Assembly (NCBI GenBank): GCA_015956445.1 | Contig: WIUZ02000001.1 | Location: 4,464,001 to 4,528,000, forward strand | Length of the DNA: 64,000 nucleotides | From: Thelephora terrestris | Lineage: Eukaryota > Basidiomycota > Agaricomycetes > Thelephorales > Thelephoraceae | Direction of reading: 5' to 3' | In this document: positions 1 to 64,000 of the stretch, one piece after another | Layout of the letters: each line of letters opens with the position of its first letter | Position numbering within the stretch: position 1 is the first letter of the stretch | Position numbers and translations under genes: made by a program | Notes under the pieces: model-generated | What the model was told of the DNA's origin: nothing | The model's input: only the letters and a program-made list of their open reading frames with translations | Databases searched by the model: none

Positions 1-267
1 TCACCAAAAATTCCACATTAAATACAAAAAACTTATGAAATTATTTCAAATTATTTCCTCAATTAAACAACCCATAATTCAAAATAAACATATTTTTGGC
101 TCCTAAAAATGCATAAAAATTCCAAAAATTGTCAAAAATTCCTAACATGAATAAAATCTTTAACTACCAATATCAACTATAGTCACAGTAACTAGGTAAG
201 CCACAAATTTCCTACAATCTTCATTACAAAATTAAGCATAGATCTGTTCGTGGTCATAGCCTAACCA

Positions 268-500
268 TAAACCTAACCTGCCCTAAACCTAACCTGCCCT
301 AAACCTAACCTGCCCTAAACCTAACCTGCCCTAAACCTAACCCCAACCCTAATCTAACCTAAACCTAAACCTAACCCCAATCCTAATCTAACCTAAACCT
401 AACCTCACCTACCCTAACCTAACCTAATCTAACCTAAACCCAACCTAACCTCACCTAACCTAAACCTAACCTGACCTAACCTAACTCAATCCAAAAAACC
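268..500 (-). repeat. Telomere-like degenerate repeat, left arm
   Basis: The plus strand shows CCTAAA/CCTAACC units, including a run of a 16-base unit (CCTAACCTGCCCTAAA) near 268-340, then looser CCTAA-type repeats. The C-rich strand is the plus strand, as at the left end of a chromosome with TTAGGG telomeres. It is degenerate and embedded in the hairpin arm, so it is interstitial, not a live telomere. Confidence 0.85.
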
Positions 501-1664
501 TACAGTGGTTCACTTAACCTATCTTATCCTTATCTTATCTGATCTTATCTGATCTAATTGACCTAACCCTGTCCAACCTAACCTCAACCTAACCCAGAAC
601 ACCTAACCTAGTTCACTAACCTGACTTGGCCTGGCCTGGCCAAATCTGACCCAATCTTATCTAACCTGTCCTTATCTTATCTTATCTTATCTTATCTTAT
701 CTTATCTTGTCTAATCCAGTCTAACCTTATCTGACCTTGATCTAAAATTCTTTAACCCACCCTGTTACAGCCCAACCTCACCCAACTCACCAACATGTGG
801 GTTGGGCTACAGGAACACAATGTGAACCACAACCCCCCATGCTGTGTGCACAACCATCACTCAAGCACTCCTATCTGCTGGATCCACCTGTCAGTAGACC
901 TACAAGCCCACAGACCCACACACATATAGACCTATAACTCAGTGGAAATGTCAATTAACCAAACCTGCCCACTGACCACCCTCACTCCATCACTGTCAAA
1001 ATACTGCAGCTTGCACACAGCTCAAGTCTATCCACAAGGCTGACCACAGGTTGGTTGGGGAACACTACCAAGTTATAGGACTATGAACTTGTAGGCCTGT
1101 GAGTTTATGGGCCCAACCATATGGGTGAACTTGAGTTGTGTGCAAGCTGCAGTATTTTGACAGTGATGGAGTGAGGGTGGTCAGTGGGCAGGTTTGGTTA
1201 ATTGACATTTCCACTGAGTTATAGGTCTATATGTGTGTGGGTCTGTGGGCTTGTAGGTCTACTGACAGGTGGATCCAGCAGATAGGAGTGCTTGAGTGAT
1301 GGTTGTGCACACAGCATGGGGGGTTGTGGTTCACATTGTGTTCCTGTAGCCCAACCCACATGTTGGTGAGTTGGGTGAGGTTGGGCTGTAACAGGGTGGG
1401 TTAAAGAATTTTAGATCAAGGTCAGATAAGGTTAGACTGGATTAGACAAGATAAGATAAGATAAGATAAGATAAGATAAGATAAGGACAGGTTAGATAAG
1501 ATTGGGTCAGATTTGGCCAGGCCAGGCCAAGTCAGGTTAGTGAACTAGGTTAGGTGTTCTGGGTTAGGTTGAGGTTAGGTTGGACAGGGTTAGGTCAATT
1601 AGATCAGATAAGATAAGGATAAGATAGGTTAAGTGAACCACTGTAGGTTTTTTTGGATTGAGTT

Positions 1665-1980
1665 AGGTTAGGTCAGGTTAGGTTTAGGTTAGGTGAGGTT
1701 AGGTTTGGGTTTAGGTTAGATTAGGTTAGGTTAGGGTAGGTGAGGTTAGGTTTAGGTTAGATTAGGATTGGGGTTAGGTTTAGGTTTAGGTTAGATTAGG
1801 GTTGGGATTAGGTTTAGGGCAGGTTAGGTTTAGGGCAGGTTAGGTTTAGGGCAGGTTAGGTTTAGGGCAGGTTAGGTTTAGGGCAGGTTAGGTTTAGGGC
1901 AGGTTTAGGGCAGGTTTAGGTTAGGTTAGGTTAGGTTTAGAGCAGGTTTAGGTTTAGGGCAGGTTCAGGTTTATGGTTAG
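1665..1980 (+). repeat. Telomere-like degenerate repeat, right arm
   Basis: G-rich mirror of the left-arm tract, with about eight TTAGGGCAGG-containing units near 1808-1970. It has more units than the left arm, which accounts for the unequal arm lengths. The G-rich strand points right, so the two tracts point away from the palindrome centre. Confidence 0.85.
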
Positions 1981-2458
1981 GCTATGACCACGAACAGATC
2001 TATGCTTAATTTTGTAATGAAGATTGTAGGAAATTTGTGGCTTACCTAGTTACTGTGACTATAGTTGATATTGGTAATTAAAGATTTTATTCATGTTAGG
2101 AATTTTTGACAATTTTTGGAATTTTTATGCATTTTTAGGAGCCAAAAATATGTTTATTTTGAATTTATGGGTTGTTTAATTGAGGAAATAATTTGAAATA
2201 ATTTTCATAAGTTTTTTGTATTTAATGTGGAATTTTTGGTGATTTTTTCGGAAATTTTCCAGCATTTTCCAGCCAGTAAAAGGATTTATTTGAGTATTTC
2301 TGGGTTTTAATTGAGATTTTTGATGCTTTCTGGACCTGTGGGAATTTTTTCAGTATTTTTTGGGATTTTTCTGGCATTTTTCCGAGGTTTCTGGCATATA
2401 ATTTCCTTTTTGGGAAAATTTCTTTTTTGGTAATTTTTGCCAAAACCATTTCTGAGTT

Positions 2459-2830
2459 GCTTATGTAAGCCATCAAATTTCCTATTTTGGAAAGTCTTTC
2501 CTAAAAAGGAAATTTCCTTTTTTGGTAATTTTCTCCAGAACCATTTCTGAGTCGCTTATGTAATCCATTAAATTGCCTTTTTTGGAAATTTCATTCCAAA
2601 ACTGTTTCTGAGTTGCTTATGTAAGCCATCAAAATTTCCTTTTTTGGTAATCCATCAAATATTTCCCAAAAAGGAATTTCCTTTTTGGGAAAGACCCCCC
2701 CAAAAGCTTTTTTGAAACACTTATGTAAGCCATCAAAACTTTCCTTTTTTGGTTGGTCACATGACCTGATTACATAAGCAACATCCACTTTTTTTCAGTC
2801 ATGTGACTCGCTTATGTCAGCCATCAACCT
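2459..2830. repeat. Five-copy degenerate array around CTTATGTAAGCCATCAA
   Basis: The word CTTATGTAAGCCATCAA, or a close variant, starts at about 2460, 2555, 2615, 2720 and 2811. Between copies lie short inverted AT-rich words of the GGAAATTTCC / CCTTTTTTGG kind. Spacing varies from 60 to 115 bases, so this is a decayed tandem array. No gene is visible in 2242-2900; short minus-strand open frames there are repeat translations. Confidence 0.7.
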
Positions 2831-3006
2831 TTCCTTTTTGGTATATTCACTAAACCGTGGGAGTTTCATTTTTGGTATTTCTGGCCATTTAATCTTTTTT
2901 ATTAGGTAAGCGCACCCAGCCTGGCACACCAGGCATGACCCACTTTTACAAAAGCTTTTTTAACTGGCAGAATTGCATTTGGCTCGAAGTTAACTAACTT
3001 GACCTT

Positions 3007-3854
3007 TTGCAAAAAGTAAGCCAAAGCTGCTGCGCAGATACAGTGCTTGGGCTCTTCCTCGATGCCGCCTCCGTCCACGGGATACCCAGCCGTGTAAGGG
3101 GAGACCATGGTACAGAGAATGTGAGAGTGGCAGAGTGGATGGAGGAGAACCAGGGCACAGGGAGGGGGTCTTATATCTGGGGGAGGTTAATTAGCCCGTT
3201 TTCTGCCTTTTGAGATTGCAGTTCTCACAACCCTTCCTTGATAGAAGCGTCCACAACAGTCGGATTGAAAGGATCTGGTACGACGTCACTGAGGGGTTTG
3301 GTGGAAAGTGGAAGAACCTTTTCACCGACCTAGAGGCCAACGAAGGGCTAGATGTCGACAACCCAGCTCACATTTGGCTCCTCCAACACCTTTTCCTGAA
3401 CCAAATCAACCAGGACTCTCTTTCGTGGGCGGAAGCTTGGAATAACCATAAGCTCCAGATTAGAGGTGAACCGCAACAGACCCCGCATGAAATGTTCTTT
3501 TTCAGTATGATTGAGGACGGCCCTCGAGGTCTCAACGGCCCGCGTCAGGGGGACCAGGATGGTTTAGAAGGTGGGGACCTGTATTTGTACGGGGTCGATT
3601 GGGAGGTTATGGAAGACGATGAGCTCATGACCAATCACCGTTATTACAATCCCACCCCGCCCGACAATCCATTCAGCACCGCTCCCTCTTCCCTATCCGA
3701 GGTAGAATGCACCCCCCCAAACTGTCCTCTCTCTGCCGAGGGTGTTAGTCAGCTGGATCGTTACCTCTCCCAAGTCGCAGACGTTGACTCACAAAGCATG
3801 CTCGTCCGAAGAACTATCTGGATTCAAGCCCTCCGCGCTTGTAGTCAGATTTAA
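3007..3854 (+). CDS. Integrase-like (rve/DDE) transposase, 5'-truncated
   Basis: Two exons, 3007-3185 and 3245-3854, joined across a 59-base GT-AG intron that keeps frame. Exon 1 reads ASVHGIPSRVRGDHGTENV then GTGRGSYIWGR, and exon 2 continues SVHNSRIERIWYDV. This is the second half of the integrase-type catalytic core that is very common in agaricomycete genomes, with the internal Asp (GDHGTEN) and the RIERIW segment. The segment expected upstream, with the first catalytic Asp, is missing; the sequence before 3007 is AT-rich repeat, so the gene is probably truncated or its first exon lost. The tail after about residue 120 is acidic and poorly conserved. It is probably a relic of a DNA transposon. 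Confidence 0.65.
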
Positions 3855-3927
3855 TAGGTTTCTGCCGCCCTGGGGGTTGGTCGATAATATAATCCAACAT
3901 ATGTTTACCGATGTACAAATCTTCGAC

Positions 3928-5205
3928 CTAAGACTCCTCTGCATACTCCAGACCACCTTGTAAAACAGGTCTGAGCTCAGCACTCGACAACTGACGACCT
4001 GATTGAGAGAACTCGGTGCACTTACCTTGGTTGGCTTCCTGCACCATTGCTGAAAGCAACGGCTTAAGCTCTGTATTCCCGTACCTCGTTGTGGTCCAAT
4101 CTACAGGAAGCAGCTTGTCTCTGTCCCCCACCCACAAACCCACTACACTCCAAGCAGCTCGGTGTGCATCAAGCCCAAAACTTGCCCCACCCCTGTGCTC
4201 AACATAAGATTGGAGGGACATGATCCTGTTGTACATAGTCAACTTATTTCTCCAGGTGGTCGACGAGTAAGTTAGACCCATGCTGTCTATGAAATAATCC
4301 AGAGTAAGAGGGTATCGACCCCCTGCGCTGGTGCAAAACTCTCCCTTGCTGATTCTGTTATTGCTCCGGACCTTGATTCCTAGTGCTTCCACTGCGTGAA
4401 GTAGGAGTACAGAATCGACAAAGTCCCTGTAAGCAGTGCCCCACCCGGTATCTTGGTTGTCCCGGATCATTTGAACCAGCCATCCAAACTGGGCTCGCAT
4501 CTCTGCCACTGTCTGACGTTCCTCCTCCTCCTCCTCTTCGTTGACAGGAAGAGACACAACAGGAGAAGGTGGACCCCAACCTGTAATTGACGAGTGTTCT
4601 GGAAATAGATCAGGGGCCGGAGAGGGAGACCTTCTATCCAAAACAGAGCTGCCTTCCAAGAACAAAGGAAGAGGTGAACAGCTGGATCTTTGTTCTCCAG
4701 CCGGCGGGTCTGGAAACAAGATCAACTTTCATTCCTTCAACGAGGACCTGAGAGTCACCTTCAGCGGAGGATTCCATTGGCCCTGGCCAGTCTGTGCCGT
4801 AGGTAAAAAGATTCTCAAACAGAGAGGAAGCGGTCATTGAGGTTGGGACGGCGCCTTCGTGAGTGTGAGACTCCAGTATCTCGGAAGGGGGTTCCTGGGG
4901 ATTCGGAGAAACTTGGTTGGGATTTGAAGAGGCTTCCTCGGGCTGCGAAGCTGTTTCATCGGGATGCGAAGCTGTTTCATCGGGATCTGAAGCTGTTTCT
5001 TCAGGATTCAATGGAGTTCATAGGAGCGAGATGTTATCCTGAAAAGCTCCGGGGTAGTCGAGAACTGTGCTTCCATACCATCCGCCCGGGCGCGTTCTAC
5101 CTGCGCTTCTGTCAGCGTAAAAGCCTCCCGACGGTTGATGTTTTGCCTTCGGCGGCGACTAGATCTTCTTAGGAGAGGCTCATCGGATTGTTCTCCACCT
5201 TGCAT
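3928..5205 (-). CDS. Unidentified protein, at least three exons
   Basis: Starts at the ATG at 5205. Three overlapping minus-strand frames join cleanly through two GT-AG introns: 5078-4993 (86 nt, donor GTATGG) and 4758-4710 (49 nt, donor GTGACT, acceptor TTTCCAG). The N-terminus is basic (RRSSRRRRQ); then comes a Ser/Pro/Glu-rich stretch with a short DPDETASHPDETASQ repeat. The C-terminal half (4560-3928) looks folded: an acidic E-run followed by MRAQFGWLVQMI, TAYRDFVDSVLLLHAVEALGIKV and TYSSTTWRNKLTMYNRIMSLQ. A perfect donor (GTAAGTG, near 4022) close to the end hints at one more intron, so the C-terminus is uncertain. I do not recognise the family. It lies beside the integrase-like relic on the opposite strand. 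Confidence 0.5.
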
Positions 5206-5813
5206 TTTGACTTTTGGTGGGGTGCCGGGGATGGGAGATACGCAGAAAATGGCACTATTCCCTGACAGCCCAAAATGAAGTCACGTGAGCCTGTGAAGTT
5301 TTTGGCCGCCAGGAGCCTTTGTAGGTCACAGAGGAAGTCGGAAGGCCGTTTCAAAAATGCAGTCTAAGTGAAGAGGAGATCCGTCGTATCTGCTGGCTGA
5401 AAAAATTGGGGGACTGGCAATGCGTATGTACTTGAAAATTGAGGGGGGGGGGGGGGAAACCAGGGGCGAGGTGGAAGATATTCTAGACAATCGCAGGAAA
5501 GTTACAAGGTTGCTATTGAACACTCCTTTGTCAAAAATTCCCTCCCGATGATCCTCCACTTATCGAAAAACTGCTTTGTTTGGGACTGGTATCTCAGGTT
5601 TTTTGCCCATTGTCTCGTAGCATATGGTTGGGTTCTGCCCTCTTGGATTTTCTTGAGATGCCCCTGGAACCATCTTTCACACAACGGCGTCCAGCACCCA
5701 AAATCAAGACCGGATCCTTCCCAGGTGTTAACCTTGGGCCACCAAGACAAGTCCTTCGTCTGATTCCCCTTCCCTGCTCCAGGGTGAGCTCGACGAAGTT
5801 GGTTGAAGTGAAA
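5206..5813. other. Intergenic, nothing recognised
   Basis: Contains a G-run at about 5443-5455. Short frames on both strands show no family resemblance and no splice logic. Confidence 0.5.
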
Positions 5814-8095
5814 TCACCAACCGGTTAGGATCTCGTAACCTCCGACAAGGTAAAACCACTCGCCCTCGGTAAGCTCGTGACGCCAGTACTCCTTCTTCTC
5901 CACCTTCAAAGAGGACCCTGAGTCGGGATAGGTGTCGAGTATGATGTCGAAGGACCCTTCTATCCCGAGCACCTCTATAGCAATTCGCCAGGCAATCCCC
6001 CCCCGAGAAAAGGCCGCTGCTGCAACGTAAGGACGTTCATGGAAGAGGGTCCGGACCCTCGACATGTAGGCCCCGAAATCCTCTGGGTTGAGCTGCCAAT
6101 TTTCTTCCCGGACAGGAAATGTGAGGATGTTGAAGTTTGGGGGAACAGAAGGTCCGGCAGCTGGGTACAAGAGGGTGAACTTTGAACCGTTGAGCAAAAG
6201 GTAGTTCAAGTGGCTTTCGAGCTTCGCCGCAGTCCCTGCTCTCCATACCTCAAGAACGGACAAGGGATGGTGGAACACCAACTGCCTCGAGTCGCCCGCA
6301 TCGATGAAAGTGAAAACTTCGCCCTGGGTGGAAAGCTCGACTGAACTTGAGACAATCATCGTGTTTCTGATTCCATTCTTCCAGGTCTGTTGAAACCTCT
6401 CATCGTGGGGAGAATTTTTGCTGAGGTCAGAATGTCCATCGGGGAGCTGGCCAGAGAGGATGCAGGTGATGAAATTATTGAGGTGTTCTGCCTTTTCTTC
6501 GGACGGCTCCAAACCGAGGATTCGGTGTGATTGTGCCTTATCGAATGGAAAGATGACGGGGTGGGTCGAGGTGGGATCGCAAGTTAGATAACCGTATCGG
6601 CGGTATAAGAACTCGAGCGGCGAAGGGTTTTGGTCAGGGAGGGTGGCGGGCGGGCCGGGTTCTGCGTACCAGCGCCCCAGAATAAGGGGGTCGTTGTTGT
6701 TTACTCCTTCGTCCAGGTCATCCGGTGGTCCAGTCTCAACTGCGGGTGCCCACTTGAAAGGACAGTAGTCCCAAAAGTTACGTCGTGGATCGAAGACCAT
6801 CGCCTCTTCGTACCAAAGTTCCCAGCTCTCTGCAACTACGGACCGGTCCTGTAGAATTCTAAAAAACCCACCAGAATCGCAGGCCTCCCAGACGTAGACC
6901 CTTGCTCCAGACTTTCCGGGAGCATGAAACTTTAGGGTGTTCCGTTCCCGAGACAGCCAGGCCTTCTTCTCGTCATCGGACGCAGTCTCAAAATGATTCT
7001 TATCAGCTTCCTCTCGTTCTCGGAAGAAGGATTCCCAACTCCTGTACCATCGACCGCCAGTTGGAATGCGAGTGGGGGGGTCGGCGATTCGGGACGGACA
7101 GGGGTGTTGAGGTTGACATCGTCGGTCGACAGCTCTGAGGGTGGGTTGTTGCAAGGAACCGGCAAAGAATCTGTTGGGTTGGCTGGAAGGGAGGGAGCGG
7201 CGGCAGGTTTGGCGATCAGGGCTTCGTTGTGCTCAGCTGCCGCTTTGCGTTGGGCGTCGTAAACCTGCTGCCCAGTCGGCAACCAACTGTTTGCCACAAC
7301 AAAGCCCCCGTCCAATCTTTCGTAGGAATTGTGTTCGGGGAATAAAACCCAGATTGGAACGCCGAAGTTCAACGCATTTGAAAGCCATCTGACCGAGGTC
7401 GTACGGGGACGGACCCTCACGCCGACGAAATTCCTTTCCTTCCATTGCCTATAAACCGCATCCCAGACACTGTCTACCCAAACTGGCCCACATCGGGCCA
7501 AAAGGGCCTTCCACCAAAGCTGATCGACCAAGTTTTCGCCCCATTTGTACCGCATAGAGACCAAGTACACAAGGTACGCAAGCCTGTGGACAAATCCCTT
7601 TCTGCTCTTCTCCGAGGATATACTTGCTCCGCGCTGGGTTTTATGGCCTCGAGTGAACCCGAAGCGAACGGGCGATTCAGGTTCTACGTGGCCGAGCTCC
7701 ACTAGCATTCCCCCGCTGACTACTTCGATGGAAGCGGTTAGCTTGTCGTCCAGAGATGCCCAGAGTATACGAGTGTCCTCGTCCAAGAACCACCGCCCGT
7801 CTTTTTGAACGTAGTCCCGGGTTTGGCGCTTGAGGGGCTCCAGAAGGTGACTTTGGAACGGACGTTCCTTTGGGAGGTATGCGTGGTAGTCCATGCCCTC
7901 CTTGATCCAACTAAGTCTAGCCGGCAAGTTGGGGCTTACTCCAGGGGCCTCGGCAACAGAGGCAGGCAGATAGCTTTCGAACGATGTCACAACATCTTTC
8001 ATGTTTGGGCAAAAGACCCGGAGGGATGACTTTTCTCCTGAGGGGAAGAGGGTCAATTGATTAGGCATGACAAGAATCTGCCATTCAAGCGTCAT
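5814..8095 (-). CDS. Unidentified large basidiomycete protein, frame change at a C7 run
   Basis: Two long minus-strand frames (8095 to about 7075 and about 7075 to 5814) make one product of roughly 755 residues. The start is the ATG at 8095, or the ATG at 8068 just before a Met-Pro-Asn-Gln run. The first half carries tryptophan-rich conserved stretches (LVDQLWWKALLARCGPVWVD; NALNFGVPIWVLFPEH) that resemble lineage-specific hypothetical proteins of Agaricomycetes. A Pro-rich linker follows, then GGRWYRSWESFFREREE, a segment with DYCPFKWAP, and a C-terminal domain ending FYLVGGYEILTGW. The frame switches where the plus strand has seven G (7074-7080) with no good splice pair nearby, so either a one-base indel or a sequencing slip is likely. 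Function unknown. Confidence 0.55.
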
Positions 8096-8589
8096 CAGCC
8101 ACGTACAACCCCTGCCGATGCAAGGATCAAAGACGAACCTTTATTTGGGGTTTGAAATTCTGTGGGGCTGGTTTCGGTCAAAGTTTTTCGCGTCCTACGA
8201 ATCAGAGGCACGGGGAGGGCGGAAAGGAGATGTCGGGCCAAGCAGGAAGCAGCGAGCTTAAATCGGGAGGAGGGCACGGTCGTCACGTGAACCGTAGGCA
8301 AATTGCTTCAGAGTCCGAGTCCGTAAATATTACTCATTACATAACGATACGAGGGGAGGTCGGTTTTGTGAATACAGAAAATGCCATTCTAGAAGACGAC
8401 ATAAAACGAGCTCGTGAGGAGTTCAGGGAGGACTGGTAGGCTGCCTAAGTGACGATCGGGAAACAACCGAGAAATACCATTCAACGGACACGAATGGACA
8501 ATACTTGCTGACAATAAAGCCATGTCGTCGGCTAGGTAGACCCCAAAGTGGAAAAACCACCCAAGAGGACCTAGAGCAGTTGGCAAGGA
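8096..8589. other. Intergenic, upstream of the 5814-8095 gene
   Basis: Holds the probable promoter of the minus-strand gene ending at 8095 and the left edge of the repeat block that follows. No gene seen. Confidence 0.4.
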
Positions 8590-9250
8590 TGAGAGAAACC
8601 CTCTGACAAGATATCGCATTGTTGACAAGCTGAAAGCCCCCAGAACCCACAGCAGCCAGAGCCGCGCAAACCGACAGGCGGTGAACACGGACAGAAGCAA
8701 ACCTCCGACGAGATAGCAACGTCGTTGACGAGGCGAAACCCCCAGAACCCACAACAGCTAGAGCCGCGTAAACCGAGAGGCGGTGAACGCGGACAGAAGC
8801 AAACCTCCGACGAGATAGCAACGTCGTTGACGAGGTGAAAGCCCCCAGAACCCACAGTAGCCGGAGCCACGCAAACCGACAGGCGGTGAACGCAGACAGA
8901 AGCAAACCTCCGACGCAACAGCGTCTCTTTGACGAGGTACAAAGTTCCAGCACAGTTCACACCTGATATATCAGGTGAGAACGAGTGCGACGGGGAGGTG
9001 CGAGATCCAGTTCACACCCGATAATTCAGGTGAGAACGAGCACAATGGGGAGCGGATGACGCACAAAGCGTTCAAGAAAAGGGGGCACAGACGACGGGCA
9101 GGAACCCTCTTGAGGAGGGGTAGAAGTTGTTGCCATCCGACAAACCAGAGGCAACACCAAAGGGGAGGAGAAGGCGGGATATGGATTTGAAGAGGGAATT
9201 GCCGAGTTTCGATTGGCGATCGGTGCCACGAGGCTCTGAGCCATGCCAGA
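8590..9250 (+). repeat. Terminal repeat block, copy a (minisatellite plus hinge)
   Basis: Outer part (about 8590-8950): three to four tandem units of the 102-bp minisatellite. Inner part (8960-9250): two copies of a hinge word of the form TTCACACCCGAT-AT-CAGGTGAGAACGAG, then a GATGACGCACAAAG motif, GTTGTTGCCATCCGAC and CGAGGCTCTGAGC. The same order is found at copy b and, inverted, at copies c and d. Long open frames here, in several frames, arise because the repeat period is a multiple of three. Confidence 0.8.
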
Positions 9251-10287
9251 GGTTAAACACTGAGAGGGGAGAAGCCTCAGGAGGGGCGGGACTCGGGTGG
9301 GACTTCAAGCTTCACCGGTTGCCTGTCAACGTAAGAAATAGCCGAGCCGAAGTCCCGTTGATCGGTGGCCATGGTGCCATTCTTGATTTAGGTAATCGGA
9401 AGCGCCGGTTTGCCGATTCACATGATGTTGTCGTTTTAGCCACTTGTCGGCGGAATGAGTACTTGTCCATGGTCCGGCAGATACAGAGTAGCAAGCTGGC
9501 TGGGAGAGAAAATGTAAGAACTGCCATTTTAAGCACCTTATCCCTCGAGGAGGAGGACGGAATGGACTGTGTTGAAGAGGGAGACGGAGCTGGGGAGAAA
9601 ATAGCCGAGCGAAGTTTGATAACCGGCGCTGCATGGTTCTCGGCGCTCCACAGATCAGGAAGCCAACCAGAGGGAAGCGGGTGCCACGCTGGGATGTTTG
9701 CGGTCCCCTGAGAGAGGCTGCACCAGTGAATCTGTCCAAGACAGTAAAGGATGTTGCTGTCCAATAGATCAGAGGCAAGTTTTTGGAGGAGGGGAGGGGA
9801 AGGGGAAGGTACTCGAGCGGGAGAAAGAGTGGAATATGCAATAGCCAAGCCGAAGTCCTGTTGGTCACAAGCTGCGGCACTGCACCCGATATAAGCGATC
9901 GGTGTGCAAAATACAATTGTAATAGTTGGGACGAAGGGATGGCGAACAAGGTTTGGGTTTGCAAAAGGTAGGTGCCCTTGCAAGTTGTCAATTGGGTGAC
10001 TATCCGTAGGAGTACATTAGACAAGGAATATAGATATCCGTCGTAGAAGGGTGCCAGTTGCCGAGTTTTGCGGTGTTCCTGAGCCTATGGAACGGTCGGG
10101 GTCCTGACACTTATTGACAGTTCCCTTAAACGACCTTAGATATCCATCTGGACTCGAGTGTACACCGTGTAAATCCTACGGACAGTCACCCAGTCACTCA
10201 TTCAATGAGTGTTTTTGCAACCCTGTACAGACAACAGACTGATTTACGACTGCCTCAAGAGGCAACAGCCGAGTAAAACCGTCGCAT
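9251..10287. other. Interior of repeat-bounded element, no gene recognised
   Basis: Open frames of 190-230 codons exist on both strands (9127-9711 +, 9312-10024 -) but contradict each other, are compositionally odd and show no conserved motif. The words GCCGAGCCGAAGTCC and CAAGCCGAAGTCCTG (near 9341 and 9852) suggest decayed repeats. Confidence 0.4.
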
Positions 10288-11642
10288 TCACAAATGTAAA
10301 CAACAGTCAAAACTATCCCACACGGTCTGGTGAGTGAAGTATGCAGCCGAGATCCTCTGACCGCCCTCCCACCCTTCTACACTATGTGAAAAGGCCCAAC
10401 CTCTGAAAAAGATAAGGTCCCCAGGCAGATATCTGAGGCGAAGGTTCAGCTCATCAATGCGGAAATCTCCACCTTGGGTGAAGGTTCCAGCTGCATGGAG
10501 GGGGGTCCATTCCAGAGGCGGGCTCCTCTTGTCCCTATGTCTTGGTGTCTGAGAGTTAAACAGGAGTGCCCTGCCCTGCCAATAAGAAGGGTCTACCGCA
10601 TTGAAGGCGCGAAGGTAGGGCAGCTTGTCCATTGAAGTTTCTCTGAGTTTTGAGTACTGGGATGCAGCTCCGGGATCGAGATGTTCCAGTACATTGTTGA
10701 GTCTCTTTGCGACAAACTGAAACTCTGAGAGGGCTTCCGTGGTGGCAGAAAACTTCTGCCCACTCCCAAGGATGGTTGACGATGGGACAGGGGGCTCTTT
10801 CTGCTCGGATTTGAGTTTTGCACACACAAAGGGGAGAGACCACCCACCGAGTGACCTATTGCATGCCAACAAGTTACTAGTTTTATCCGGCCGCAAAGTT
10901 CGCCTTCAACCTGCCGGTAAGTGGCCTTGGAGTTCCTCCACTTTCCATCGGCATCTTCTCCTACAGTAGGCTTCGTCGTTTCACAAAGTTTAGCACAATC
11001 ATCGTTGAACTTGTCCTGTTTCAAAGTCAGCATGTGAAAATTAGCAAGGCAGAAGGGCGCCAACCAGTGATTTAGTTCGTTGCCAGCAAGGTATGTGGAG
11101 GACTATGGGAATGCCGTTCTTGTCCACAGCAAGACGGGGTTGGTCGTCAAGCCATGCAGTCTCCAGCTCCGGTACCAAATTACAGGGCGGAGGTCCCTTT
11201 CCACCGGCGGCTTCGACAGTCTGACGGAGGTCGAAACCGTCAAAGACAACTTGAGAAGAGGATTCAGATCGGTGTTCAATGCAAAACTGAAAGTGACATA
11301 GAGCCCCTACCCGGCGCCTCTCTGGCTTTTAGGAAGGATCCAACATCATGTCTGAGAAGCCCACGGAGGCGTTCGGCATTGCTTGTCTTGGTCGAAGCGC
11401 GGCTGGAAGGAAGCCTAATTGAGAGCTTCAAGTGGGAAAGACAAACCGGCTTACCTTTTTTTCTTTGAGGTAGATGCATTCCCCTCTTTGTTTGATTTGC
11501 GCTCCATTGGAGGAGATGAGATTCTGGGAGCCTGCCCGGAAGGCTCGTCCTCCTCTAAATCAGTCAACACTGGGTCATCGAAATATGCCTTGTTTATCTC
11601 TTCCCAACTCCAATCGTCGTACTCGTGGCCTTGGGAGTCCAT
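10288..11642 (-). CDS. TET/JBP-like 2-oxoglutarate/Fe(II) dioxygenase
   Basis: Multi-exon minus-strand gene, probable start at 11642 and stop at 10288. The C-terminal exon (10896-10288) has the double-stranded beta-helix signature: HRD as the H-x-D iron pair (in TPRHRDKRSPPLEW), then FTQGGDFRIDELNLRLRYLP, GDLIFFRGWAFSHS with the distal His, and GGQRISAAYFTH with the Arg that binds 2-oxoglutarate. The spacing matches the TET/JBP group, enzymes that oxidise 5-methylcytosine in DNA and are expanded in Agaricomycetes alongside KDZ transposons. Upstream, an acidic first exon, a 40-nt intron (11454-11415) and the phrase AWLDDQPRLAVDKNGIPI fit the family. Two frame changes (near 11110 and 10900) are not explained by obvious introns, so it may be decaying. 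The substrate is inferred. Confidence 0.6.
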
Positions 11643-12240
11643 GGGGCTGAAATTCCACTGGATTAGAAAGGGAGGGCTGACGATTCAACTAGGGGCAAGA
11701 CAGGACCAACCGGAAAAGGGGGGGGTGCTGCTGGGGCAAAGATTCGACGGAGGCCAAGGCCAAGGTATATCCCGATAATCAAGCAGTGGGTGTCTCCCAA
11801 GGGGCGTTGAAGGGAGGAGAGCCAGAGGGGGTCAAAGAGAAGAGGAAGATGCTGACGATTGTCTTTACGGAACGGCGATTGAATTAGGACCCGGCTATCA
11901 GAGACGTCATGGAAGGCTAAAACACTTGAGACAGATTCGGCAGAAGAGAGCCAACTCGGAGGTTTTTGCAAAGTTTCCATTGGGAGGTAGAACGTCCCCC
12001 GCAGAGGACATGTCCGACGTCTACAGGACTGTTTGCCGAACAAGAACGACGCAGGCAGCATTTGCCAGGGAGAAAGGGAAGGACCAAAAGCTCTAGGCAC
12101 TTTGTAATAGTGCCCTTTGCAGCCGAAACTAAGGCCGAGTTGGCAAGTTGGACTAAAAAAGGAAGTGGAAGGGAAGTCGCGCTTGGGTTCAAACTTAGGC
12201 TGGTAAAAAAGGGACGTAATGTGCGGCATAAGCCTATCTA
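11643..12240. other. Upstream region of the oxygenase gene
   Basis: No gene supported. A 238-codon minus frame crosses this region but runs into the tandem repeat at 12241 and has no recognisable content. Confidence 0.4.
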
Positions 12241-12440
12241 GGATCCGGCACGAAAAGAGCCACCGAACAGGTAAAAAGAGAGAACGCAGAGTATGGCAAG
12301 AAACAACCTGTTTGGGATCCGGCAAACACAGAGTCACCGAACAGGTTGAGAGGGAAACAAAGAGTGTGGCAAGAAACAACCAGTCCGGGATCCGGCAAAC
12401 ACAGAGTCACCGAACAGGTTGGGAGAGGAAACGAGGTACG
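12241..12440. repeat. 73-bp tandem repeat, about three units
   Basis: GGATCCGGCA starts at 12241, 12315 and 12388. Each unit continues through a CACCGAACAGGT word and a TGGCAAGAAACAACC word. The third unit is incomplete. Confidence 0.85.
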
Positions 12441-12510
12441 GTGGGATTGGGGGGTTAATACTGTAGATACAAAAATACCACGAAGACCGAAGATACAAAA
12501 TCTTCAACAA

Positions 12511-13380
12511 CCCAGAACCCACAGCAGCCAGAGCCGCGTAAACCGAGAGGCGGTGAACACGGACAGAAGCAAACCTCCGACGAGATAGCAATGTCGTTGA
12601 CGAGGCGAAACCCCCAGAACCCACAGTAGCCAGAGCCGCGTAAACCGAGAGGCGGTGAACACGGACAGAAGCAAACCTCTGACGAGATAGCAATGTCGTT
12701 GACGAGGCGAAACCCCCAGAACCCACAGCAGCCAGAGCCGCGTAAACCGACAGGCGGTGAACGCAGACAGAAGCAAACCTCCGACGAGATAGCAACGTCG
12801 TTGATGAGGTGAAAGCCCCCAGAACCCACAACAGCTAGAGCCGCGTAAACCGAGAGGCGGTGAACACGGACAGAAGCAAACCTCCGACGAGATAGCAACG
12901 TCGTTGACGAGGCGAAACCCCCAGAACGCACAGTAGCCAGAGCCGCGTAAACCGAGAGGCGGTGAACGCGGACAGAAGCAAACCTCCGACGAGATAGCAA
13001 TGTCGTTGAAAAGGTGAAAGCCACCAGAACCCACGGTAGCCAGAGCCACGCAAACCGACAGGCGGTGAACGCAGACAGAAGCAAACCTCCGACGCAACAG
13101 CGTCTCTTTGACGAGGTACAAAGTTCCAGCACAGTTCACACCCGATATATCAGGTGAGAACGAGTGCGACGGGGAGGTGTGAGACCCAGTTCACACCCGA
13201 TAATTCAGGTGAGAACGAGCACGAGGGGTGAGCGGATGACGCACAAGGTGTCCAAGAAAAGAGGGGCAGGGAAGAGAAGGTGGGAGTTGAAGTTGAAGAG
13301 GGAATAACCGAGCGAAGTTCCCGGGCCATCGCGATCAGTGATCGGTACCACGAGGCTCTGAGCTACGCGCCGGTGCGTGT
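12511..13380 (+). repeat. Terminal repeat block, copy b
   Basis: Six tandem units of the 102-103-bp minisatellite (CCCAGAACCCACAG starts at 12511, 12613, 12715, 12818 and so on to about 13025), then the hinge pair (13131-13225) and the GATGACGCACAAGG and CGAGGCTCTGAGC words. Same orientation as copy a. Open frames of 165-225 codons here translate the repeat as a 34-residue unit and are not genes. Confidence 0.85.
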
Positions 13381-13436
13381 GACGCTTCGCTTGATTCAGT
13401 AATCGAAATTCGAATTCCACCGATTGTTGATGTCAA

Positions 13437-13745
13437 CTCCGCCTCCTGCCTTCTCCTCCCCTTTGGTGTTGCCTCTGATTTATCGGATGGCAACAATTTC
13501 TACCCTTCCTAGGAGGGTTCCTTGCCTGTTGTCTGTGCCCCTTTTTTTTAGACGCCTTGCTCGTCATCCGTTCCCCCTTGTGCTGGTTCTCACCTGATCT
13601 ATCGGGTATGAACCGGTCTTACGCCACCTGTCTTGCTTGTTCTCATCTGATTTATCGGGTGTGAACTTTACCGGAACTTAGTACCTACTCAACGATGTTG
13701 CCATCTTGTCAGAGTTTTGTTCACTTTGGTGCGTGCTCCTCCTAA
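13437..13745 (-). repeat. Terminal repeat block, copy c (inverted)
   Basis: Reverse complement of the inner part of copies a and b: CCTTTGGTGTTGCCTCTG, GATGGCAACAATTTCTACCC, GCTCGTCATCCG, then two hinge words (CTCATCTGATTTATCGGGTG) and one decayed minisatellite unit at the right edge. Copy b and copy c face each other across about 60-130 bases. Confidence 0.8.
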
Positions 13746-13812
13746 ATGGCGCTGGAACCAGCTGCCATAGGCGTCGGGTGGTTTCTGACGCTCTCGTCGT
13801 TTGGTTGCGCAG

Positions 13813-14107
13813 GTCAGACTGGTTTGGGAAAGTCGACATCGATTAACACGCTCTTCGCGTCGCACTTGATTGATTCGAAAGGCCGCTTCGCTTCAGATGA
13901 GGAGGTCCGGCAGACGACGGAAATTCATCCAGTCTCGCATAGTAAGTCGTTCATTCAAGCACGCTTTGCCGTTGGAGCTTAAACAAGCCGGGGCAAATGA
14001 ATGCTGGTTACTGATGGGGTACTTCGTGTCCGCTTGATTCGTTGCTGTAGTTATCGTGGAAATGGTGTGAGGCTGAGGTTGAACATCGTCGATACGCCCG
14101 CTTGTAT
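13813..14107 (+). pseudogene. CDC10: Septin (CDC10 type) pseudogene
   Basis: Exon 13813-13941 translates as GQTGLGKSTSINTLFASHLI followed by DSKGRFASDEEVRQTTEIH. This is the septin P-loop (G-x4-GKS) and the following segment, closest to Cdc10 by memory. It is bounded by a good acceptor (GCGCAG) and donor (GTAAGT). After a 109-nt intron the sequence continues toward ENGVRLRLNIVDTP, which needs a one-base correction in GTGGAAATGG. The switch motif then fails (DTPACIR and a stop where septins have DTPGYGD). Both intron positions remain, so this is a duplicated genomic fragment, not a retrocopy. The rest of the GTPase domain is absent. Confidence 0.8.
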
Positions 14108-14367
14108 TAGATAGGGAGAATCCAGGACCCTTTATGACAGTTCTTGCTTTCGCGTGTTTGCTTCAACCTCCCTTGCTCTCACCCGGTTATAGGAGTCCTC
14201 TGAACAGGAACCAGTTCGTACTGAGGTTGAAGCTTCACACTCTTGCGGCAATTCAGGATCACGTGGAGGAAACGAAACAAGGAGCTGGATATTGTTTTGG
14301 TTTGCAAAAACCAAAACCATGATAGTAACTACAAATGTACGCGAAGCTCAGTGTAAAAATGATTATA

Positions 14368-16118
14368 TCAAGGCAGCGATATCAAGGCAGCGAAAATTTT
14401 GTCGAGGCGGTCAGGCAGTGGGCGGTACCCCTTCAAACGTCGAACCACAAGGAACCCTGAACACTTCTTGGTCCCACACTTGAAGACCTGCTTGATGTTG
14501 TACCTTTTCTTTGTGGCTTTAGGTACAACCCAAGGACGGTAGGCGTGGCAGATCTTGCACTGCAAAGGGAATCTTCCTCCGTTAGGTCGGGCGGTGGGGT
14601 GGACTCGTTCGAAACGCTCCATCTCCACACCTGTTTCGGTCCACTGAAGGTGGACAACCCCGGTGTAATGGAGGGTGGACGATAGAGAGAGGGCGGTAGG
14701 GACAGTGTCTTTGGACGGGCGACCGGTGACCAGGACGTTCATCACAAACTCGGTGATGAATGGAGTGATCCTATAAGGATCAAGGTCGGCCTCCGAAAAA
14801 GCGAAGGTGTCGGCAAATTTGAACCTGCCATAGAAAAGGCAGGGCGGTCAACATTGACATCATAACGATGGGCCTTACTTACGAGTTTGCGACCTCACGG
14901 AGCTCTTCGCGGGCAGCGGGAATGCGGACAACGGAGCCGCAGGCAGCCAACACCATCATCGAGTACTTTCTGGACTGAAAGTACTCGCGCAGATCTGGAC
15001 CAATGACTTTCTCGAAAAACTAGAGGCAGTCAGTCAAAAGTAAAGTTGAAAAAATGGCTGACGCTCACGTCAGATATCCCAGTGCTCTGAGAGGTTGTAT
15101 TGCCGTCCCCGCAATACATGAGGTCGCCCCTTTCTTTGTCCGAATGGGTGTGGACGATCAGGATAGCTTGGTCAAAGTTTTCACTAGTTGTATCAGGGTT
15201 AGCTACTGTATTGAAAACGGGGATAGCCGACTTAGTTGCTCACCGGTTCAACAGATTCACCACTCTGGCAACCTTCTCACGGTGCGGTTCGAGGTTGCTG
15301 GGGTCAACGTCGAAAGGGACACAACGGTACTTCAGGTCTTGGGGATTTTGCGAGAAGAAACCCTGGAGCTGCACGTGGAGAGCCAGTGCAGGGGTGCCCT
15401 TGCCGGCAACGGAGGCCATGATGAATTCAAGCACTATGACGGATGAGCTCTTGTAACGGACGCCGTGATCTCCTTTTGCGGTGTCGGCGATGGTCATACC
15501 CTGTGGGAAAACCGGCGCATCTCCTTTCCACAGACCCTGCGCAACAGTCAGGGTGGATGAGAGAGAGAGGACTGGCAGACGAGAAACTTACGTAGAAGAT
15601 GTTTCTCCTTCCACAGCAAGTGGGACACTCGTATGTGCAGGAGTCCAGTTCTTCTTTCTCCATCCCTGCTAACTCGGGAATGCATCCGGGACAGTTGGAC
15701 CGCCCGCACTTGCTGCATGTGACCGAGGACGCATGGCCATTCCCGCACAGCGAACACCACTGTCAAATCATTAGGACAAGCACTTACAAGATAAAGAGAG
15801 GGGTCGTACCAGGTCACCAGGCTGGACGCTGGATGGGCGTCCAGTCCTTACTTTCTTTGGTAGGACAACCGCCGGGAGTACCGAATCCTGAGAGGATTGG
15901 GGAAGAGCCGGTGCCCCGGCTGGGGAGAGTTCCACAGACGTGGAAACCGGTCCAGGGATTCCAAGTGGGCAATGCGTTGCCGTCCCGCCGGTGGTCTTGG
16001 GCTTGCCGCCGTTCGTCTTCTTTGCGGTGTTCTTCTTACCCTTCGTCTTCTCCACAAGGAGATCGAGCGGGTTGCTCGGGCTCATCCTGGCCGCAGAATG
16101 CTTCTTGACCCTCGCCAT
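14368..16118 (-). CDS. Caspase/CHAT-like protein with zinc fingers, six exons, 492 aa
   Basis: Exons on the minus strand: 16118-15810, 15759-15592, 15536-15244, 15183-15069, 15019-14883, 14824-14368. All five introns (49-60 nt) are GT-AG and keep frame, giving an uninterrupted 492-residue product. A basic, Pro-rich N-terminus (1-103) precedes a cysteine-rich PHD/RING-like finger (104-152: WCSLCGNGH, CSKCGRSNCPGC, CTYECPTCCG). Residues 160-257 contain SVIVLEFIMASVAGKG and YRCVPFDVDPSN. The putative His/Cys dyad follows: ILIVHTHSDKERGDL (His268 or His270) and YSMMVLAACGSVV (Cys322), with the order, hydrophobic strand context and roughly 50-residue spacing of clan CD peptidases. The C-terminus holds a second cysteine set (CKICHAYRP, FKCGTKKC). 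Peptidase activity is inference from these motifs; it could be an inactive adaptor. Confidence 0.65.
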
Positions 16119-17156
16119 TTTAATGCCCGATGTAATCAGGTAAAAAAACAGTTTCTTGTGAGGTGGCGAACGATGGTGGTGAAGACGACAGGAGGAAGAG
16201 CAACGGCGGAAGGAGGAGCGAGGGCGGAAGGAGGAGTGAAGGAGGAGCGAGGGCGGAAGAAAGGCAACCCGATTTGGAATTTAAATGCTGGCATCGCCGA
16301 TCGCCGGAACTAATTGACAGGACTTCCAAAGACTTCCGATTGCCTCCAAGCGCTCAGACGGTTAACGTTCCGAACAAAGGGACTTCTCTCGGTTGTTTCC
16401 TTCAACTCCACCAGACTCCACCTCGCGTCCAAGAAGTTTGAGCACTGGCTCCTAACATTGCCCCTCGATTTATCGGGCGGTAATAATTTATAATCATCAG
16501 CGCCGACAAGCGGCATGGCCCATGACCGGCTTCTGGAATCCTCACACCCTGGGAATAGATTGTTCCAACAGCCCTCCTTTGACTGGAGTGCGCCAGAGGC
16601 ATAGTTCCCTCAGTTTCTCAATAAGCCAAGTGAGTAATTGTTTGGTCCATGCAGTCGCGAGAATGGCATGAGTGAAAGCGAGTGTGGTAGATGGTTGTGT
16701 TGGAAGACTGTACAATCCCCAAGCAATGCGGCGTCATCGTAAACGATCGGTCAAGGCAATCAAGATACCGTGCCGTCGAGGCACGAGAATAGAATAATGA
16801 CCAAGACGGTCTGGTGAAGGGGGGCGAGCGACGAGTATATGTAACAAGCGTTGAGCAACGCGACCGGTCTTACCACACACAAGGTCGGGCGAAAGCGTAG
16901 ACAGCATTGGATTTGACAGGGGCGGCATGCTGGTAGGCACCCGATGACCTCTTGGGCAATGGATGCTTTGCCTCTATGGGAGCACGAGTCTTGGTTGAGT
17001 GCGCTGGTATCGGTGAAGACAATTTCCGGGTATGTGCGTGGTGGTAAGGACCGCCCTCTTTTACTTATGTTTGTACCGTTGCCCAGTGGTTATGATACCG
17101 ACCACCAAAAAATAATTCCATTCAAGTAAGCACGCGCGCTGGATAAACGCTTAGTA
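16119..17156. other. Intergenic, nothing recognised
   Basis: Begins with the upstream region of the caspase-like gene, including a GGAGGAGCGAGGGCGGAA tandem stretch near 16200-16262. Beyond that only short frames without motifs. Confidence 0.45.
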
Positions 17157-17775
17157 CTGCCTGCCACAGTGGGAGAGCTCCGGTCTCAGTTGAGGGGGAC
17201 CCAGACCTCCCTCACCAGCCACGATGTCAAGTTCCACCATCTGGATACACTCGTCAACGAGGACAACGGCTTCAAGCACGATATTGAATTGATCAAGGAA
17301 TTCATGGAAGAACGCAAGCAAAAAGCTGAAGCTAGAGATCAATGCCATGACAAGGAGTTCTCAACCGACGACGACAACACCCGAAGCATCGCCACTGTTG
17401 TTCCGCATGAATTGTAGAGAGTGGGCAAAGATGAAAAAGCTACTGCCAAACACGAGGACCACCGCCGATCCAGCCTCGAGGTTGGGTGACCTTCCTTGGC
17501 GGAGTTCGACGAAGAGGATCACCACTGGTCCAAACTGAGGTCCCATGTTCCAGAAGGCATCATCCGTCGCATCGAAACCCTATCCAGTCAACTCGAGTCG
17601 GCACTTGAACTCTCTCTTTCTCTGCAGGCTTGACAGGTCGCCGCTCGGGACACGATCCACCTTCTCAAACTCGGGGTCACTGAACTTTGACAACTTGCCC
17701 AGGCAACACAGACGAAGGTCGACAATCGACACGATGTTCACCAAGTCGCCATTGAGGAGGTAATTGAGTCGGTGC
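17157..17775 (+). pseudogene. Decayed coiled-coil protein gene fragment
   Basis: In one dominant frame it reads as a heptad-rich protein: VGELRSQLRGTQTSLTSH, then IELIKEFMEERKQKAEARD, then, after stops, SHVPEGIIRRIETLSSQLES and a further Leu/Gln-rich stretch. Several in-frame stops and at least one frame change interrupt it, so it is a pseudogene. The parent is not identified; the composition suggests a cytoskeletal or myosin-tail-like protein. Confidence 0.5.
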
Positions 17776-18084
17776 GTATTCCCGAGTAGGAACGAGAGAA
17801 TGAGAGAGAGTCACTGACAGAGACGATAAATTAGTGGAAGAAAGGAGTTGAAGGGAATTGTCGTCGGTCCAAGGACACTGGAATGTGGAGAAGGATCGTC
17901 TGTGTCACGCTAGGTTTAGAGAGAGAAATGAACGAGGGCCGTCAGAAAAACCCAAGTAGTCTTTGGGGCTCGTGAGGTCGGAAAATTGATTTTATAGATC
18001 ATAATCTCATCTCTCATGTCAACTTTCCCAGCTTGCCCAAAAATAGAAAGGCGCAATGTGTGTGCTTCTCGGGATTGCTCGCAA
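17776..18084. other. Intergenic, nothing recognised
   Basis: No gene or clear repeat seen between the coiled-coil relic and terminal block d. Confidence 0.4.
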
Positions 18085-18790
18085 CGGAACTTCTTTCGGC
18101 TAGTCCACCTTGGCAACAGCCTAACTTCCCTCGCCTGCTTTGTCTTCAACTCCCTCCTCCTCCTCCCCAACATCGGGTGGCAATAATTGTTATCTGTCTT
18201 ATGAGAGTTCTGCAGGTCTCGTGTCGCCCTTGTTCTCATCTGATTTATCGGGTGTGAACTGGTCTCGTGCCAGAACTTTGCGCCTCCCCGTCGCGCTCGT
18301 TCTCATCTGATATATCGGGTGCAAACTGCACCGGAACTCTGTGCCTCGTCAACAACACTGCTATCGCATCGGAGATTTGCTTCTGTCCGTGTTCGCCGCC
18401 TGTCGGTTTACACGGCTCTGGCTACTGTGGGTTCTGGGGGTTTCACCTCGTCAACGACGTTGCTATCTCGTCGGAGGTTTGCTTCTGTCCGCGTTCACCG
18501 CCTGTCGGTTTACGCGGCTCAGGCTACTGTGGGTTCTGGGGCTTTCACCTCATCAACGACGTTGCTATCTCGTCGGAGGTTTGCTTCTGTCCGCGTTCAC
18601 CGCCTGTCGGTTTACGCGGCTCTGGCTACTGTGGGTTCTGGGGCTTTCACCTCATCAACGACATTGCTATCTCGTCGGAGGTTTGCTATAATCCGCGTTC
18701 ACCGCTTTCGGTTACGCAGCTCCACCTCCCGCTTTTCGCTCGTTTTCACCCTAATCATTAGGTGCGTGCAAACCTGTCTTGTGCAAGAAC
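18085..18790 (-). repeat. Terminal repeat block, copy d (inverted)
   Basis: Reverse complement of copies a and b: the ATCGGGTGGCAATAATTG segment (about 18172), two hinge words (about 18232-18260 and 18298-18325), then three to four 102-bp minisatellite units (about 18345-18700). Open frames of 116-167 codons across it translate the repeat. Confidence 0.8.
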
Positions 18791-19009
18791 GTCAGCACTA
18801 CGGGCTCTTGCCCTGTCAATAACGCGATGTTTCTCTCCCTTGCGGAGGAGTGCATCCATCTGCGTCGACCGCTTTAGGTCCTAGTGAATTGTGACTTACC
18901 AATTGTTTTGTAAAATATCTCGCGGCGTCACTAGCACTTGTTCCCAAAAGCAGTCATATGGTATTGGAATCTAAGGGCCTCGAAATGATACATCATACAT
19001 TACTACCGG
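18791..19009. other. Intergenic, nothing recognised
   Basis: Right flank of block d and the region downstream of the HECT-like gene. No features seen. Confidence 0.4.
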
Positions 19010-22000
19010 TCAGACCATATTGTAATCGCATGTGTAAATCTGTCCGTGGAGCCATCGATCAAAGTCAGTGTCTCTTCCAGGATTCTCAAGGCCCTCCCTA
19101 ATTGTGAGGTGATCTCTCATCAACTTTAGCAGTGCACCGTTGACCTGAATGCCTAGCCTGTCGAAGCATGTATTAACCCTCAGAGGGGGGGGGAACTCCG
19201 CCTGTTCTTGGTCCGGCTGCTCGATCATTCCGATATCGACATGGACCTAGGGAGCGAGGGGACCGTGAGTTTTCTTTTGAAATGGGGGAGCTGTTTGAGA
19301 ATGTGCTTACAGCCCTGGTGTTCTGTGTGTCTAGTTGTTGGGTTCCATGCCAGTACACCCACAGCATTCTCACCCTCAAGAGGCCGTTCTCTCTCTCCTT
19401 TTCCATCTCTTCATCGGCTATGAAACCGTCTGGAAGCAAAACGTGTCCAGGGCGATTCAAGTACTCTCCGAAGGACCTTATGACAATTTCCCCCAACATC
19501 GAGGGATCTGTCACCACCGGCGCGGGATCGAAGACGAGGCGGATCTTCTCCCGGGTCCACAAATCTTCAACGCAGCGGATGGACGACACGGATAACTCTA
19601 GGGCTATCGCTGCGGTTCTACCAAGACTTCTACAGGCCTTTGTTGCGTGTCGCACCCGATACGTCAGCATCGCTCATTAACAATGGTGCTGGACCTACCT
19701 GGAGCCAAGGAGCAGCGCCTTGGAAGCACCTTCGGAAGCCCTTCAACATCTCCACAAATTGTATTGTGGAGAGGAAGTTGGCATTTCCAAACATTGCGGA
19801 GGTGACGATGGCTGTTGTCCACTGAACGTGGTTGGTTTTCCGTCCGGTCTGAGTCACTTTCTGCAGCTGAAGAATAGCTATCACTATCTGCAATCAAACA
19901 CCAACAGGTAGCAATCACTCACTTCGATGCCAAGGTCGACAATAAGGTCCTGGACCAAAGTTCGATGGCCCGTTGGAAGGTCCCTCCAGTCTTGACCTGG
20001 AAGGATGATCATCCAAGGAAGCAAGATCCTAGCCTTGGACTTCTGGAGTTGATTGATGAAGCTGAGGCTCAGATCCATTGGAGCCCTTGGGTCGGACCGT
20101 TCTTCAACATTGGAAAGGAGTGCGTATATGACTGCTGGGGATACAGGGTGGACACCGTCCCCACTGAGCAATGCCAACGCAATCAATGCGCCCGAAACTT
20201 TCCAGTAAGCACAGTCGGCGACAGGCGAGTCATCGGGGACCATGGTGCTGTCGATAACCTTCCAACAGCCTTCGCGCTCAGCCATGAGGTGTAGTGCTTC
20301 TCGAAACGCACTTCTCCGGGGTCCCACTCCTTGAGCATTGCCACTGGTGGGTATACGTCTGAGCACCCTCACTTAAAGATTCACCAGACTGGACTCACCA
20401 TATATACTCCACGTTGTAATGGATGACAACGGTGGGGTCCAGGGGGATTTGATCGGCGCTTGGCTCAAGGGTTGTGCCCGCTGGAGGAGCAAAGGTTCCA
20501 TCAGAATCTCCAAGTGTGAGGTCAATCTCGGGCGAAATCCTCCATTCGACAAATTTGAACAAAAGTTCCCCCAGCTCCCTACTGGTACCTGCCTGGAACC
20601 GAACCTCGACAGGGGAATAGGTACTGTAGCGACAAGGGTTGGGCTGGTCACTTGGTGATATCCGATCAGGCCATTGTACAGCAGAATCCCGACACGAAAT
20701 GTCAAAGGGTGGGAGGGCGAAGGGGGGTTCGAGTGGTTGGGTTTGGGTAAACCCAACAATCCCAGATTCTCGTGCTTTGCCTTTGCCAACCGGCTCCAGG
20801 CCGACAGGCTGAGGAAGATCATTTTAACGAGAGGATGACATGCGCTCTGAAACAATCCGAGTGCTTACCGGTGGGTTCTACAAATGGAGTTCAATAATCA
20901 GCGCGCGTTCGATAATTGTATCGCACAGTTTCTAAATTACCTTGCGAGTTTTCTTCGAATGCCTTGCACCCTCTATGGCAGTTTCGATGGGCACTGCCCC
21001 TGCCTGTCCGACGTCCTGGTGAGCCAACAAATGGCAAGAGAGATGGACTAAAACTTACAACTTCTCTGCCAGTGTTATGAGATGCTGCCCTGCTCCGCTT
21101 GTTCGCCTTTGGCTGGGTCTGGGGTTTTGTGATCAGCGGGTGGATTGCGGGGGATTGGTTGTAAATCCCTACTGGATTGGTTTGTTCAAGAAGCGCAGCA
21201 AGCACTGCTTCTAGGTCGTCATCCGCGACGTAGTCCCCCATGCTAATCATCTTGTCGGTTTGTAGACTCCCGGATGGCAAGGGGGTAAAGACCGGGTCGG
21301 GACTGAGAGAGGGGCTCGAGCTGCTTGGGTCGGGACCAAGAGAGGGGCTTAAGCTGCTGGGACATCGTAGGTCCTTGGTTCCACAAAGATCTGTGACGGA
21401 ATCGAAGACCTCAACTAGGTCTCTAAATTCCTTGGCCAGGACACGATATGCAAAGCATTCGTGAGAACCAAACCGACAGATATTGGTGGGGATCTCCACC
21501 ATTCTGCTGAGGCTTGTGAGAGAGCCTTCGACGAACCCGGTGAATCGAGGAGCTTCTCCGGATTAGATACAGGTATCCGCCAAATACGCTTGAAATCGAA
21601 ATTACTCACCGATAACAATTAACCGATCAGGAATGAGGTCTTCGTCTGGCCCAGAAATAGGGTTTGTCACCGCAAGGCTCCCCCTCAAATAATCCAGGGT
21701 CCACTGCGATGAAGAGATATGTTCTGGGTGAACCAGAATGTACCTTTTATCGCTCCGACCCCTGGCTGGTTTTATCCCACATTTCACGAATGTCCAGCAG
21801 GTGCTATTTGCAGAGGGGGGCTGGTTGGCGGGCCTTGGGGGAAGCTGAATCCTGGCTGGTAAGGAAGAAATGCCATCCGTGATCTTCCTATCAAGCAGAC
21901 TCCAATTGGATTGCAGCAGTTCATCGTCGGTGAATCTGAGGTGGAAGACCAGACCAATGTCGAACATCCGCTGGGCGAATGGTCCAAATGTTCCGTTTGA

Positions 22001-22790
22001 AATCTCAAACCTGGGAATGCCGGGTTGCAGCTCTTCGATGCTGTCGGGGAACTGGGAAATCTGGCAGGAGGGTTAGGTGAGCGCATGTGAGAGTGGAGTT
22101 GATTGGAAAAACAAAACAGCAATACATTGAGAGGGAAAAACAGGACGGAAACATTTCTGTCAACAGGGTTCGATGCTGACGGTTCTTCGTAGGCTCTGGC
22201 GACCTGGGTTTTCCTCTTGGTCTTGTTGCTGTTCCTGGCTATGCTCCTCTTTCGGTTCTCCTCGCTTGTCGACGAAGCTTGGTTTTCACGCGGACGGAAC
22301 TGCCGAAGTATTGGTGCTGATTGATTCAAGGGGATTCCAAAAGGAAGGCCTGGGCGTGAATCGATGGAGGCGGGAGGGATAGGTCCAGCGAACGGTTGGT
22401 AGAGGTGAATAGGCCTGTGAGGGCCAGGTGCTTGGTGAGTAGTAGGCATGGGAGGAGCGTGGGCTGGAGAGAAACGATCATTTTGGTTGGCTGCGTCCAG
22501 CAAAGGGGGGGGGGGAGATCGATGAAGGGTTTCGCCGTGAAAGCAAACGCAGAGGTTGCCGTTGGGGATCTGGATATGTGTCAATCAGTTAGCAGGTATG
22601 ACAAGTAACCTATGGGGGAAAGGAAGCAACGGCGGTTTGTTGTTCATTCCAGTAAACCGGCAATGAAGAGTGAGAGACAGGGAAAGAGAACATAGCATTC
22701 ATGGCCGGTAAACCAGCCATGAATACGAGTACGGGAATTGCTCACATATTCCAAGCAGGTGCAAGTCTGAACCCCGCATGGCCTCCGATT
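19010..22790 (-). CDS. HECT-like ubiquitin ligase with N-terminal Cys/His cluster, multi-exon
   Basis: A chain of minus-strand exons ends at 19010. The first exons (about 22790-22740 and 22575-22150) give CGVQTCTCLEY and NGNLCVCFHGETLHR, a Cys/His cluster likely to bind zinc, then a disordered Pro/Ser-rich linker. The exon ending near 21612 is conserved (FAQRMFDIGLVFHLRFTDDE; DLIPDRLIVIG). The C-terminal exons form a HECT-like module: RIPTSGNAQGVGPRRSAFRE, WKVSGALIALALLSGDGVHP, GNANFLSTIQFVEMLKGF, DPSMLGEIVIRSFGEYLNR, and PPLRVNTCFDRLGIQVN, where the Cys matches the HECT catalytic TCF motif. Clear introns include 20407-20359 (49 nt, donor GTATAT). The junction near 21610-21490 is unresolved. 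E3 activity would transfer ubiquitin from E2 to this Cys; this is inferred from family resemblance. Confidence 0.6.
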
Positions 22791-22954
22791 TAGAGCTTGA
22801 TTAGGTGGGGGGGGGTGGTGCCATCCAGACATCATTTCAAGGCTCAGGAGGGTTGCAGGGGGGAATACAGGGCAGGGAAAAGTGGGCAAAGAAGAACGAG
22901 GGTGGCTTAGACTTCTTTGTATCAGCTATTATCCCCAAGCCGAGCGTGGGTTTA

Positions 22955-23110
22955 CTCGCCGGCACCAGAGATGGAGGGTCCGCTGGCGCCAGAGACGGAG
23001 GTTTTTCCGACCCCAGGAGACGGAGGTTTTACTGACACCAGAGACAGAGGGTTTTGCCGATGCCAGACGCAGATGTTTCGCTGACGCTGGAGACGGAGGT
23101 TTCACTGATG
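22955..23110. repeat. 25-bp minisatellite (GAGACGGAGGTTT)
   Basis: About six degenerate units of 24-26 bases built on CCAGAGACGGAGGTTTTNCTGACG. Flanking bases to 23611 contain the palindrome ATGACATATGTCAT (23205-23218) and an AT-rich stretch, with no gene. Confidence 0.75.
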
Positions 23111-23611
23111 CTCAAGTGGAAGCTAAGCGGAGCGAACAAGCTTTTTTTGACATGGCTCAGAAGCTGTTCACGTCTCAGAAGCTGTTCCACCCCGTCGCCA
23201 TGACATGACATATGTCATAGAAAAAAGATGGAACTATAATATCTTTTCAGGTACGGATAATTTATACTATCGTTATTTTAATTATAATGACATAAATAAA
23301 TACATTATTCATTTGTGATCAGGAGATTTAAGCATAACCGTTGACAATGGAGAATGTTGTTTGATGGGATGGAGTGATGACAAGTGGGATTTGATGGCGC
23401 ATTGTCAGAAGCCAATCCCAGGGGTATCGACCGGGTGTTGAGAATGGGTTAGCCACTATCTGACTCCTTCCCACTCTCGCTCACTCTCACTCACTCTGGA
23501 TAATCGCTATCCACCTTCTATCACTTTAGGTAACTGCTCTTCACTCCAACTCATCCTTCTCCATTGCAGAACCGGTGTGCCAAAAGAATGAGGTGGATTT
23601 TTGTCCAGAGA

Positions 23612-25108
23612 ATCCCTTCATACTCGTGCGGTACTCAATTCCGCGCCACCGCTCTCCTCGAACAGGGCAGAGCACGACACGCAAGCCAACCGCTGGGGGT
23701 CCAAGTCTTTCGTAGCCATGTCCTTGGGCTTTCTCTTATACGAAACTACGTCCTACCGCACTATTTGCAGGATGCGGGTGCTCGTGAAGCAGCTATCCCG
23801 GGCACCCAGGGGTAGCCATCGCGGACTGATGTCCCCTAAGTAACCGCGACATCGGGGTTCCACGTATCCTTCGTTCATCTCCATTGTTCACGTCTCCTGG
23901 ACCCTCAACTCACCTCGCCTCTCATCGAATCAGACGATCTGCCCATTTGCGTTATATGAAGTAGTCATGGAACAACGAGAAATGAAGAAGTCCTTCGTGC
24001 GTACTGTTCTTTTTTCTGTACCATCGCCAAGGGGGCTTATCACGCGCCTGTCCCCTTACCCCGCCACTATTCACACTATTCACCAGGCTCAAGTGATTTC
24101 CACTTCCGCATTAGCAAAAGGCAACGACCTTGCACGAACACGGCTGAAGTTGCGGCCGCTTTTGATCTAACCGGTTGTCGTGTCGTCACTTTAATTGATA
24201 CTCTCGGATTCGACGGTGCCTCACCCAACGACACGGATATCTTCAATACGATCGCCGCATTGCCCGCAGACTTGTAAGTGAAGTACAAGCTCAGTCGGTC
24301 GTCAAAAAAAATCGATTGAACCCGATGTAGCATGTATCGTGTCGTAACTGCACGTCACCATATCCAGATACGAACGAGGATGCAAGCTCGCTGGCACCAT
24401 TTACTTCTACCGGATCCCCGACTGCAAGATGTCAGAGTTATTGACATCAAGGAAGGACTCTGGCGCATTCCGGAAGCTTTGTGGCGACAGTGCCCGGTGT
24501 CAACACGCCAATGGACCACGAGGTTGGCAACGAGCGAGAGGTCAAGTCGAAGAATCTCTTCGAGGCCATTTTCGGAAGAGGTGCTCGGACAGGACGTCCC
24601 GAGAGCACCGCTCGTCGGCGGAAAGACTTATCCGCCTCATCCCCTGCAATCTCCCCTGATCACTGCAGATCCAGAACGAGCTCGGAGATGAATGCAAGGG
24701 TATCCCCGCGACTGCCGCTGGCGTGGAGCTGAACAGGGTGCTCAACGCCCAGATCGAGGCGCCAACGGGAAATGGGGATGATGCGGGGCAGGCGGTAAAG
24801 GACAAGGATGAAGAGCTCGCGAAGGGACTTGACGTGGGGGTCCACTGAAGGTCGAAGAGTTTCAGACCGACAGCAGGGGGATGGCATCCGACCACAAACA
24901 ACAGGTCGACGAGTTCAGGGACAGCCTCCGTTCCGATGGCGCTTTCTCAATGAAGGAGGCAGCTCGACTATGCAAAGAAAACGATGCGCTTTCCAGGATC
25001 CCCGACTTTCCGCGACGGATCCTCCTCAGATCGGGCAAACTTTCACGAAATAAAGATGTGGGGCAGTTGGTTTCTCTCGTGGACGGTACCTAATTCAGCT
25101 TTGTGCAT
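23612..25108 (+). pseudogene. P-loop GTPase with coiled-coil tail, decayed copy G1
   Basis: Scattered frames give the G-domain of a basidiomycete AIG1/'G domain-containing' GTPase: CRVVTLIDTLGFDGASPNDT (the DxxG motif, with Leu where Pro is usual) followed by DIFNTIAALPADL. After an intron come CKLAGTIYFYRIPDCKMSE and FRKLCGDSA, then a Lys/Glu-rich coiled-coil tail. Many frame changes and stops break it, and no clean Walker A motif remains. Its 3' end abuts a truncated FAD oxidoreductase fragment. The nearest relative in the window is the inverted copy at 56775-58450. Confidence 0.75.
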
Positions 25109-25601
25109 ATGCCCATTTAATGAGAGATTCCTTGACCCAGTGCAGGTCATCTGGGAGGCCTCTTCGCTCTAGATTGGGATCCTCCAACCCAGCAGTTTTC
25201 CCGAGGTTAGTTTTGTCACCTCCGTCGCCCACCCCAGAACCAGGACTCGCGAGAGAGGGATTGTCCTCACCGCGGCCTTTCCAGTTCCCACAGTTGACGT
25301 AGCGCCATCCCCAGCGTTCGGTGCCGTCATGTAACCCGGCGAGGCGGACGTGTTCAGGAGAGGAGACGTCGACGAGTTCACGGGGATAAGCCCACTTCGC
25401 GACGAGCCCTCCAGCCTTTCCTGATGCTCCTTGAGCGACGCCGGTAGTGGACGCCTCGAGAATGGTGATTTCGTCGATGTCGCTTCGATATGAAGGGTGA
25501 TGGGAGAGATATGCGGTCGTGCAGCCGATGATCCCTCCACCGACGATGACGATCTTTTTTGGGAGAGGATTCGGTTTTTGCGAGGACATTATCGGGTTCA
25601 T
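25095..25601 (-). pseudogene. FAD-dependent amino-acid-oxidase-like protein, 5' fragment
   Basis: From the ATG at 25601 the frame reads KKIVIVGGGIIGCTTAYL, the FAD-binding Rossmann GxGxxG motif, then ITILEAS, VAQGASGKAGGLVAKWAYP and RWGWRYVNCGNWKGRGEDN. This is the start of a D-amino-acid-oxidase-fold (TDA3-like) oxidoreductase. After about 160 residues (GLPDDLHWVKESL) homology ends and GTPase-module sequence begins, so roughly the last two thirds of the gene are missing. It is divergent from the acetyl-CoA synthetase copy about 800 bases away. Confidence 0.75.
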
Positions 25602-26407
25602 TTCGTCTGGTGTGCCGCTTGTGAAAGAGTTGGTGAGTCACTTAACCGGCGAGATTTTGGATGTGGCCACTGGAACCCCTATACCAGGTTGGTGACGGGC
25701 GAGGCTGAACACGCACGATCTCTGATGATTTGTGGTGAGGATTCGCGAGTGTGGGTTGCAAGCTCTCTGAAGGGATTGTTCACCCCAAAGCGCGAAGGGA
25801 TTGGCGGCACTCGTGAATCAGGGAATGAATTTCTGTTGATAAGCGCACTCGCCGCGCTAGGTGAAATCAAGAGATCGTTAAATTTGTTCTCGCTGGGGTG
25901 GGGCGAGATGATCGATGGTCATTCGGGGGAAACGATGTAATTATTACGCGTTCTATGTAACGCTACAGTGGGCGGCAGTGAGGGATCCAGGGTCCTCCCC
26001 GCACGTACTAATTAGTTGAGCGTAAGCGCTGATTGCCTTTTTAGTAACCTCCGGCGGGTTTTCGAATGATGGAATTCCGGGGCAGGGAATAGGGATTTTG
26101 TGGTGGTTTATACTCTGTGAAGGACCAGTTTTTTCGCTCGAATGCTCTGAGATGCATACACCGACACTCAAAGATTCGGAAAAGACTGCTAGGGAATGAG
26201 GCGGGGAGTGAGCGGATGTCTGGCCATGGAGGGATTGAATCGAGTCCTCATATGTTTAGGTCAGAACATTACCGCCCTCGGTTCCAGTTTCAGTTCGCGG
26301 ATAACGCCTGTGAGAAAAATAAAATATTTTGTGCCTGCCTTCTATTCTCATAATAAAAAAGGTCTCGACATCAACGTTCCTTTCCATCCCCTTCTCGCTC
26401 AGCAGCC

Positions 26408-28895
26408 ATGGCCGATTCTCAGCATCAATCCATCCCAACTCACCCCATCGCCCCTCGCGTTAAAGAACATCAGAAAAAGCCACACGTTGGTCCTGATATC
26501 CTGGGCTATCGCGATCACCACGGAAAGACCGTCGGAGAGGGTTCAGACGAATGGTGGGCACAGGTACGTTCGTTTCCCACCTGTCTATGCCCACTTCCGA
26601 CTGACTGAAGATCGTTTCGCCAACAGATCGCCCAAGAGACTCTACTGGGATCGTCCGTTCAAGACCGTTCGTTCCGGTAGCTTCGAGAATGGAGACATCG
26701 TCTGGTTCCCCGAAGGTGGCCTCGACGCCTCATACAACTGCGTTGACCGATGGGCTTATACCCACCCCTCCAAGGTTCGCATTTCTGCCATCATATTACC
26801 CATCGGTCGATCAGCGCTTCAGCTTTGGCGACCATGGCGTCGGCCAGTGCCGACAGTCTCAGCGTCCCGAACCACTCCCCCTCCCCTTCATTCCACAACA
26901 TTTTGTCACGAACTCACTAATTTCAATACACCGCAATCATCTACGAAGCCGATGAGCCGGGAGAAGGCTGCGAAATCACCTACGCTCAGCTTCTCCGCGA
27001 AGTTTGCAGCGTGGCTAACATCCTGAAAGCTATGGGAATCAAGAAGGGCTACACCGTCTCCGTTTACATGCCCATGACCTGGCACGCTGTTGCCACTTTC
27101 CTAGCCTGCGCTCGTATCGGCGCCATCCATTCCGTCGGCTTCGCTGGATTCTCCTCCGAGTCGCTTCGAGACCGCATCAAGGATTGCAAGTCCCGCGTTT
27201 TAATCACCTCCGATGAGGGCCGACGAGGTGGAAAGGCCATTGCCACCTAGGCCATCGTCGATGCCGCTCTCAAGGAGTGCCCTGAGGTCGAGCATGTTCT
27301 TGTTCAGAGGAGGACCGGAAATACCGTTGCCTGGACCGAGGGACGCGACAAGTGGTGGCACGAAGAGACCCTCAAGGTCCCAAACTACTGTCCGCCGGAG
27401 GTCATGTCCTCTGAGGTCCCGTTTTTCATTCTTTACGTGAGCATCGGAAGTTTATCTTCCGTCCAACAACAGTCGCTGACGGTGCTTCTTGCCATTTTTA
27501 GACCTCTGGATCCACCGGAAAGCCAAAGGGTGTCGTCCACACTACCGCCGGATACCTTCTCGGAGCCGCGGTGACCGTCAAGTACGTCTTTGATGTCCAC
27601 CCCGAGGACAAGTTCGCATGCATGGCCGATGTCGGCTGGATCACCGGCCACACGTAAGTTTGGTACTTTGATAACCGCCGCCTCTGATCTTATATTTGAT
27701 CAGGTACATCGTCTACGGACCTCTTCTCAACGGCGTCACCACCACTGTATTCGAGTCTACCCCGGTCTACCCCACTCCATCCCGTTATTGGCAGGTCGTC
27801 GAGAAACACCAGATCACCCATTTCTACACCGCTCCCACCGCCATCCGTCTCCTCCGTCGTCTCGGCGAACACCACACCCAAGCCCACGATCTCAGCACGG
27901 TTCGAGTGCTGGGTAGCGTCGGTGAACCTATCAACCCCGAAGCTTGGGACTGGTACAATGAGCACGTCGGAAAGAGGCAGTGTGCTATCGTCGACACTTG
28001 GTGGCAAACCGAGACCGGATTGATCATGATAACGCCATTCCCCGGCGCCATCGAGACGAAACCGGGATCCGCTACCGTACCTTTCTTCGGCATCGAGCCG
28101 GTCATCCTCGACCCAGTGTCCGGAGAAGTCCTCGAGGGCAACAGCGTCGAGGGTATCCTGTGTATCAGGAACCCCTGGCCGTCTATCGCGAGGACGGTCT
28201 GGAAGGATAATAACCGTTACCTCGATACCTACATGAGGGTTTGCGTTTATTTGCGCTGTGTGCAACGCCGTTTCTGATCCTGTCTTGTTTAGCCGTACCC
28301 AGGGTTTTTCTATACCGGCGATGGTGCAGCCCGTGATGAGCACGGATACATTTGGATCAAGGGCCGCGTAGACGGTCAGTATCCCGAACGTCTCTCGCTT
28401 CACGAGCGCGAGCCTAACAGAACTCAGATGTCATCAACGTCTCGGGACACCGCCTCTCCACTGCCGAGATCGAGTCTGCCTTGATCCTTCACAGGGGCGT
28501 CGCTGAGACTGCCGTCATCGGCGTCTCCGACGATCTCACTGGCCAAACCGTCTATGCCTTTGTGACCCTCAAGCCGTATGTATTTCCTCGCCAACCTTGC
28601 AGACTCCGAGCTCATCAAACCCCCTTTCCCTAGCGAATTCACCTACAACCCCAATGACGAGGGTTCCCTCGCTAAGGAGCTCATTCTTCAGGTCAGGAAG
28701 GTCATCGGGCCATTCGCCGCGCCAAAGAAGATCATCATCATTCCCGACCTTCCCAAGACCCGATCTGGTAAGATCATGCGCCGTATCATGTGCAAGATTT
28801 CCGCAGGAGAGGGTGACCAGCTGGGCGACCTCAGCACCTTGGCTGATCCCAGCGTCGTCGATGCCATCAAGGCTAAGGTTGCCACCTCGTCCTAG
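26408..28895 (+). pseudogene. facA: Acetyl-CoA synthetase, nearly whole but disabled copy
   Basis: Activates acetate to acetyl-CoA in functional form. The ATG at 26408 opens [18 protein letters not shown]. Conserved parts include [40 protein letters not shown], the AMP-binding loop [30 protein letters not shown] and [12 protein letters not shown] with the catalytic Lys near the C-terminus. Introns 27437-27501, 27654-27703, 28239-28292, 28375-28427 and 28576-28633 are GT-AG and phase-consistent. Three faults are visible: a stop at 27248-27250 where AAG is expected, an acceptor reading AC at 26928-26929, and a likely two-base loss near 26640 (CTCTAC for CTCTCTAC) unless an acceptor shift rescues it. 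It is therefore probably a pseudogene of recent origin. Confidence 0.9.
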
Positions 28896-29756
28896 ATCTC
28901 CGGCGCCTTTGCTACACTGACTGGGTTGGTAAAGAGGAGTGTGTCTGGTGATTCTCAATGAGCGAGGGAGGTGGTTTGTACATTATAGGAGTTGAAGAGG
29001 AATATCTTGGGTCACCTTTTGTGTAGTCTTGAACCGTTGCAACTTATTCTTTATTGATAAGATGTACTTTGGGTGATGAATCTCAATGTGTTGTATGCAG
29101 TTTCCAAGTGTGAACACGTACATTTCCTCCAGATGAAGGTGGGGTGGATGGGGCCCACTTTCCTCTGCAATGTGTTTCCTGTACAAATGCCTCAATCTCC
29201 AGTTGTGTTGCCATCTGTCCCACCTTGCTGTGTGCGTTAAGGAAGAACCACCATTCTGAATGACTGTCTGGAATCCACAACATGAACTTTGGTGGAGGGG
29301 AATATTCATGTTCCTACTGAAATCTGCATCCACACCTCAGACACATTAATCTGTTTGTATCAAAAATGAAGATGAAAAATTCCCCTTCCTTTTGAAGAGG
29401 GTCTTCAATGGGATGAGCCCAAAGTCCACAGGGTGTGTGTATCTGGTTAACTCTATTGAACAACCAAGATCCTCGAGCCAGTTCCTGGGAGGGTCGCCGG
29501 GGGTGCCATAAGGGTTGATAGATATCAAGATACATATCATCAGCTTGTCAAGCTGGGGTGGAATGGAATGTAGTTGGGGGTGCCATATCTCAGCTATCTT
29601 ACCCTTTGCCTGATGTGATAAATTTAGCTGGCTGTGATAAGACTAACCTTCTGTTTTGTTTAGTCTTTCCCAGACTGAAAAAAATGATAATTAGACCATA
29701 TTGCATTTGCAACCCTTCCTATCTAAAACACATTCATACCAGAGAGGAAGGCAAAG
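28896..29756. other. Intergenic between ACS copy and NLR gene
   Basis: Minus-strand frames around 28983-29540 hold fragments such as NPYGTPGDPPRNWLEDLG but no domain or consistent exon chain could be built. Confidence 0.4.
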
Positions 29757-32700
29757 CTATCTACGCAAGTCACAGAGACAATAAACTATAGATTCTTTCT
29801 GAGGATACAGATGACAGAAATCCAAAATCAAAACCTCTCCAGTTTCATAGCCAGCAACCAGATATTGTCCATCCCACTGTGCCACTTCTGCATACCTCCC
29901 AAACAGTTGGAAAACCACTTTTCCAGTGATTTTGTTTGTAATCCTAATGGGGTATCTGGTAAATTGCAGACAAGATTCCTCTATGGGTGTGTTGGGCAGT
30001 GGGGCTGGGGAGGAGCCTGAGATTCCAAAGTCCCAGCCTTGGATTGAAGAGTCATGGAGTTCAATCCAGATTTTTGAGCCATCCAAATAGAAGAAATCTC
30101 CATATGCCCAACCTTCCAACTCAACTTTGCCCATGGCCTCTCCTGTCCATATTGACCACACTTCAATGACAGTCTGATCACTCAGACAAAGAACCTTTGA
30201 CCCATCCCCTGATATCCTGAGGCTGTTGCACTCTGGGACCTCTACTGTTTGGAGGAGTTCAGCTTTCTCAGTGTCCCAGATGTGAATCTTCCCACTCTCA
30301 TGCCAAACCATGATTAGCTTCCCATCTGTCAGCTGGACGTCTCTCAAGTTATTACCAGCTGGGGTCTGGAAGGATGCTTTGCAGAGGCCAGTCAAGATAT
30401 CCCAGGTCTTTACTATCCCATCCTTGTCACTTGAGATAACAATCCCATTCCCTGGGTTCAGACTGATAGACATGATCCAAGCTGAAGTAGGTGGAGTGGA
30501 CTTTTGATCAGAGACAACTTGGTCTGTTTGTGGAACACCAATCTGCCAAAACCTGACTGATTCATCCCAAGATGCTGAGATCAGAGTGGAGGGAGAACAG
30601 AACACAATGTCCCAAATATCAGATCGTATGGTGAATTGCTCTACGGGGTGAGAATCTGGGCCAGTAGTATCCCAGACATAGATCATATGCCAAGTAGCGA
30701 CTGCAACAAGCCTGCTGTCAGGGGAGAAACAGCATCTTTGAATTTTTCCACCAGCCACAGAGAATTCAGCTACAGTCACTCTAGTATCAGAGTGTTGGAC
30801 TGTGACTGCATCTCCATTGCACAAAACAGATTGAACACCATCTGGGGAGAATGCGATGCAAGAACCATCATATGCTGGGCCAATTTGATGGCCATTGATG
30901 TCCCACTGCCAGATCTTGCCATCTGATACAGATATGAGGTGTTGGGGGGTTGTTGGAGAGAAGGTGACATATTTTATACTATATTCTTGCTCAATGATAC
31001 AGGTGTGTTCCCCTGTCTGATTGTTCCACAAGAAGATTGTTCCCAAACGATCCCCTGAGGCAATCATAGCAGAGTTTTTTGAGATGGAAACAGACATGAC
31101 ATAGCCTTTGTGACCATTAAATGTCTTGATGACTCCACCGGTTTGCACATCCCAGAGTTTAACAGACATGTCATCACTTCCAGAGACGAAAAAAATTCCA
31201 TCTGATGAGAAGGTGGAAGCTCTAACATAGTCGGTATGACCAGAAAAGACAGCAGTTTGGCTGCCAGTAACCGCATCCAAGAGAATGATATCCCCAGATA
31301 ACAGGCCAACTGCAACAGTGTTGTTCCAGTGCGAGATAGACTGTGGGTCACTGCCAAGAGCAACAGTTTGAGAACATGTTCCCCATCCAAGTGGAACCCC
31401 CCTGACCACCTTGACTACATTTGAGAGCTCTGCACCGTGGCACTTTTGAAGCCATGATGAGGCAGGAGAAAATGGGAGGGCATAATGGTATATCTGAGAA
31501 GGAGAGTTGTGGATGATATCAAAGTATTCCAACAGGAAGCGTTGGGTGTCATTTGTCCACTTGCACTCAATTCTTGCCTAAAGGACCATCAGTATGGCTT
31601 TCAATAGATGATTTCAATAGCACTCACCAAAGCACACCATTGCTCAACATCATTCAGGGCATAAACTCCAACACCAAGTTTTCCTGTAAGCACAAGGACT
31701 TCAATCCAATACAACAAGGTGGTTGTAGAGAATTCATCTATTGCCTCTGCTATTTCCTTGGCATGGGGGCTGCTTCCAGGGATCTCCAGAAGGTGCTTTG
31801 TCCAAAACTGGCAGGCATATTCCAGTGCATCTCCAATGTTATTGCTTTTTTGGGTGGAAAGGTTCTTCACCTCACTAAGAACAATATGGTCCTCAAGGTC
31901 ACAGATGTTTCTCTTCTTCAACCTTTCCTTCATCAACCTCAGGCATGACAGCAAAATCTCTGCATGGTGGACCTTTGGCTCGACAAAAAACCTTTCATCT
32001 CTGCACCGGCTGGCATCTGTGAGGAAGTCAGGAAATGACTTGTGAAAGGCTTGAACTGGGTCTGCTGTCTTCTCTGGTTCTGGTACAAGGAGGAGGGAAT
32101 GGAGGGAACAGAGGGTGGTACGGATTCCAGGCATTTTGAGAAGGTCTGAAAGTGCCCTCACTGAGAGAGGATTGAACACCAGCACCACTGTTCCAAGAAC
32201 AGTTTTGAACTCAGAGTGGAATTTCTGATCATCTGGGTCAATACTGTGGAAGGCTTGCTCTAGGACTTTGGTGTAGAGGGGATCAACCCCTGACTTTGAT
32301 TCATGGGTGGTGTTTTGTGGGAGGGAGGTGATGAGGGTGAGCCTTGCAGTGGGGGTGTAGCTTCGGCATGCAACAAATTTTATAACTGTGGAAGCATAGA
32401 TGAAGAGACCAGCAGCCTTCTTGCAGAGAACATCAATTTCAGATGAAGTTGGCCATGGGTCTGTGAGGTCCCAGTCACTTCGTGTCTTGGCAACCTCGGC
32501 CAACTCAGTCCTGAAATACAGATTGATATCTGCATCAACAGATGACTGTTTAACCTCATGCAGCTTGAGCACTTCTGTGATGGGGTGGAGTGACTTGAGA
32601 CGGAACCCAGAGCGGATTCGAGGTTCAGGACGGCCGGTGATGAAGAATTTGACATTTGGTATTTGGTCTGTGTAGCGGGAAAGCATGGAGAGGATGGCAG

Positions 32701-34444
32701 AGGCAGGTTCTTCATCCTTGCACTCATCAAGAGCATCAATGATGATGAGGGTTGGGGTAGGGGAAGCTTTGAATGGGCCAATGATGAGTTTCTCCATCTG
32801 GGAGCAGAGGGACTCCCGTCCAACATCTGGAATTGCTTTCAAGACCTGCAACAACTTCCCACGGAAAGAGGGATACTTGTAGGCGAGCTGGAAGGCAAGA
32901 GTTGGAAAGATTGTCTGAAGGTTACTCTGGTCCACAAAATCCCGTGAGCAGAAGAAGCTCGCCCCGAGTTTTCCGTCCGCAAAGCTTGTTTCGGCAAATG
33001 TTTGAGCAAGAGTGGACTTTCCAGTTCCGGCCAGGCCGTTCAGCCAGAAAACATGTTTATCCTGCTTGTCTGTCAACCAGCGTTGAAACTCTCCAAGTAC
33101 ATCCTGCCTCGTTCCCCTCAGGCATCCCTGCCTGTTCCCACTGCTGTAGCCAGCATTTGAAGTGTGATACATCCCGTTGAGAAGGGTAAGGTCCACGGAT
33201 TCCTATCCAACGATCAACGTGTGAGGATGAGGAGCAGGGAAGCGGGCCTTACAATAAGTTGGCAACTCTTGATGTAGAGATCTTGCTGTAACGAAGTCTG
33301 AAGCGAACGTCAGAGGTGCTGGGGAGTGCGAATATTGCCAAAAACAAACCTGATATTGGATCGTTGCATCGCGGATGTCCTCGACCAGTCCGCGAACCTT
33401 ATCGGTGTTGTCAACATTGGCGAAAAAACCTTCAACCTTTCCCTGTTCCATCAGTTGGTGTAGATCTTGATCAACCTCTTGCAATTTGCTGGGGATTCAT
33501 ACGTCAGAGTCGGCACCTGATGTCGGAGGGTATGGACTTGCCGTTCCAAGACATCTCTCCTCGATTGTTCGTCGATATCTCCCTGAGAAACGGGCGCGTA
33601 GAGCAGCTTAGCAACTTCCTGGACCCGGGGTGCCAACGACTCTATGGATTGTTTGTTTGCCTTCGTTCGCTGGTGCAACTGTAAGTGCTGTGGATCGCGA
33701 GTGCGGGAGAAGGACCATACCTCATAATTTTCCAATATAAAACAGAGACCTCCGGCGACAGACTTGAGTGGACCGAATGCATCTGCGGACTCTCTGACCG
33801 CAAGGAGGATTGTCTTGGTTACGGAATACGCGAGGGAGTTGAGCTTCCCGGTGTCCTTGTCAGCATCTACCGCAGGCGATTCTATAGGGGGATTCGGAGG
33901 TCCCGTGTGTGTGCTTTGTTTTTCGCCGGAATCAGGCTCGAATGGAGTGGAACTGGAGGGCAGATCTGGATCGCGGGGAATAGCACGATTAGAGGGATGC
34001 TGAGGGAAGCAAATGGCCGCATACCGTTAGAGTTCTGATCGTGAGAGGTCGAGGGCTCGATTGTTTGTAGAGTCGGGGCAACACTGTACAGATCTGGTGT
34101 CGGATCGGCGACACGTGGTGCGACCGTGCTTTCTTTTTCGCTGGAATCAGGCTGAGATTGAGTAAAAGTGGAGGGAAAATCTGCGTCGCGCGGAAAAGCA
34201 CGGTTAGACGGATCTGCTGGGAATTAAATGGCTTCGTACCGTTGGAATCTTGAATGCGAGCGGCCGAGGGCCCAGGAGTCGGTTGGTTCGGGTCACCGAT
34301 GCGGAGATTTGGTGCCGACCCTGCGGGGCGCGGCGCGACGGGTTCAACTTCGCTTGGCTCCCCGATGGAACCTGTCTCGTTCCTTGCCCTGCTTCGTTCT
34401 CGATGACGGTCTTTTAATTGACGGAAAAACTTTCGCACTGCCAT
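29757..34444 (-). CDS. NACHT-WD40 NLR-type protein, eight exons, 1440 aa
   Basis: Exons (minus): 34444-34240, 34180-34025, 33965-33721, 33678-33517, 33475-33350, 33285-33253, 33202-31628, 31577-29757. Every junction is GT-AG and in frame, with no stop. Residues 1-200 are disordered and end SADAFGPLKSVAGGLCFILE, the start of the usual agaricomycete N-terminal helical region (about 180-310). The NACHT domain has Walker A GLAGTGKST (365-373), ASFFCSRDF, and Walker B LIIIDALDECKDE (464-469 for IDALDE), followed by FFITGRPEPRIR. From about residue 890 to the end there are many WD40 repeats (for example SGSDDMSVKLWDVQTG). Fungal NLRs of this build act as cytosolic sensors in non-self recognition; the ligand is unknown. 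Exon 6 is a 33-nt microexon, and exons 2 and 3 begin with duplicated sequence. Confidence 0.92.
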
Positions 34445-35149
34445 GTTGTCGTGAGTTCGGTGTCGATGGTGTGCTGATAAGAGATAGATGGCCTCGTGGC
34501 CTGATTCCGTTCTGGGAAACTGCTAGACGCTGGGAAATATTCAAGTTTCTTCCGTCCAGAGGAGACTTGGCTCCGAGTCCGGATGTTATCGACACTCCTC
34601 GTCTCGTCTTTTGAATCAACGAACTCCTCAAGTCCGCCGCCGAGTTCGGACAAGCCACCAGGCCAACTTCAGGGCATTCGAAGGACTCTCCCTACGTCTG
34701 CTCCCGGAGAACGTATGTCCTGCTCAAGGGTCCTGGGTTATGCCCGGTCTATTCACTCTGTTGCTATTATCTTGATCGACTAAATACTGACTCGACGACA
34801 CATTTTGGGGAGCTTCTGCCAACCGGATGCTGGAGGTTTTTTTTGACACGCGTCTTTAGGTCAGGAGGGTTACGGGGTTCATAACCGAAGATCTGGCGAG
34901 TTTCCACTTTTCGTGCTGCCCACGGATGACGTGTTCCTTAAACCTACGCGAACTTCACAGGCAAATCGAACACACTCCCTTTGCTTTCGATCCTTTCTGT
35001 ATTCCTGAACACTGATGATCAATTTGGACGCTTGTGGTGCGCATCATTGGCGGACGCAATTTCGGCGATGCCTGTGTCATCCATTCTTGGGGTAACGTTC
35101 GAGTTTCCTTGCCTTGTCCCATCTGTACTCAATGCTGACGCCTTGCAGG
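34445..35149. other. Upstream region of the NLR gene
   Basis: Presumed promoter of the NLR gene, then sequence up to the next GTPase module. No gene recognised. Confidence 0.45.
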
Positions 35150-36760
35150 ACACTCGACTTTCACTTTCTGAGGGTCGCTGAGCGTGTCCTTCGACGCCGT
35201 CTCACGGATGCGACCCCCACTTCTCTCAGCGTTGACGGCCGTATGGCTGTCATGGACGAACGGGCGCAGAGACCGTTGAAGTGGGAAGCCCTTCAGATGT
35301 ATTCTGAAGTCGGTCATCGTGCAGTACCTACTCACACGCCATCGCGTTCCTCGAAAAGGGCAGAACGCGATACGCTAGACACTCGCTGCGGGTCCAAGAC
35401 TTTCGTAGCCATGTCCTTGTGCTTCCTTCAACATGACTTTGCGTCCTACCGCACCCTTGTAGAATGTGGGGATTCAAGAAGCGGCCATTGCGTGCACTTC
35501 AAGGTAGCCATCGCGGGTCGACGTCCCTGAAGTAACGGCGGCATTGGGGTCCCATTTTTTCTTTGTTCATCCCCCTTGATCGCGTCCCCTGGAACCTCGA
35601 CTTGCTTCGCCCCTCATTTAGACAATCTCCTGATTTGTCTGATCCGACGGGAGGCATGATGCAACGAGAAACGGGCAAGTCATTCGTGCGTACTTGTTTT
35701 TTTTCTGCATCAATGGCGAATCGCAAAGGGAGCTCATCACACGTTTGTCAGCTGGACCCTCAGGGAGATGGAAATTGGCCTCAAACTACGACATTGAGCG
35801 CGCCGCATAAACAAAAGCAGGAGAAAGCTAATCAATGCTCCCGGGTTCGATGACACCTCGCTCAGCGACGTGGACGTCCTCGATATGATCACGGCCTTCC
35901 TCGAAAGCAGGCAGGTGAGGCTCAAACTCAGCCCCTCGTGATCAAGATTGACTAAACCTTTCTCACGCACGGTGCATCGCGTCTCAACTACATGCTTCTA
36001 TTTGCAGATATGAGGGGGGCAAAAAGCGTGCTGGGGTCCTTTATTTCCACCGGATCTCCGACCTCAAGATTGCCGGAATATCGAGAAGGGAACCGTGAGA
36101 TGTTCCGGGAGCTCTGCGGCGACAATGCTCTGCATAAAGTCGTCATCGTCACCCAAATGTGGGGGCAAGTGGACGTCGAGGTCGGTAAGGAACGTGAGGC
36201 CGAGCTGAAGAGGGAGGATGACTTCGAAGCCCGTTCTCGACGATGGCGCTCGGATGGAACGTCACGAGAATACCGCTCTCTCGGCGGAAAAAAACGTCCG
36301 CCTCATCCTTCGGTGATAACCCCTTGCCGCTCCACATCCAGAAGGGGCTCGTCGATGAAGGCAAGGCCATCCCCGATACTGCCGCCGGCGAGGAGCTGAA
36401 CAAGGAGCTTAACGCCCGAATTGAGAGACACCGAGAGGAAAATGCGGGTGCTCAGAGAGGGTTTGGAGCAGGAGGGAACTGGGCGTGGAAATCCAGAGGC
36501 TGCAAATGAGGGTCAAAGGCTTATTGGACGACAGCAAGAGGATGGCACCCGACTACAAACTACAGATCAACGAGATCAAGGACACACTCCGGACGGAGCG
36601 AGCTCGAGGACACAGACAGGATAGAATTCTCAACCGTCTCTGAGACGGGGATCGCAGCGTACCTCGATGTCGTCGACTTGTGGGACTGTTTTTTATTTCA
36701 TTTCCTCTACGGTCAGCCTCGTATGTGGTGCTCGTGTGAACCATTCGGAAACTCGCACGA
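35150..36760 (+). pseudogene. P-loop GTPase with coiled-coil tail, decayed copy G2
   Basis: Same family as G1: a phrase near GFDDTSLSD (about 35850), then KLRISDLKIAGIS-like sequence, MFRELCGDNALHKVVIVTQM and WGQVDVEVGKEREAELKRED, followed by a coiled-coil tail (ELNARIERHREENAG). This copy keeps the VIVTQMWG segment best but is broken in many places upstream. Convergent with U1. Confidence 0.75.
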
Positions 36761-36959
36761 AACTGCGCACATAGTATTTTATCAAAATCCTGATTCCATG
36801 TGAAAAAGCCGACAGCACACGATAGAATGGCTGTGAGGAATCCTGCGTCTATTCAGTGACTCAAAGCGCAACAGAAATCACAGACTCAGTCGATGTAAGG
36901 CACTGAATTCTGGCGCTTACATGAAAGGCGACACAATTCACCTCGGTTTCAGTAGATTT

Positions 36960-38340
36960 TGGTTAACGGATTCCAAGTCGCCAGTCTTGACAGCGGTACG
37001 AGGCTCTCTGTTGCGTTTGGTGGCCAGACCCGCTGCTGGCTCTAGAAATGGGAACCTGAGACCCTAGCAGCTGAATGCTCCTCACGACGTAGTACAGCTC
37101 AGGATAAATCCTCCAAGGTCCGCAACCAACAGACGAACGAAGCAATCGACTTGTTTCAGATGGTATCTAATCACGAGAGATGCTATTAAACTGTAGTTGA
37201 AACAACTCCAAGTGCATAGTATCAATGCGCTCGGGTCAAAAACAGTGCGTCTACTCCGCAAAGAAAGGTTCATCAACGCAACCAAGGGTCTAAGTAAAGT
37301 TGATCAACCTTAGGTGAAGAATAGTATCTTCAAACTCAAGCGATGTCGTACGACTTAAGAGAAACTACAATGCCCACAAATCAGTAAGAACACGCTGGAT
37401 GTACGTCGATTCAATCTTGACGTTCGTCCGTATGTCACTCCTCGTTGACGAGGGTCTGAGCGTATGTCCTCTGCGGGGAAGTCGTGGAAGGGGAGGAAGC
37501 GCTGGAATCCGAATCGTTTCGAGTAATTCGAAGGAGCTTCAGGTCCCGGTCCAACTCTTAATCGAGCGTGTCGTGGGTGTAGGCGGACTCGAGATCTTTC
37601 CAGTCCTCCACGCTGAAGACGCTGAGGTCATCGGAAGTCACGGCATCCCAGCTGTGAGACGTGGTCTCGAACTCGTGATGGAAAGATGGCTCTCCGGCTT
37701 CGGATGGCAGGACGGAAGACACTCGAAGACGGATGGGAGAAGTTCATGACCACGAGCCTTGCCTGTAAAAAGAGACTCTGATAAGCACCCGACGGATGAA
37801 GAAAAGAACGCTTGATTGTCACGTACGTTGCTTAGGCTTGCGAAACTTTGTTGAGACGTCTGCGAGAGAGATCTCAAATGCCCGTGGCCGTGGATCCTTC
37901 TGATACCAATAACTCTCCACCGTCATAGACCGCGCAGCCGTCGACAACTGTGTCGACGTTGGGAGAGTCCAGTCAGTCTGGCCAGCGCTGGTGTGCGAGA
38001 CACCAGTATGGGTCAAACCGCCGTTCCCCCATGGGTTTCGATGGCGCTGAGTGGAGTGAGTAGCCAAGACCGACCAATCTTGCTGGAAGCGATGAGTGAG
38101 GTCGTTCTGAACGCGGCAGGCGGTTCTTTTGGCGGAGCGCAAGCGTGTCGCGTTGAAGCAATTCTTGATGAGGCCGTCCGCCTGGTCTTCTCCGATACGA
38201 GACTTCTGCGCGGCTTCTCCAGTGGTTCGTGACCTCACAAAACTGTTTGGGTGTCAAACGGTGCTTCTTGGAGTTTGTGGACTCCGTGTGCTTGCGGGGA
38301 GAAACGATGATCGCTGGGGAGCCACATCAACAAGTTGACG
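36960..38340 (-). pseudogene. Unidentified duplicated gene U, copy U1
   Basis: Fragments in alternating frames: NDLTHRFQQDWSVLATHST, RHRNPWGNGGLTHTGVSH, KDPRPRAFEISLADVSTKF, an intron-like break with a GTACGT donor and TTTTTACAG acceptor, then PSEAGEPSFHHEFETTS and KDLESAYTHDTLD. Repeated frame changes show decay. Similar fragments occur at 59180-60560 and 60930-62330, so the parent was an ordinary intron-bearing gene. I do not recognise the family. Confidence 0.55.
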
Positions 38341-38399
38341 CGCGAGATAGGTGAGGATGCTTTGAGAAGGGCGTGAGGGGAGGAGAGTTCGGAAGGAGA

Positions 38400-39044
38400 T
38401 CATCGTGGTCTTGGCCAGCGCCTACTACAGCCTTCACGATCGCGTATCGATTCCATTGAACATCCGACCGACTGTCGTCACTCTCTGGCTCTGGTGATTA
38501 CAAGCCGGGCTGGTCGGAATATGGACAATAGCTTGCCACGATTTTTCCTTCGTACTTTATCATGAACTCGCAGTGGGAATCCATGTACATACGCGATCTC
38601 ATGGCGTTTTCTGGCGATGAGTTTCTCACGAGCGCTTCGCTGCGAAGGCGTTGGCGGCATTCGCGAATCTAGCAGGGGCTTTCTTTTGGTGCATAAACGC
38701 AATGGGTGAAATTAGGAGATCGTTTGCTTAGCCAGGGCGATGGATGGTAATCCAAGGGAATAGTACGCGGCTCAAGTTTCAATGCGGTTCTCGATTCAAT
38801 ACTAGAAAACCGGGGCTCGTAGGAATAGAAATTTCGATTCTCTGTGACCCATCCACGGATGTTAAATAATTCGGACTACGATCGCCAGGGAACAGGACGG
38901 AGACAATGGAGGGATTGAATCAATCGAGTCCTCATAGGCCTCACAGGCCCTCACATGAACGTGGACGGTACCGCTCTCGGTTTCGGCTTGCGAATGAATC
39001 GATGACACCTGGACGTTCCTTCCACCGCTGTTCGTTCACCAGCA
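38400..39044. other. Duplicate of the oxidoreductase/ACS intergenic region
   Basis: Sequence from about 38500 to 38760 matches 25690-25940 (for example TTGGCGGCA, GTGAAATTAGGAGATCGTT), and 38900-39044 matches the region just upstream of the first ACS copy. It is a decayed promoter region carried along in the segmental duplication. Confidence 0.6.
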
Positions 39045-40745
39045 ATGGCCAATTCTCACCATAAATCTATTCCAACTCAACCTATCGTCCCTCGCGCTAT
39101 GGACCAACAAAAAGGCCACACGTCGGTCTGGATATCGGGACCATCGCGGTCACCACGGAGGACTCAGATGAAGGTACGTCCGTTATCCATCTGCCTATGC
39201 CCCACCCCACACTGAAGATTGCTACGCCTACAGATCGCTAAAGAAACTCTACTGGGATCATCCGTGCAAGACTATTCGTTCTGGTAGCTTCGAGACGGAT
39301 CTCATAGAATGGTTCCCCGAAGGCGGCCTCAACGCCTCATACACATTTATCGACCAATGGGTTCATATCTACCTCGATAAAGGTCGTATCGAACGACTTT
39401 TTGTACATCTCGCCCATCGTTCAGCGCTTCAGCTTCAGCGACCGTGTCGTCGGTCATTGCCAACAATCTCAGCGTCCTCAACCATGCAGTAACTCAATGC
39501 GACATCACTCCCCATTCGTTCCGCAACCGTACATTTCATCGCAAACGCGCACACATTTCCTTTGAGTAGACCGCGATCACGAACGAAGCCGATGGACCGG
39601 GCGAAGGCTGCGAAACACTAACACTCAGCTTCTCCCCGTAGTTTGCAGCGCACCCAACATCCGCAAGGCTATGGGCTCAAAGAAGAGCGACACCCTCTCC
39701 GTCTACACGCCCACGATCGAACACGCTGTTGCCACATTTCTAGCCTTCGCTCCGATCGGTGTCGTTCACTCCGTCGACTTCGCTGGTTTTTCCTCCGAGT
39801 CGCTTCGAGACCACATCAAGGATTGCAAGTCCCCCGTTTCGATCACTACCGATGAGGACAGACGGGTGGAAAGGCTATTGCGACCGAGACTATCGTTGAT
39901 GCCGCTCTCAAGCATGGTTTGTCCAGAGGAGGACCGGAAACACTGTTTCCTGGACCAAGGGTCGCGACAAGCGGTGGCGTGAAGAGACCATCGAGGTCCC
40001 AAGCTACTATCCGCCTGAGGTTATGTCTGCTGAAGACCCGTTGTTCATCCTTCACGTGAGTATCGGAAGCTTATCCCCCATCCATACACTGTCACTGACA
40101 GTGCTCCTCGACGTTCCTAGGCCTCTGGATCTATTGAAAGAAAGTCGTCCACACTGCTGTTGGATGCCTTCTCGGAGCCCCACTGACCGTCAAGTACGCC
40201 TCTGTTGTCCACCCCGGGAGGACAGGTTCGCATGCATGGCCGATGTCGGCTAGGTCACCGGTCACCTGTATGTTCGCTATCTTACACCACTGCGTCTTCT
40301 CGTCTCATATCCGATCAGATACATCGTCTAAGGCCCCCTTCTCAACGGTGTCACCACCACCGTCCTCGAGTCTACCACTGCCTACCCTACTCCATCCCGT
40401 TATTGGCAGGTCGTCGAGAAGCGCAGGATAACCCATTTCTATACTGCTCCCACCGCCATCCGTCTCATTCGTCGTCTCGGTGAACGCCACACCCAAGCTG
40501 ACCTCAGCACGGCTCGAGTGCTGGGTATACCACTGTCGGTGAACCCATCAACCCCGAAGCTTGGGATCGGTGTGACGAGCACGTCGTAAAGAAGCAATGT
40601 GCCATCTTCGACACACGGTGGCACGCCGAGACCGGATCGATCACGATAACGCCATTCCCTGGTGCCTTTGAAACCAAACCAGGATCTGCCACTGCACCCT
40701 CCTACGACATCGAGCCAGTCATTCTCGACCCAGTGTCCGGACAAG
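39045..40745 (+). pseudogene. facA: Acetyl-CoA synthetase, second copy, heavily decayed
   Basis: Parallel to 26408-28140: MANSHHKSIPTQPIVPRAM, then [28 protein letters not shown], and fragments of the later exons including VILDPVSG. It has many frame changes and stops, and it ends abruptly near 40745, inside the exon after VSG, where the next GTPase module begins. The CTCTAC spelling at the start of exon 2 is the same as in the first copy. Intron positions are retained. Confidence 0.85.
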
Positions 40746-40892
40746 GCCTGATCAACTTCGCATGCACCTCCGGTGTACACCGAGGAAATCTCGCGGTCCC
40801 ATGCTGTCGCTGATTTGGCGTAGATAGGCGCAGATGATGGTGTGGCAGCAGATAAAGGGACACGCGGGACCCGTGGCGTTTTTCGCACCTCA

Positions 40893-42570
40893 AGCCAACA
40901 CTAAGCGTGCAGAATGCGTCCAGGTCCCGTCTGGAAGACTTTCGTCAGAGCAAGAAACTCTCCTTCTCCTAGTTGCATCGCCCTATTTTCTCTGCACTCA
41001 ATACCCTCAAGTTCAACTTTCTGAGGGTCGCCAGGCGCATTTTTCATCGACTCACAGATCCGACCGCCACTTCTCCCAACGTTGATGGCCGTAAGCGAAT
41101 GGGTGGGGAGGCCGTCGCAGGAGGAAGATCTCCAGACACATTCTAAAGTTAGCCTTCGTGCAGTGCCCACTCACGCGCCACCGCTCTCTTCGAACAGGGC
41201 AGATCAAGATATGCTAGACAACCGCTGGGGGTCCAGGTCTTTCGTAGCCATGTCCTTGCGCGTTCTCGCACATGAAACTACGTCCTACCGCACCCCTTGT
41301 AGGACGCGGGTGCTCGTGAAGCAGCTATCCAGGGCACCCCAGAGGTAGTCCTTGCCGATCAATGTCCCCGAAGTGACCGCGGCATTGCGGTTTCACGTGT
41401 TCTGCGTTCATCTCCATCATCCACGTCTCCTGGACCCTCAACTTACTTCGCTCCTCATCGAACTCATCGAATTCCAGACGATCTGCCGATTTGTCTTATT
41501 CGACGGAGTCATGGTGCAACGGGGAAAGAGAAAGTCTTTCGTGGGTATTGTCTTCCTCCTACTTTACCTGTGGATCGCAAAGGAAGCTCATCACATGTCT
41601 TCCAGCGTGGCCTGCCAATATTCACACTATTCATCAATCTCAGGCAAACCCAACATTAGCAAAAGTTACAATCTTGCTCAAACACGACTCAAGTTGCGGA
41701 CGCTTTCGATCCAGCAGGTCGTCTTGTTGTCTTGATCGACACTCCCGGGCTCGACTATGCCTCACCCAGCAAGAAAGGTGGTGTCTATATTCCCAACATC
41801 CCCGCAAGTCGTGAGTGGAATTGAAACTCAGCCCGTCGCCGACAGAATCGGTTGAACCCTACGCAGGATGTATCAAATCGTAACCGCACCTCACCATATC
41901 CAGACGCTCTTCGTGTGTCCCGGAAGTTCTGTTGCGACAGCGCTCCTGGGGCGTCAACACGAGGGAGGCAATGCACCCCGAAGTCGGTAACGAGCGAGCG
42001 GCCAAGTTGAAGAATTTCTCCGAGGTCATTTTCGGAAAAGGTGCTTGATTAGGAAGTCACGAAAGCACCGCTCTGTCGGCGGAGACTTAACCACCTCATC
42101 CCCGGGAATCGCCCCTGATCACTGCAGATCCAGAACGAACCTTTCGATGAACGCAGGGGTATTACCGCGACTGCCACTGAACAGGTAGCTCAGCGCCAAA
42201 ATCGAGACGGGATTACACGAAGCATGCGGTAAAGGACGAGGATGAAGAGAACGTGAAGGAACTTGACGTGGGTAGGGTATCCAGGCATTGGGGATGACGA
42301 GCAAAGAGTTCTTGAGCGACAGCAAGGGGATGGCATCAAATTTCGAACGACGGGTAGACGGGCCTACGGACGCGCTCCGATTCAATGCCGCAGCCGCAAA
42401 GAAGGAGAGAGCTCGAACACGCAAAGCAAACCATCTGCGTTCCAGGATCCTCGACTCTCCGCGACGGAGTTTCCTCAAGACTTGGGCATACCTTCATTAC
42501 ATCACGTTGTAGGGCAGTTGTTTTCTCGTGGACGTTGACTTATTTAGCCTCGTGCATGATGCCCACGTAG
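40893..42570 (+). pseudogene. P-loop GTPase with coiled-coil tail, decayed copy G3
   Basis: Order as in G1: TCGTAGCCATGTCCTTG region (41236), the VVLLS / LIDTPGLDYASPSK region with the DxxG motif DTPG at 41740-41760, then a shortened tail (42000-42500). Nearly identical, inverted, to 62340-64000. Continues into a fragment of module U (42640-43251, minus sense). Confidence 0.75.
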
Positions 42571-43240
42571 AACAATTCGAACTTCGTTCAGACTGCCCCG
42601 TGAATCTGTTGATTCAGAATCGTGATTTCTTGTGAGCAGACCAACAGTAAAATAACCCCTTCAATGTCCAGAGGCCTCCTGCCGCGGTTACTCACGCTAG
42701 TGGCCAGCCCTGGAGATGAGAACTTGGGTCCAAGTAGTCGAATGCTCTCCAAGGTGTGATACGGCTCAGGGAGGGGTCATCAAGGGCAAACGAGTCACGT
42801 CGTAATTTCCGCGGACCGCAACGAATTGTTTCAAATAGTATCCAATTACAAAAAATACTGTCGAGCACCAGTCGAGGGCATAGGCAAGGTTGATTACATC
42901 AGAATACTCGAGAATGTCGTGCCAAAACTGGGTGACCGCGCAAGTCGGACCACGGCACTAAATCAGAAAGCATTGACAGGTGAGATGTCACTGTAAGCCA
43001 GAGAAACTACACCTCAATCCCGATGTTTGTCCACCCGTTGCCTCTTATTGACGAGGGCCCGAGTGAATGACTTCTGTGGGATAGTCGTGAAAGGGGAAGA
43101 AGCGCCGAAATTTGACCCACCTCTAGCTGTCCGAAGAAACCCGATCCAACTCGTAATCGACCGTATCGAGGGGGACTTGAGATCTTTCCAGGCTTCGCGC
43201 TGATGTTATCGAATCTCAGCTGAAGTTGGGCATGGTCTGT
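40893..43240 (+). repeat. Inverted duplication, left copy (pairs with 61650-64000)
   Basis: Covers GTPase copy G3 and the 3' part of a U copy. Its reverse complement is found from 64000 back to about 61650 with very few differences; one 127-codon frame differs by only about three residues. The right copy reaches the window edge, so the full length is unknown. Confidence 0.9.
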
Positions 43241-43251
43241 CGCAAAAATCC
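42640..43251 (-). pseudogene. Unidentified duplicated gene U, 3' fragment (copy Uc)
   Basis: Minus-sense match to the 3' part of U3: the GAGGCCTCTGGACATTGAAG, TACGAGTTGGATCGGGTT and CTCAGCTGAGATTC words. It is cut at 43251 by the left end of the Plavaka transposon. Confidence 0.65.
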
Positions 43252-44362
43252 CACAGTAATTATAATTAGATATAATAATAATTACGTTCTCACCGATTAA
43301 AAATGCCATCAAAATTAAATGTTTATTCCCCGGGTCGCAATCATAATCGTCCGGGAGATTCCAATTGCCGGCGGTCGATTATTATCGCTGTCGGGATAAA
43401 GATTGAATATTTATTTGGGCCAATGATATATAACGGATTATATAGAGATAATTTTTACATCTTCCCGCCCTTCCCTCACCCCAATGGACGCTGTCCAGTG
43501 TCCCCAATGCCACCGCCATTTCGGGCGAAAGGGCATCGCCACCCATCAAAAAAGCTGCAAGCGAAAAGTGGAGTCGGAGCAAGATCAGGCCGACTTCATG
43601 GCTAGGCGAAGGCGGAGGTTTCAGATGGAAGGTGAGTGGGCCTTGCTCGGCACGTGCAGATGTGTTGCTGACCTGCAACATTGTCTCTGACCCCGCACCG
43701 GCTCCAGATGCTCCCGCGATGGACGAGAGTGCCTCAGACCTCGTGTCGGACACTCCCGCGATGGACGATATTGGCGCCGATCCCCGTGTCACGCCATCAA
43801 CGACGAGTGGGGCTCCCCAGCTCCAGCACTCGGTGAGCTCACCTCGGCTAAAGTTTTCGTGGGTCCCGCTCACATAATCAGCCCCATCCGCCATCAATAT
43901 CAATCTCCGTGGACGAGATGGACACTGATCCCCTCGACATCGACAATGAGGGTGACGGCATGGAATGCGAGCATGGCTCGGATGCCAATTCTCAAGATGC
44001 GGATGACACAAGCAGCTTGGATGGCGATATCAGGGTTGAATACCATCCAAACAGTGGCCACAAGCACAAGACATTCACATTGGAAGAATTTCAACGTGCC
44101 CGCTCTGACGTACAACACACTCAACCAGCAGATCCTGAACCCTGGTTACCATTTAACACCAGAGAGGATTTTGAGTTTGCTGAAATCGCACAGCAATCAA
44201 GGATGTCAAAAGGCCAAATCAATGCATTGATTCGCCTTTTCCGGAAGTGCATCGATATTGGAAAGGAGGCTTTCACCTTCTCAAACTATAATGACATGCA
44301 TAAGACTCTGACACTTGCCTCGGAGAGACTTCCCAAGGTAGCTTCATAACCCTTCTATCTGT
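43252..44362 (+). mobile_element. Plavaka DNA transposon, left end only
   Basis: Homology to the duplicated U block stops just before CACAGTAATTATAATTAG (43252), a plausible CACTA/CMC-type terminus, and an AT-rich leader precedes the transposase gene. The element is cut at 44362 by the LTR retroelement. No remaining Plavaka sequence is seen right of 56557, so most of the transposase and the right terminus are missing. Confidence 0.7.
43484..44362 (+). CDS. Plavaka transposase, N-terminal part, interrupted
   Basis: Exons 43484-43631, 43708-43832 and 43882 onward, joined by GT-AG introns of 76 and 49 nt in frame. Residues 1-30 are a C2HC finger, CPQCHRHFGRKGIATHQKSC, typical of Plavaka transposase N-termini. 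An acidic linker (DIDNEGDGMECEHGSDANSQ) follows, then the conserved block DIRVEYHPNSGHKHKTFTLE, EPWLPFNTREDFEFAEIAQQ and MSKGQINALIRLFRKC. No frame damage is seen up to ERLPK near 44337. Possible donor GTAGCT follows; the reading frame then meets a stop and the LTR at 44363. The catalytic DDE part is not in the window. Confidence 0.75.
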
Positions 44363-45476
44363 TGTCGAGTTCGCTGGGGTTGTAGTGAAGAGGTCTATAA
44401 GAACTCTTACTAGTCCTTCTTGGTTTACTTAGAAGCTAAGCGTTAACAACTAAGTAGGCTGGTTGAGAAGTCAGTTATCCCGACTATCAACTCCACAGGG
44501 TGGGCGGGGTTTCGTACTTTCCGGCTCCTTGTCCTGATGAGTTCGCTGAAGGAGGTTGTAGGTCCTTCAGATGTGTTCAGAGGGGTTCAGTAACCTTTAT
44601 CACTACTGCACGTATATTCCCTGGTCCAAACACCTAGTAAGAATGTAAAGGGGGTTGCTGATCTTGATAAGAATGGCGTTCCTGATCTACGCTGATGATC
44701 GGGAATGGAGATAATGATGTGTGAAACTGATACAATCGAGGCTGTGTATGAGGCTGTGAAGAAGGCTGTGTAGAATGCTGTGCACTGTGGCTGTGTAAGT
44801 GGCTGTGAAGAAGGCTGTGTAGAATGCTGTGCACTGTGGCTGTGTAAGTGGCTGTGCTGTGGCTGTGTTAAGGGGGTGGCTGTGCTAATACTTCTGAGGC
44901 TGTGCTGATATGTCTGAGTAGTTTTGATGATCTGTCAATATACTGCTGAGGTACGTCCAAATGCTGCTGAGATACGTCTGATAACTTGATACTGCTGAAA
45001 CTTGAGAACCTGTCTTGATAAGATAAACTTCTTGATATGTCTGAGATACTGATACGTCGGATACCAATGTGGTACTATTACTAAATGTGTCTGTCACCTA
45101 GTCAGTCACTAGTCTGAGGTAGAATACTCTCTGCCTGAAGGGTCTGCCTTCAGCACTAACAGAGATAAGGATATTGCTACGTCACAGAGTCAAGTGTACT
45201 AAGCTTATTCAGAAGTCCAAACTTAGAACTTATTCACACAGAGGTGGGGCTCAAAATGGTATGTGATTACTGAAAATCACTCAACCACTCAGGCCTAAGG
45301 AGGTGAGGCAAAGTAGGGTCTTGGTGAAAAGGGGTAGAGTAAAAGAGGGTGAGTTATAGAGAGAAGAGGGGATAGAGGGGGCAACTACTGGCCAGTGGCC
45401 AACAGCTGTTGGGTAGAGAGAGAGAGGGGTAAAAGGTTATGGGTGAGTTGCCTTTCCTTAGAACTGGGGGTGAGTT

Positions 45477-45516
45477 CTTTATATACTTTTCCATGTGAGA
45501 ATATTCTAGAACGTTC
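45477..45516 (-). promoter_or_regulatory. Heat-shock element plus TATA box in the LTR (3' copy)
   Basis: GAATATTCTAGAACGTTC (45499-45516) is a perfect four-unit heat-shock element (GAAnnTTCnnGAAnnTTC). On the coding (minus) strand it is followed about 14 bases downstream by TATATAAAG (45485-45477). The same pair is at 56225-56242 and 56203-56211 in the 5' LTR, where it would drive the element. Confidence 0.7.
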
Positions 45517-45551
45517 TATGTCCTTCTACTGTATTCTATGGTAATTAATGG

Positions 45552-45626
45552 TGTGACAGGTGTCACAAGTGTGACAAAATGTCACGAAAGGTGTGACCGG
45601 TGTCACATGGGGTGTGACGTTCCGTC
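45552..45626. promoter_or_regulatory. Cluster of TGTGAC/GTCACA half-sites in the LTR
   Basis: GTGTGACAGGTGTCACA, GTGTGACAAAATGTCAC, GTGTGACCGGTGTCACA and GTGTGACGTTCCGTCAC are four successive inverted pairs in 75 bases, between the heat-shock element and the clustered GAA/TTC words. A binding array for a dimeric factor is inferred. Repeated in the other LTR at 56278-56352. Confidence 0.6.
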
Positions 45627-45903
45627 ACCTTCTAGAACATTCCGGCAAGTTCCAGGATGTTCCGGCGCATTCCAGGGTGTTCCTGAACATTCTGTAACAT
45701 TCTGTAACTTTCCATGAGTTTCTTGTCCTTATCTAATCTTATCTTATCTGATAAGACTGTTATCAAATCTAATCTAATCTTGCTGTGGTGAATTATCATA
45801 AATAATGACATGGTTGTTCTCATGTCCGACATCCGCGGGGAACTTTTAAACGATCGTCCCTGATCGCAATCATCCCAACTAGTCTAGAACAATAGTGACT
45901 TAT

Positions 45904-46224
45904 TTATGATAATGCACATAAGGTAGCTGCAATACCTTGAACAGCATAGTCTTGAGAAAAGTCAAATCCTATGTCTTGGAGGAGATATTCGATGTGCCGT
46001 ACAAATGACTCGTCGGTTTGCCCTACCATAAGGCATATAGACCAGGGGGCGCAGCGATGATGAATGAGGAATATTCGGTTATTGTTGTTTCCTAACTGAT
46101 CGACCATTGTCCGTAAGCGGGTGCGTTCGCTTTCGTTACAATATAGGTAGCAGAAAAGTTCGAGAGGGGTTGTCCAGTAAGTATCCAATCCTTGTGGATT
46201 TACGTGGTAGTGGATGATTTGCAT
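45904..46224 (-). CDS. Small-gene family member A inside the retroelement
   Basis: 106 residues, apparently a single exon. Core: TTPLELFCYLYCNESERTRL, then RIFLIHHRCAPW and DESFVRHIEYLLQD. It lines up with members B, C and D along the pattern hydrophobic-(D/E)-hydrophobic-x-Y-L, a basic helix, I-hydrophobic-x-H, and a final (D/E)-E-x-F helix. Most divergent of the four. No known domain recognised. Nearest gene to the 3' LTR. Confidence 0.55.
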   Translation of the reverse strand: MQIIHYHVNPQGLDTYWTTPLELFCYLYCNESERTRLRTMVDQLGNNNNRIFLIHHRCAPWSICLMVGQTDESFVRHIEYLLQDIGFDFSQDYAVQGIAATLCALS

Positions 46225-46470
46225 GTGAAGGAGAGGTAGGGTGTGATAGTGAGATGGTTTTGCCGTTGAAGGTGATGCGCTGGCAGACTCGGTTTGTAAC
46301 TACGTCAACTCCTTTTTTTGGGTTGTGTGTGTGTGGGTCCAGTCGAGTTGAGACGCCAATTCTTGTGTTATGACAATTTGTGGGTCCGTCTTTCCTTATT
46401 TAGGTCGACATTTTCTCATGATGTCATCTGCATGGTGGTGTAGGTGAGGCGAAGTACATGTGTGTAGTTC

Positions 46471-46891
46471 CTAACCAGCGCGGACTCGTTGTTCGGTGGC
46501 TAGCCTATCATTAATTAAATCTACGAACTCGTCATCACTGAGGTAGATATCAAGGCGTAATGGTGGGTTAAGGAGGGGGTGGACAATGTAGGTAGTGTCC
46601 CATCCTGTGAGCAGGATGTCTTCGGATATTTTACGGAGGAGGCGCCTGGCGCTCTGGTTTTGCTGGAGGTATTCGAGGACGTCTTCGGGGTTTGCCCAGT
46701 TTAATCCCATGTAGTCGACTACAAGGATTTCTTCGTAGAAATAGGGGTGGTGGTGTACCTTCCAGGGCGTTTCCCAGGAAAGGCTGAGCGCGCGTCAAAA
46801 ATCTTGATAAAAAATACGTAAGAAAAAGAGCGTACGTGCTTCTCCATTGGCGGGTGCAGGGGTCTAAAATAAAGCAGTGTTGCGTGTCCAT
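46471..46891 (-). CDS. Small-gene family member B inside the retroelement
   Basis: Probably one short intron within the span. The N-terminal part reads FILDPCTRQWRS; the main part reads DYMGLNWANPEDVLEYLQQN, SARRLLRKI, TTYIVHPLLNPPLRLDIY and SDDEFVDLINDRL. Closely parallel to member C, including the DYMG, LEYL and YIVHPL motifs. Function unknown. Confidence 0.6.
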
Positions 46892-47293
46892 GAGGGTACA
46901 CCGTAGAGTAAGCAGTGTTCTGGGGGGGGATAAGAACTAGGGGAAGGGAGAAAGAGAAAGGAAAGCGAGAGGAACATGCTGGTGAAGCAATGCGAATGAC
47001 AAATATTAAACGTGGGGAAGAAGGAAGCCATATACGTAATAAGTAATGATCCGGTGCCGAAAAGAAGGAGGCACCAGGGTCTCGATCGAAACATTGTGAT
47101 ATACTAAAATAAAGTTTGATGGCTTGGTGAACTGGAAAAGGGTGTCATCATCGGAAGTCCCATGATGAGATGATGAAATGTATGAATGATGAAAAGTCCG
47201 TTTATTCCTTGGTTGAACGAACGAAGGGGAAGGGAATAATGGGGCGTCGTAAATATAGGGGTGGCAAGGTAGGGAATACCGTACATAGGGTAA

Positions 47294-47729
47294 TTAAACG
47301 TTCCCAGAGTACTTGTCTGCTACCCTCTTTAAAGTATCCAGCCGTATAGTAACCTTGCGTAATATACTTTCCTCGCTGTCATGGGGGCCAAGGACTAGGG
47401 GTACCTCGAAAAGGGGGTGGACGATGTACATTACTCCTGCTCCTTGATACATGTAAGTCCAAGCTTGACGTGAGATCAGTTTTCGGGCGCTTTTCTTGGT
47501 CTTTAAGTATTCCAGGGCTTCGACGTCAGTCTTCCAGCCCTGTCCCATGTAATCGATGAGAGGTACGGTGTCGTATCTGTTGTACTCGTCTGAGCTTGGT
47601 GGGGTAGGGTTGATACTGGGGCCGATTTGAGGTCAGAGTGTCAAAATGTTGTGGATAGCGTAGAACTTACGCTAGTTCCCATTGATGTGTTTTGGGATCT
47701 TGAACGTAGTAAACCAATTTTACTCCCAT
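47294..47729 (-). CDS. Small-gene family member C inside the retroelement
   Basis: Probably one short intron within the span, in the same place as in member B. The N-terminal part reads MGVKLVYYVQDPKTHQWEL, and the main part VPLIDYMGQGWKTDVEALEY, SARKLIS, VMYIVHPLFEVPLVLG and ESILRKVTIRLDTLKRVAD. The YVQDPxTxQW lead and YIVHPLxxxPL core are shared with B. No signal peptide or membrane segment. Function unknown. Confidence 0.6.
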
Positions 47730-47980
47730 GATTTCCGATGTGTAGGTTTCTGGGTGTGCTGAGTGGGAATATGGAAGGTGGACACAAAGACAAAAATTGT
47801 GAGAGGTTGTTTGTTGTAACGTGTCGTTTTTTAGTCGTGACGTGGCATGTTTTATGAAACAATTACTAGTATTCTTATCTTTTTCCAACAAGGTAGCAAT
47901 TTTAATAGGGAAAAGATAAGATTGGAAGAATGCTCCGATACTAGTTTGTCAACTAAAATGTGCGCAATTTTTACTAAGGC

Positions 47981-48277
47981 TTAAGATGGGCGACAATGAG
48001 GGGAGGGAAGATTAAGGGACTTCTGGTACTCGATTTGCTCAATAAAAAATTCCTTGGTGGTTGTGGGGTGGAGAAGGAACGGGCATTCAAGGATTTCGTG
48101 ATATACCCAAATACTCTCCCAGGTAACTTGGCGTTGATTGTTGGCCTTCTTGAAAATTTGCTGACGTACGTTCGGATTTTCAAGGAGGTAGTCGAGGATG
48201 TCAATGGGGGTTTGAGGCTTCATGTTAGAGGGAATAGGGATGATGACGCAGTCCCCATTAGTGAAACCAAAGTCCAT
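47981..48277 (-). CDS. Small-gene family member D inside the retroelement
   Basis: From the ATG at 48277 the frame reads MDFGFTNGDCVIIPIPS then PQTPIDILDYLLENPNVRQQ, SIWVYHEILECPFLLHP and TKEFFIEQIEYQ. The (D)ILDYLLEN, basic helix, VYHE...PFLLHP and EFFIEQI segments align with LEYL, SARRL, YIVHPL and EFVDLI of member B. Farthest upstream of the four, separated from gag by a low-complexity spacer. Confidence 0.55.
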   Translation of the reverse strand: MDFGFTNGDCVIIPIPSNMKPQTPIDILDYLLENPNVRQQIFKKANNQRQVTWESIWVYHEILECPFLLHPTTTKEFFIEQIEYQKSLNLPSPHCRPS

Positions 48278-48649
48278 TTTGTGGTAGGGGGGGAAAGGGT
48301 GACGGTGAGATGGCTTCGAAAGGGTGAACAAATGACTGGCTGAGATGCAGAGGTAAGGTGAGGTAGGGCATTCAAGGTAGGAGGGAATTGTTAGGAGTCC
48401 TACCTTTTGGTCAGGTTCTGTTTGGAAAGAGGGGAGGGCAAAGAGCGTGGAGTGGCGGAGCAACTGGAATAAGTAGGGGTGAGGAAAAGGGGATGTCGCC
48501 GTTGAGCGCTCTGCTTCTTGATTAGGTTCTGTGATTGGGCGGTGGTTACCTTATTTAGATTAAACTGAATGACATAATTGACATAATTCCATGCAATTCT
48601 CTTTTTTCCTTGATGTGTTCCATTTGACATACGTAGACCTGTCTTCATG

Positions 48650-50511
48650 TGTTTGTGTGGGGCATAATTTCGTTGGGAGTGTTTAGTAGAGAAGGTGGTG
48701 GCTTAGCAAATTTGTGGGTCATGGTGCTTCTAACAATATGTTTTTCATAAAATCACCTGTACCCACAGGTACCCACAATGAACGGAAAAAAAAAGAAAGA
48801 GAAGAAAAAAAAGATATAAAGCGCAGGGGGGGGAGGGAAAAATAAAGGGTGGGTGGGAGGGATGTAGTCTAATTTAATTGAGGGAGAGAGCGAGCGAATT
48901 TAAACAGAAATTGAGGAAACGGCACGTTGATTGGAGGGTGTAGCAGTCGTGGGAAAAAAAATAATTGAGGGAAGAATATGCCAGGGAAGAGGCGGAAAAA
49001 TCGAGATCAAGAAAAAAAATGAGGAGGAACAAGAATGAGGCCGCGGGGAACTTTTTTCGGAGTGGAGTTACCAGACGACGCACAACCGCGGGGAACTTTT
49101 GAAGACAAAGTTCACCGGTTCGAAAGTTTTTCAGAGGAGAAAAACTTACCAACGAATTGCGGGGCTGTTCACTGATCAGGCGAAGTTAGAGGGAACTAAC
49201 TAAAGTCTCTGATTGGGTACGGGTAGATAGTGAGTAATCTTATCAACTGAGAAAAAGTCCGGCGGGGACGCTCGAGACCGTACGCAAAGGAGAATAAGCT
49301 AGCTATTAGGGGAGGGGCGGGCGGAAAGACAAATCGGGACACGGGATAGGGAACACGAGTGTATCGATCGACGGAGGTGGGGTAGAGTCCGGAAAAATTT
49401 TTAAACAAAAAGACGACGCGCGGGGTATGTAGACGGCGGGGCGGCGGTCAAGCGACGGAAGGAGAAAAGGAAGTGGGAGTGGGGAAGTAGGTGGGAAGGA
49501 AAAATAAAGTCGGGAGGGAAGTGAACGCTCGAGGTATATGGAAAGAGTGGGCGGCGTATACGGGCGGTGAGAAGATAAGGTGGGGTCGATGGAAGGAAGA
49601 GGGCGGAGGAGACGGTCTTGAGGCGCGAGTTCGCAGAACTCGGCTGGTCGAGAGAGAGGAAGGAGGTCTTGAGAGGCAACGAGTCTTGACGTCGCGGAGG
49701 TTAGTGAGTCCGGGGAAAGGGGAGAGGCTCGCTGCTTGTCAGGACGAGGCTAGGAGGAAAGTAATAGACGTCAGAATATACGCGAGAGGCAATTTGAAAC
49801 GGGGTGAGGGACGAGAGAGAGAAAGGGAGAGGGTATAGAAAACAGGCAAGATCTACTCAGCAGAAACCCGTTGTCCCTCCAAATTTTTGCTAGACTTCAA
49901 GATGTTGGGGAGACCTGGGACTGAGAGGGTGCCGATTTGTGCGAAGAGGTGAGATTTGAGAGGGAGGGGAGAGAAAGGCAAGGGGAGTAGGCAAAGACGA
50001 GAGAGAGGAAAAGGAGAGAGGGATTGGTGCTGCTGGAGGCGGCCGTTCGGCGTGAAAATGGTTGGAAATTGTAGGTTGGGGTCGGCGGATTGAGAAAAGA
50101 GAGTTTTGAGGGAGGCAGGGGTAAAGGCGGAGGTGTCGAAGGTCGAGAGGCAAGGTGTGTTTGAGGCGTGACGCGGTCGACGCGAGGAGTGTACCGGGAG
50201 TAAACGAGCGAACGGGAGACCACGCGGAGGGTGGCAAACGTCGTAGAGTTGGACGGCCAGTCGGTTCGCCAGGTTCCGAAGGGGAAAGAGAGAGATGGTA
50301 GAAGGCAGGAAGGAGAAAGGTGAGGGATGTGGGGAGCGGAGTGAAAGACTTTTCGCTTACCAGCGGAAGACGGGTTCAGGAACCGGAGTTCGGATCAGAG
50401 GTTTGACCAAATCCGATCCGGGTGACTGAGATTAGAATAAGTGTTTTGATGGCGCGCGCGATAATGAAAACGTCAGAGATGGGGCTGGGAGATTACGAGT
50501 TCGTTCTTACT
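48650..50511. other. Low-complexity spacer inside the retroelement
   Basis: Plus strand is strongly purine-rich (AGAGGAGGGG-type words), minus strand pyrimidine-rich. Frames of 90-115 codons are Pro/Ser/Leu-rich and are composition artefacts. Two copies of CCGCGGGGAACTTTT lie at 49041-49055 and 49086-49100; a third lies at 45833-45847, just inside the 3' LTR. Confidence 0.6.
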
Positions 50512-53500
50512 TTAGAAAACGCCGACGGATTTATTGTTAACATAGGAAGGGTGGTTTGCATGGGTGGCGTAGCTTGCGTTCGAGTTGGCGGCGTTGTCCG
50601 GGTAAAGAAGGTGAAGGGCGACTTGATAGAGTTGCTGATAACGAGTGGTGAGAGCGGTAATCTCGAGGCCGTGTTGCTTGAGCTGGTGTTCAATGCTGGG
50701 TCCAATGGCGAACTTGAGGGATGTGATTTCTGATAAAGGTACACTGTCCAAGTCACTTCGAGCCTGAACTTGATCAAGCTTCTCTTTGAATGCATTGATC
50801 TGATCTGTCAATTGTGACAGCTGCTTCTGTACTTCATTTGCTTTCTCAATTGAGGCTGCAATTGCGGACCGGTATTTCTTTCGTGCATGATCAGTGATCC
50901 ATTGATTTCCGGATTCTTCCTCTTTGTCTGTGCTTGGCTCTTCAGGTCTATTCGGCCTGGATCCTGGGTCGTCTGACCTATTCCATTCTTCTTGAATTGT
51001 CTCAAGTTTCTTGTACCGCATGGTAAGTTCTGATATGTTTTCTTCATGTTTTCCGTGATCGGTTAACCTTGATTCCACAGAACTTTCCCTTTCGTCGACG
51101 CCGGGTCCCTCGAGGTTATTCGGACTGGATCCTGGGTCGTTTGACCCATCTCTTTCCATTCCCATCGGTCTCCATACGTTTCTTGTGTCGGTAAGTTCGG
51201 ATATGTCGTTTTTGTGTTTTCCGTGATCGGTAATTTTTTGTTGATTAGACCTTTCATCGTCTTCTTCGTCTGGCCCACCAGGGCTATTTGGGCTGGATTC
51301 CAGGTCGTCTGACCCATCCATGTCCATTCTTCTCAGTTCTGGAGGTTTTTCCATGTCGGTAAGTGCGGATCTATTGAATTCGGTCTCCCACTCGTTTACC
51401 CACTCATTGTCTGTGCTATCTAGGTCTGCATTCTGGTTCCCTAGTACTGCTTCCGTTGCAAACACGCAGGCTTCTACGGCCACTGATCGTTCACGGCCTC
51501 CGGTTCTCCTTTGTTCCCGGTGCTCCCTTCGTTCGCACGATTGCATGTACCTTCGGAATTCGTCTCCTTGGGCCTTCTCGGTAAGTCGTCTCGTACGCCG
51601 TGTTCGCGTTACCTTGGCGATGGTGGACTGATTTTCTTCCTGTAGGTTCCATTTTCGTTTCCGGGAGGTTGGTAGGGTTGAGGGCGGATCCGGTTCAGGG
51701 GTAGCGAGAGTTTGAGAGGGTTGAGGGTTTTCCGGGTGGGGTGGCGTAGATACTTCGGTTTCGTATGGGTCAGGGTCGTTCGTTGCGGCCCTATCTTCAT
51801 TCTCTAAGTCTTCGCTACATAGCCTTGTCCACGGCTTCTGGTCGCGCATGGCTTTCTTTCGTTCGAGTTCACACAATGCATTCCATTCTTCGTTGGAAGC
51901 TCCTTTCCGGACCATTTTAATATATGTTTCGTACAGGTCCGAACTAATGGTATTTTCGTTCGACTGTTTATTTATATCTTCGTCCGAATATACTTCCGTC
52001 CCCTTTTCCGCGCGTGTTTCCTCCAGCTTCCGTAGATCTTCTTCCGTCCCGATCCGTCCGATTTCATCATCTGTCTCGCTTCTTCTGTCGTCTTCATCAA
52101 GCACTAGCGCTTCGCGTCGTTGCGCGGGCGTCGGTGGGTCTTCTCTCGCGATCGTTACTGGTGAGTAAATAAAATCATTTTCTCTTTCCTCCAGGGCTTC
52201 CGTTTCGACGCCGGCCATATTACTTCTGATCACGAGGCTTCCTTCTTCTTCCTCGCTGTCCGGTACCTCGCCTTCTTCAATTTCTTTATTTCCTCCTATT
52301 GCGTATACTCTTGCCTGGTAATCCTGTGGTTGATACCTATAATTTTTGTTGTTTTCTTCATTGTCCCGAGATCCATATGTAGAGGGAAGGGGTCTGATTT
52401 TTCGCCAACCTTTATTGGTAATAATTCTCAAATGAGAATTCCTACCATCTTCTATCCAAGTGGCTTTATGGTCTACACCCCATTCTCTTCCAAGCAGTAG
52501 CTGAAATCCTGCATTCTTTTTTACGTAGAGATTTCCGGGTGCCATAACTCTTCCTTTTGTAGTCTTCATTGTCATCTCTGCACAAGGTATCATTCCTGCA
52601 CATTGGGAGAGATTTCCGTCAACTGACATCATCGGAATCCTGTGTTCCTCGGCGTTGGACCAAGGTATGCCTGCTGCTTCTATTAACCTTTGATTAACAA
52701 TGTTGAGTTGGGATCCACTGTCAAAGACTCCAGTCATCATAGTCCCTGCCACATTGACTGGTATCTTGATCAATCCATCCCTGGGCACTGTTACCGTAGG
52801 CTCCACAAGGTCTGTTTCATCTTCTTGATCATAGTCTTCTTCATCTTCTGATTGTTCCTGGACTACAGCTTGAAATGGTTGCTGTTCTTCCTTTTCAATC
52901 ACCTCGGCGAGGAGGCCAATTTTCTGCTGCATTGGGACAGAGACCTCATGCCCTTGTTTCATTGCGCTCACAAGGCCTCGTCGCAAAGAAGGCGCAGCAT
53001 CGATTGCTTCCTGTACAGTTAGGGTAATGTTGGTGTTTAGTATTTTAGTGGCAATTGCTGAACTGTCTGGCTTCTTGGTAGTCCTGGGATTAGTGACTTT
53101 GGGACCATTGGTTTGCTCCAAATGCGCCGAGTCCTTCCTATTGTAGTTAGTAGGCTTTGCAGTGACCTCCTGGTCAACCTCCATTGGAAGCAACTGGTTG
53201 TCCGTTTTACCTTTAATTACGCCCTTGTTGGGGTTAGAGGCAGACCGGATGTTCCCCGTCTGGTTGCTGTTAAGATTGACGTGATTCTTGATTGGGTGCT
53301 GTGGCCTACCAGGACTCTTTGCTTCCCTGCTCCTGGGGAGCTTCTCCATCCCTTGGGGTCGGCTAGGTAAGACTTGCTGTACCTTCTTTCTGTGTTCCTT
53401 GCTGATTTGGGTGGTCCTTTCAACACCAAAAGCTTGACAGTGTTCTACCTCCCCAGAGGTCCATCCTAATTCCGCTTCTTGTTCATCAGTATCAGCATCG

Positions 53501-54981
53501 TCTTCATACCTATCCACTCCTATGTAGTTACACGCAGTTTCCAAAGTAGGGTTGTATGGCAAGGCTTCAGCATAATGGACTTCAGCTGCAACATGTTTAG
53601 TAATAGCTTGTATCCATGTCTCATTAGGTGCTCGGTAGATTCTTGAGTTGTCAGGCCACTGTAACCGTCCTGACGTTGGGTCCTTTACTATCTTCCCAGC
53701 TTTTACCAATTTGTTTATTTCCTCACATGCCCTAATGTGGTGACCTTGCTGTCCACAACCAAAACAGGTGTAGTTCTGTCCGATTGCGTTGGGGCCTGTT
53801 GCCATAGAGAAACTTTGAGGAGGGGGTTGAGACATTCTCTGGGGTGATGGATTGAAAGGTGGTCGATAGGAGGGATTTGGTCCTTGTCGTGACTGGGGGT
53901 TGGTGAATTGTTGGTTGCCAAAGTTCTGATGAGGTGGTAGATCCCTCTGGAATGGTCTTCTAGGTTGATTTGGTCTTGCTGAGTTTCGGTTAGGAGGAGG
54001 TTCTACGTAATTCTGGAGATGTGGGTACTGCTGAGCAAAGTGTACATATTTGACCCAGTACTTGGGGTCATCAATCTTGAGGTTACTCAGGTCATCCACT
54101 AGCTGGTTGAAGTCTTCATCCTGCTTTCCTTTGTGCTTCTTGGTCTTTGTGGGTAACTTAGGAGGAGATTTAGGTGGAGTCAGGGGTGACTTGTGTTGGA
54201 TAAGAGGCTTTGGTTCATCATCTGATTCGTCTTCTGAGTTATATCCTGAGAGCTTAAATGGCTTAGTGGATTCCTCTTGGTCTGACTCTTCTTCTTCAGA
54301 GGACTGGTATCCGCCTTTGGTTGCCAGGTGCTGATCAAACCTATAAGGGTTAAGGACTGAATCAGCTCCTTCTACTATGTCTGCAATGCTGAATGGCACT
54401 GTCACATCTAAGTGAGGTGTAACCATTCTCATCTGGGCTTCAACTTGTCGCCTGAAGGAGGCATTCAAACCTTCCCAGAAATATCTGTTGACATCTCTAG
54501 TGGAGATCTTCCTCATTTCTCTGGCACGTCCTACCAACTGATGGAATTTGATTTGATATTTCTTGAATCTGTCAAGGGTGTCCATTCGACGTTTTCTCCA
54601 TTTGGTAGTGAAGGCTTCAATTTTTCCCACATTCAGGGATCCTTGCTTGTCCCCAAAGAAGTAATCGAGCTCAACCAATAGAGTTCCATAGTCCCTTTTG
54701 GCATGGGAAGGCCAAGTTCGCAGCAGGTTAGCGATTCCAGGGCTACAGTATCGAATGAGTCCTTGATACTTTTCCTTTGATGAGGTGACGTCATAGCGGT
54801 TGCATAGGTGGTTATAATTCTCCAAGAAGGGCTCCAAGGTATTGGCAGCTCCTGTGAAGGTTTCTGGTGCACGTGATTTGTTGGGGGCTGGTAATTCCAA
54901 GTAGGAATTTGATTGAGTAAGGAGGTCTTCAACTCCATTGAAGGGATGTTGTTCGTTTTCTGTATCTGAGATATAAGTCAT
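50512..54981 (-). CDS. gag: Gag-protease polyprotein of the LTR retroelement, 1489 aa
   Basis: One long open frame from the ATG at 54981, about 107 bases inside the 5' LTR. Residues about 40-190 are a Ty3-type gag domain (FLENYNHLCNRYDVTSSKEK; LLVELDYFFGDK; TLDRFKKYQIKFHQLVGRAR). A CCHC zinc knuckle, CFGCGQQGHHIRAC, lies near 404-417. An aspartic-protease-like domain has GVFDSGSQLNIV near 748-759 and LLLGREWGVD further on. The C-terminal third is acidic, with a three-copy repeat (DHGKH...ISELT) and a terminal coiled coil. At 1489 residues it is much longer than a usual gag. It would form the particle shell and bind RNA; enzymes for copying would have to come from another element. Confidence 0.85.
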   Translation of the reverse strand: MTYISDTENEQHPFNGVEDLLTQSNSYLELPAPNKSRAPETFTGAANTLEPFLENYNHLCNRYDVTSSKEKYQGLIRYCSPGIANLLRTWPSHAKRDYGTLLVELDYFFGDKQGSLNVGKIEAFTTKWRKRRMDTLDRFKKYQIKFHQLVGRAREMRKISTRDVNRYFWEGLNASFRRQVEAQMRMVTPHLDVTVPFSIADIVEGADSVLNPYRFDQHLATKGGYQSSEEEESDQEESTKPFKLSGYNSEDESDDEPKPLIQHKSPLTPPKSPPKLPTKTKKHKGKQDEDFNQLVDDLSNLKIDDPKYWVKYVHFAQQYPHLQNYVEPPPNRNSARPNQPRRPFQRDLPPHQNFGNQQFTNPQSRQGPNPSYRPPFNPSPQRMSQPPPQSFSMATGPNAIGQNYTCFGCGQQGHHIRACEEINKLVKAGKIVKDPTSGRLQWPDNSRIYRAPNETWIQAITKHVAAEVHYAEALPYNPTLETACNYIGVDRYEDDADTDEQEAELGWTSGEVEHCQAFGVERTTQISKEHRKKVQQVLPSRPQGMEKLPRSREAKSPGRPQHPIKNHVNLNSNQTGNIRSASNPNKGVIKGKTDNQLLPMEVDQEVTAKPTNYNRKDSAHLEQTNGPKVTNPRTTKKPDSSAIATKILNTNITLTVQEAIDAAPSLRRGLVSAMKQGHEVSVPMQQKIGLLAEVIEKEEQQPFQAVVQEQSEDEEDYDQEDETDLVEPTVTVPRDGLIKIPVNVAGTMMTGVFDSGSQLNIVNQRLIEAAGIPWSNAEEHRIPMMSVDGNLSQCAGMIPCAEMTMKTTKGRVMAPGNLYVKKNAGFQLLLGREWGVDHKATWIEDGRNSHLRIITNKGWRKIRPLPSTYGSRDNEENNKNYRYQPQDYQARVYAIGGNKEIEEGEVPDSEEEEGSLVIRSNMAGVETEALEERENDFIYSPVTIAREDPPTPAQRREALVLDEDDRRSETDDEIGRIGTEEDLRKLEETRAEKGTEVYSDEDINKQSNENTISSDLYETYIKMVRKGASNEEWNALCELERKKAMRDQKPWTRLCSEDLENEDRAATNDPDPYETEVSTPPHPENPQPSQTLATPEPDPPSTLPTSRKRKWNLQEENQSTIAKVTRTRRTRRLTEKAQGDEFRRYMQSCERREHREQRRTGGRERSVAVEACVFATEAVLGNQNADLDSTDNEWVNEWETEFNRSALTDMEKPPELRRMDMDGSDDLESSPNSPGGPDEEDDERSNQQKITDHGKHKNDISELTDTRNVWRPMGMERDGSNDPGSSPNNLEGPGVDERESSVESRLTDHGKHEENISELTMRYKKLETIQEEWNRSDDPGSRPNRPEEPSTDKEEESGNQWITDHARKKYRSAIAASIEKANEVQKQLSQLTDQINAFKEKLDQVQARSDLDSVPLSEITSLKFAIGPSIEHQLKQHGLEITALTTRYQQLYQVALHLLYPDNAANSNASYATHANHPSYVNNKSVGVF
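50890..51335 (-). repeat. Three-copy coding repeat in the gag C-terminus
   Basis: About 55-residue units containing SDD(P/L)xSxPNxPxGP, then an acidic run, then (I/L)TDHGKHxxxISELT. The third unit ends ITDHARK. Seen in the DNA as CCTGGGTCGT / TTTTCCGTGATCGGT words near 50970, 51130 and 51300. Confidence 0.75.
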
Positions 54982-55088
54982 GTTGGTTGATGTAGAGGAG
55001 ATGGAGGGTGATGAAGGTGTGATGGTGGGAATGGTGTTTGTGGTGATAAGATGGTGTTTTATTGAAGACCCTCGCCGTGGGCTCCAGA

Positions 55089-56557
55089 TGTCGAGTTCGC
55101 TGGGGTTGTAGTGAAGAGGTCTATAAGAACTCTTACTAGTCCTTCTTGGTTTACTTAGAAGCTAAGCGTTAACAACTAAGTAGGCTGGTTGAGAAGTCAG
55201 TTATCCCGACTATCAACTCCACAGGGTGGGCGGGGTTTCGTACTTTCCGGCTCCTTGTCCTGATGAGTTCGCTGAAGGAGGTTGTAGGTCCTTCAGATGT
55301 GTTCAGAGGGGTTCAGTAACCTTTATCACTACTGCACGTATATTCCCTGGTCCAAACACCTAGTAAGAATGTAAAGGGGGTTGCTGATCTTGATAAGAAT
55401 GGCGTTCCTGATCTACGCTGATGATCGGGAATGGAGATAATGATGTGTGAAACTGATACAATCGAGGCTGTGTATGAGGCTGTGAAGAAGGCTGTGTAGA
55501 ATGCTGTGCACTGTGGCTGTGTAAGTGGCTGTGAAGAAGGCTGTGTAGAATGCTGTGCACTGTGGCTGTGTAAGTGGCTGTGCTGTGGCTGTGTTAAGGG
55601 GGTGGCTGTGCTAATACTTCTGAGGCTGTGCTGATATGTCTGAGTAGTTTTGATGATCTGTCAATATACTGCTGAGGTACGTCCAAATGCTGCTGAGATA
55701 CGTCTGATAACTTGATACTGCTGAAACTTGAGAACCTGTCTTGATAAGATAAACTTCTTGATATGTCTGAGATACTGATACGTCGGATACCAATGTGGTA
55801 CTATTACTAAATGTGTCTGTCACCTAGTCAGTCACTAGTCTGAGGTAGAATACTCTCTGCCTGAAGGGTCTGCCTTCAGCACTAACAGAGATAAGGATAT
55901 TGCTACGTCACAGAGTCAAGTGTACTAAGCTTATTCAGAAGTCCAAACTTAGAACTTATTCACACAGAGGTGGGGCTCAAAATGGTATGTGATTACTGAA
56001 AATCACTCAACCACTCAGGCCTAAGGAGGTGAGGCAAAGTAGGGTCTTGGTGAAAAGGGGTAGAGTAAAAGAGGGTGAGTTATAGAGAGAAGAGGGGATA
56101 GAGGGGGCAACTACTGGCCAGTGGCCAACAGCTGTTGGGTAGAGAGAGAGAGGGGTAAAAGGTTATGGGTGAGTTGCCTTTCCTTAGAACTGGGGGTGAG
56201 TTCTTTATATACTTTTCCATGTGAGAATATTCTAGAACGTTCTATGTCCTTCTACTGTATTCTATGGTAATTAATGGTGTGACAGGTGTCACAAGTGTGA
56301 CAAAATGTCACGAAAGGTGTGACCGGTGTCACATGGGGTGTGACGTTCCGTCACCTTCTAGAACATTCCGGCAAGTTCCAGGATGTTCCGGCGCATTCCA
56401 GGGTGTTCCTGAACATTCTGTAACATTCTGTAACTTTCCATGAGTTTCTTGTCCTTATCTAATCTTATCTTATCTGATAAGACTGTTATCAAATCTAATC
56501 TAATCTTGCTGTGGTGAATTATCATAAATAATGACATGGTTGTTCTCATGTCCGACA
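55089..56557 (-). repeat. 5' LTR of the gag-only retroelement
   Basis: 1469 bases identical by eye to 44363-45831. On the coding strand the order is (GATAA)-rich and GAA/TTC cluster, TGTGAC/GTCACA array, heat-shock element (56242-56225), TATATAAAG (56211-56203), transcribed part, primer-site-like sequence just inside. Confidence 0.95.
56203..56242 (-). promoter_or_regulatory. Probable promoter of the retroelement: heat-shock element and TATA box
   Basis: Same sites as 45477-45516, here in the 5' LTR upstream of gag, so this is the copy expected to drive transcription. Heat induction is an inference from the perfect HSF site. Confidence 0.7.
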
Positions 56558-56770
56558 ACGATTGCTTTATGCACCCATCGGTCACTTGCGGACACGTGGG
56601 TATCCCGGCACTTGTTCGCGTTGAACAACTACTCCCTGGACCATATCACGCCTTGAGGAGCATTCAACCACCTGCTTAACTCCCAGGGCCAGCAACCAGC
56701 CTGAGTAAACGCGGCAGGAGGCCTCCAGACCTCGAAGGTGTGATTCTGCTGTCGGTCTGCTCACACGAAA
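56558..56770 (+). other. 3' flank of module U, right of the LTR element
   Basis: ATTGCTTTATGCACCCATCG and following bases resemble 60543-60640 (downstream of U2). It therefore belongs to the duplicated G/U block, while the left side of the retroelement is Plavaka sequence. Confidence 0.6.
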
Positions 56771-56774
56771 TCAC

Positions 56775-58450
56775 GGTGTTGAATTCACATGATAGTCGGG
56801 CATTTCGGTTTCTTTACATGGTTATTTGCACAAGGCTATATAAGCCAATATCCACGAGAGAAAACAACCACCCACATCTTGATGTCGTGGAAGTGATGTC
56901 CTCCGATCTGAGGAAAATCTGTCGCGGAAATTCGGGGATCCTGGAACGCACATCGTCTTCTTCACATAGTCGAGCTGTCTCATTCTTTAAAGATGTGCCA
57001 TTAGAACGGACAGTGTCCCTGAACTCGTCGACCTGTCGTTTGTAGTCAGATGCCATCCCCTTGCTATCTGTCTGAAACTCTTCGACCTTAATTGGATCCC
57101 CACGTCAAGTCCCTTCGCGAGCTCTTCATCCTTGTTCTTTACCGCCTGCTCCGCATCATCCCCATTTCCCGTTGGCGCCTCGATCTGGGCGTTGAGCACC
57201 CTGACCAGCTCCACGCCAGCGGCAGTCGCGGGGATACCCTTGCATTCATCTCCGAGCTCGTTCTGGATCTGCAGTGATCTGGGGAGATTGCAGGGGATGA
57301 GGCGGATAAGACTTTCCGCCGACGGAGCGGTGCTCTCGAGACGTCCTGTCCGAGCACCTCTTCCGAAAATGGCCTCGAAGAGATTCTTCGACTTGAACTC
57401 TCGCTCGTTGCCAACCTCGTGGTCCATTGGCGTGTTGACACCGGGCGCTGTCGCCACAAAGCTTCCGGAATGCGCCAGACTCCTTCCTTGATGTCAGTAT
57501 CGCGGACATCTTGGGGTCGGGGATCCGGTGGAAATAAAGGGCGTTAGCGAGCTTGCTTCGTCGTTCGTATCTGGAGAATTTGACGTGCGGTTACGACGCG
57601 ATACGTGGTTCAATCAATTTTTTTGGCGACCGACTCACTTCAAACTTCACTTACAAGTCTGCGGGCAATGCGGCGATCGTCTTGACAATATCCGTGTCGT
57701 TGGGCAAGGCACCGTCTAATCCGAGAGTATCCATCAAGATGACACGACGACCGGTTAGATCGAAAGCGTCCGCAACTTAAGCCGTGTTCGTGCAAGTTCG
57801 TCGCCTTTTTCTAATGCGGAGGTGGAAATCGCTTGAGCCTGGTGAATAGCGTGAATCGTGACGGGGCAAGGGGACGATAAGCTCCCTTGGCGATGGTACA
57901 GAAAAAAAACAGTACGCACGAAGAACTTCTTCATTTCTTGTTGTTCCATGACTCCTTCGAATAAGGTAAATCGGCAGATCGTCTGATTAGATGAGGAGCG
58001 AAGTGATTTGAGGGTCCAGGAGACGTTAACAATGGGGATGAACGAAGAATACGTGGAAACCCAACGCCACGGTTACTTCGGGGACACCAGTACGCGATGG
58101 CTACATCTGGGTGCCCGGGATAGCTGCTTCACGAGCACCCGCATCCTACAAATGGTGCGGTAGGACGTGGTTTCGTGTAAGAGAAAGCCCAAGGACATGG
58201 CTACGAAAGACTTGGACCCCCGGCGGTTGTCTAGCGTATCGTGCTCTACCCTGTTCGAGGAGAGCGGTGGCGCGCAATTGGGTACCGCACGAGGACTAAC
58301 TTAAGGATACGTCTGGAAGTCCCCCTCCTTCGACGGCCTTCGCACACGTTCGCTTACGACGACCATACGGCTATCAACGTTGGGAGACGTGGCGGTTGCA
58401 TCTGTAAGTCGATTGAGAGTACGCCAGGCGACCCTCGGAAGTGAAACTGG
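56775..58450 (-). pseudogene. P-loop GTPase with coiled-coil tail, decayed copy G4
   Basis: Minus-sense copy closest to G1: shared TCTCGTGGATATTGG end, ARLCEEDDVRSRIPEFPRQI, NARDELGDECKGIPATAAGV-like tail, and upstream the CGAACAGGGTAGAGCACGAT and CTGGGGGTCC region. The G-domain remnant lies around 57600-57780 (VTILIDTLGLDGALPND-like). Broken by frame changes and stops. Confidence 0.75.
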
Positions 58451-59179
58451 AGTGTCCTGCAAGGTGTCAGCGTTGAGTGCGGATAATTCAATGCAAGGAA
58501 ACTAGAGAAGGGTAGTTTCTCGCTAGTCAGGGATGAAATTTAAAGTCTGCCCATCTGCAGACGAGTGCTTATTCCCCACGCTTAGCGTTTGGTAGCTTGA
58601 GGTGCGAAGAACGCCAAGTTCCACGTGTCCATCTATCTGCTGTCACCCCATAATCTACACCAGATCAGCGACAAAATGGAATCGCGAGATTTCCTCGGGA
58701 TACCGAAAGGCCATCGTTGAGAGTGAAGCATGGCAAGGAGCAGGATTCGCCCCGCCGAGGGCATAGAACAAGTTGGTCAGGCTTTCGAAGCTGGATTCTA
58801 GCCCACACTGGCTGAGCAAAAGATCTCCTGAACTCACCCAGTGCGGCGAGCACAATCAAAAGAAGTGCGATTCACCAGTGCCGCCAAGCCTCATCAGCAA
58901 AAGGGAAATCAACTTATTTTTCCCACCAGCCAAATCTGACAGATTTTGCGGTATAAATGGCAGGGCGCTTAAGACATAAACTTATAGAAGTTAGAAAATA
59001 AGTCTAAAGGTTACGGAAAAGGCAAAAAAAGTCGGAAAAGGCTGAAAAAAGTCTGAAAAAAGTAAAATTCCATGTTGCTGATGCTCCGCGCTTCGCAGTG
59101 AAGCCCTCGTAAAACTCTCATCGCCAGAAGTGTGTTCATGGGCTCCCTGTGTGAGTTTACGATGAAGCATCGTGGAATG
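58451..59179. other. Duplicated intergenic sequence, no gene
   Basis: Around 58655-58860 it carries a minus-sense relative of the oxidoreductase/ACS intergenic DNA (25690-25900, 38480-38760), including TGGGTGAGTTCAGGAGATC. The rest is unassigned. Confidence 0.45.
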
Positions 59180-60560
59180 AAGGAAGAAAACCGTTGTCCC
59201 ATATTCCGACCGTTCCGGTCTCAGATCAGAGCTTGTGAGTGACGGCGCAATCGATCGATCGACCTGTGCACTCTCTCGGAGTTCATCTGAGCTACTCTCT
59301 CTTCACAACCCTCTCAAAGCATTGTCATGTATCCCGCGCGTTAACCCAGCACACCAAGTCCACAAACTTCTAGAAGCATTCTTTGACACGCAAACGGTTT
59401 CGTAGGGTTACCGACCACTGGGTAAGTCGTCAGTGGAGTTGTTGTTGGCGTGTTGGAGCTAATGAGCCGCGCAGATTGAATCTCGTATCGGAGGAGACCA
59501 GGCTCATCGTGCATCAAGAATTATATATCAACGCGACACGCTTTCATTCCGCCAAGGAAACCGCCTGCCGCGGTCGGAACGGCCTCACTCACCGCTTCCA
59601 GCAAGATTGGTCGGTCTTGGCTACCCACTCCACCGGGCGTTATCGAAACCCAAGGCGAAACAGCGGTTTGACCTACACTGGTGTCTCGTACACCAGGCCC
59701 GGCCAGACTGGCTGGGACTCTCCCAACGTCGACCCAGTTGTCGACGCCTGCGTGGTCTATGACGGTTAGGAGTATCATGACCAGAAGGATACACGGCCAC
59801 GGGGATTTGAGATGTCTCTCGCCGACGTCCCAATGAAGGTTCGCAAGCCTGAGCAACGTGCGTGACGACCAAGCGTTCGTTTCTTCTTTTGTGGGTTGCT
59901 TACTTGAGTCTCTTCCCACAGGCAAGGGTCGTGGTTACGAAGTTGTCCCATCCGTCTCTCGAGTGTCCTCCATCCCGCCATCCGAATTCGGAGAGCCATC
60001 TTTCCACCACGAGCTCGAGACCACTTCTAACTTCAGCTGGAATGCCGTCTCCGACAACCTCAGTGTCTTCAGCAAGAGGGCTGGGAAGATCTCGAGTCCG
60101 CCTACACCCACGACACCCTCGATTACGAGTTGGACCGGCACCTGAAGCTCCTTCGAATGGCTCGAAATGGTTCGGATCCCAGCGCCTCTTCCCCTTCCGC
60201 CACCTGCATAGGACGTACGCCCAGGCCCTCGTCAACGAGAGGTGACGTACGGACGAACGTCAAGATCGAAACGACGTACATCCAGCGTGTTCTTACTGAC
60301 TTGTCGTCGTTGTCGCTTGTTTTCTGCCGTGCGACATCGCTCCAGCTCGAAGATACGCTTCCTCGTTACCTAAGGTCGATCCACTTTACCTATACCGTTG
60401 TTTGTGTTTACGAAGCTTTCTTTGCGGAATAGACCCACCGTCTTGACTTTGACTCGAGCGAATCGATGTAACTCCAGAGCTGCTTTGGCAAAGATCCAAT
60501 AGTAATCTCGTAACGAGATAGTACGATCTGGAACAACTCTCGATTGCTTCGTGCATCCGT
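59180..60560 (+). pseudogene. Unidentified duplicated gene U, copy U2
   Basis: Same order of fragments as U1 in plus sense: NGLTHRFQQDWSVLATHST, RNPRRNSGLTYTGVSYTRPG, RGFEMSLADVPMKVRKPEQ, an intron-like gap with CTTCCCACAG acceptor, PSEFGEPSFHHELETTS, and RTYAQALVNER near 60240. Decayed. Confidence 0.55.
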
Positions 60561-60834
60561 TGGTCACCGTTGCACATGCGCACTCGGAGGCCTCCCGGCG
60601 GTGTTCACCTTGAACGACTTATCCTAAACTCTGCTACATCGCAAGGATTCAACTACTCGGGACTCAAGTTTCCACCTCTAGAGCAAGTGCCGAGGCTACC
60701 CACCAAATGTGACGAGGGCCTCGTACCGCCGCCAAGACTGTGGTGACCGGAATCCGCTAACCGAAATCGACTGAAATCAAGGTGCGGTGTTTTTCACTGC
60801 GCCTGATCGCATGTGCTGTTCCTTTGGTCACATG

Positions 60835-60935
60835 GAATCGGAAAACCTCGCAGAGAAGCTGAAGGTAGGTGATTCGCAGCCTTCGCTCGGTTCATCGGCC
60901 TCGTAAGTGGTTGCAGTCTGTTCAGAGGATCCTTG
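60835..60935 (-). pseudogene. facA: Acetyl-CoA synthetase, third remnant (about 100 bases)
   Basis: The minus strand reads TTYEADEPSEGCES followed by a segment parallel to TYAQLLREV of the first copy (26942-27010). Only this short exon piece is recognisable, wedged between U2 and U3. Confidence 0.65.
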
Positions 60936-62330
60936 ACTCAGGATATTATCCAGGCCTTGACGAATTACTGTTCCACTCTGACTATTCCGGCGCGTCATCA
61001 CCAGAGCAGAAGTGGCTGGAGAGCGACGGCACTGGGGTACTAAATGATCCAGGACATCGAGGATCGTCGTGACGATCGACATCCGCTCGCTCTTGTTCTC
61101 CAAATCTCACCCTCTGAGCCCTCCTCTGGGTCCCTCTCAAAGCATCACCGCATGTCCTGCGCGCTCGGTCGTTGATACGGCTCCCCGCCAGCTCGTCGAG
61201 TCCACAATCCCCAAGGAACCCCGTTTGACACCAAAATGCTGGCGTGAGGTCACAGTTGGTCATCGATGCCGTTGTTGTTCGCGCGTGGGCTAACTCTGCG
61301 CAAAAATCCCGCGTCGGAACAGACCAGGCTGGCCCTCATTGAGAATCACACCAACGCGGCAAGCTTGCATTCAATCCGGCCCGTACAGAACAATCCCACT
61401 CATCGTTTTTCGGCCAGGTTAGTCCATCTCGTTACCGACTTGGACCAACGTCGACAGCTGCATGGTCGGAGATGGTCAAGAGGATTGCCACCAGAAGGTC
61501 ACGCGGCCATGGACGGTGGAGATCTCTCTCACGGACGCCCGTCTCTTCCTACTTGCATGGTCTCGTGGTTACGGAATCATCTCATCACTTGCACGACCTG
61601 CGTCTCACCATCCGAACTCGGGGAGCCATCCTTCCGCCGTGAGTTCGAGACTATGTCCAGCTTCAGCTGAGATTCCATGATCACTGATAACATCAGCGCG
61701 AAGCCTGGAAAGATCTCAAGTCTCCCTCGATACGGTCGATTACGAGTTGGATCGGGGCCTCGAGTTTCTTCGGACAGCTAGATGTGGTTCAGATTTCGGC
61801 GCTTCTTCCCCTTCCGCGACTATCCTACAGAAGTTATTCAATCGGGCCCTCGTCAATAAGAGGCGACGGGTGGACAAACATCGGGATTGAGGTGTAGTTT
61901 CTCTGGCTTGCAGTGACATCTAACTTGTCGATGCTTTCTGATTTGGTGCCGTGGTCACTTGCATGGTCACACCAGTTTGGTGACGACATTCTCGAGTATT
62001 CTGAGGTCAAACAACCTTGCTTATACCCTCGACTGGTGCCCGTCAGTATTTTTTGTACTTGGATACTATTTGAAACAATTCGTTGCGGTCCGCGGAAATT
62101 ACGACGTGACTGGTTTGCCCTGAATGACCCTTCGCTGAGCCGTATCACACCTTGGAGAGCATTCGACTACCTGGACCCAAGTTCTCATCTCCAGGGCTGG
62201 CCACTAGCGTGAGTAACCGCGGCAGGAGGCCTCTGGACGTTGAAGATGTTATTTTACTGTTGGTCTGCTCACAAGAAATCACGATTCTGAATCAGATGGA
62301 CGGGGCAGTTTTAACGAAGTTCATATTGTT
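60936..62330 (+). pseudogene. Unidentified duplicated gene U, copy U3
   Basis: Fragments include RQLVESTIPKEPRLTPKCW, NNPTHRFSARLVHLVTDL, GDLSHGRPSLPTCMV and PSELGEPSFRREFETMSSFS. The part after 61650 forms one arm of the large inverted duplication. More worn than U1 and U2 in its first half. Confidence 0.55.
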
Positions 62331-64000
62331 TTACGTGGGCATCATGCGCAAGGCTAAATAAGTCAACTTCCACGAGGAAACAACTGCCCTACAACGTGAG
62401 GTAATGAAGGTATGCCCAAGTCTTGACAAAAATCCCGTCGCGGAGAGTCGAGGATCCTGGAACTTCGCACTTAGTTTGCTTTGCGTGTTCGAGCTCTCCT
62501 TCTTTGTGGCTGCGGCATTGAATCGGAGCGCGTCCGTAGGCCCTTCTACCCGTCGTTCGAAGTTTGACCATCCCTTGCTGTCGTTCCAAAACTCTTGGAT
62601 CGTCAGCCCCAATGCCTGGATACCCTACTCATGTCAAGTCCCTTCACGGTCTCTTCATCCTTGTCCTTTACCGCATGCTCCGTAACATCCAGAAGCACGC
62701 TCATCTCCTGTCGGCGTCTCGATTTTGGTGTTGAGCTCCCTGTTCGGCGGCAGTCGCGGTGATACCCTTGCATCATCGAAAGGTTCGTTCCGGGTCTGCA
62801 GTGATCAGGAGCGATTGCCGGGGATGAGGCGGATAAGTCTCCACCGACAGCGGTGCTTTCGAGAATGATCTCTGAGAAATTCTTCAACTTGGCCGCTCCC
62901 TCGTTACCAACTTCGGGGTGCATTGCCTCCCTCGTGTTGACGCCCCAGGAGCGCTGTCGCCACAGAACTTCCGGGACACACGAAGAGTGTCTGGATATGG
63001 TGAGGTGCGGTTACGATTTGATACATCCTGCGTAGGGTTCAACCGATTCTGTCGGCGACGGGCTGAGTTTCAATTCCACTTACGACTTGCGGGGATGTTG
63101 GGAATATAGACACCACCTTTCTTGCTGGATGAGGCATAGTCGAGCCCGGGAGTGTCGATCAAGACAACAAGACGACCGGCTGGATCGAAAGCGTCCGCAA
63201 CTTGAGTCGTGTTTGAGCAAGATTGTAACTTTTGCTAATGTTGGGTTTGCCTGAGATTGATGAATAGTGTGAATATTGGCAGGCCACGCTGGAAGACATG
63301 TGATGAGCTTCCTTTGCGATCCACAGGTAAAGTAGGAGGAAGACAATACCCACGAAAGACTTTCTCTTTCCCCGTTGCACCATGACTCCGTCGAATAAGA
63401 CAAATCGGCAGATCGTCTGAAATTCGATGAGTTCGATGAGGAGCGAAGTAAGTTGAGGGTCCAGGAGACGTGGATGATGGAGATGAACGCAGAAAACGTG
63501 AAACCTCAATGCCGCGGTCACTTCGGGGACATCGATCCGCAAGGACTACCTCTAGGGTGCCCTGAGTAGCTGCTTCACAAGCACCCGCATCCTACAAAGG
63601 GTGCGGTAGGACGTAGATTCATGTGCGAGAACGCCCAAGGACATGGCTGCGAAAGACCTGGACCCCCAGCGGTTGTCTAGCGTATCGTGATCTGCCCTGT
63701 TCGAAGAGAGCGGTGGCGCGTGAGTGGGTACCGCACGAAGGCTGACTTTAGAACGCGTCTGGAGATCTTCCTCCTTCGACGGCCTCCCCACCCATTCGCT
63801 TACGGCCGTCAACGTTGGGAGAAGTGGTGGTCGGATCTGTGAGTCGATGAAGGGTACACCTGGCGACCCTCAGAAAGTGGAACCCGAGGGTATTGAGTAC
63901 AGAGAAAATAGGGCGATGCAACTAGGAGAAGGGGAGTTTCTTGCTCTGACGAAAGTCTTCCAGACGGGACCTAGACGCATTCTGCACGCGTAGTGTTGGC
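61650..64000 (-). repeat. Inverted duplication, right copy (pairs with 40893-43240)
   Basis: Base-by-base reverse complement of the left copy with few differences, continuing to the last base of the window (GCCAACACT at 40893 matches the final bases). It likely continues beyond the edge. Confidence 0.9.
62340..64000 (-). pseudogene. P-loop GTPase with coiled-coil tail, decayed copy G5
   Basis: Near-identical inverted twin of G3: same frames (for example GERESLSWVLSSSYFTCGSQ) and same breaks, with the DTPG motif near 63145-63160. Decay therefore preceded the inverted duplication. Confidence 0.8.

Follow-up and report, generated by a model that had tools for sequence, protein, structure and literature searches.

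The window analysed here is the whole stretch of 64,000 nucleotides of Thelephora terrestris DNA, in which an LTR element at 44363-56557, with two 1469-bp LTRs that are 100% identical to each other, carries a gag-type ORF and four small genes (A, B, C and D). LTR retrotransposons are usually held to manage with gag and pol, and the locus raises the question of where the four small genes came from and what they would do in an element that has lost its polymerase. An earlier note, made from the letters, had described a cluster of related small genes carried in place of pol inside a gag-only LTR element, and its statement that no reverse transcriptase (RT) or integrase is present held, as the RT and integrase searches gave no match within the window element. 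The features are listed below.

55089..56557, minus strand: 5' LTR of 1469 bp, ends TGTCGG...CGACA, 100% identity with the 3' LTR
55067..55086, minus strand: likely primer-binding site, two bases past the 5' LTR, adjoining bases invariant across loci
50512..54981, minus strand: gag-type ORF; 1489 aa when counted from its first in-frame MTYISD methionine; includes a CCHC knuckle and an aspartic-protease-like stretch
49041..49053, minus strand: central copy of the core AAGTTCCCCGCGG (core of the block preceding the 3' LTR)
49086-49098: second central copy of the core AAGTTCCCCGCGG
48753..48777, minus strand: conserved leader block immediately preceding the pol start, near-identical in 9/9 loci found
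48699..48722, minus strand: pol start remnant comprising its first eight codons, from alignment with the pol-bearing C16 copy
48674..48698, minus strand: deletion junction; in comparison to C16, RT, RNase H and integrase are gone here along with ~3.6 kb of sequence
47981..48277, minus strand: gene D, 98 aa, readable without an intron
47671..47729, minus strand: gene C exon 1 (DPKTHQW)
47616..47670, minus strand: gene C intron, 55 nt, GT...AG, phase 2, GT and AG ends in 14/14 aligned loci
47294..47615, minus strand: gene C exon 2, pN/pS 0.19-0.20, stop in 3/14 copies
46836..46891, minus strand: gene B exon 1 (DPCTRQW)
46784..46835, minus strand: gene B intron, 52 nt, GT...AG, phase 2, GT and AG ends in 14/14 aligned loci
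46471..46783, minus strand: gene B exon 2, pN/pS 0.25
45904..46224, minus strand: gene A, 106 aa, readable without an intron, pN/pS 0.35, model pLDDT 79
45824..45887, minus strand: 64-bp block reaching eight bases into the 3' LTR, 93.8-95.3% identity to the other subfamily (L056, L058, L059, L060)
44363..45831, minus strand: 3' LTR of 1469 bp, 100% identity with the 5' LTR

LTR ends of the TG...CA type (TGTCGG...CGACA) are found in the family, and in all nine loci where the 5' LTR end can be seen (L001-L007, L009, L011) the adjoining 14 bases do not vary. No polypurine tract precedes the 3' LTR, where a conserved AAGTTCCCCGCGG block occupies its position, and the 64-bp block at 45824..45887 is likely the plus-strand priming and LTR-end region. 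The CCHC and aspartic-protease matches in the gag-type ORF both fall under Pfam's cut-offs, and the window ORF is shorter than that of other copies by a 2820-nt in-frame stretch, which the C1b copy has. Among copies with both flanks in view, a 4-bp target duplication was found in 5/6 and was absent at the window copy, while CG stood at the middle of the 4-base flank in 21/22 insertion sites, a sharp target choice. The identical LTRs were not taken as a measure of insertion age, since the window copy lacks a target duplication and may combine two copies.

Genes A to D had been placed at 45904-48277, and this was confirmed by the stop codon of A at 45904 and the start codon of D at 48277, all on the minus strand. 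The pattern proposed for all four (DYMG...(V/I)LEYL...SAR...YIVHPL) was recovered in its strict form in B and C and was missing from A and D; the DPxTxQW segment is indeed common to B and C and forms a separate first exon in both, followed by phase-2 introns (52 and 55 nt) at matching position. Whole-genome searches with B as query matched C in the window at 35% identity (E 9.6e-11) and D in the window weakly (24%, E 0.026), and gene A as single query returned 35 matches, exclusively A-type genes. Profiles built from the genome copies were then compared by hhalign, giving B/C versus D (E 2e-11, probability 97%, score 66.0), A versus D (E 1.9e-5, probability 78%, score 33.5) and A versus B/C (E 2.7e-5, probability 75%, score 33.4), against a top control score of 21.5 in 100 column-shuffled comparisons per pair. 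Mutual similarity of the four frames, which the earlier note had made the test of its reading, is therefore beyond chance, and A, B, C and D are, by profile comparison, tandem paralogues of one family.

Ratios of non-synonymous to synonymous substitution (pN/pS) were calculated for 23 of 63 loci, to which each element contributed one or two, with matches below 60% identity excluded and the broken copy L041 also left out of some comparisons, including those of gag and of pol-less versus pol-bearing copies. True-frame values were 0.35 for A, 0.25 for B and 0.19-0.20 for C in comparison to 0.66-1.70 in their control frames (two other forward frames and the antisense frame were tested), with 0.31 for gag (11 sequences), indicating purifying selection on A, B and C at gag's level. 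The same test did not demonstrate coding for gene D, where the ratio of 0.26 was no different from those of its own other frames (0.33, 0.30) and pairwise differences (4 synonymous, 4 non-synonymous) reflected a divergence too small for the test. The possibility of a non-coding region, which had been named as the other way for the reading to fail, is countered for A, B and C by frame-specific constraint. Separate values for pol-less and pol-bearing copies were 0.36/0.33 (A), 0.27/0.21 (B) and 0.22/0.15 (C), a slight nominal excess in pol-less copies. Damaged pol-less cassettes exist, with the A frame split in C1b and gene C interrupted by a stop in the C5 copy, and several cassette genes are broken in the C43 copy.

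Mapping across the genome identified at least 29 clusters, and the family was found to recur in many copies adjoining related gag genes, which the earlier note had named as support for its reading. All counts are lower bounds, as the search scored best candidates only and introns were not read. The element table comprises 31 of 40 gag rows, 20 of 120 RT rows (chosen by match shape; profile 2-204, 543 bp), 21 of 147 integrase rows (chosen by location), 29 of 35 A rows, 34 of 59 B-query rows (33 entries), 15 of 41 C-query rows and 30 of 51 D-query rows. In 20 of the 29 clusters the small genes are immediately preceded by RT and integrase, in the order RT-IN-D-(C)-B-A, with gag in the same group for 12 of these 20; eight clusters have neither enzyme, and the cassette is present in them too. 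D-type, B-type and A genes occur in 29/29 clusters and C in 15/29, a distribution that fits the earlier proposal of duplication within the element. More distant relatives, 15 of D at 33-43% identity and others of A at 41-44%, conserve the order. Given its position after RT and integrase in 20/29 clusters, and after all 20 RT matches of the clade's shape, the cassette is the native sense-strand module between pol and the 3' LTR of a very large Ty3/Gypsy-type retrotransposon family. One pol-bearing copy measures 18.6 kb, and the C16 pol piece (L061) contains RVT_1, RT_RNaseH, Integrase_H2C2 and rve in that order, all above cut-offs; the full-length relatives are filed as Ty3/Gypsy by domain order only. 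Two table groups at C60 (709757 and 745348) have matching 4-bp flanks and very probably represent a single element interrupted by an insertion, and the C2:985005 cluster may include the gag at C2:1010750. Five gag copies, of which two have 98% and 93% identity to that of the window, lack a cassette for no evident reason, indicating that a copy can exist without one.

Alignment with C16 identifies the window copy as a pol-deletion derivative, in which eight pol codons are left and ~3.6 kb is gone. Its deletion junction is also present in the C1b, C56 and C5 copies, four copies in all, and the leader block at 48753..48777 is common to the pol-bearing C16 and both pol-less groups of the genome. 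The cassette was retained in both groups, and the second (C3, C23, C2c, C60) has a B-type gene or remnant at the would-be pol start.

The small proteins are 98-126 aa long, and no transmembrane segment was found in A-D, where top 19-residue Kyte-Doolittle means ranged from 0.46 to 1.41. With pI values of 4.9-5.5, A, B and D are acidic, and C is near neutral (7.9); these values do not suggest plain RNA binding and count against the explanation given below. Pfam gave no match for A-D up to E 1, and the best match of a PDB profile search had E 0.81. Structure models were built on four sequences, and those of A and D have the same predicted order of secondary-structure elements in the domain, beta-alpha-alpha-beta-beta-alpha. 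Foldseek gave no match at E up to 0.001 (A against PDB and BFVD; D against PDB), and this want of a known fold was counted against the overall explanation given below. A KH type I fold, which the predicted order resembles, is not claimed, as no KH-described structure was among the 50 matches listed per PDB search (A, D). Prokaryote genome contigs queried with C exon 2 yielded 113 pattern-matching stretches, none confirmed as a relative.

The explanation that we consider quite probable as a whole joins a paralogue cassette, a pol-less lineage and factors acting on the element's RNA or particle; it builds on what was observed, namely paralogy, the coding constraint in A, B and C, a gene order that is conserved, relatives that bear pol and a common deletion junction. 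Its anatomical part is close to certain, while the assignment of the small proteins to the element's own RNA or Gag particle, taken alone, is tentative and falls short of probable. Packaging, helper use and counter-defence, the roles put forward in the earlier note, are likewise candidates. RT, RNase H and integrase would have been lost in one deletion, with gag and cassette kept and then copied on, for which the lineage would have used the enzymes of pol-bearing relatives. The small proteins may be single-domain factors that, for example, hold the intron-bearing genomic RNA unspliced and export it, or that are assembled with the RNA. Such a role would account for the retention of gag and cassette where pol can be supplied in trans, and for the survival of the B and C introns through retrotransposition (14/14 aligned loci each, with single-base indels in the B intron). 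Alternatively, these introns may belong to separate transcripts. The cassette-free gag copies, the slightly higher pN/pS of pol-less copies and the damage to some of their cassettes are observations that run against this explanation.

Anti-silencing proteins of some plant DNA transposons provide a precedent for a possible but rather doubtful alternative, in which the cassette counters host silencing or restriction and its duplicates diverged toward different host factors. Small paralogous proteins with A as the fastest-diverging (pN/pS 0.35), the gain of C in one subfamily and the profit that pol-less copies would still draw all agree with this, but the pooled ratios of 0.19-0.35 carry no sign of positive selection and no domain or fold indicates such a role. 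Cofactors of cDNA transport or integration, such as in target choice, would suit both the position directly after integrase and the CG preference of the family; we consider them unlikely, as they could be supplied in trans along with integrase and would give pol-less copies no reason to retain the cassette. Env-like or other membrane proteins would match the env-type position between pol and the 3' LTR, but this very improbable reading is disfavoured by the small size of A-D and was rejected for the want of a membrane segment. Still less can be said for cargo that replaced pol in gag-only elements, or for captured host genes. The gag-only description stands for the window copy and fails for the family with its pol-bearing clusters; likewise, "in place of pol" describes the window copy's layout, but as an origin in this lineage it was rejected, given the pol start retained at 48699-48722 and RT and integrase upstream in 20/29 clusters. 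The phrase fits the second pol-less group better, where the B-type gene or remnant at the pol start would favour it. No host source gene was seen in the genome, as the sole match outside the mapped clusters, at C1:159909-160848, consists of fragmentary B and D. Finally, chance or decayed sequence without function, to which the stops in some copies (3/14 C rows), the broken C43 copy and the undemonstrated coding of D might point, has practically no likelihood and is refuted for A, B and C by frame-specific constraint, conserved order in 29 clusters and distant relatives with order unchanged.

The RNA or particle role may be extended to a joint reading, which is speculative and rather doubtful: an accessory set, comparable in layout to complex retroviruses, would have arisen through tandem duplication of one new small domain and, cis-acting on RNA or particle, would be kept without pol, with plus-strand start at a non-purine tract that is conserved and has central copies, and with CpG integration and 4-bp duplication. 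A selected, tandemly duplicated cassette kept without pol suggests a task not readily supplied by helpers, and its retention in a pol-less copy hints at helper function. A-D provide a concrete set of small proteins for testing, and the genome offers a natural comparison between the 20 clusters with RT and integrase and the eight with neither, all with the cassette.

TR-GAG elements are LTR elements with gag and without pol, presumably mobilised in trans. The window copy resembles them in its identical LTRs, a gag-type ORF (with weak domain matches) and no RT or integrase match, but its lineage retains a four-gene cassette and a pol start remnant, and it departs from gag-only coding in that A, B and C are under frame-specific constraint. 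The junction common to four copies and the 20 pol-bearing relatives in the genome bear, at the level of sequence, on mobilisation in trans. Described LTR retrotransposons with extra sense gene material between pol and the 3' LTR, in the accounts considered here, likewise carry it in most family copies; these are env-like with membrane segments, whereas here, in a fungus, there are several paralogous small genes with introns and no membrane segments. As outlined in PMC11963269, Retand has TRP28 antisense ORFs of unknown role in a long region between pol and the 3' LTR, and non-autonomous copies exist. Both families share this long region and conserved extra ORFs, antisense in Retand and sense here, and the Retand abstract (PMC11963269) names no tandem paralogue set such as that of the Thelephora terrestris family. 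Bdelloid rotifer LTR retrotransposons, in the portion of PMC5408684 considered, possess varied ORF3s of esterase, exonuclease or env types, which also follow pol; here it is one new small-domain family, tandemly duplicated. CERV of Cer1 in C. elegans, by the account in PMC10309623, is an accessory protein that an LTR element expresses through a spliced mRNA, and is suggested as a model for the handling of intron-bearing genomic RNA, a function demonstrated there and one that we infer here.

In the sense direction the window copy reads gag, D, C, B, A and 3' LTR, where A to D are four small related genes, together the cassette. The window corresponds to C1:4464001-4528000, and its gene and intron style suggests a fungus, probably a mushroom-forming basidiomycete. 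The genome assembly comprises 40.6 Mb in 60 contigs, and RT and integrase searches of it gave no match inside the window element, which has two identical LTRs of 1469 bp each.

44363-56557, minus strand: LTR element, window copy, 12,195 bp
Met at 54981, minus strand: gag-type ORF, first gene of the window copy, 1489 aa

Within the gag-type ORF, a CCHC knuckle was scored at E 0.0026 and an aspartic-protease-like stretch at E 0.053, neither reaching Pfam's curated cut-offs. The gag region of C1b, a further copy approximately 37 kb away in opposite orientation, includes 2820 nt that are open in one frame throughout and are missing at the matching place in the window gag; the short form also occurs in the pol-bearing C59b copy. 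The C1b gag-type ORF (L005:5741-7020 with L062:1-1540) runs on for an open 939 aa that the window copy lacks, and full-size gag of the family may therefore exceed 2000 aa.

The earlier note had read the cassette as standing in place of pol, which fits the layout of the window copy but is not supported as the origin of its cassette. Comparison with the pol-bearing copy on contig C16, whose pol frame is open for 1229 aa and encodes RT, RNase H, H2C2 and rve domains (seen in a 1032-aa piece), showed 91% identity over window positions 48937 to 48699, with the pol start codon and seven further codons kept. The match resumes from 48673 at approximately 77% identity, about 60 bases past the C16 pol stop, leaving the window copy short of approximately 3.6 kb. 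The same junction was found in C1b, C56 and C5, the three other D-type copies (which are not uniformly short, C56 spanning 17,979 bp with its gag-to-D stretch read in part), indicating that the deletion was inherited and copied. The D segment occurs at high identity only in these four copies, while the C-B-A part of the window is 97% identical to the pol-bearing C59 and C2 copies and 93-94% to C16, so lineages have recombined. The earlier claim fits better a second pol-less group (C3, C23, C2c and C60), in which the leader block and a start codon are kept at the same place and are followed by a duplicated small gene at the former pol site, a B-type gene in C60 and a B remnant in C3, C23 and C2c.

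Genome-wide mapping of the cassette genes together with gag, RT and integrase, made from selected matches, identified 29 A-containing clusters, all with D-type and B-type genes and 15 with C. In 20 of the 29 the cassette comes immediately after RT and integrase, in the order RT-IN-D-(C)-B-A, and 12 of these 20 also include gag in their group; one cluster (C43) shows integrase without RT and eight show neither. Each of the 20 RT matches with the shape typical of this clade had D or D', B and A behind it. The pol-bearing copy at C59:12506-31069 (18,564 bp) has the same four bases on both flanks, and one further place (C1:159909-160848) holds B and D fragments only. Among the mapped clusters, C was confined to the subfamily that includes the window copy, which suggests that D, B and A are the original set and that C arose later as a duplicate of B.

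The proposed kinship of the four genes was borne out by profiles of A, B/C and D built from genomic copies, which matched one another above all scores from 100 shuffles per pair (maximum 21.5): A against B/C (E 2.7e-5, probability 75%, score 33.4), A against D (E 1.9e-5, 78%, 33.5) and B/C against D (E 2e-11, 97%, 66.0). In single-query genome searches, B matched C (E 9.6e-11) and D (E 0.026) in the window, A gave 35 matches to A-type genes only, and at least 15 more distant D relatives were found at 33-43% identity. The DPxTxQW segment noted earlier in B and C proved to be a separate first exon common to both, followed in each gene by a phase-2 intron in the corresponding position. The AlphaFold models for A and D (mean pLDDT 79 and 82) predict the same element order, beta-alpha-alpha-beta-beta-alpha; the models are not independent, as both were built on alignments of the same four window proteins.

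The GT and AG intron ends are kept in 14/14 aligned loci for B and 14/14 for C, while single-base indels are present in the B intron. In the true frame, pN/pS over copies was 0.35 (A), 0.25 (B) and 0.19-0.20 (C), in comparison to 0.66-1.70 in the other frames tested; D, with four near-identical copies, is too little diverged for such a contrast (0.26 versus 0.33 and 0.30). The cassette is under selection in A, B and C, common to distant subfamilies and kept along with gag by pol-less copies.

This would fit a mode of propagation in which pol is supplied by other copies while an element has to provide its own Gag and small proteins, or large amounts of them. Since the sense-strand introns of B and C are still present in the copies examined, splicing must either bypass the packaged RNA or act on separate transcripts from which B and C derive. 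An RNA-handling or particle role for the cassette proteins would fit both scenarios and is tentatively placed first, although the A, B and D proteins are acidic, pol-less copies have a slightly higher pN/pS than the others, the A frame is split in C1b, C of the C5 copy carries a stop and some gag copies exist without the cassette. Of the 28 gag loci, 8 have no cassette in their group: an insertion very likely splits C60:709757 and may split C2:1010750, and the C20 locus lies 8 kb from a contig end, but the other five lack such an explanation, including C37 and C23:1056932 (98% and 93% identical to the window gag). An anti-silencing cassette is a somewhat more doubtful reading than an RNA or particle factor, integration or cDNA functions are unlikely, and an env-like role is highly improbable.

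Two sequence blocks are also conserved. The block before the 3' LTR (window 45824-45887) is not purine-rich and is approximately 95% identical across subfamilies whose proteins share approximately 40% identity; its 13-base core recurs in the gag-pol interval, at 49041-49053 and 49086-49098 in the window copy and likewise in the C1b, C56, C5, C59b and C60 copies, resembling a central priming site. The leader block (window 48753-48777), 25 bases just upstream of the pol start, has GGTACC at the centre of two short inverted repeats that overlap. It hardly differs between pol-bearing C16 and both pol-less groups and could be a splice acceptor, promoter part or protein site.

LTR/host borders were available in loci L001-L007, L009, L011, L014-L018, L031, L033-L036, L038, L039, L041, L045, L046, L053, L056, L059 and L060. 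CG occupies the middle of the 4-base LTR flank at 21/22 insertion sites, against a background frequency of 0.057 in the window outside the element (binomial P 1.9e-25, sites taken as independent and the pattern picked after being seen), and target choice looks CpG-centred. A 4-bp target duplication was present in 5/6 copies with both flanks in view and absent from the window copy (5' flank TCGT, in 56558-56571, versus 3' flank ACAG, in 44349-44362). The 5' flank of C1b (L005) is ACAG, that of the window 3' side; the unmatched flanks would be accounted for by an assembly switch or by inversion between this copy and the window copy, and in either case each LTR of the window copy may come from a different insertion.

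Around the element, kilobase repeats, 75-91% identical and mostly inverted, form a repeated gene or segment cluster:

61648-64000 versus 40894-43238: kilobase repeat pair
56811-58331 versus 23586-25123: kilobase repeat pair
39013-40749 versus 26374-28132: kilobase repeat pair
59348-60784 versus 36939-38292: kilobase repeat pair

Window 1-2900 holds a 2.2-kb self-complementary stretch (87%), a large palindrome with inner repeats, and a repeat of approximately 100-bp units occurs in both orientations at 8508-9246, 12511-13743 and 18222-18750, with many pairs 85-92% identical.

Among known elements, CERV of Cer1 is described as an accessory protein needed for unspliced genomic RNA export (PMC10309623), plant elements can have additional sense ORFs downstream of pol and ahead of the 3' LTR (PMC7264820), and LTR elements of rotifers have varied ORF3s (PMC5408684). 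Retand has additional ORFs in the corresponding region, but these are antisense whereas the cassette is sense (PMC11963269). Passages of a fungal LTR-element survey (PMC3248453) and a fungal Gypsy survey (PMC2864245) contain no such cassette; a figure legend of the latter names an additional ORF to which no function is assigned there. Among the openly accessible papers listed, none reports by title or abstract start a tandem set of paralogous accessory genes within an LTR element of a fungus.
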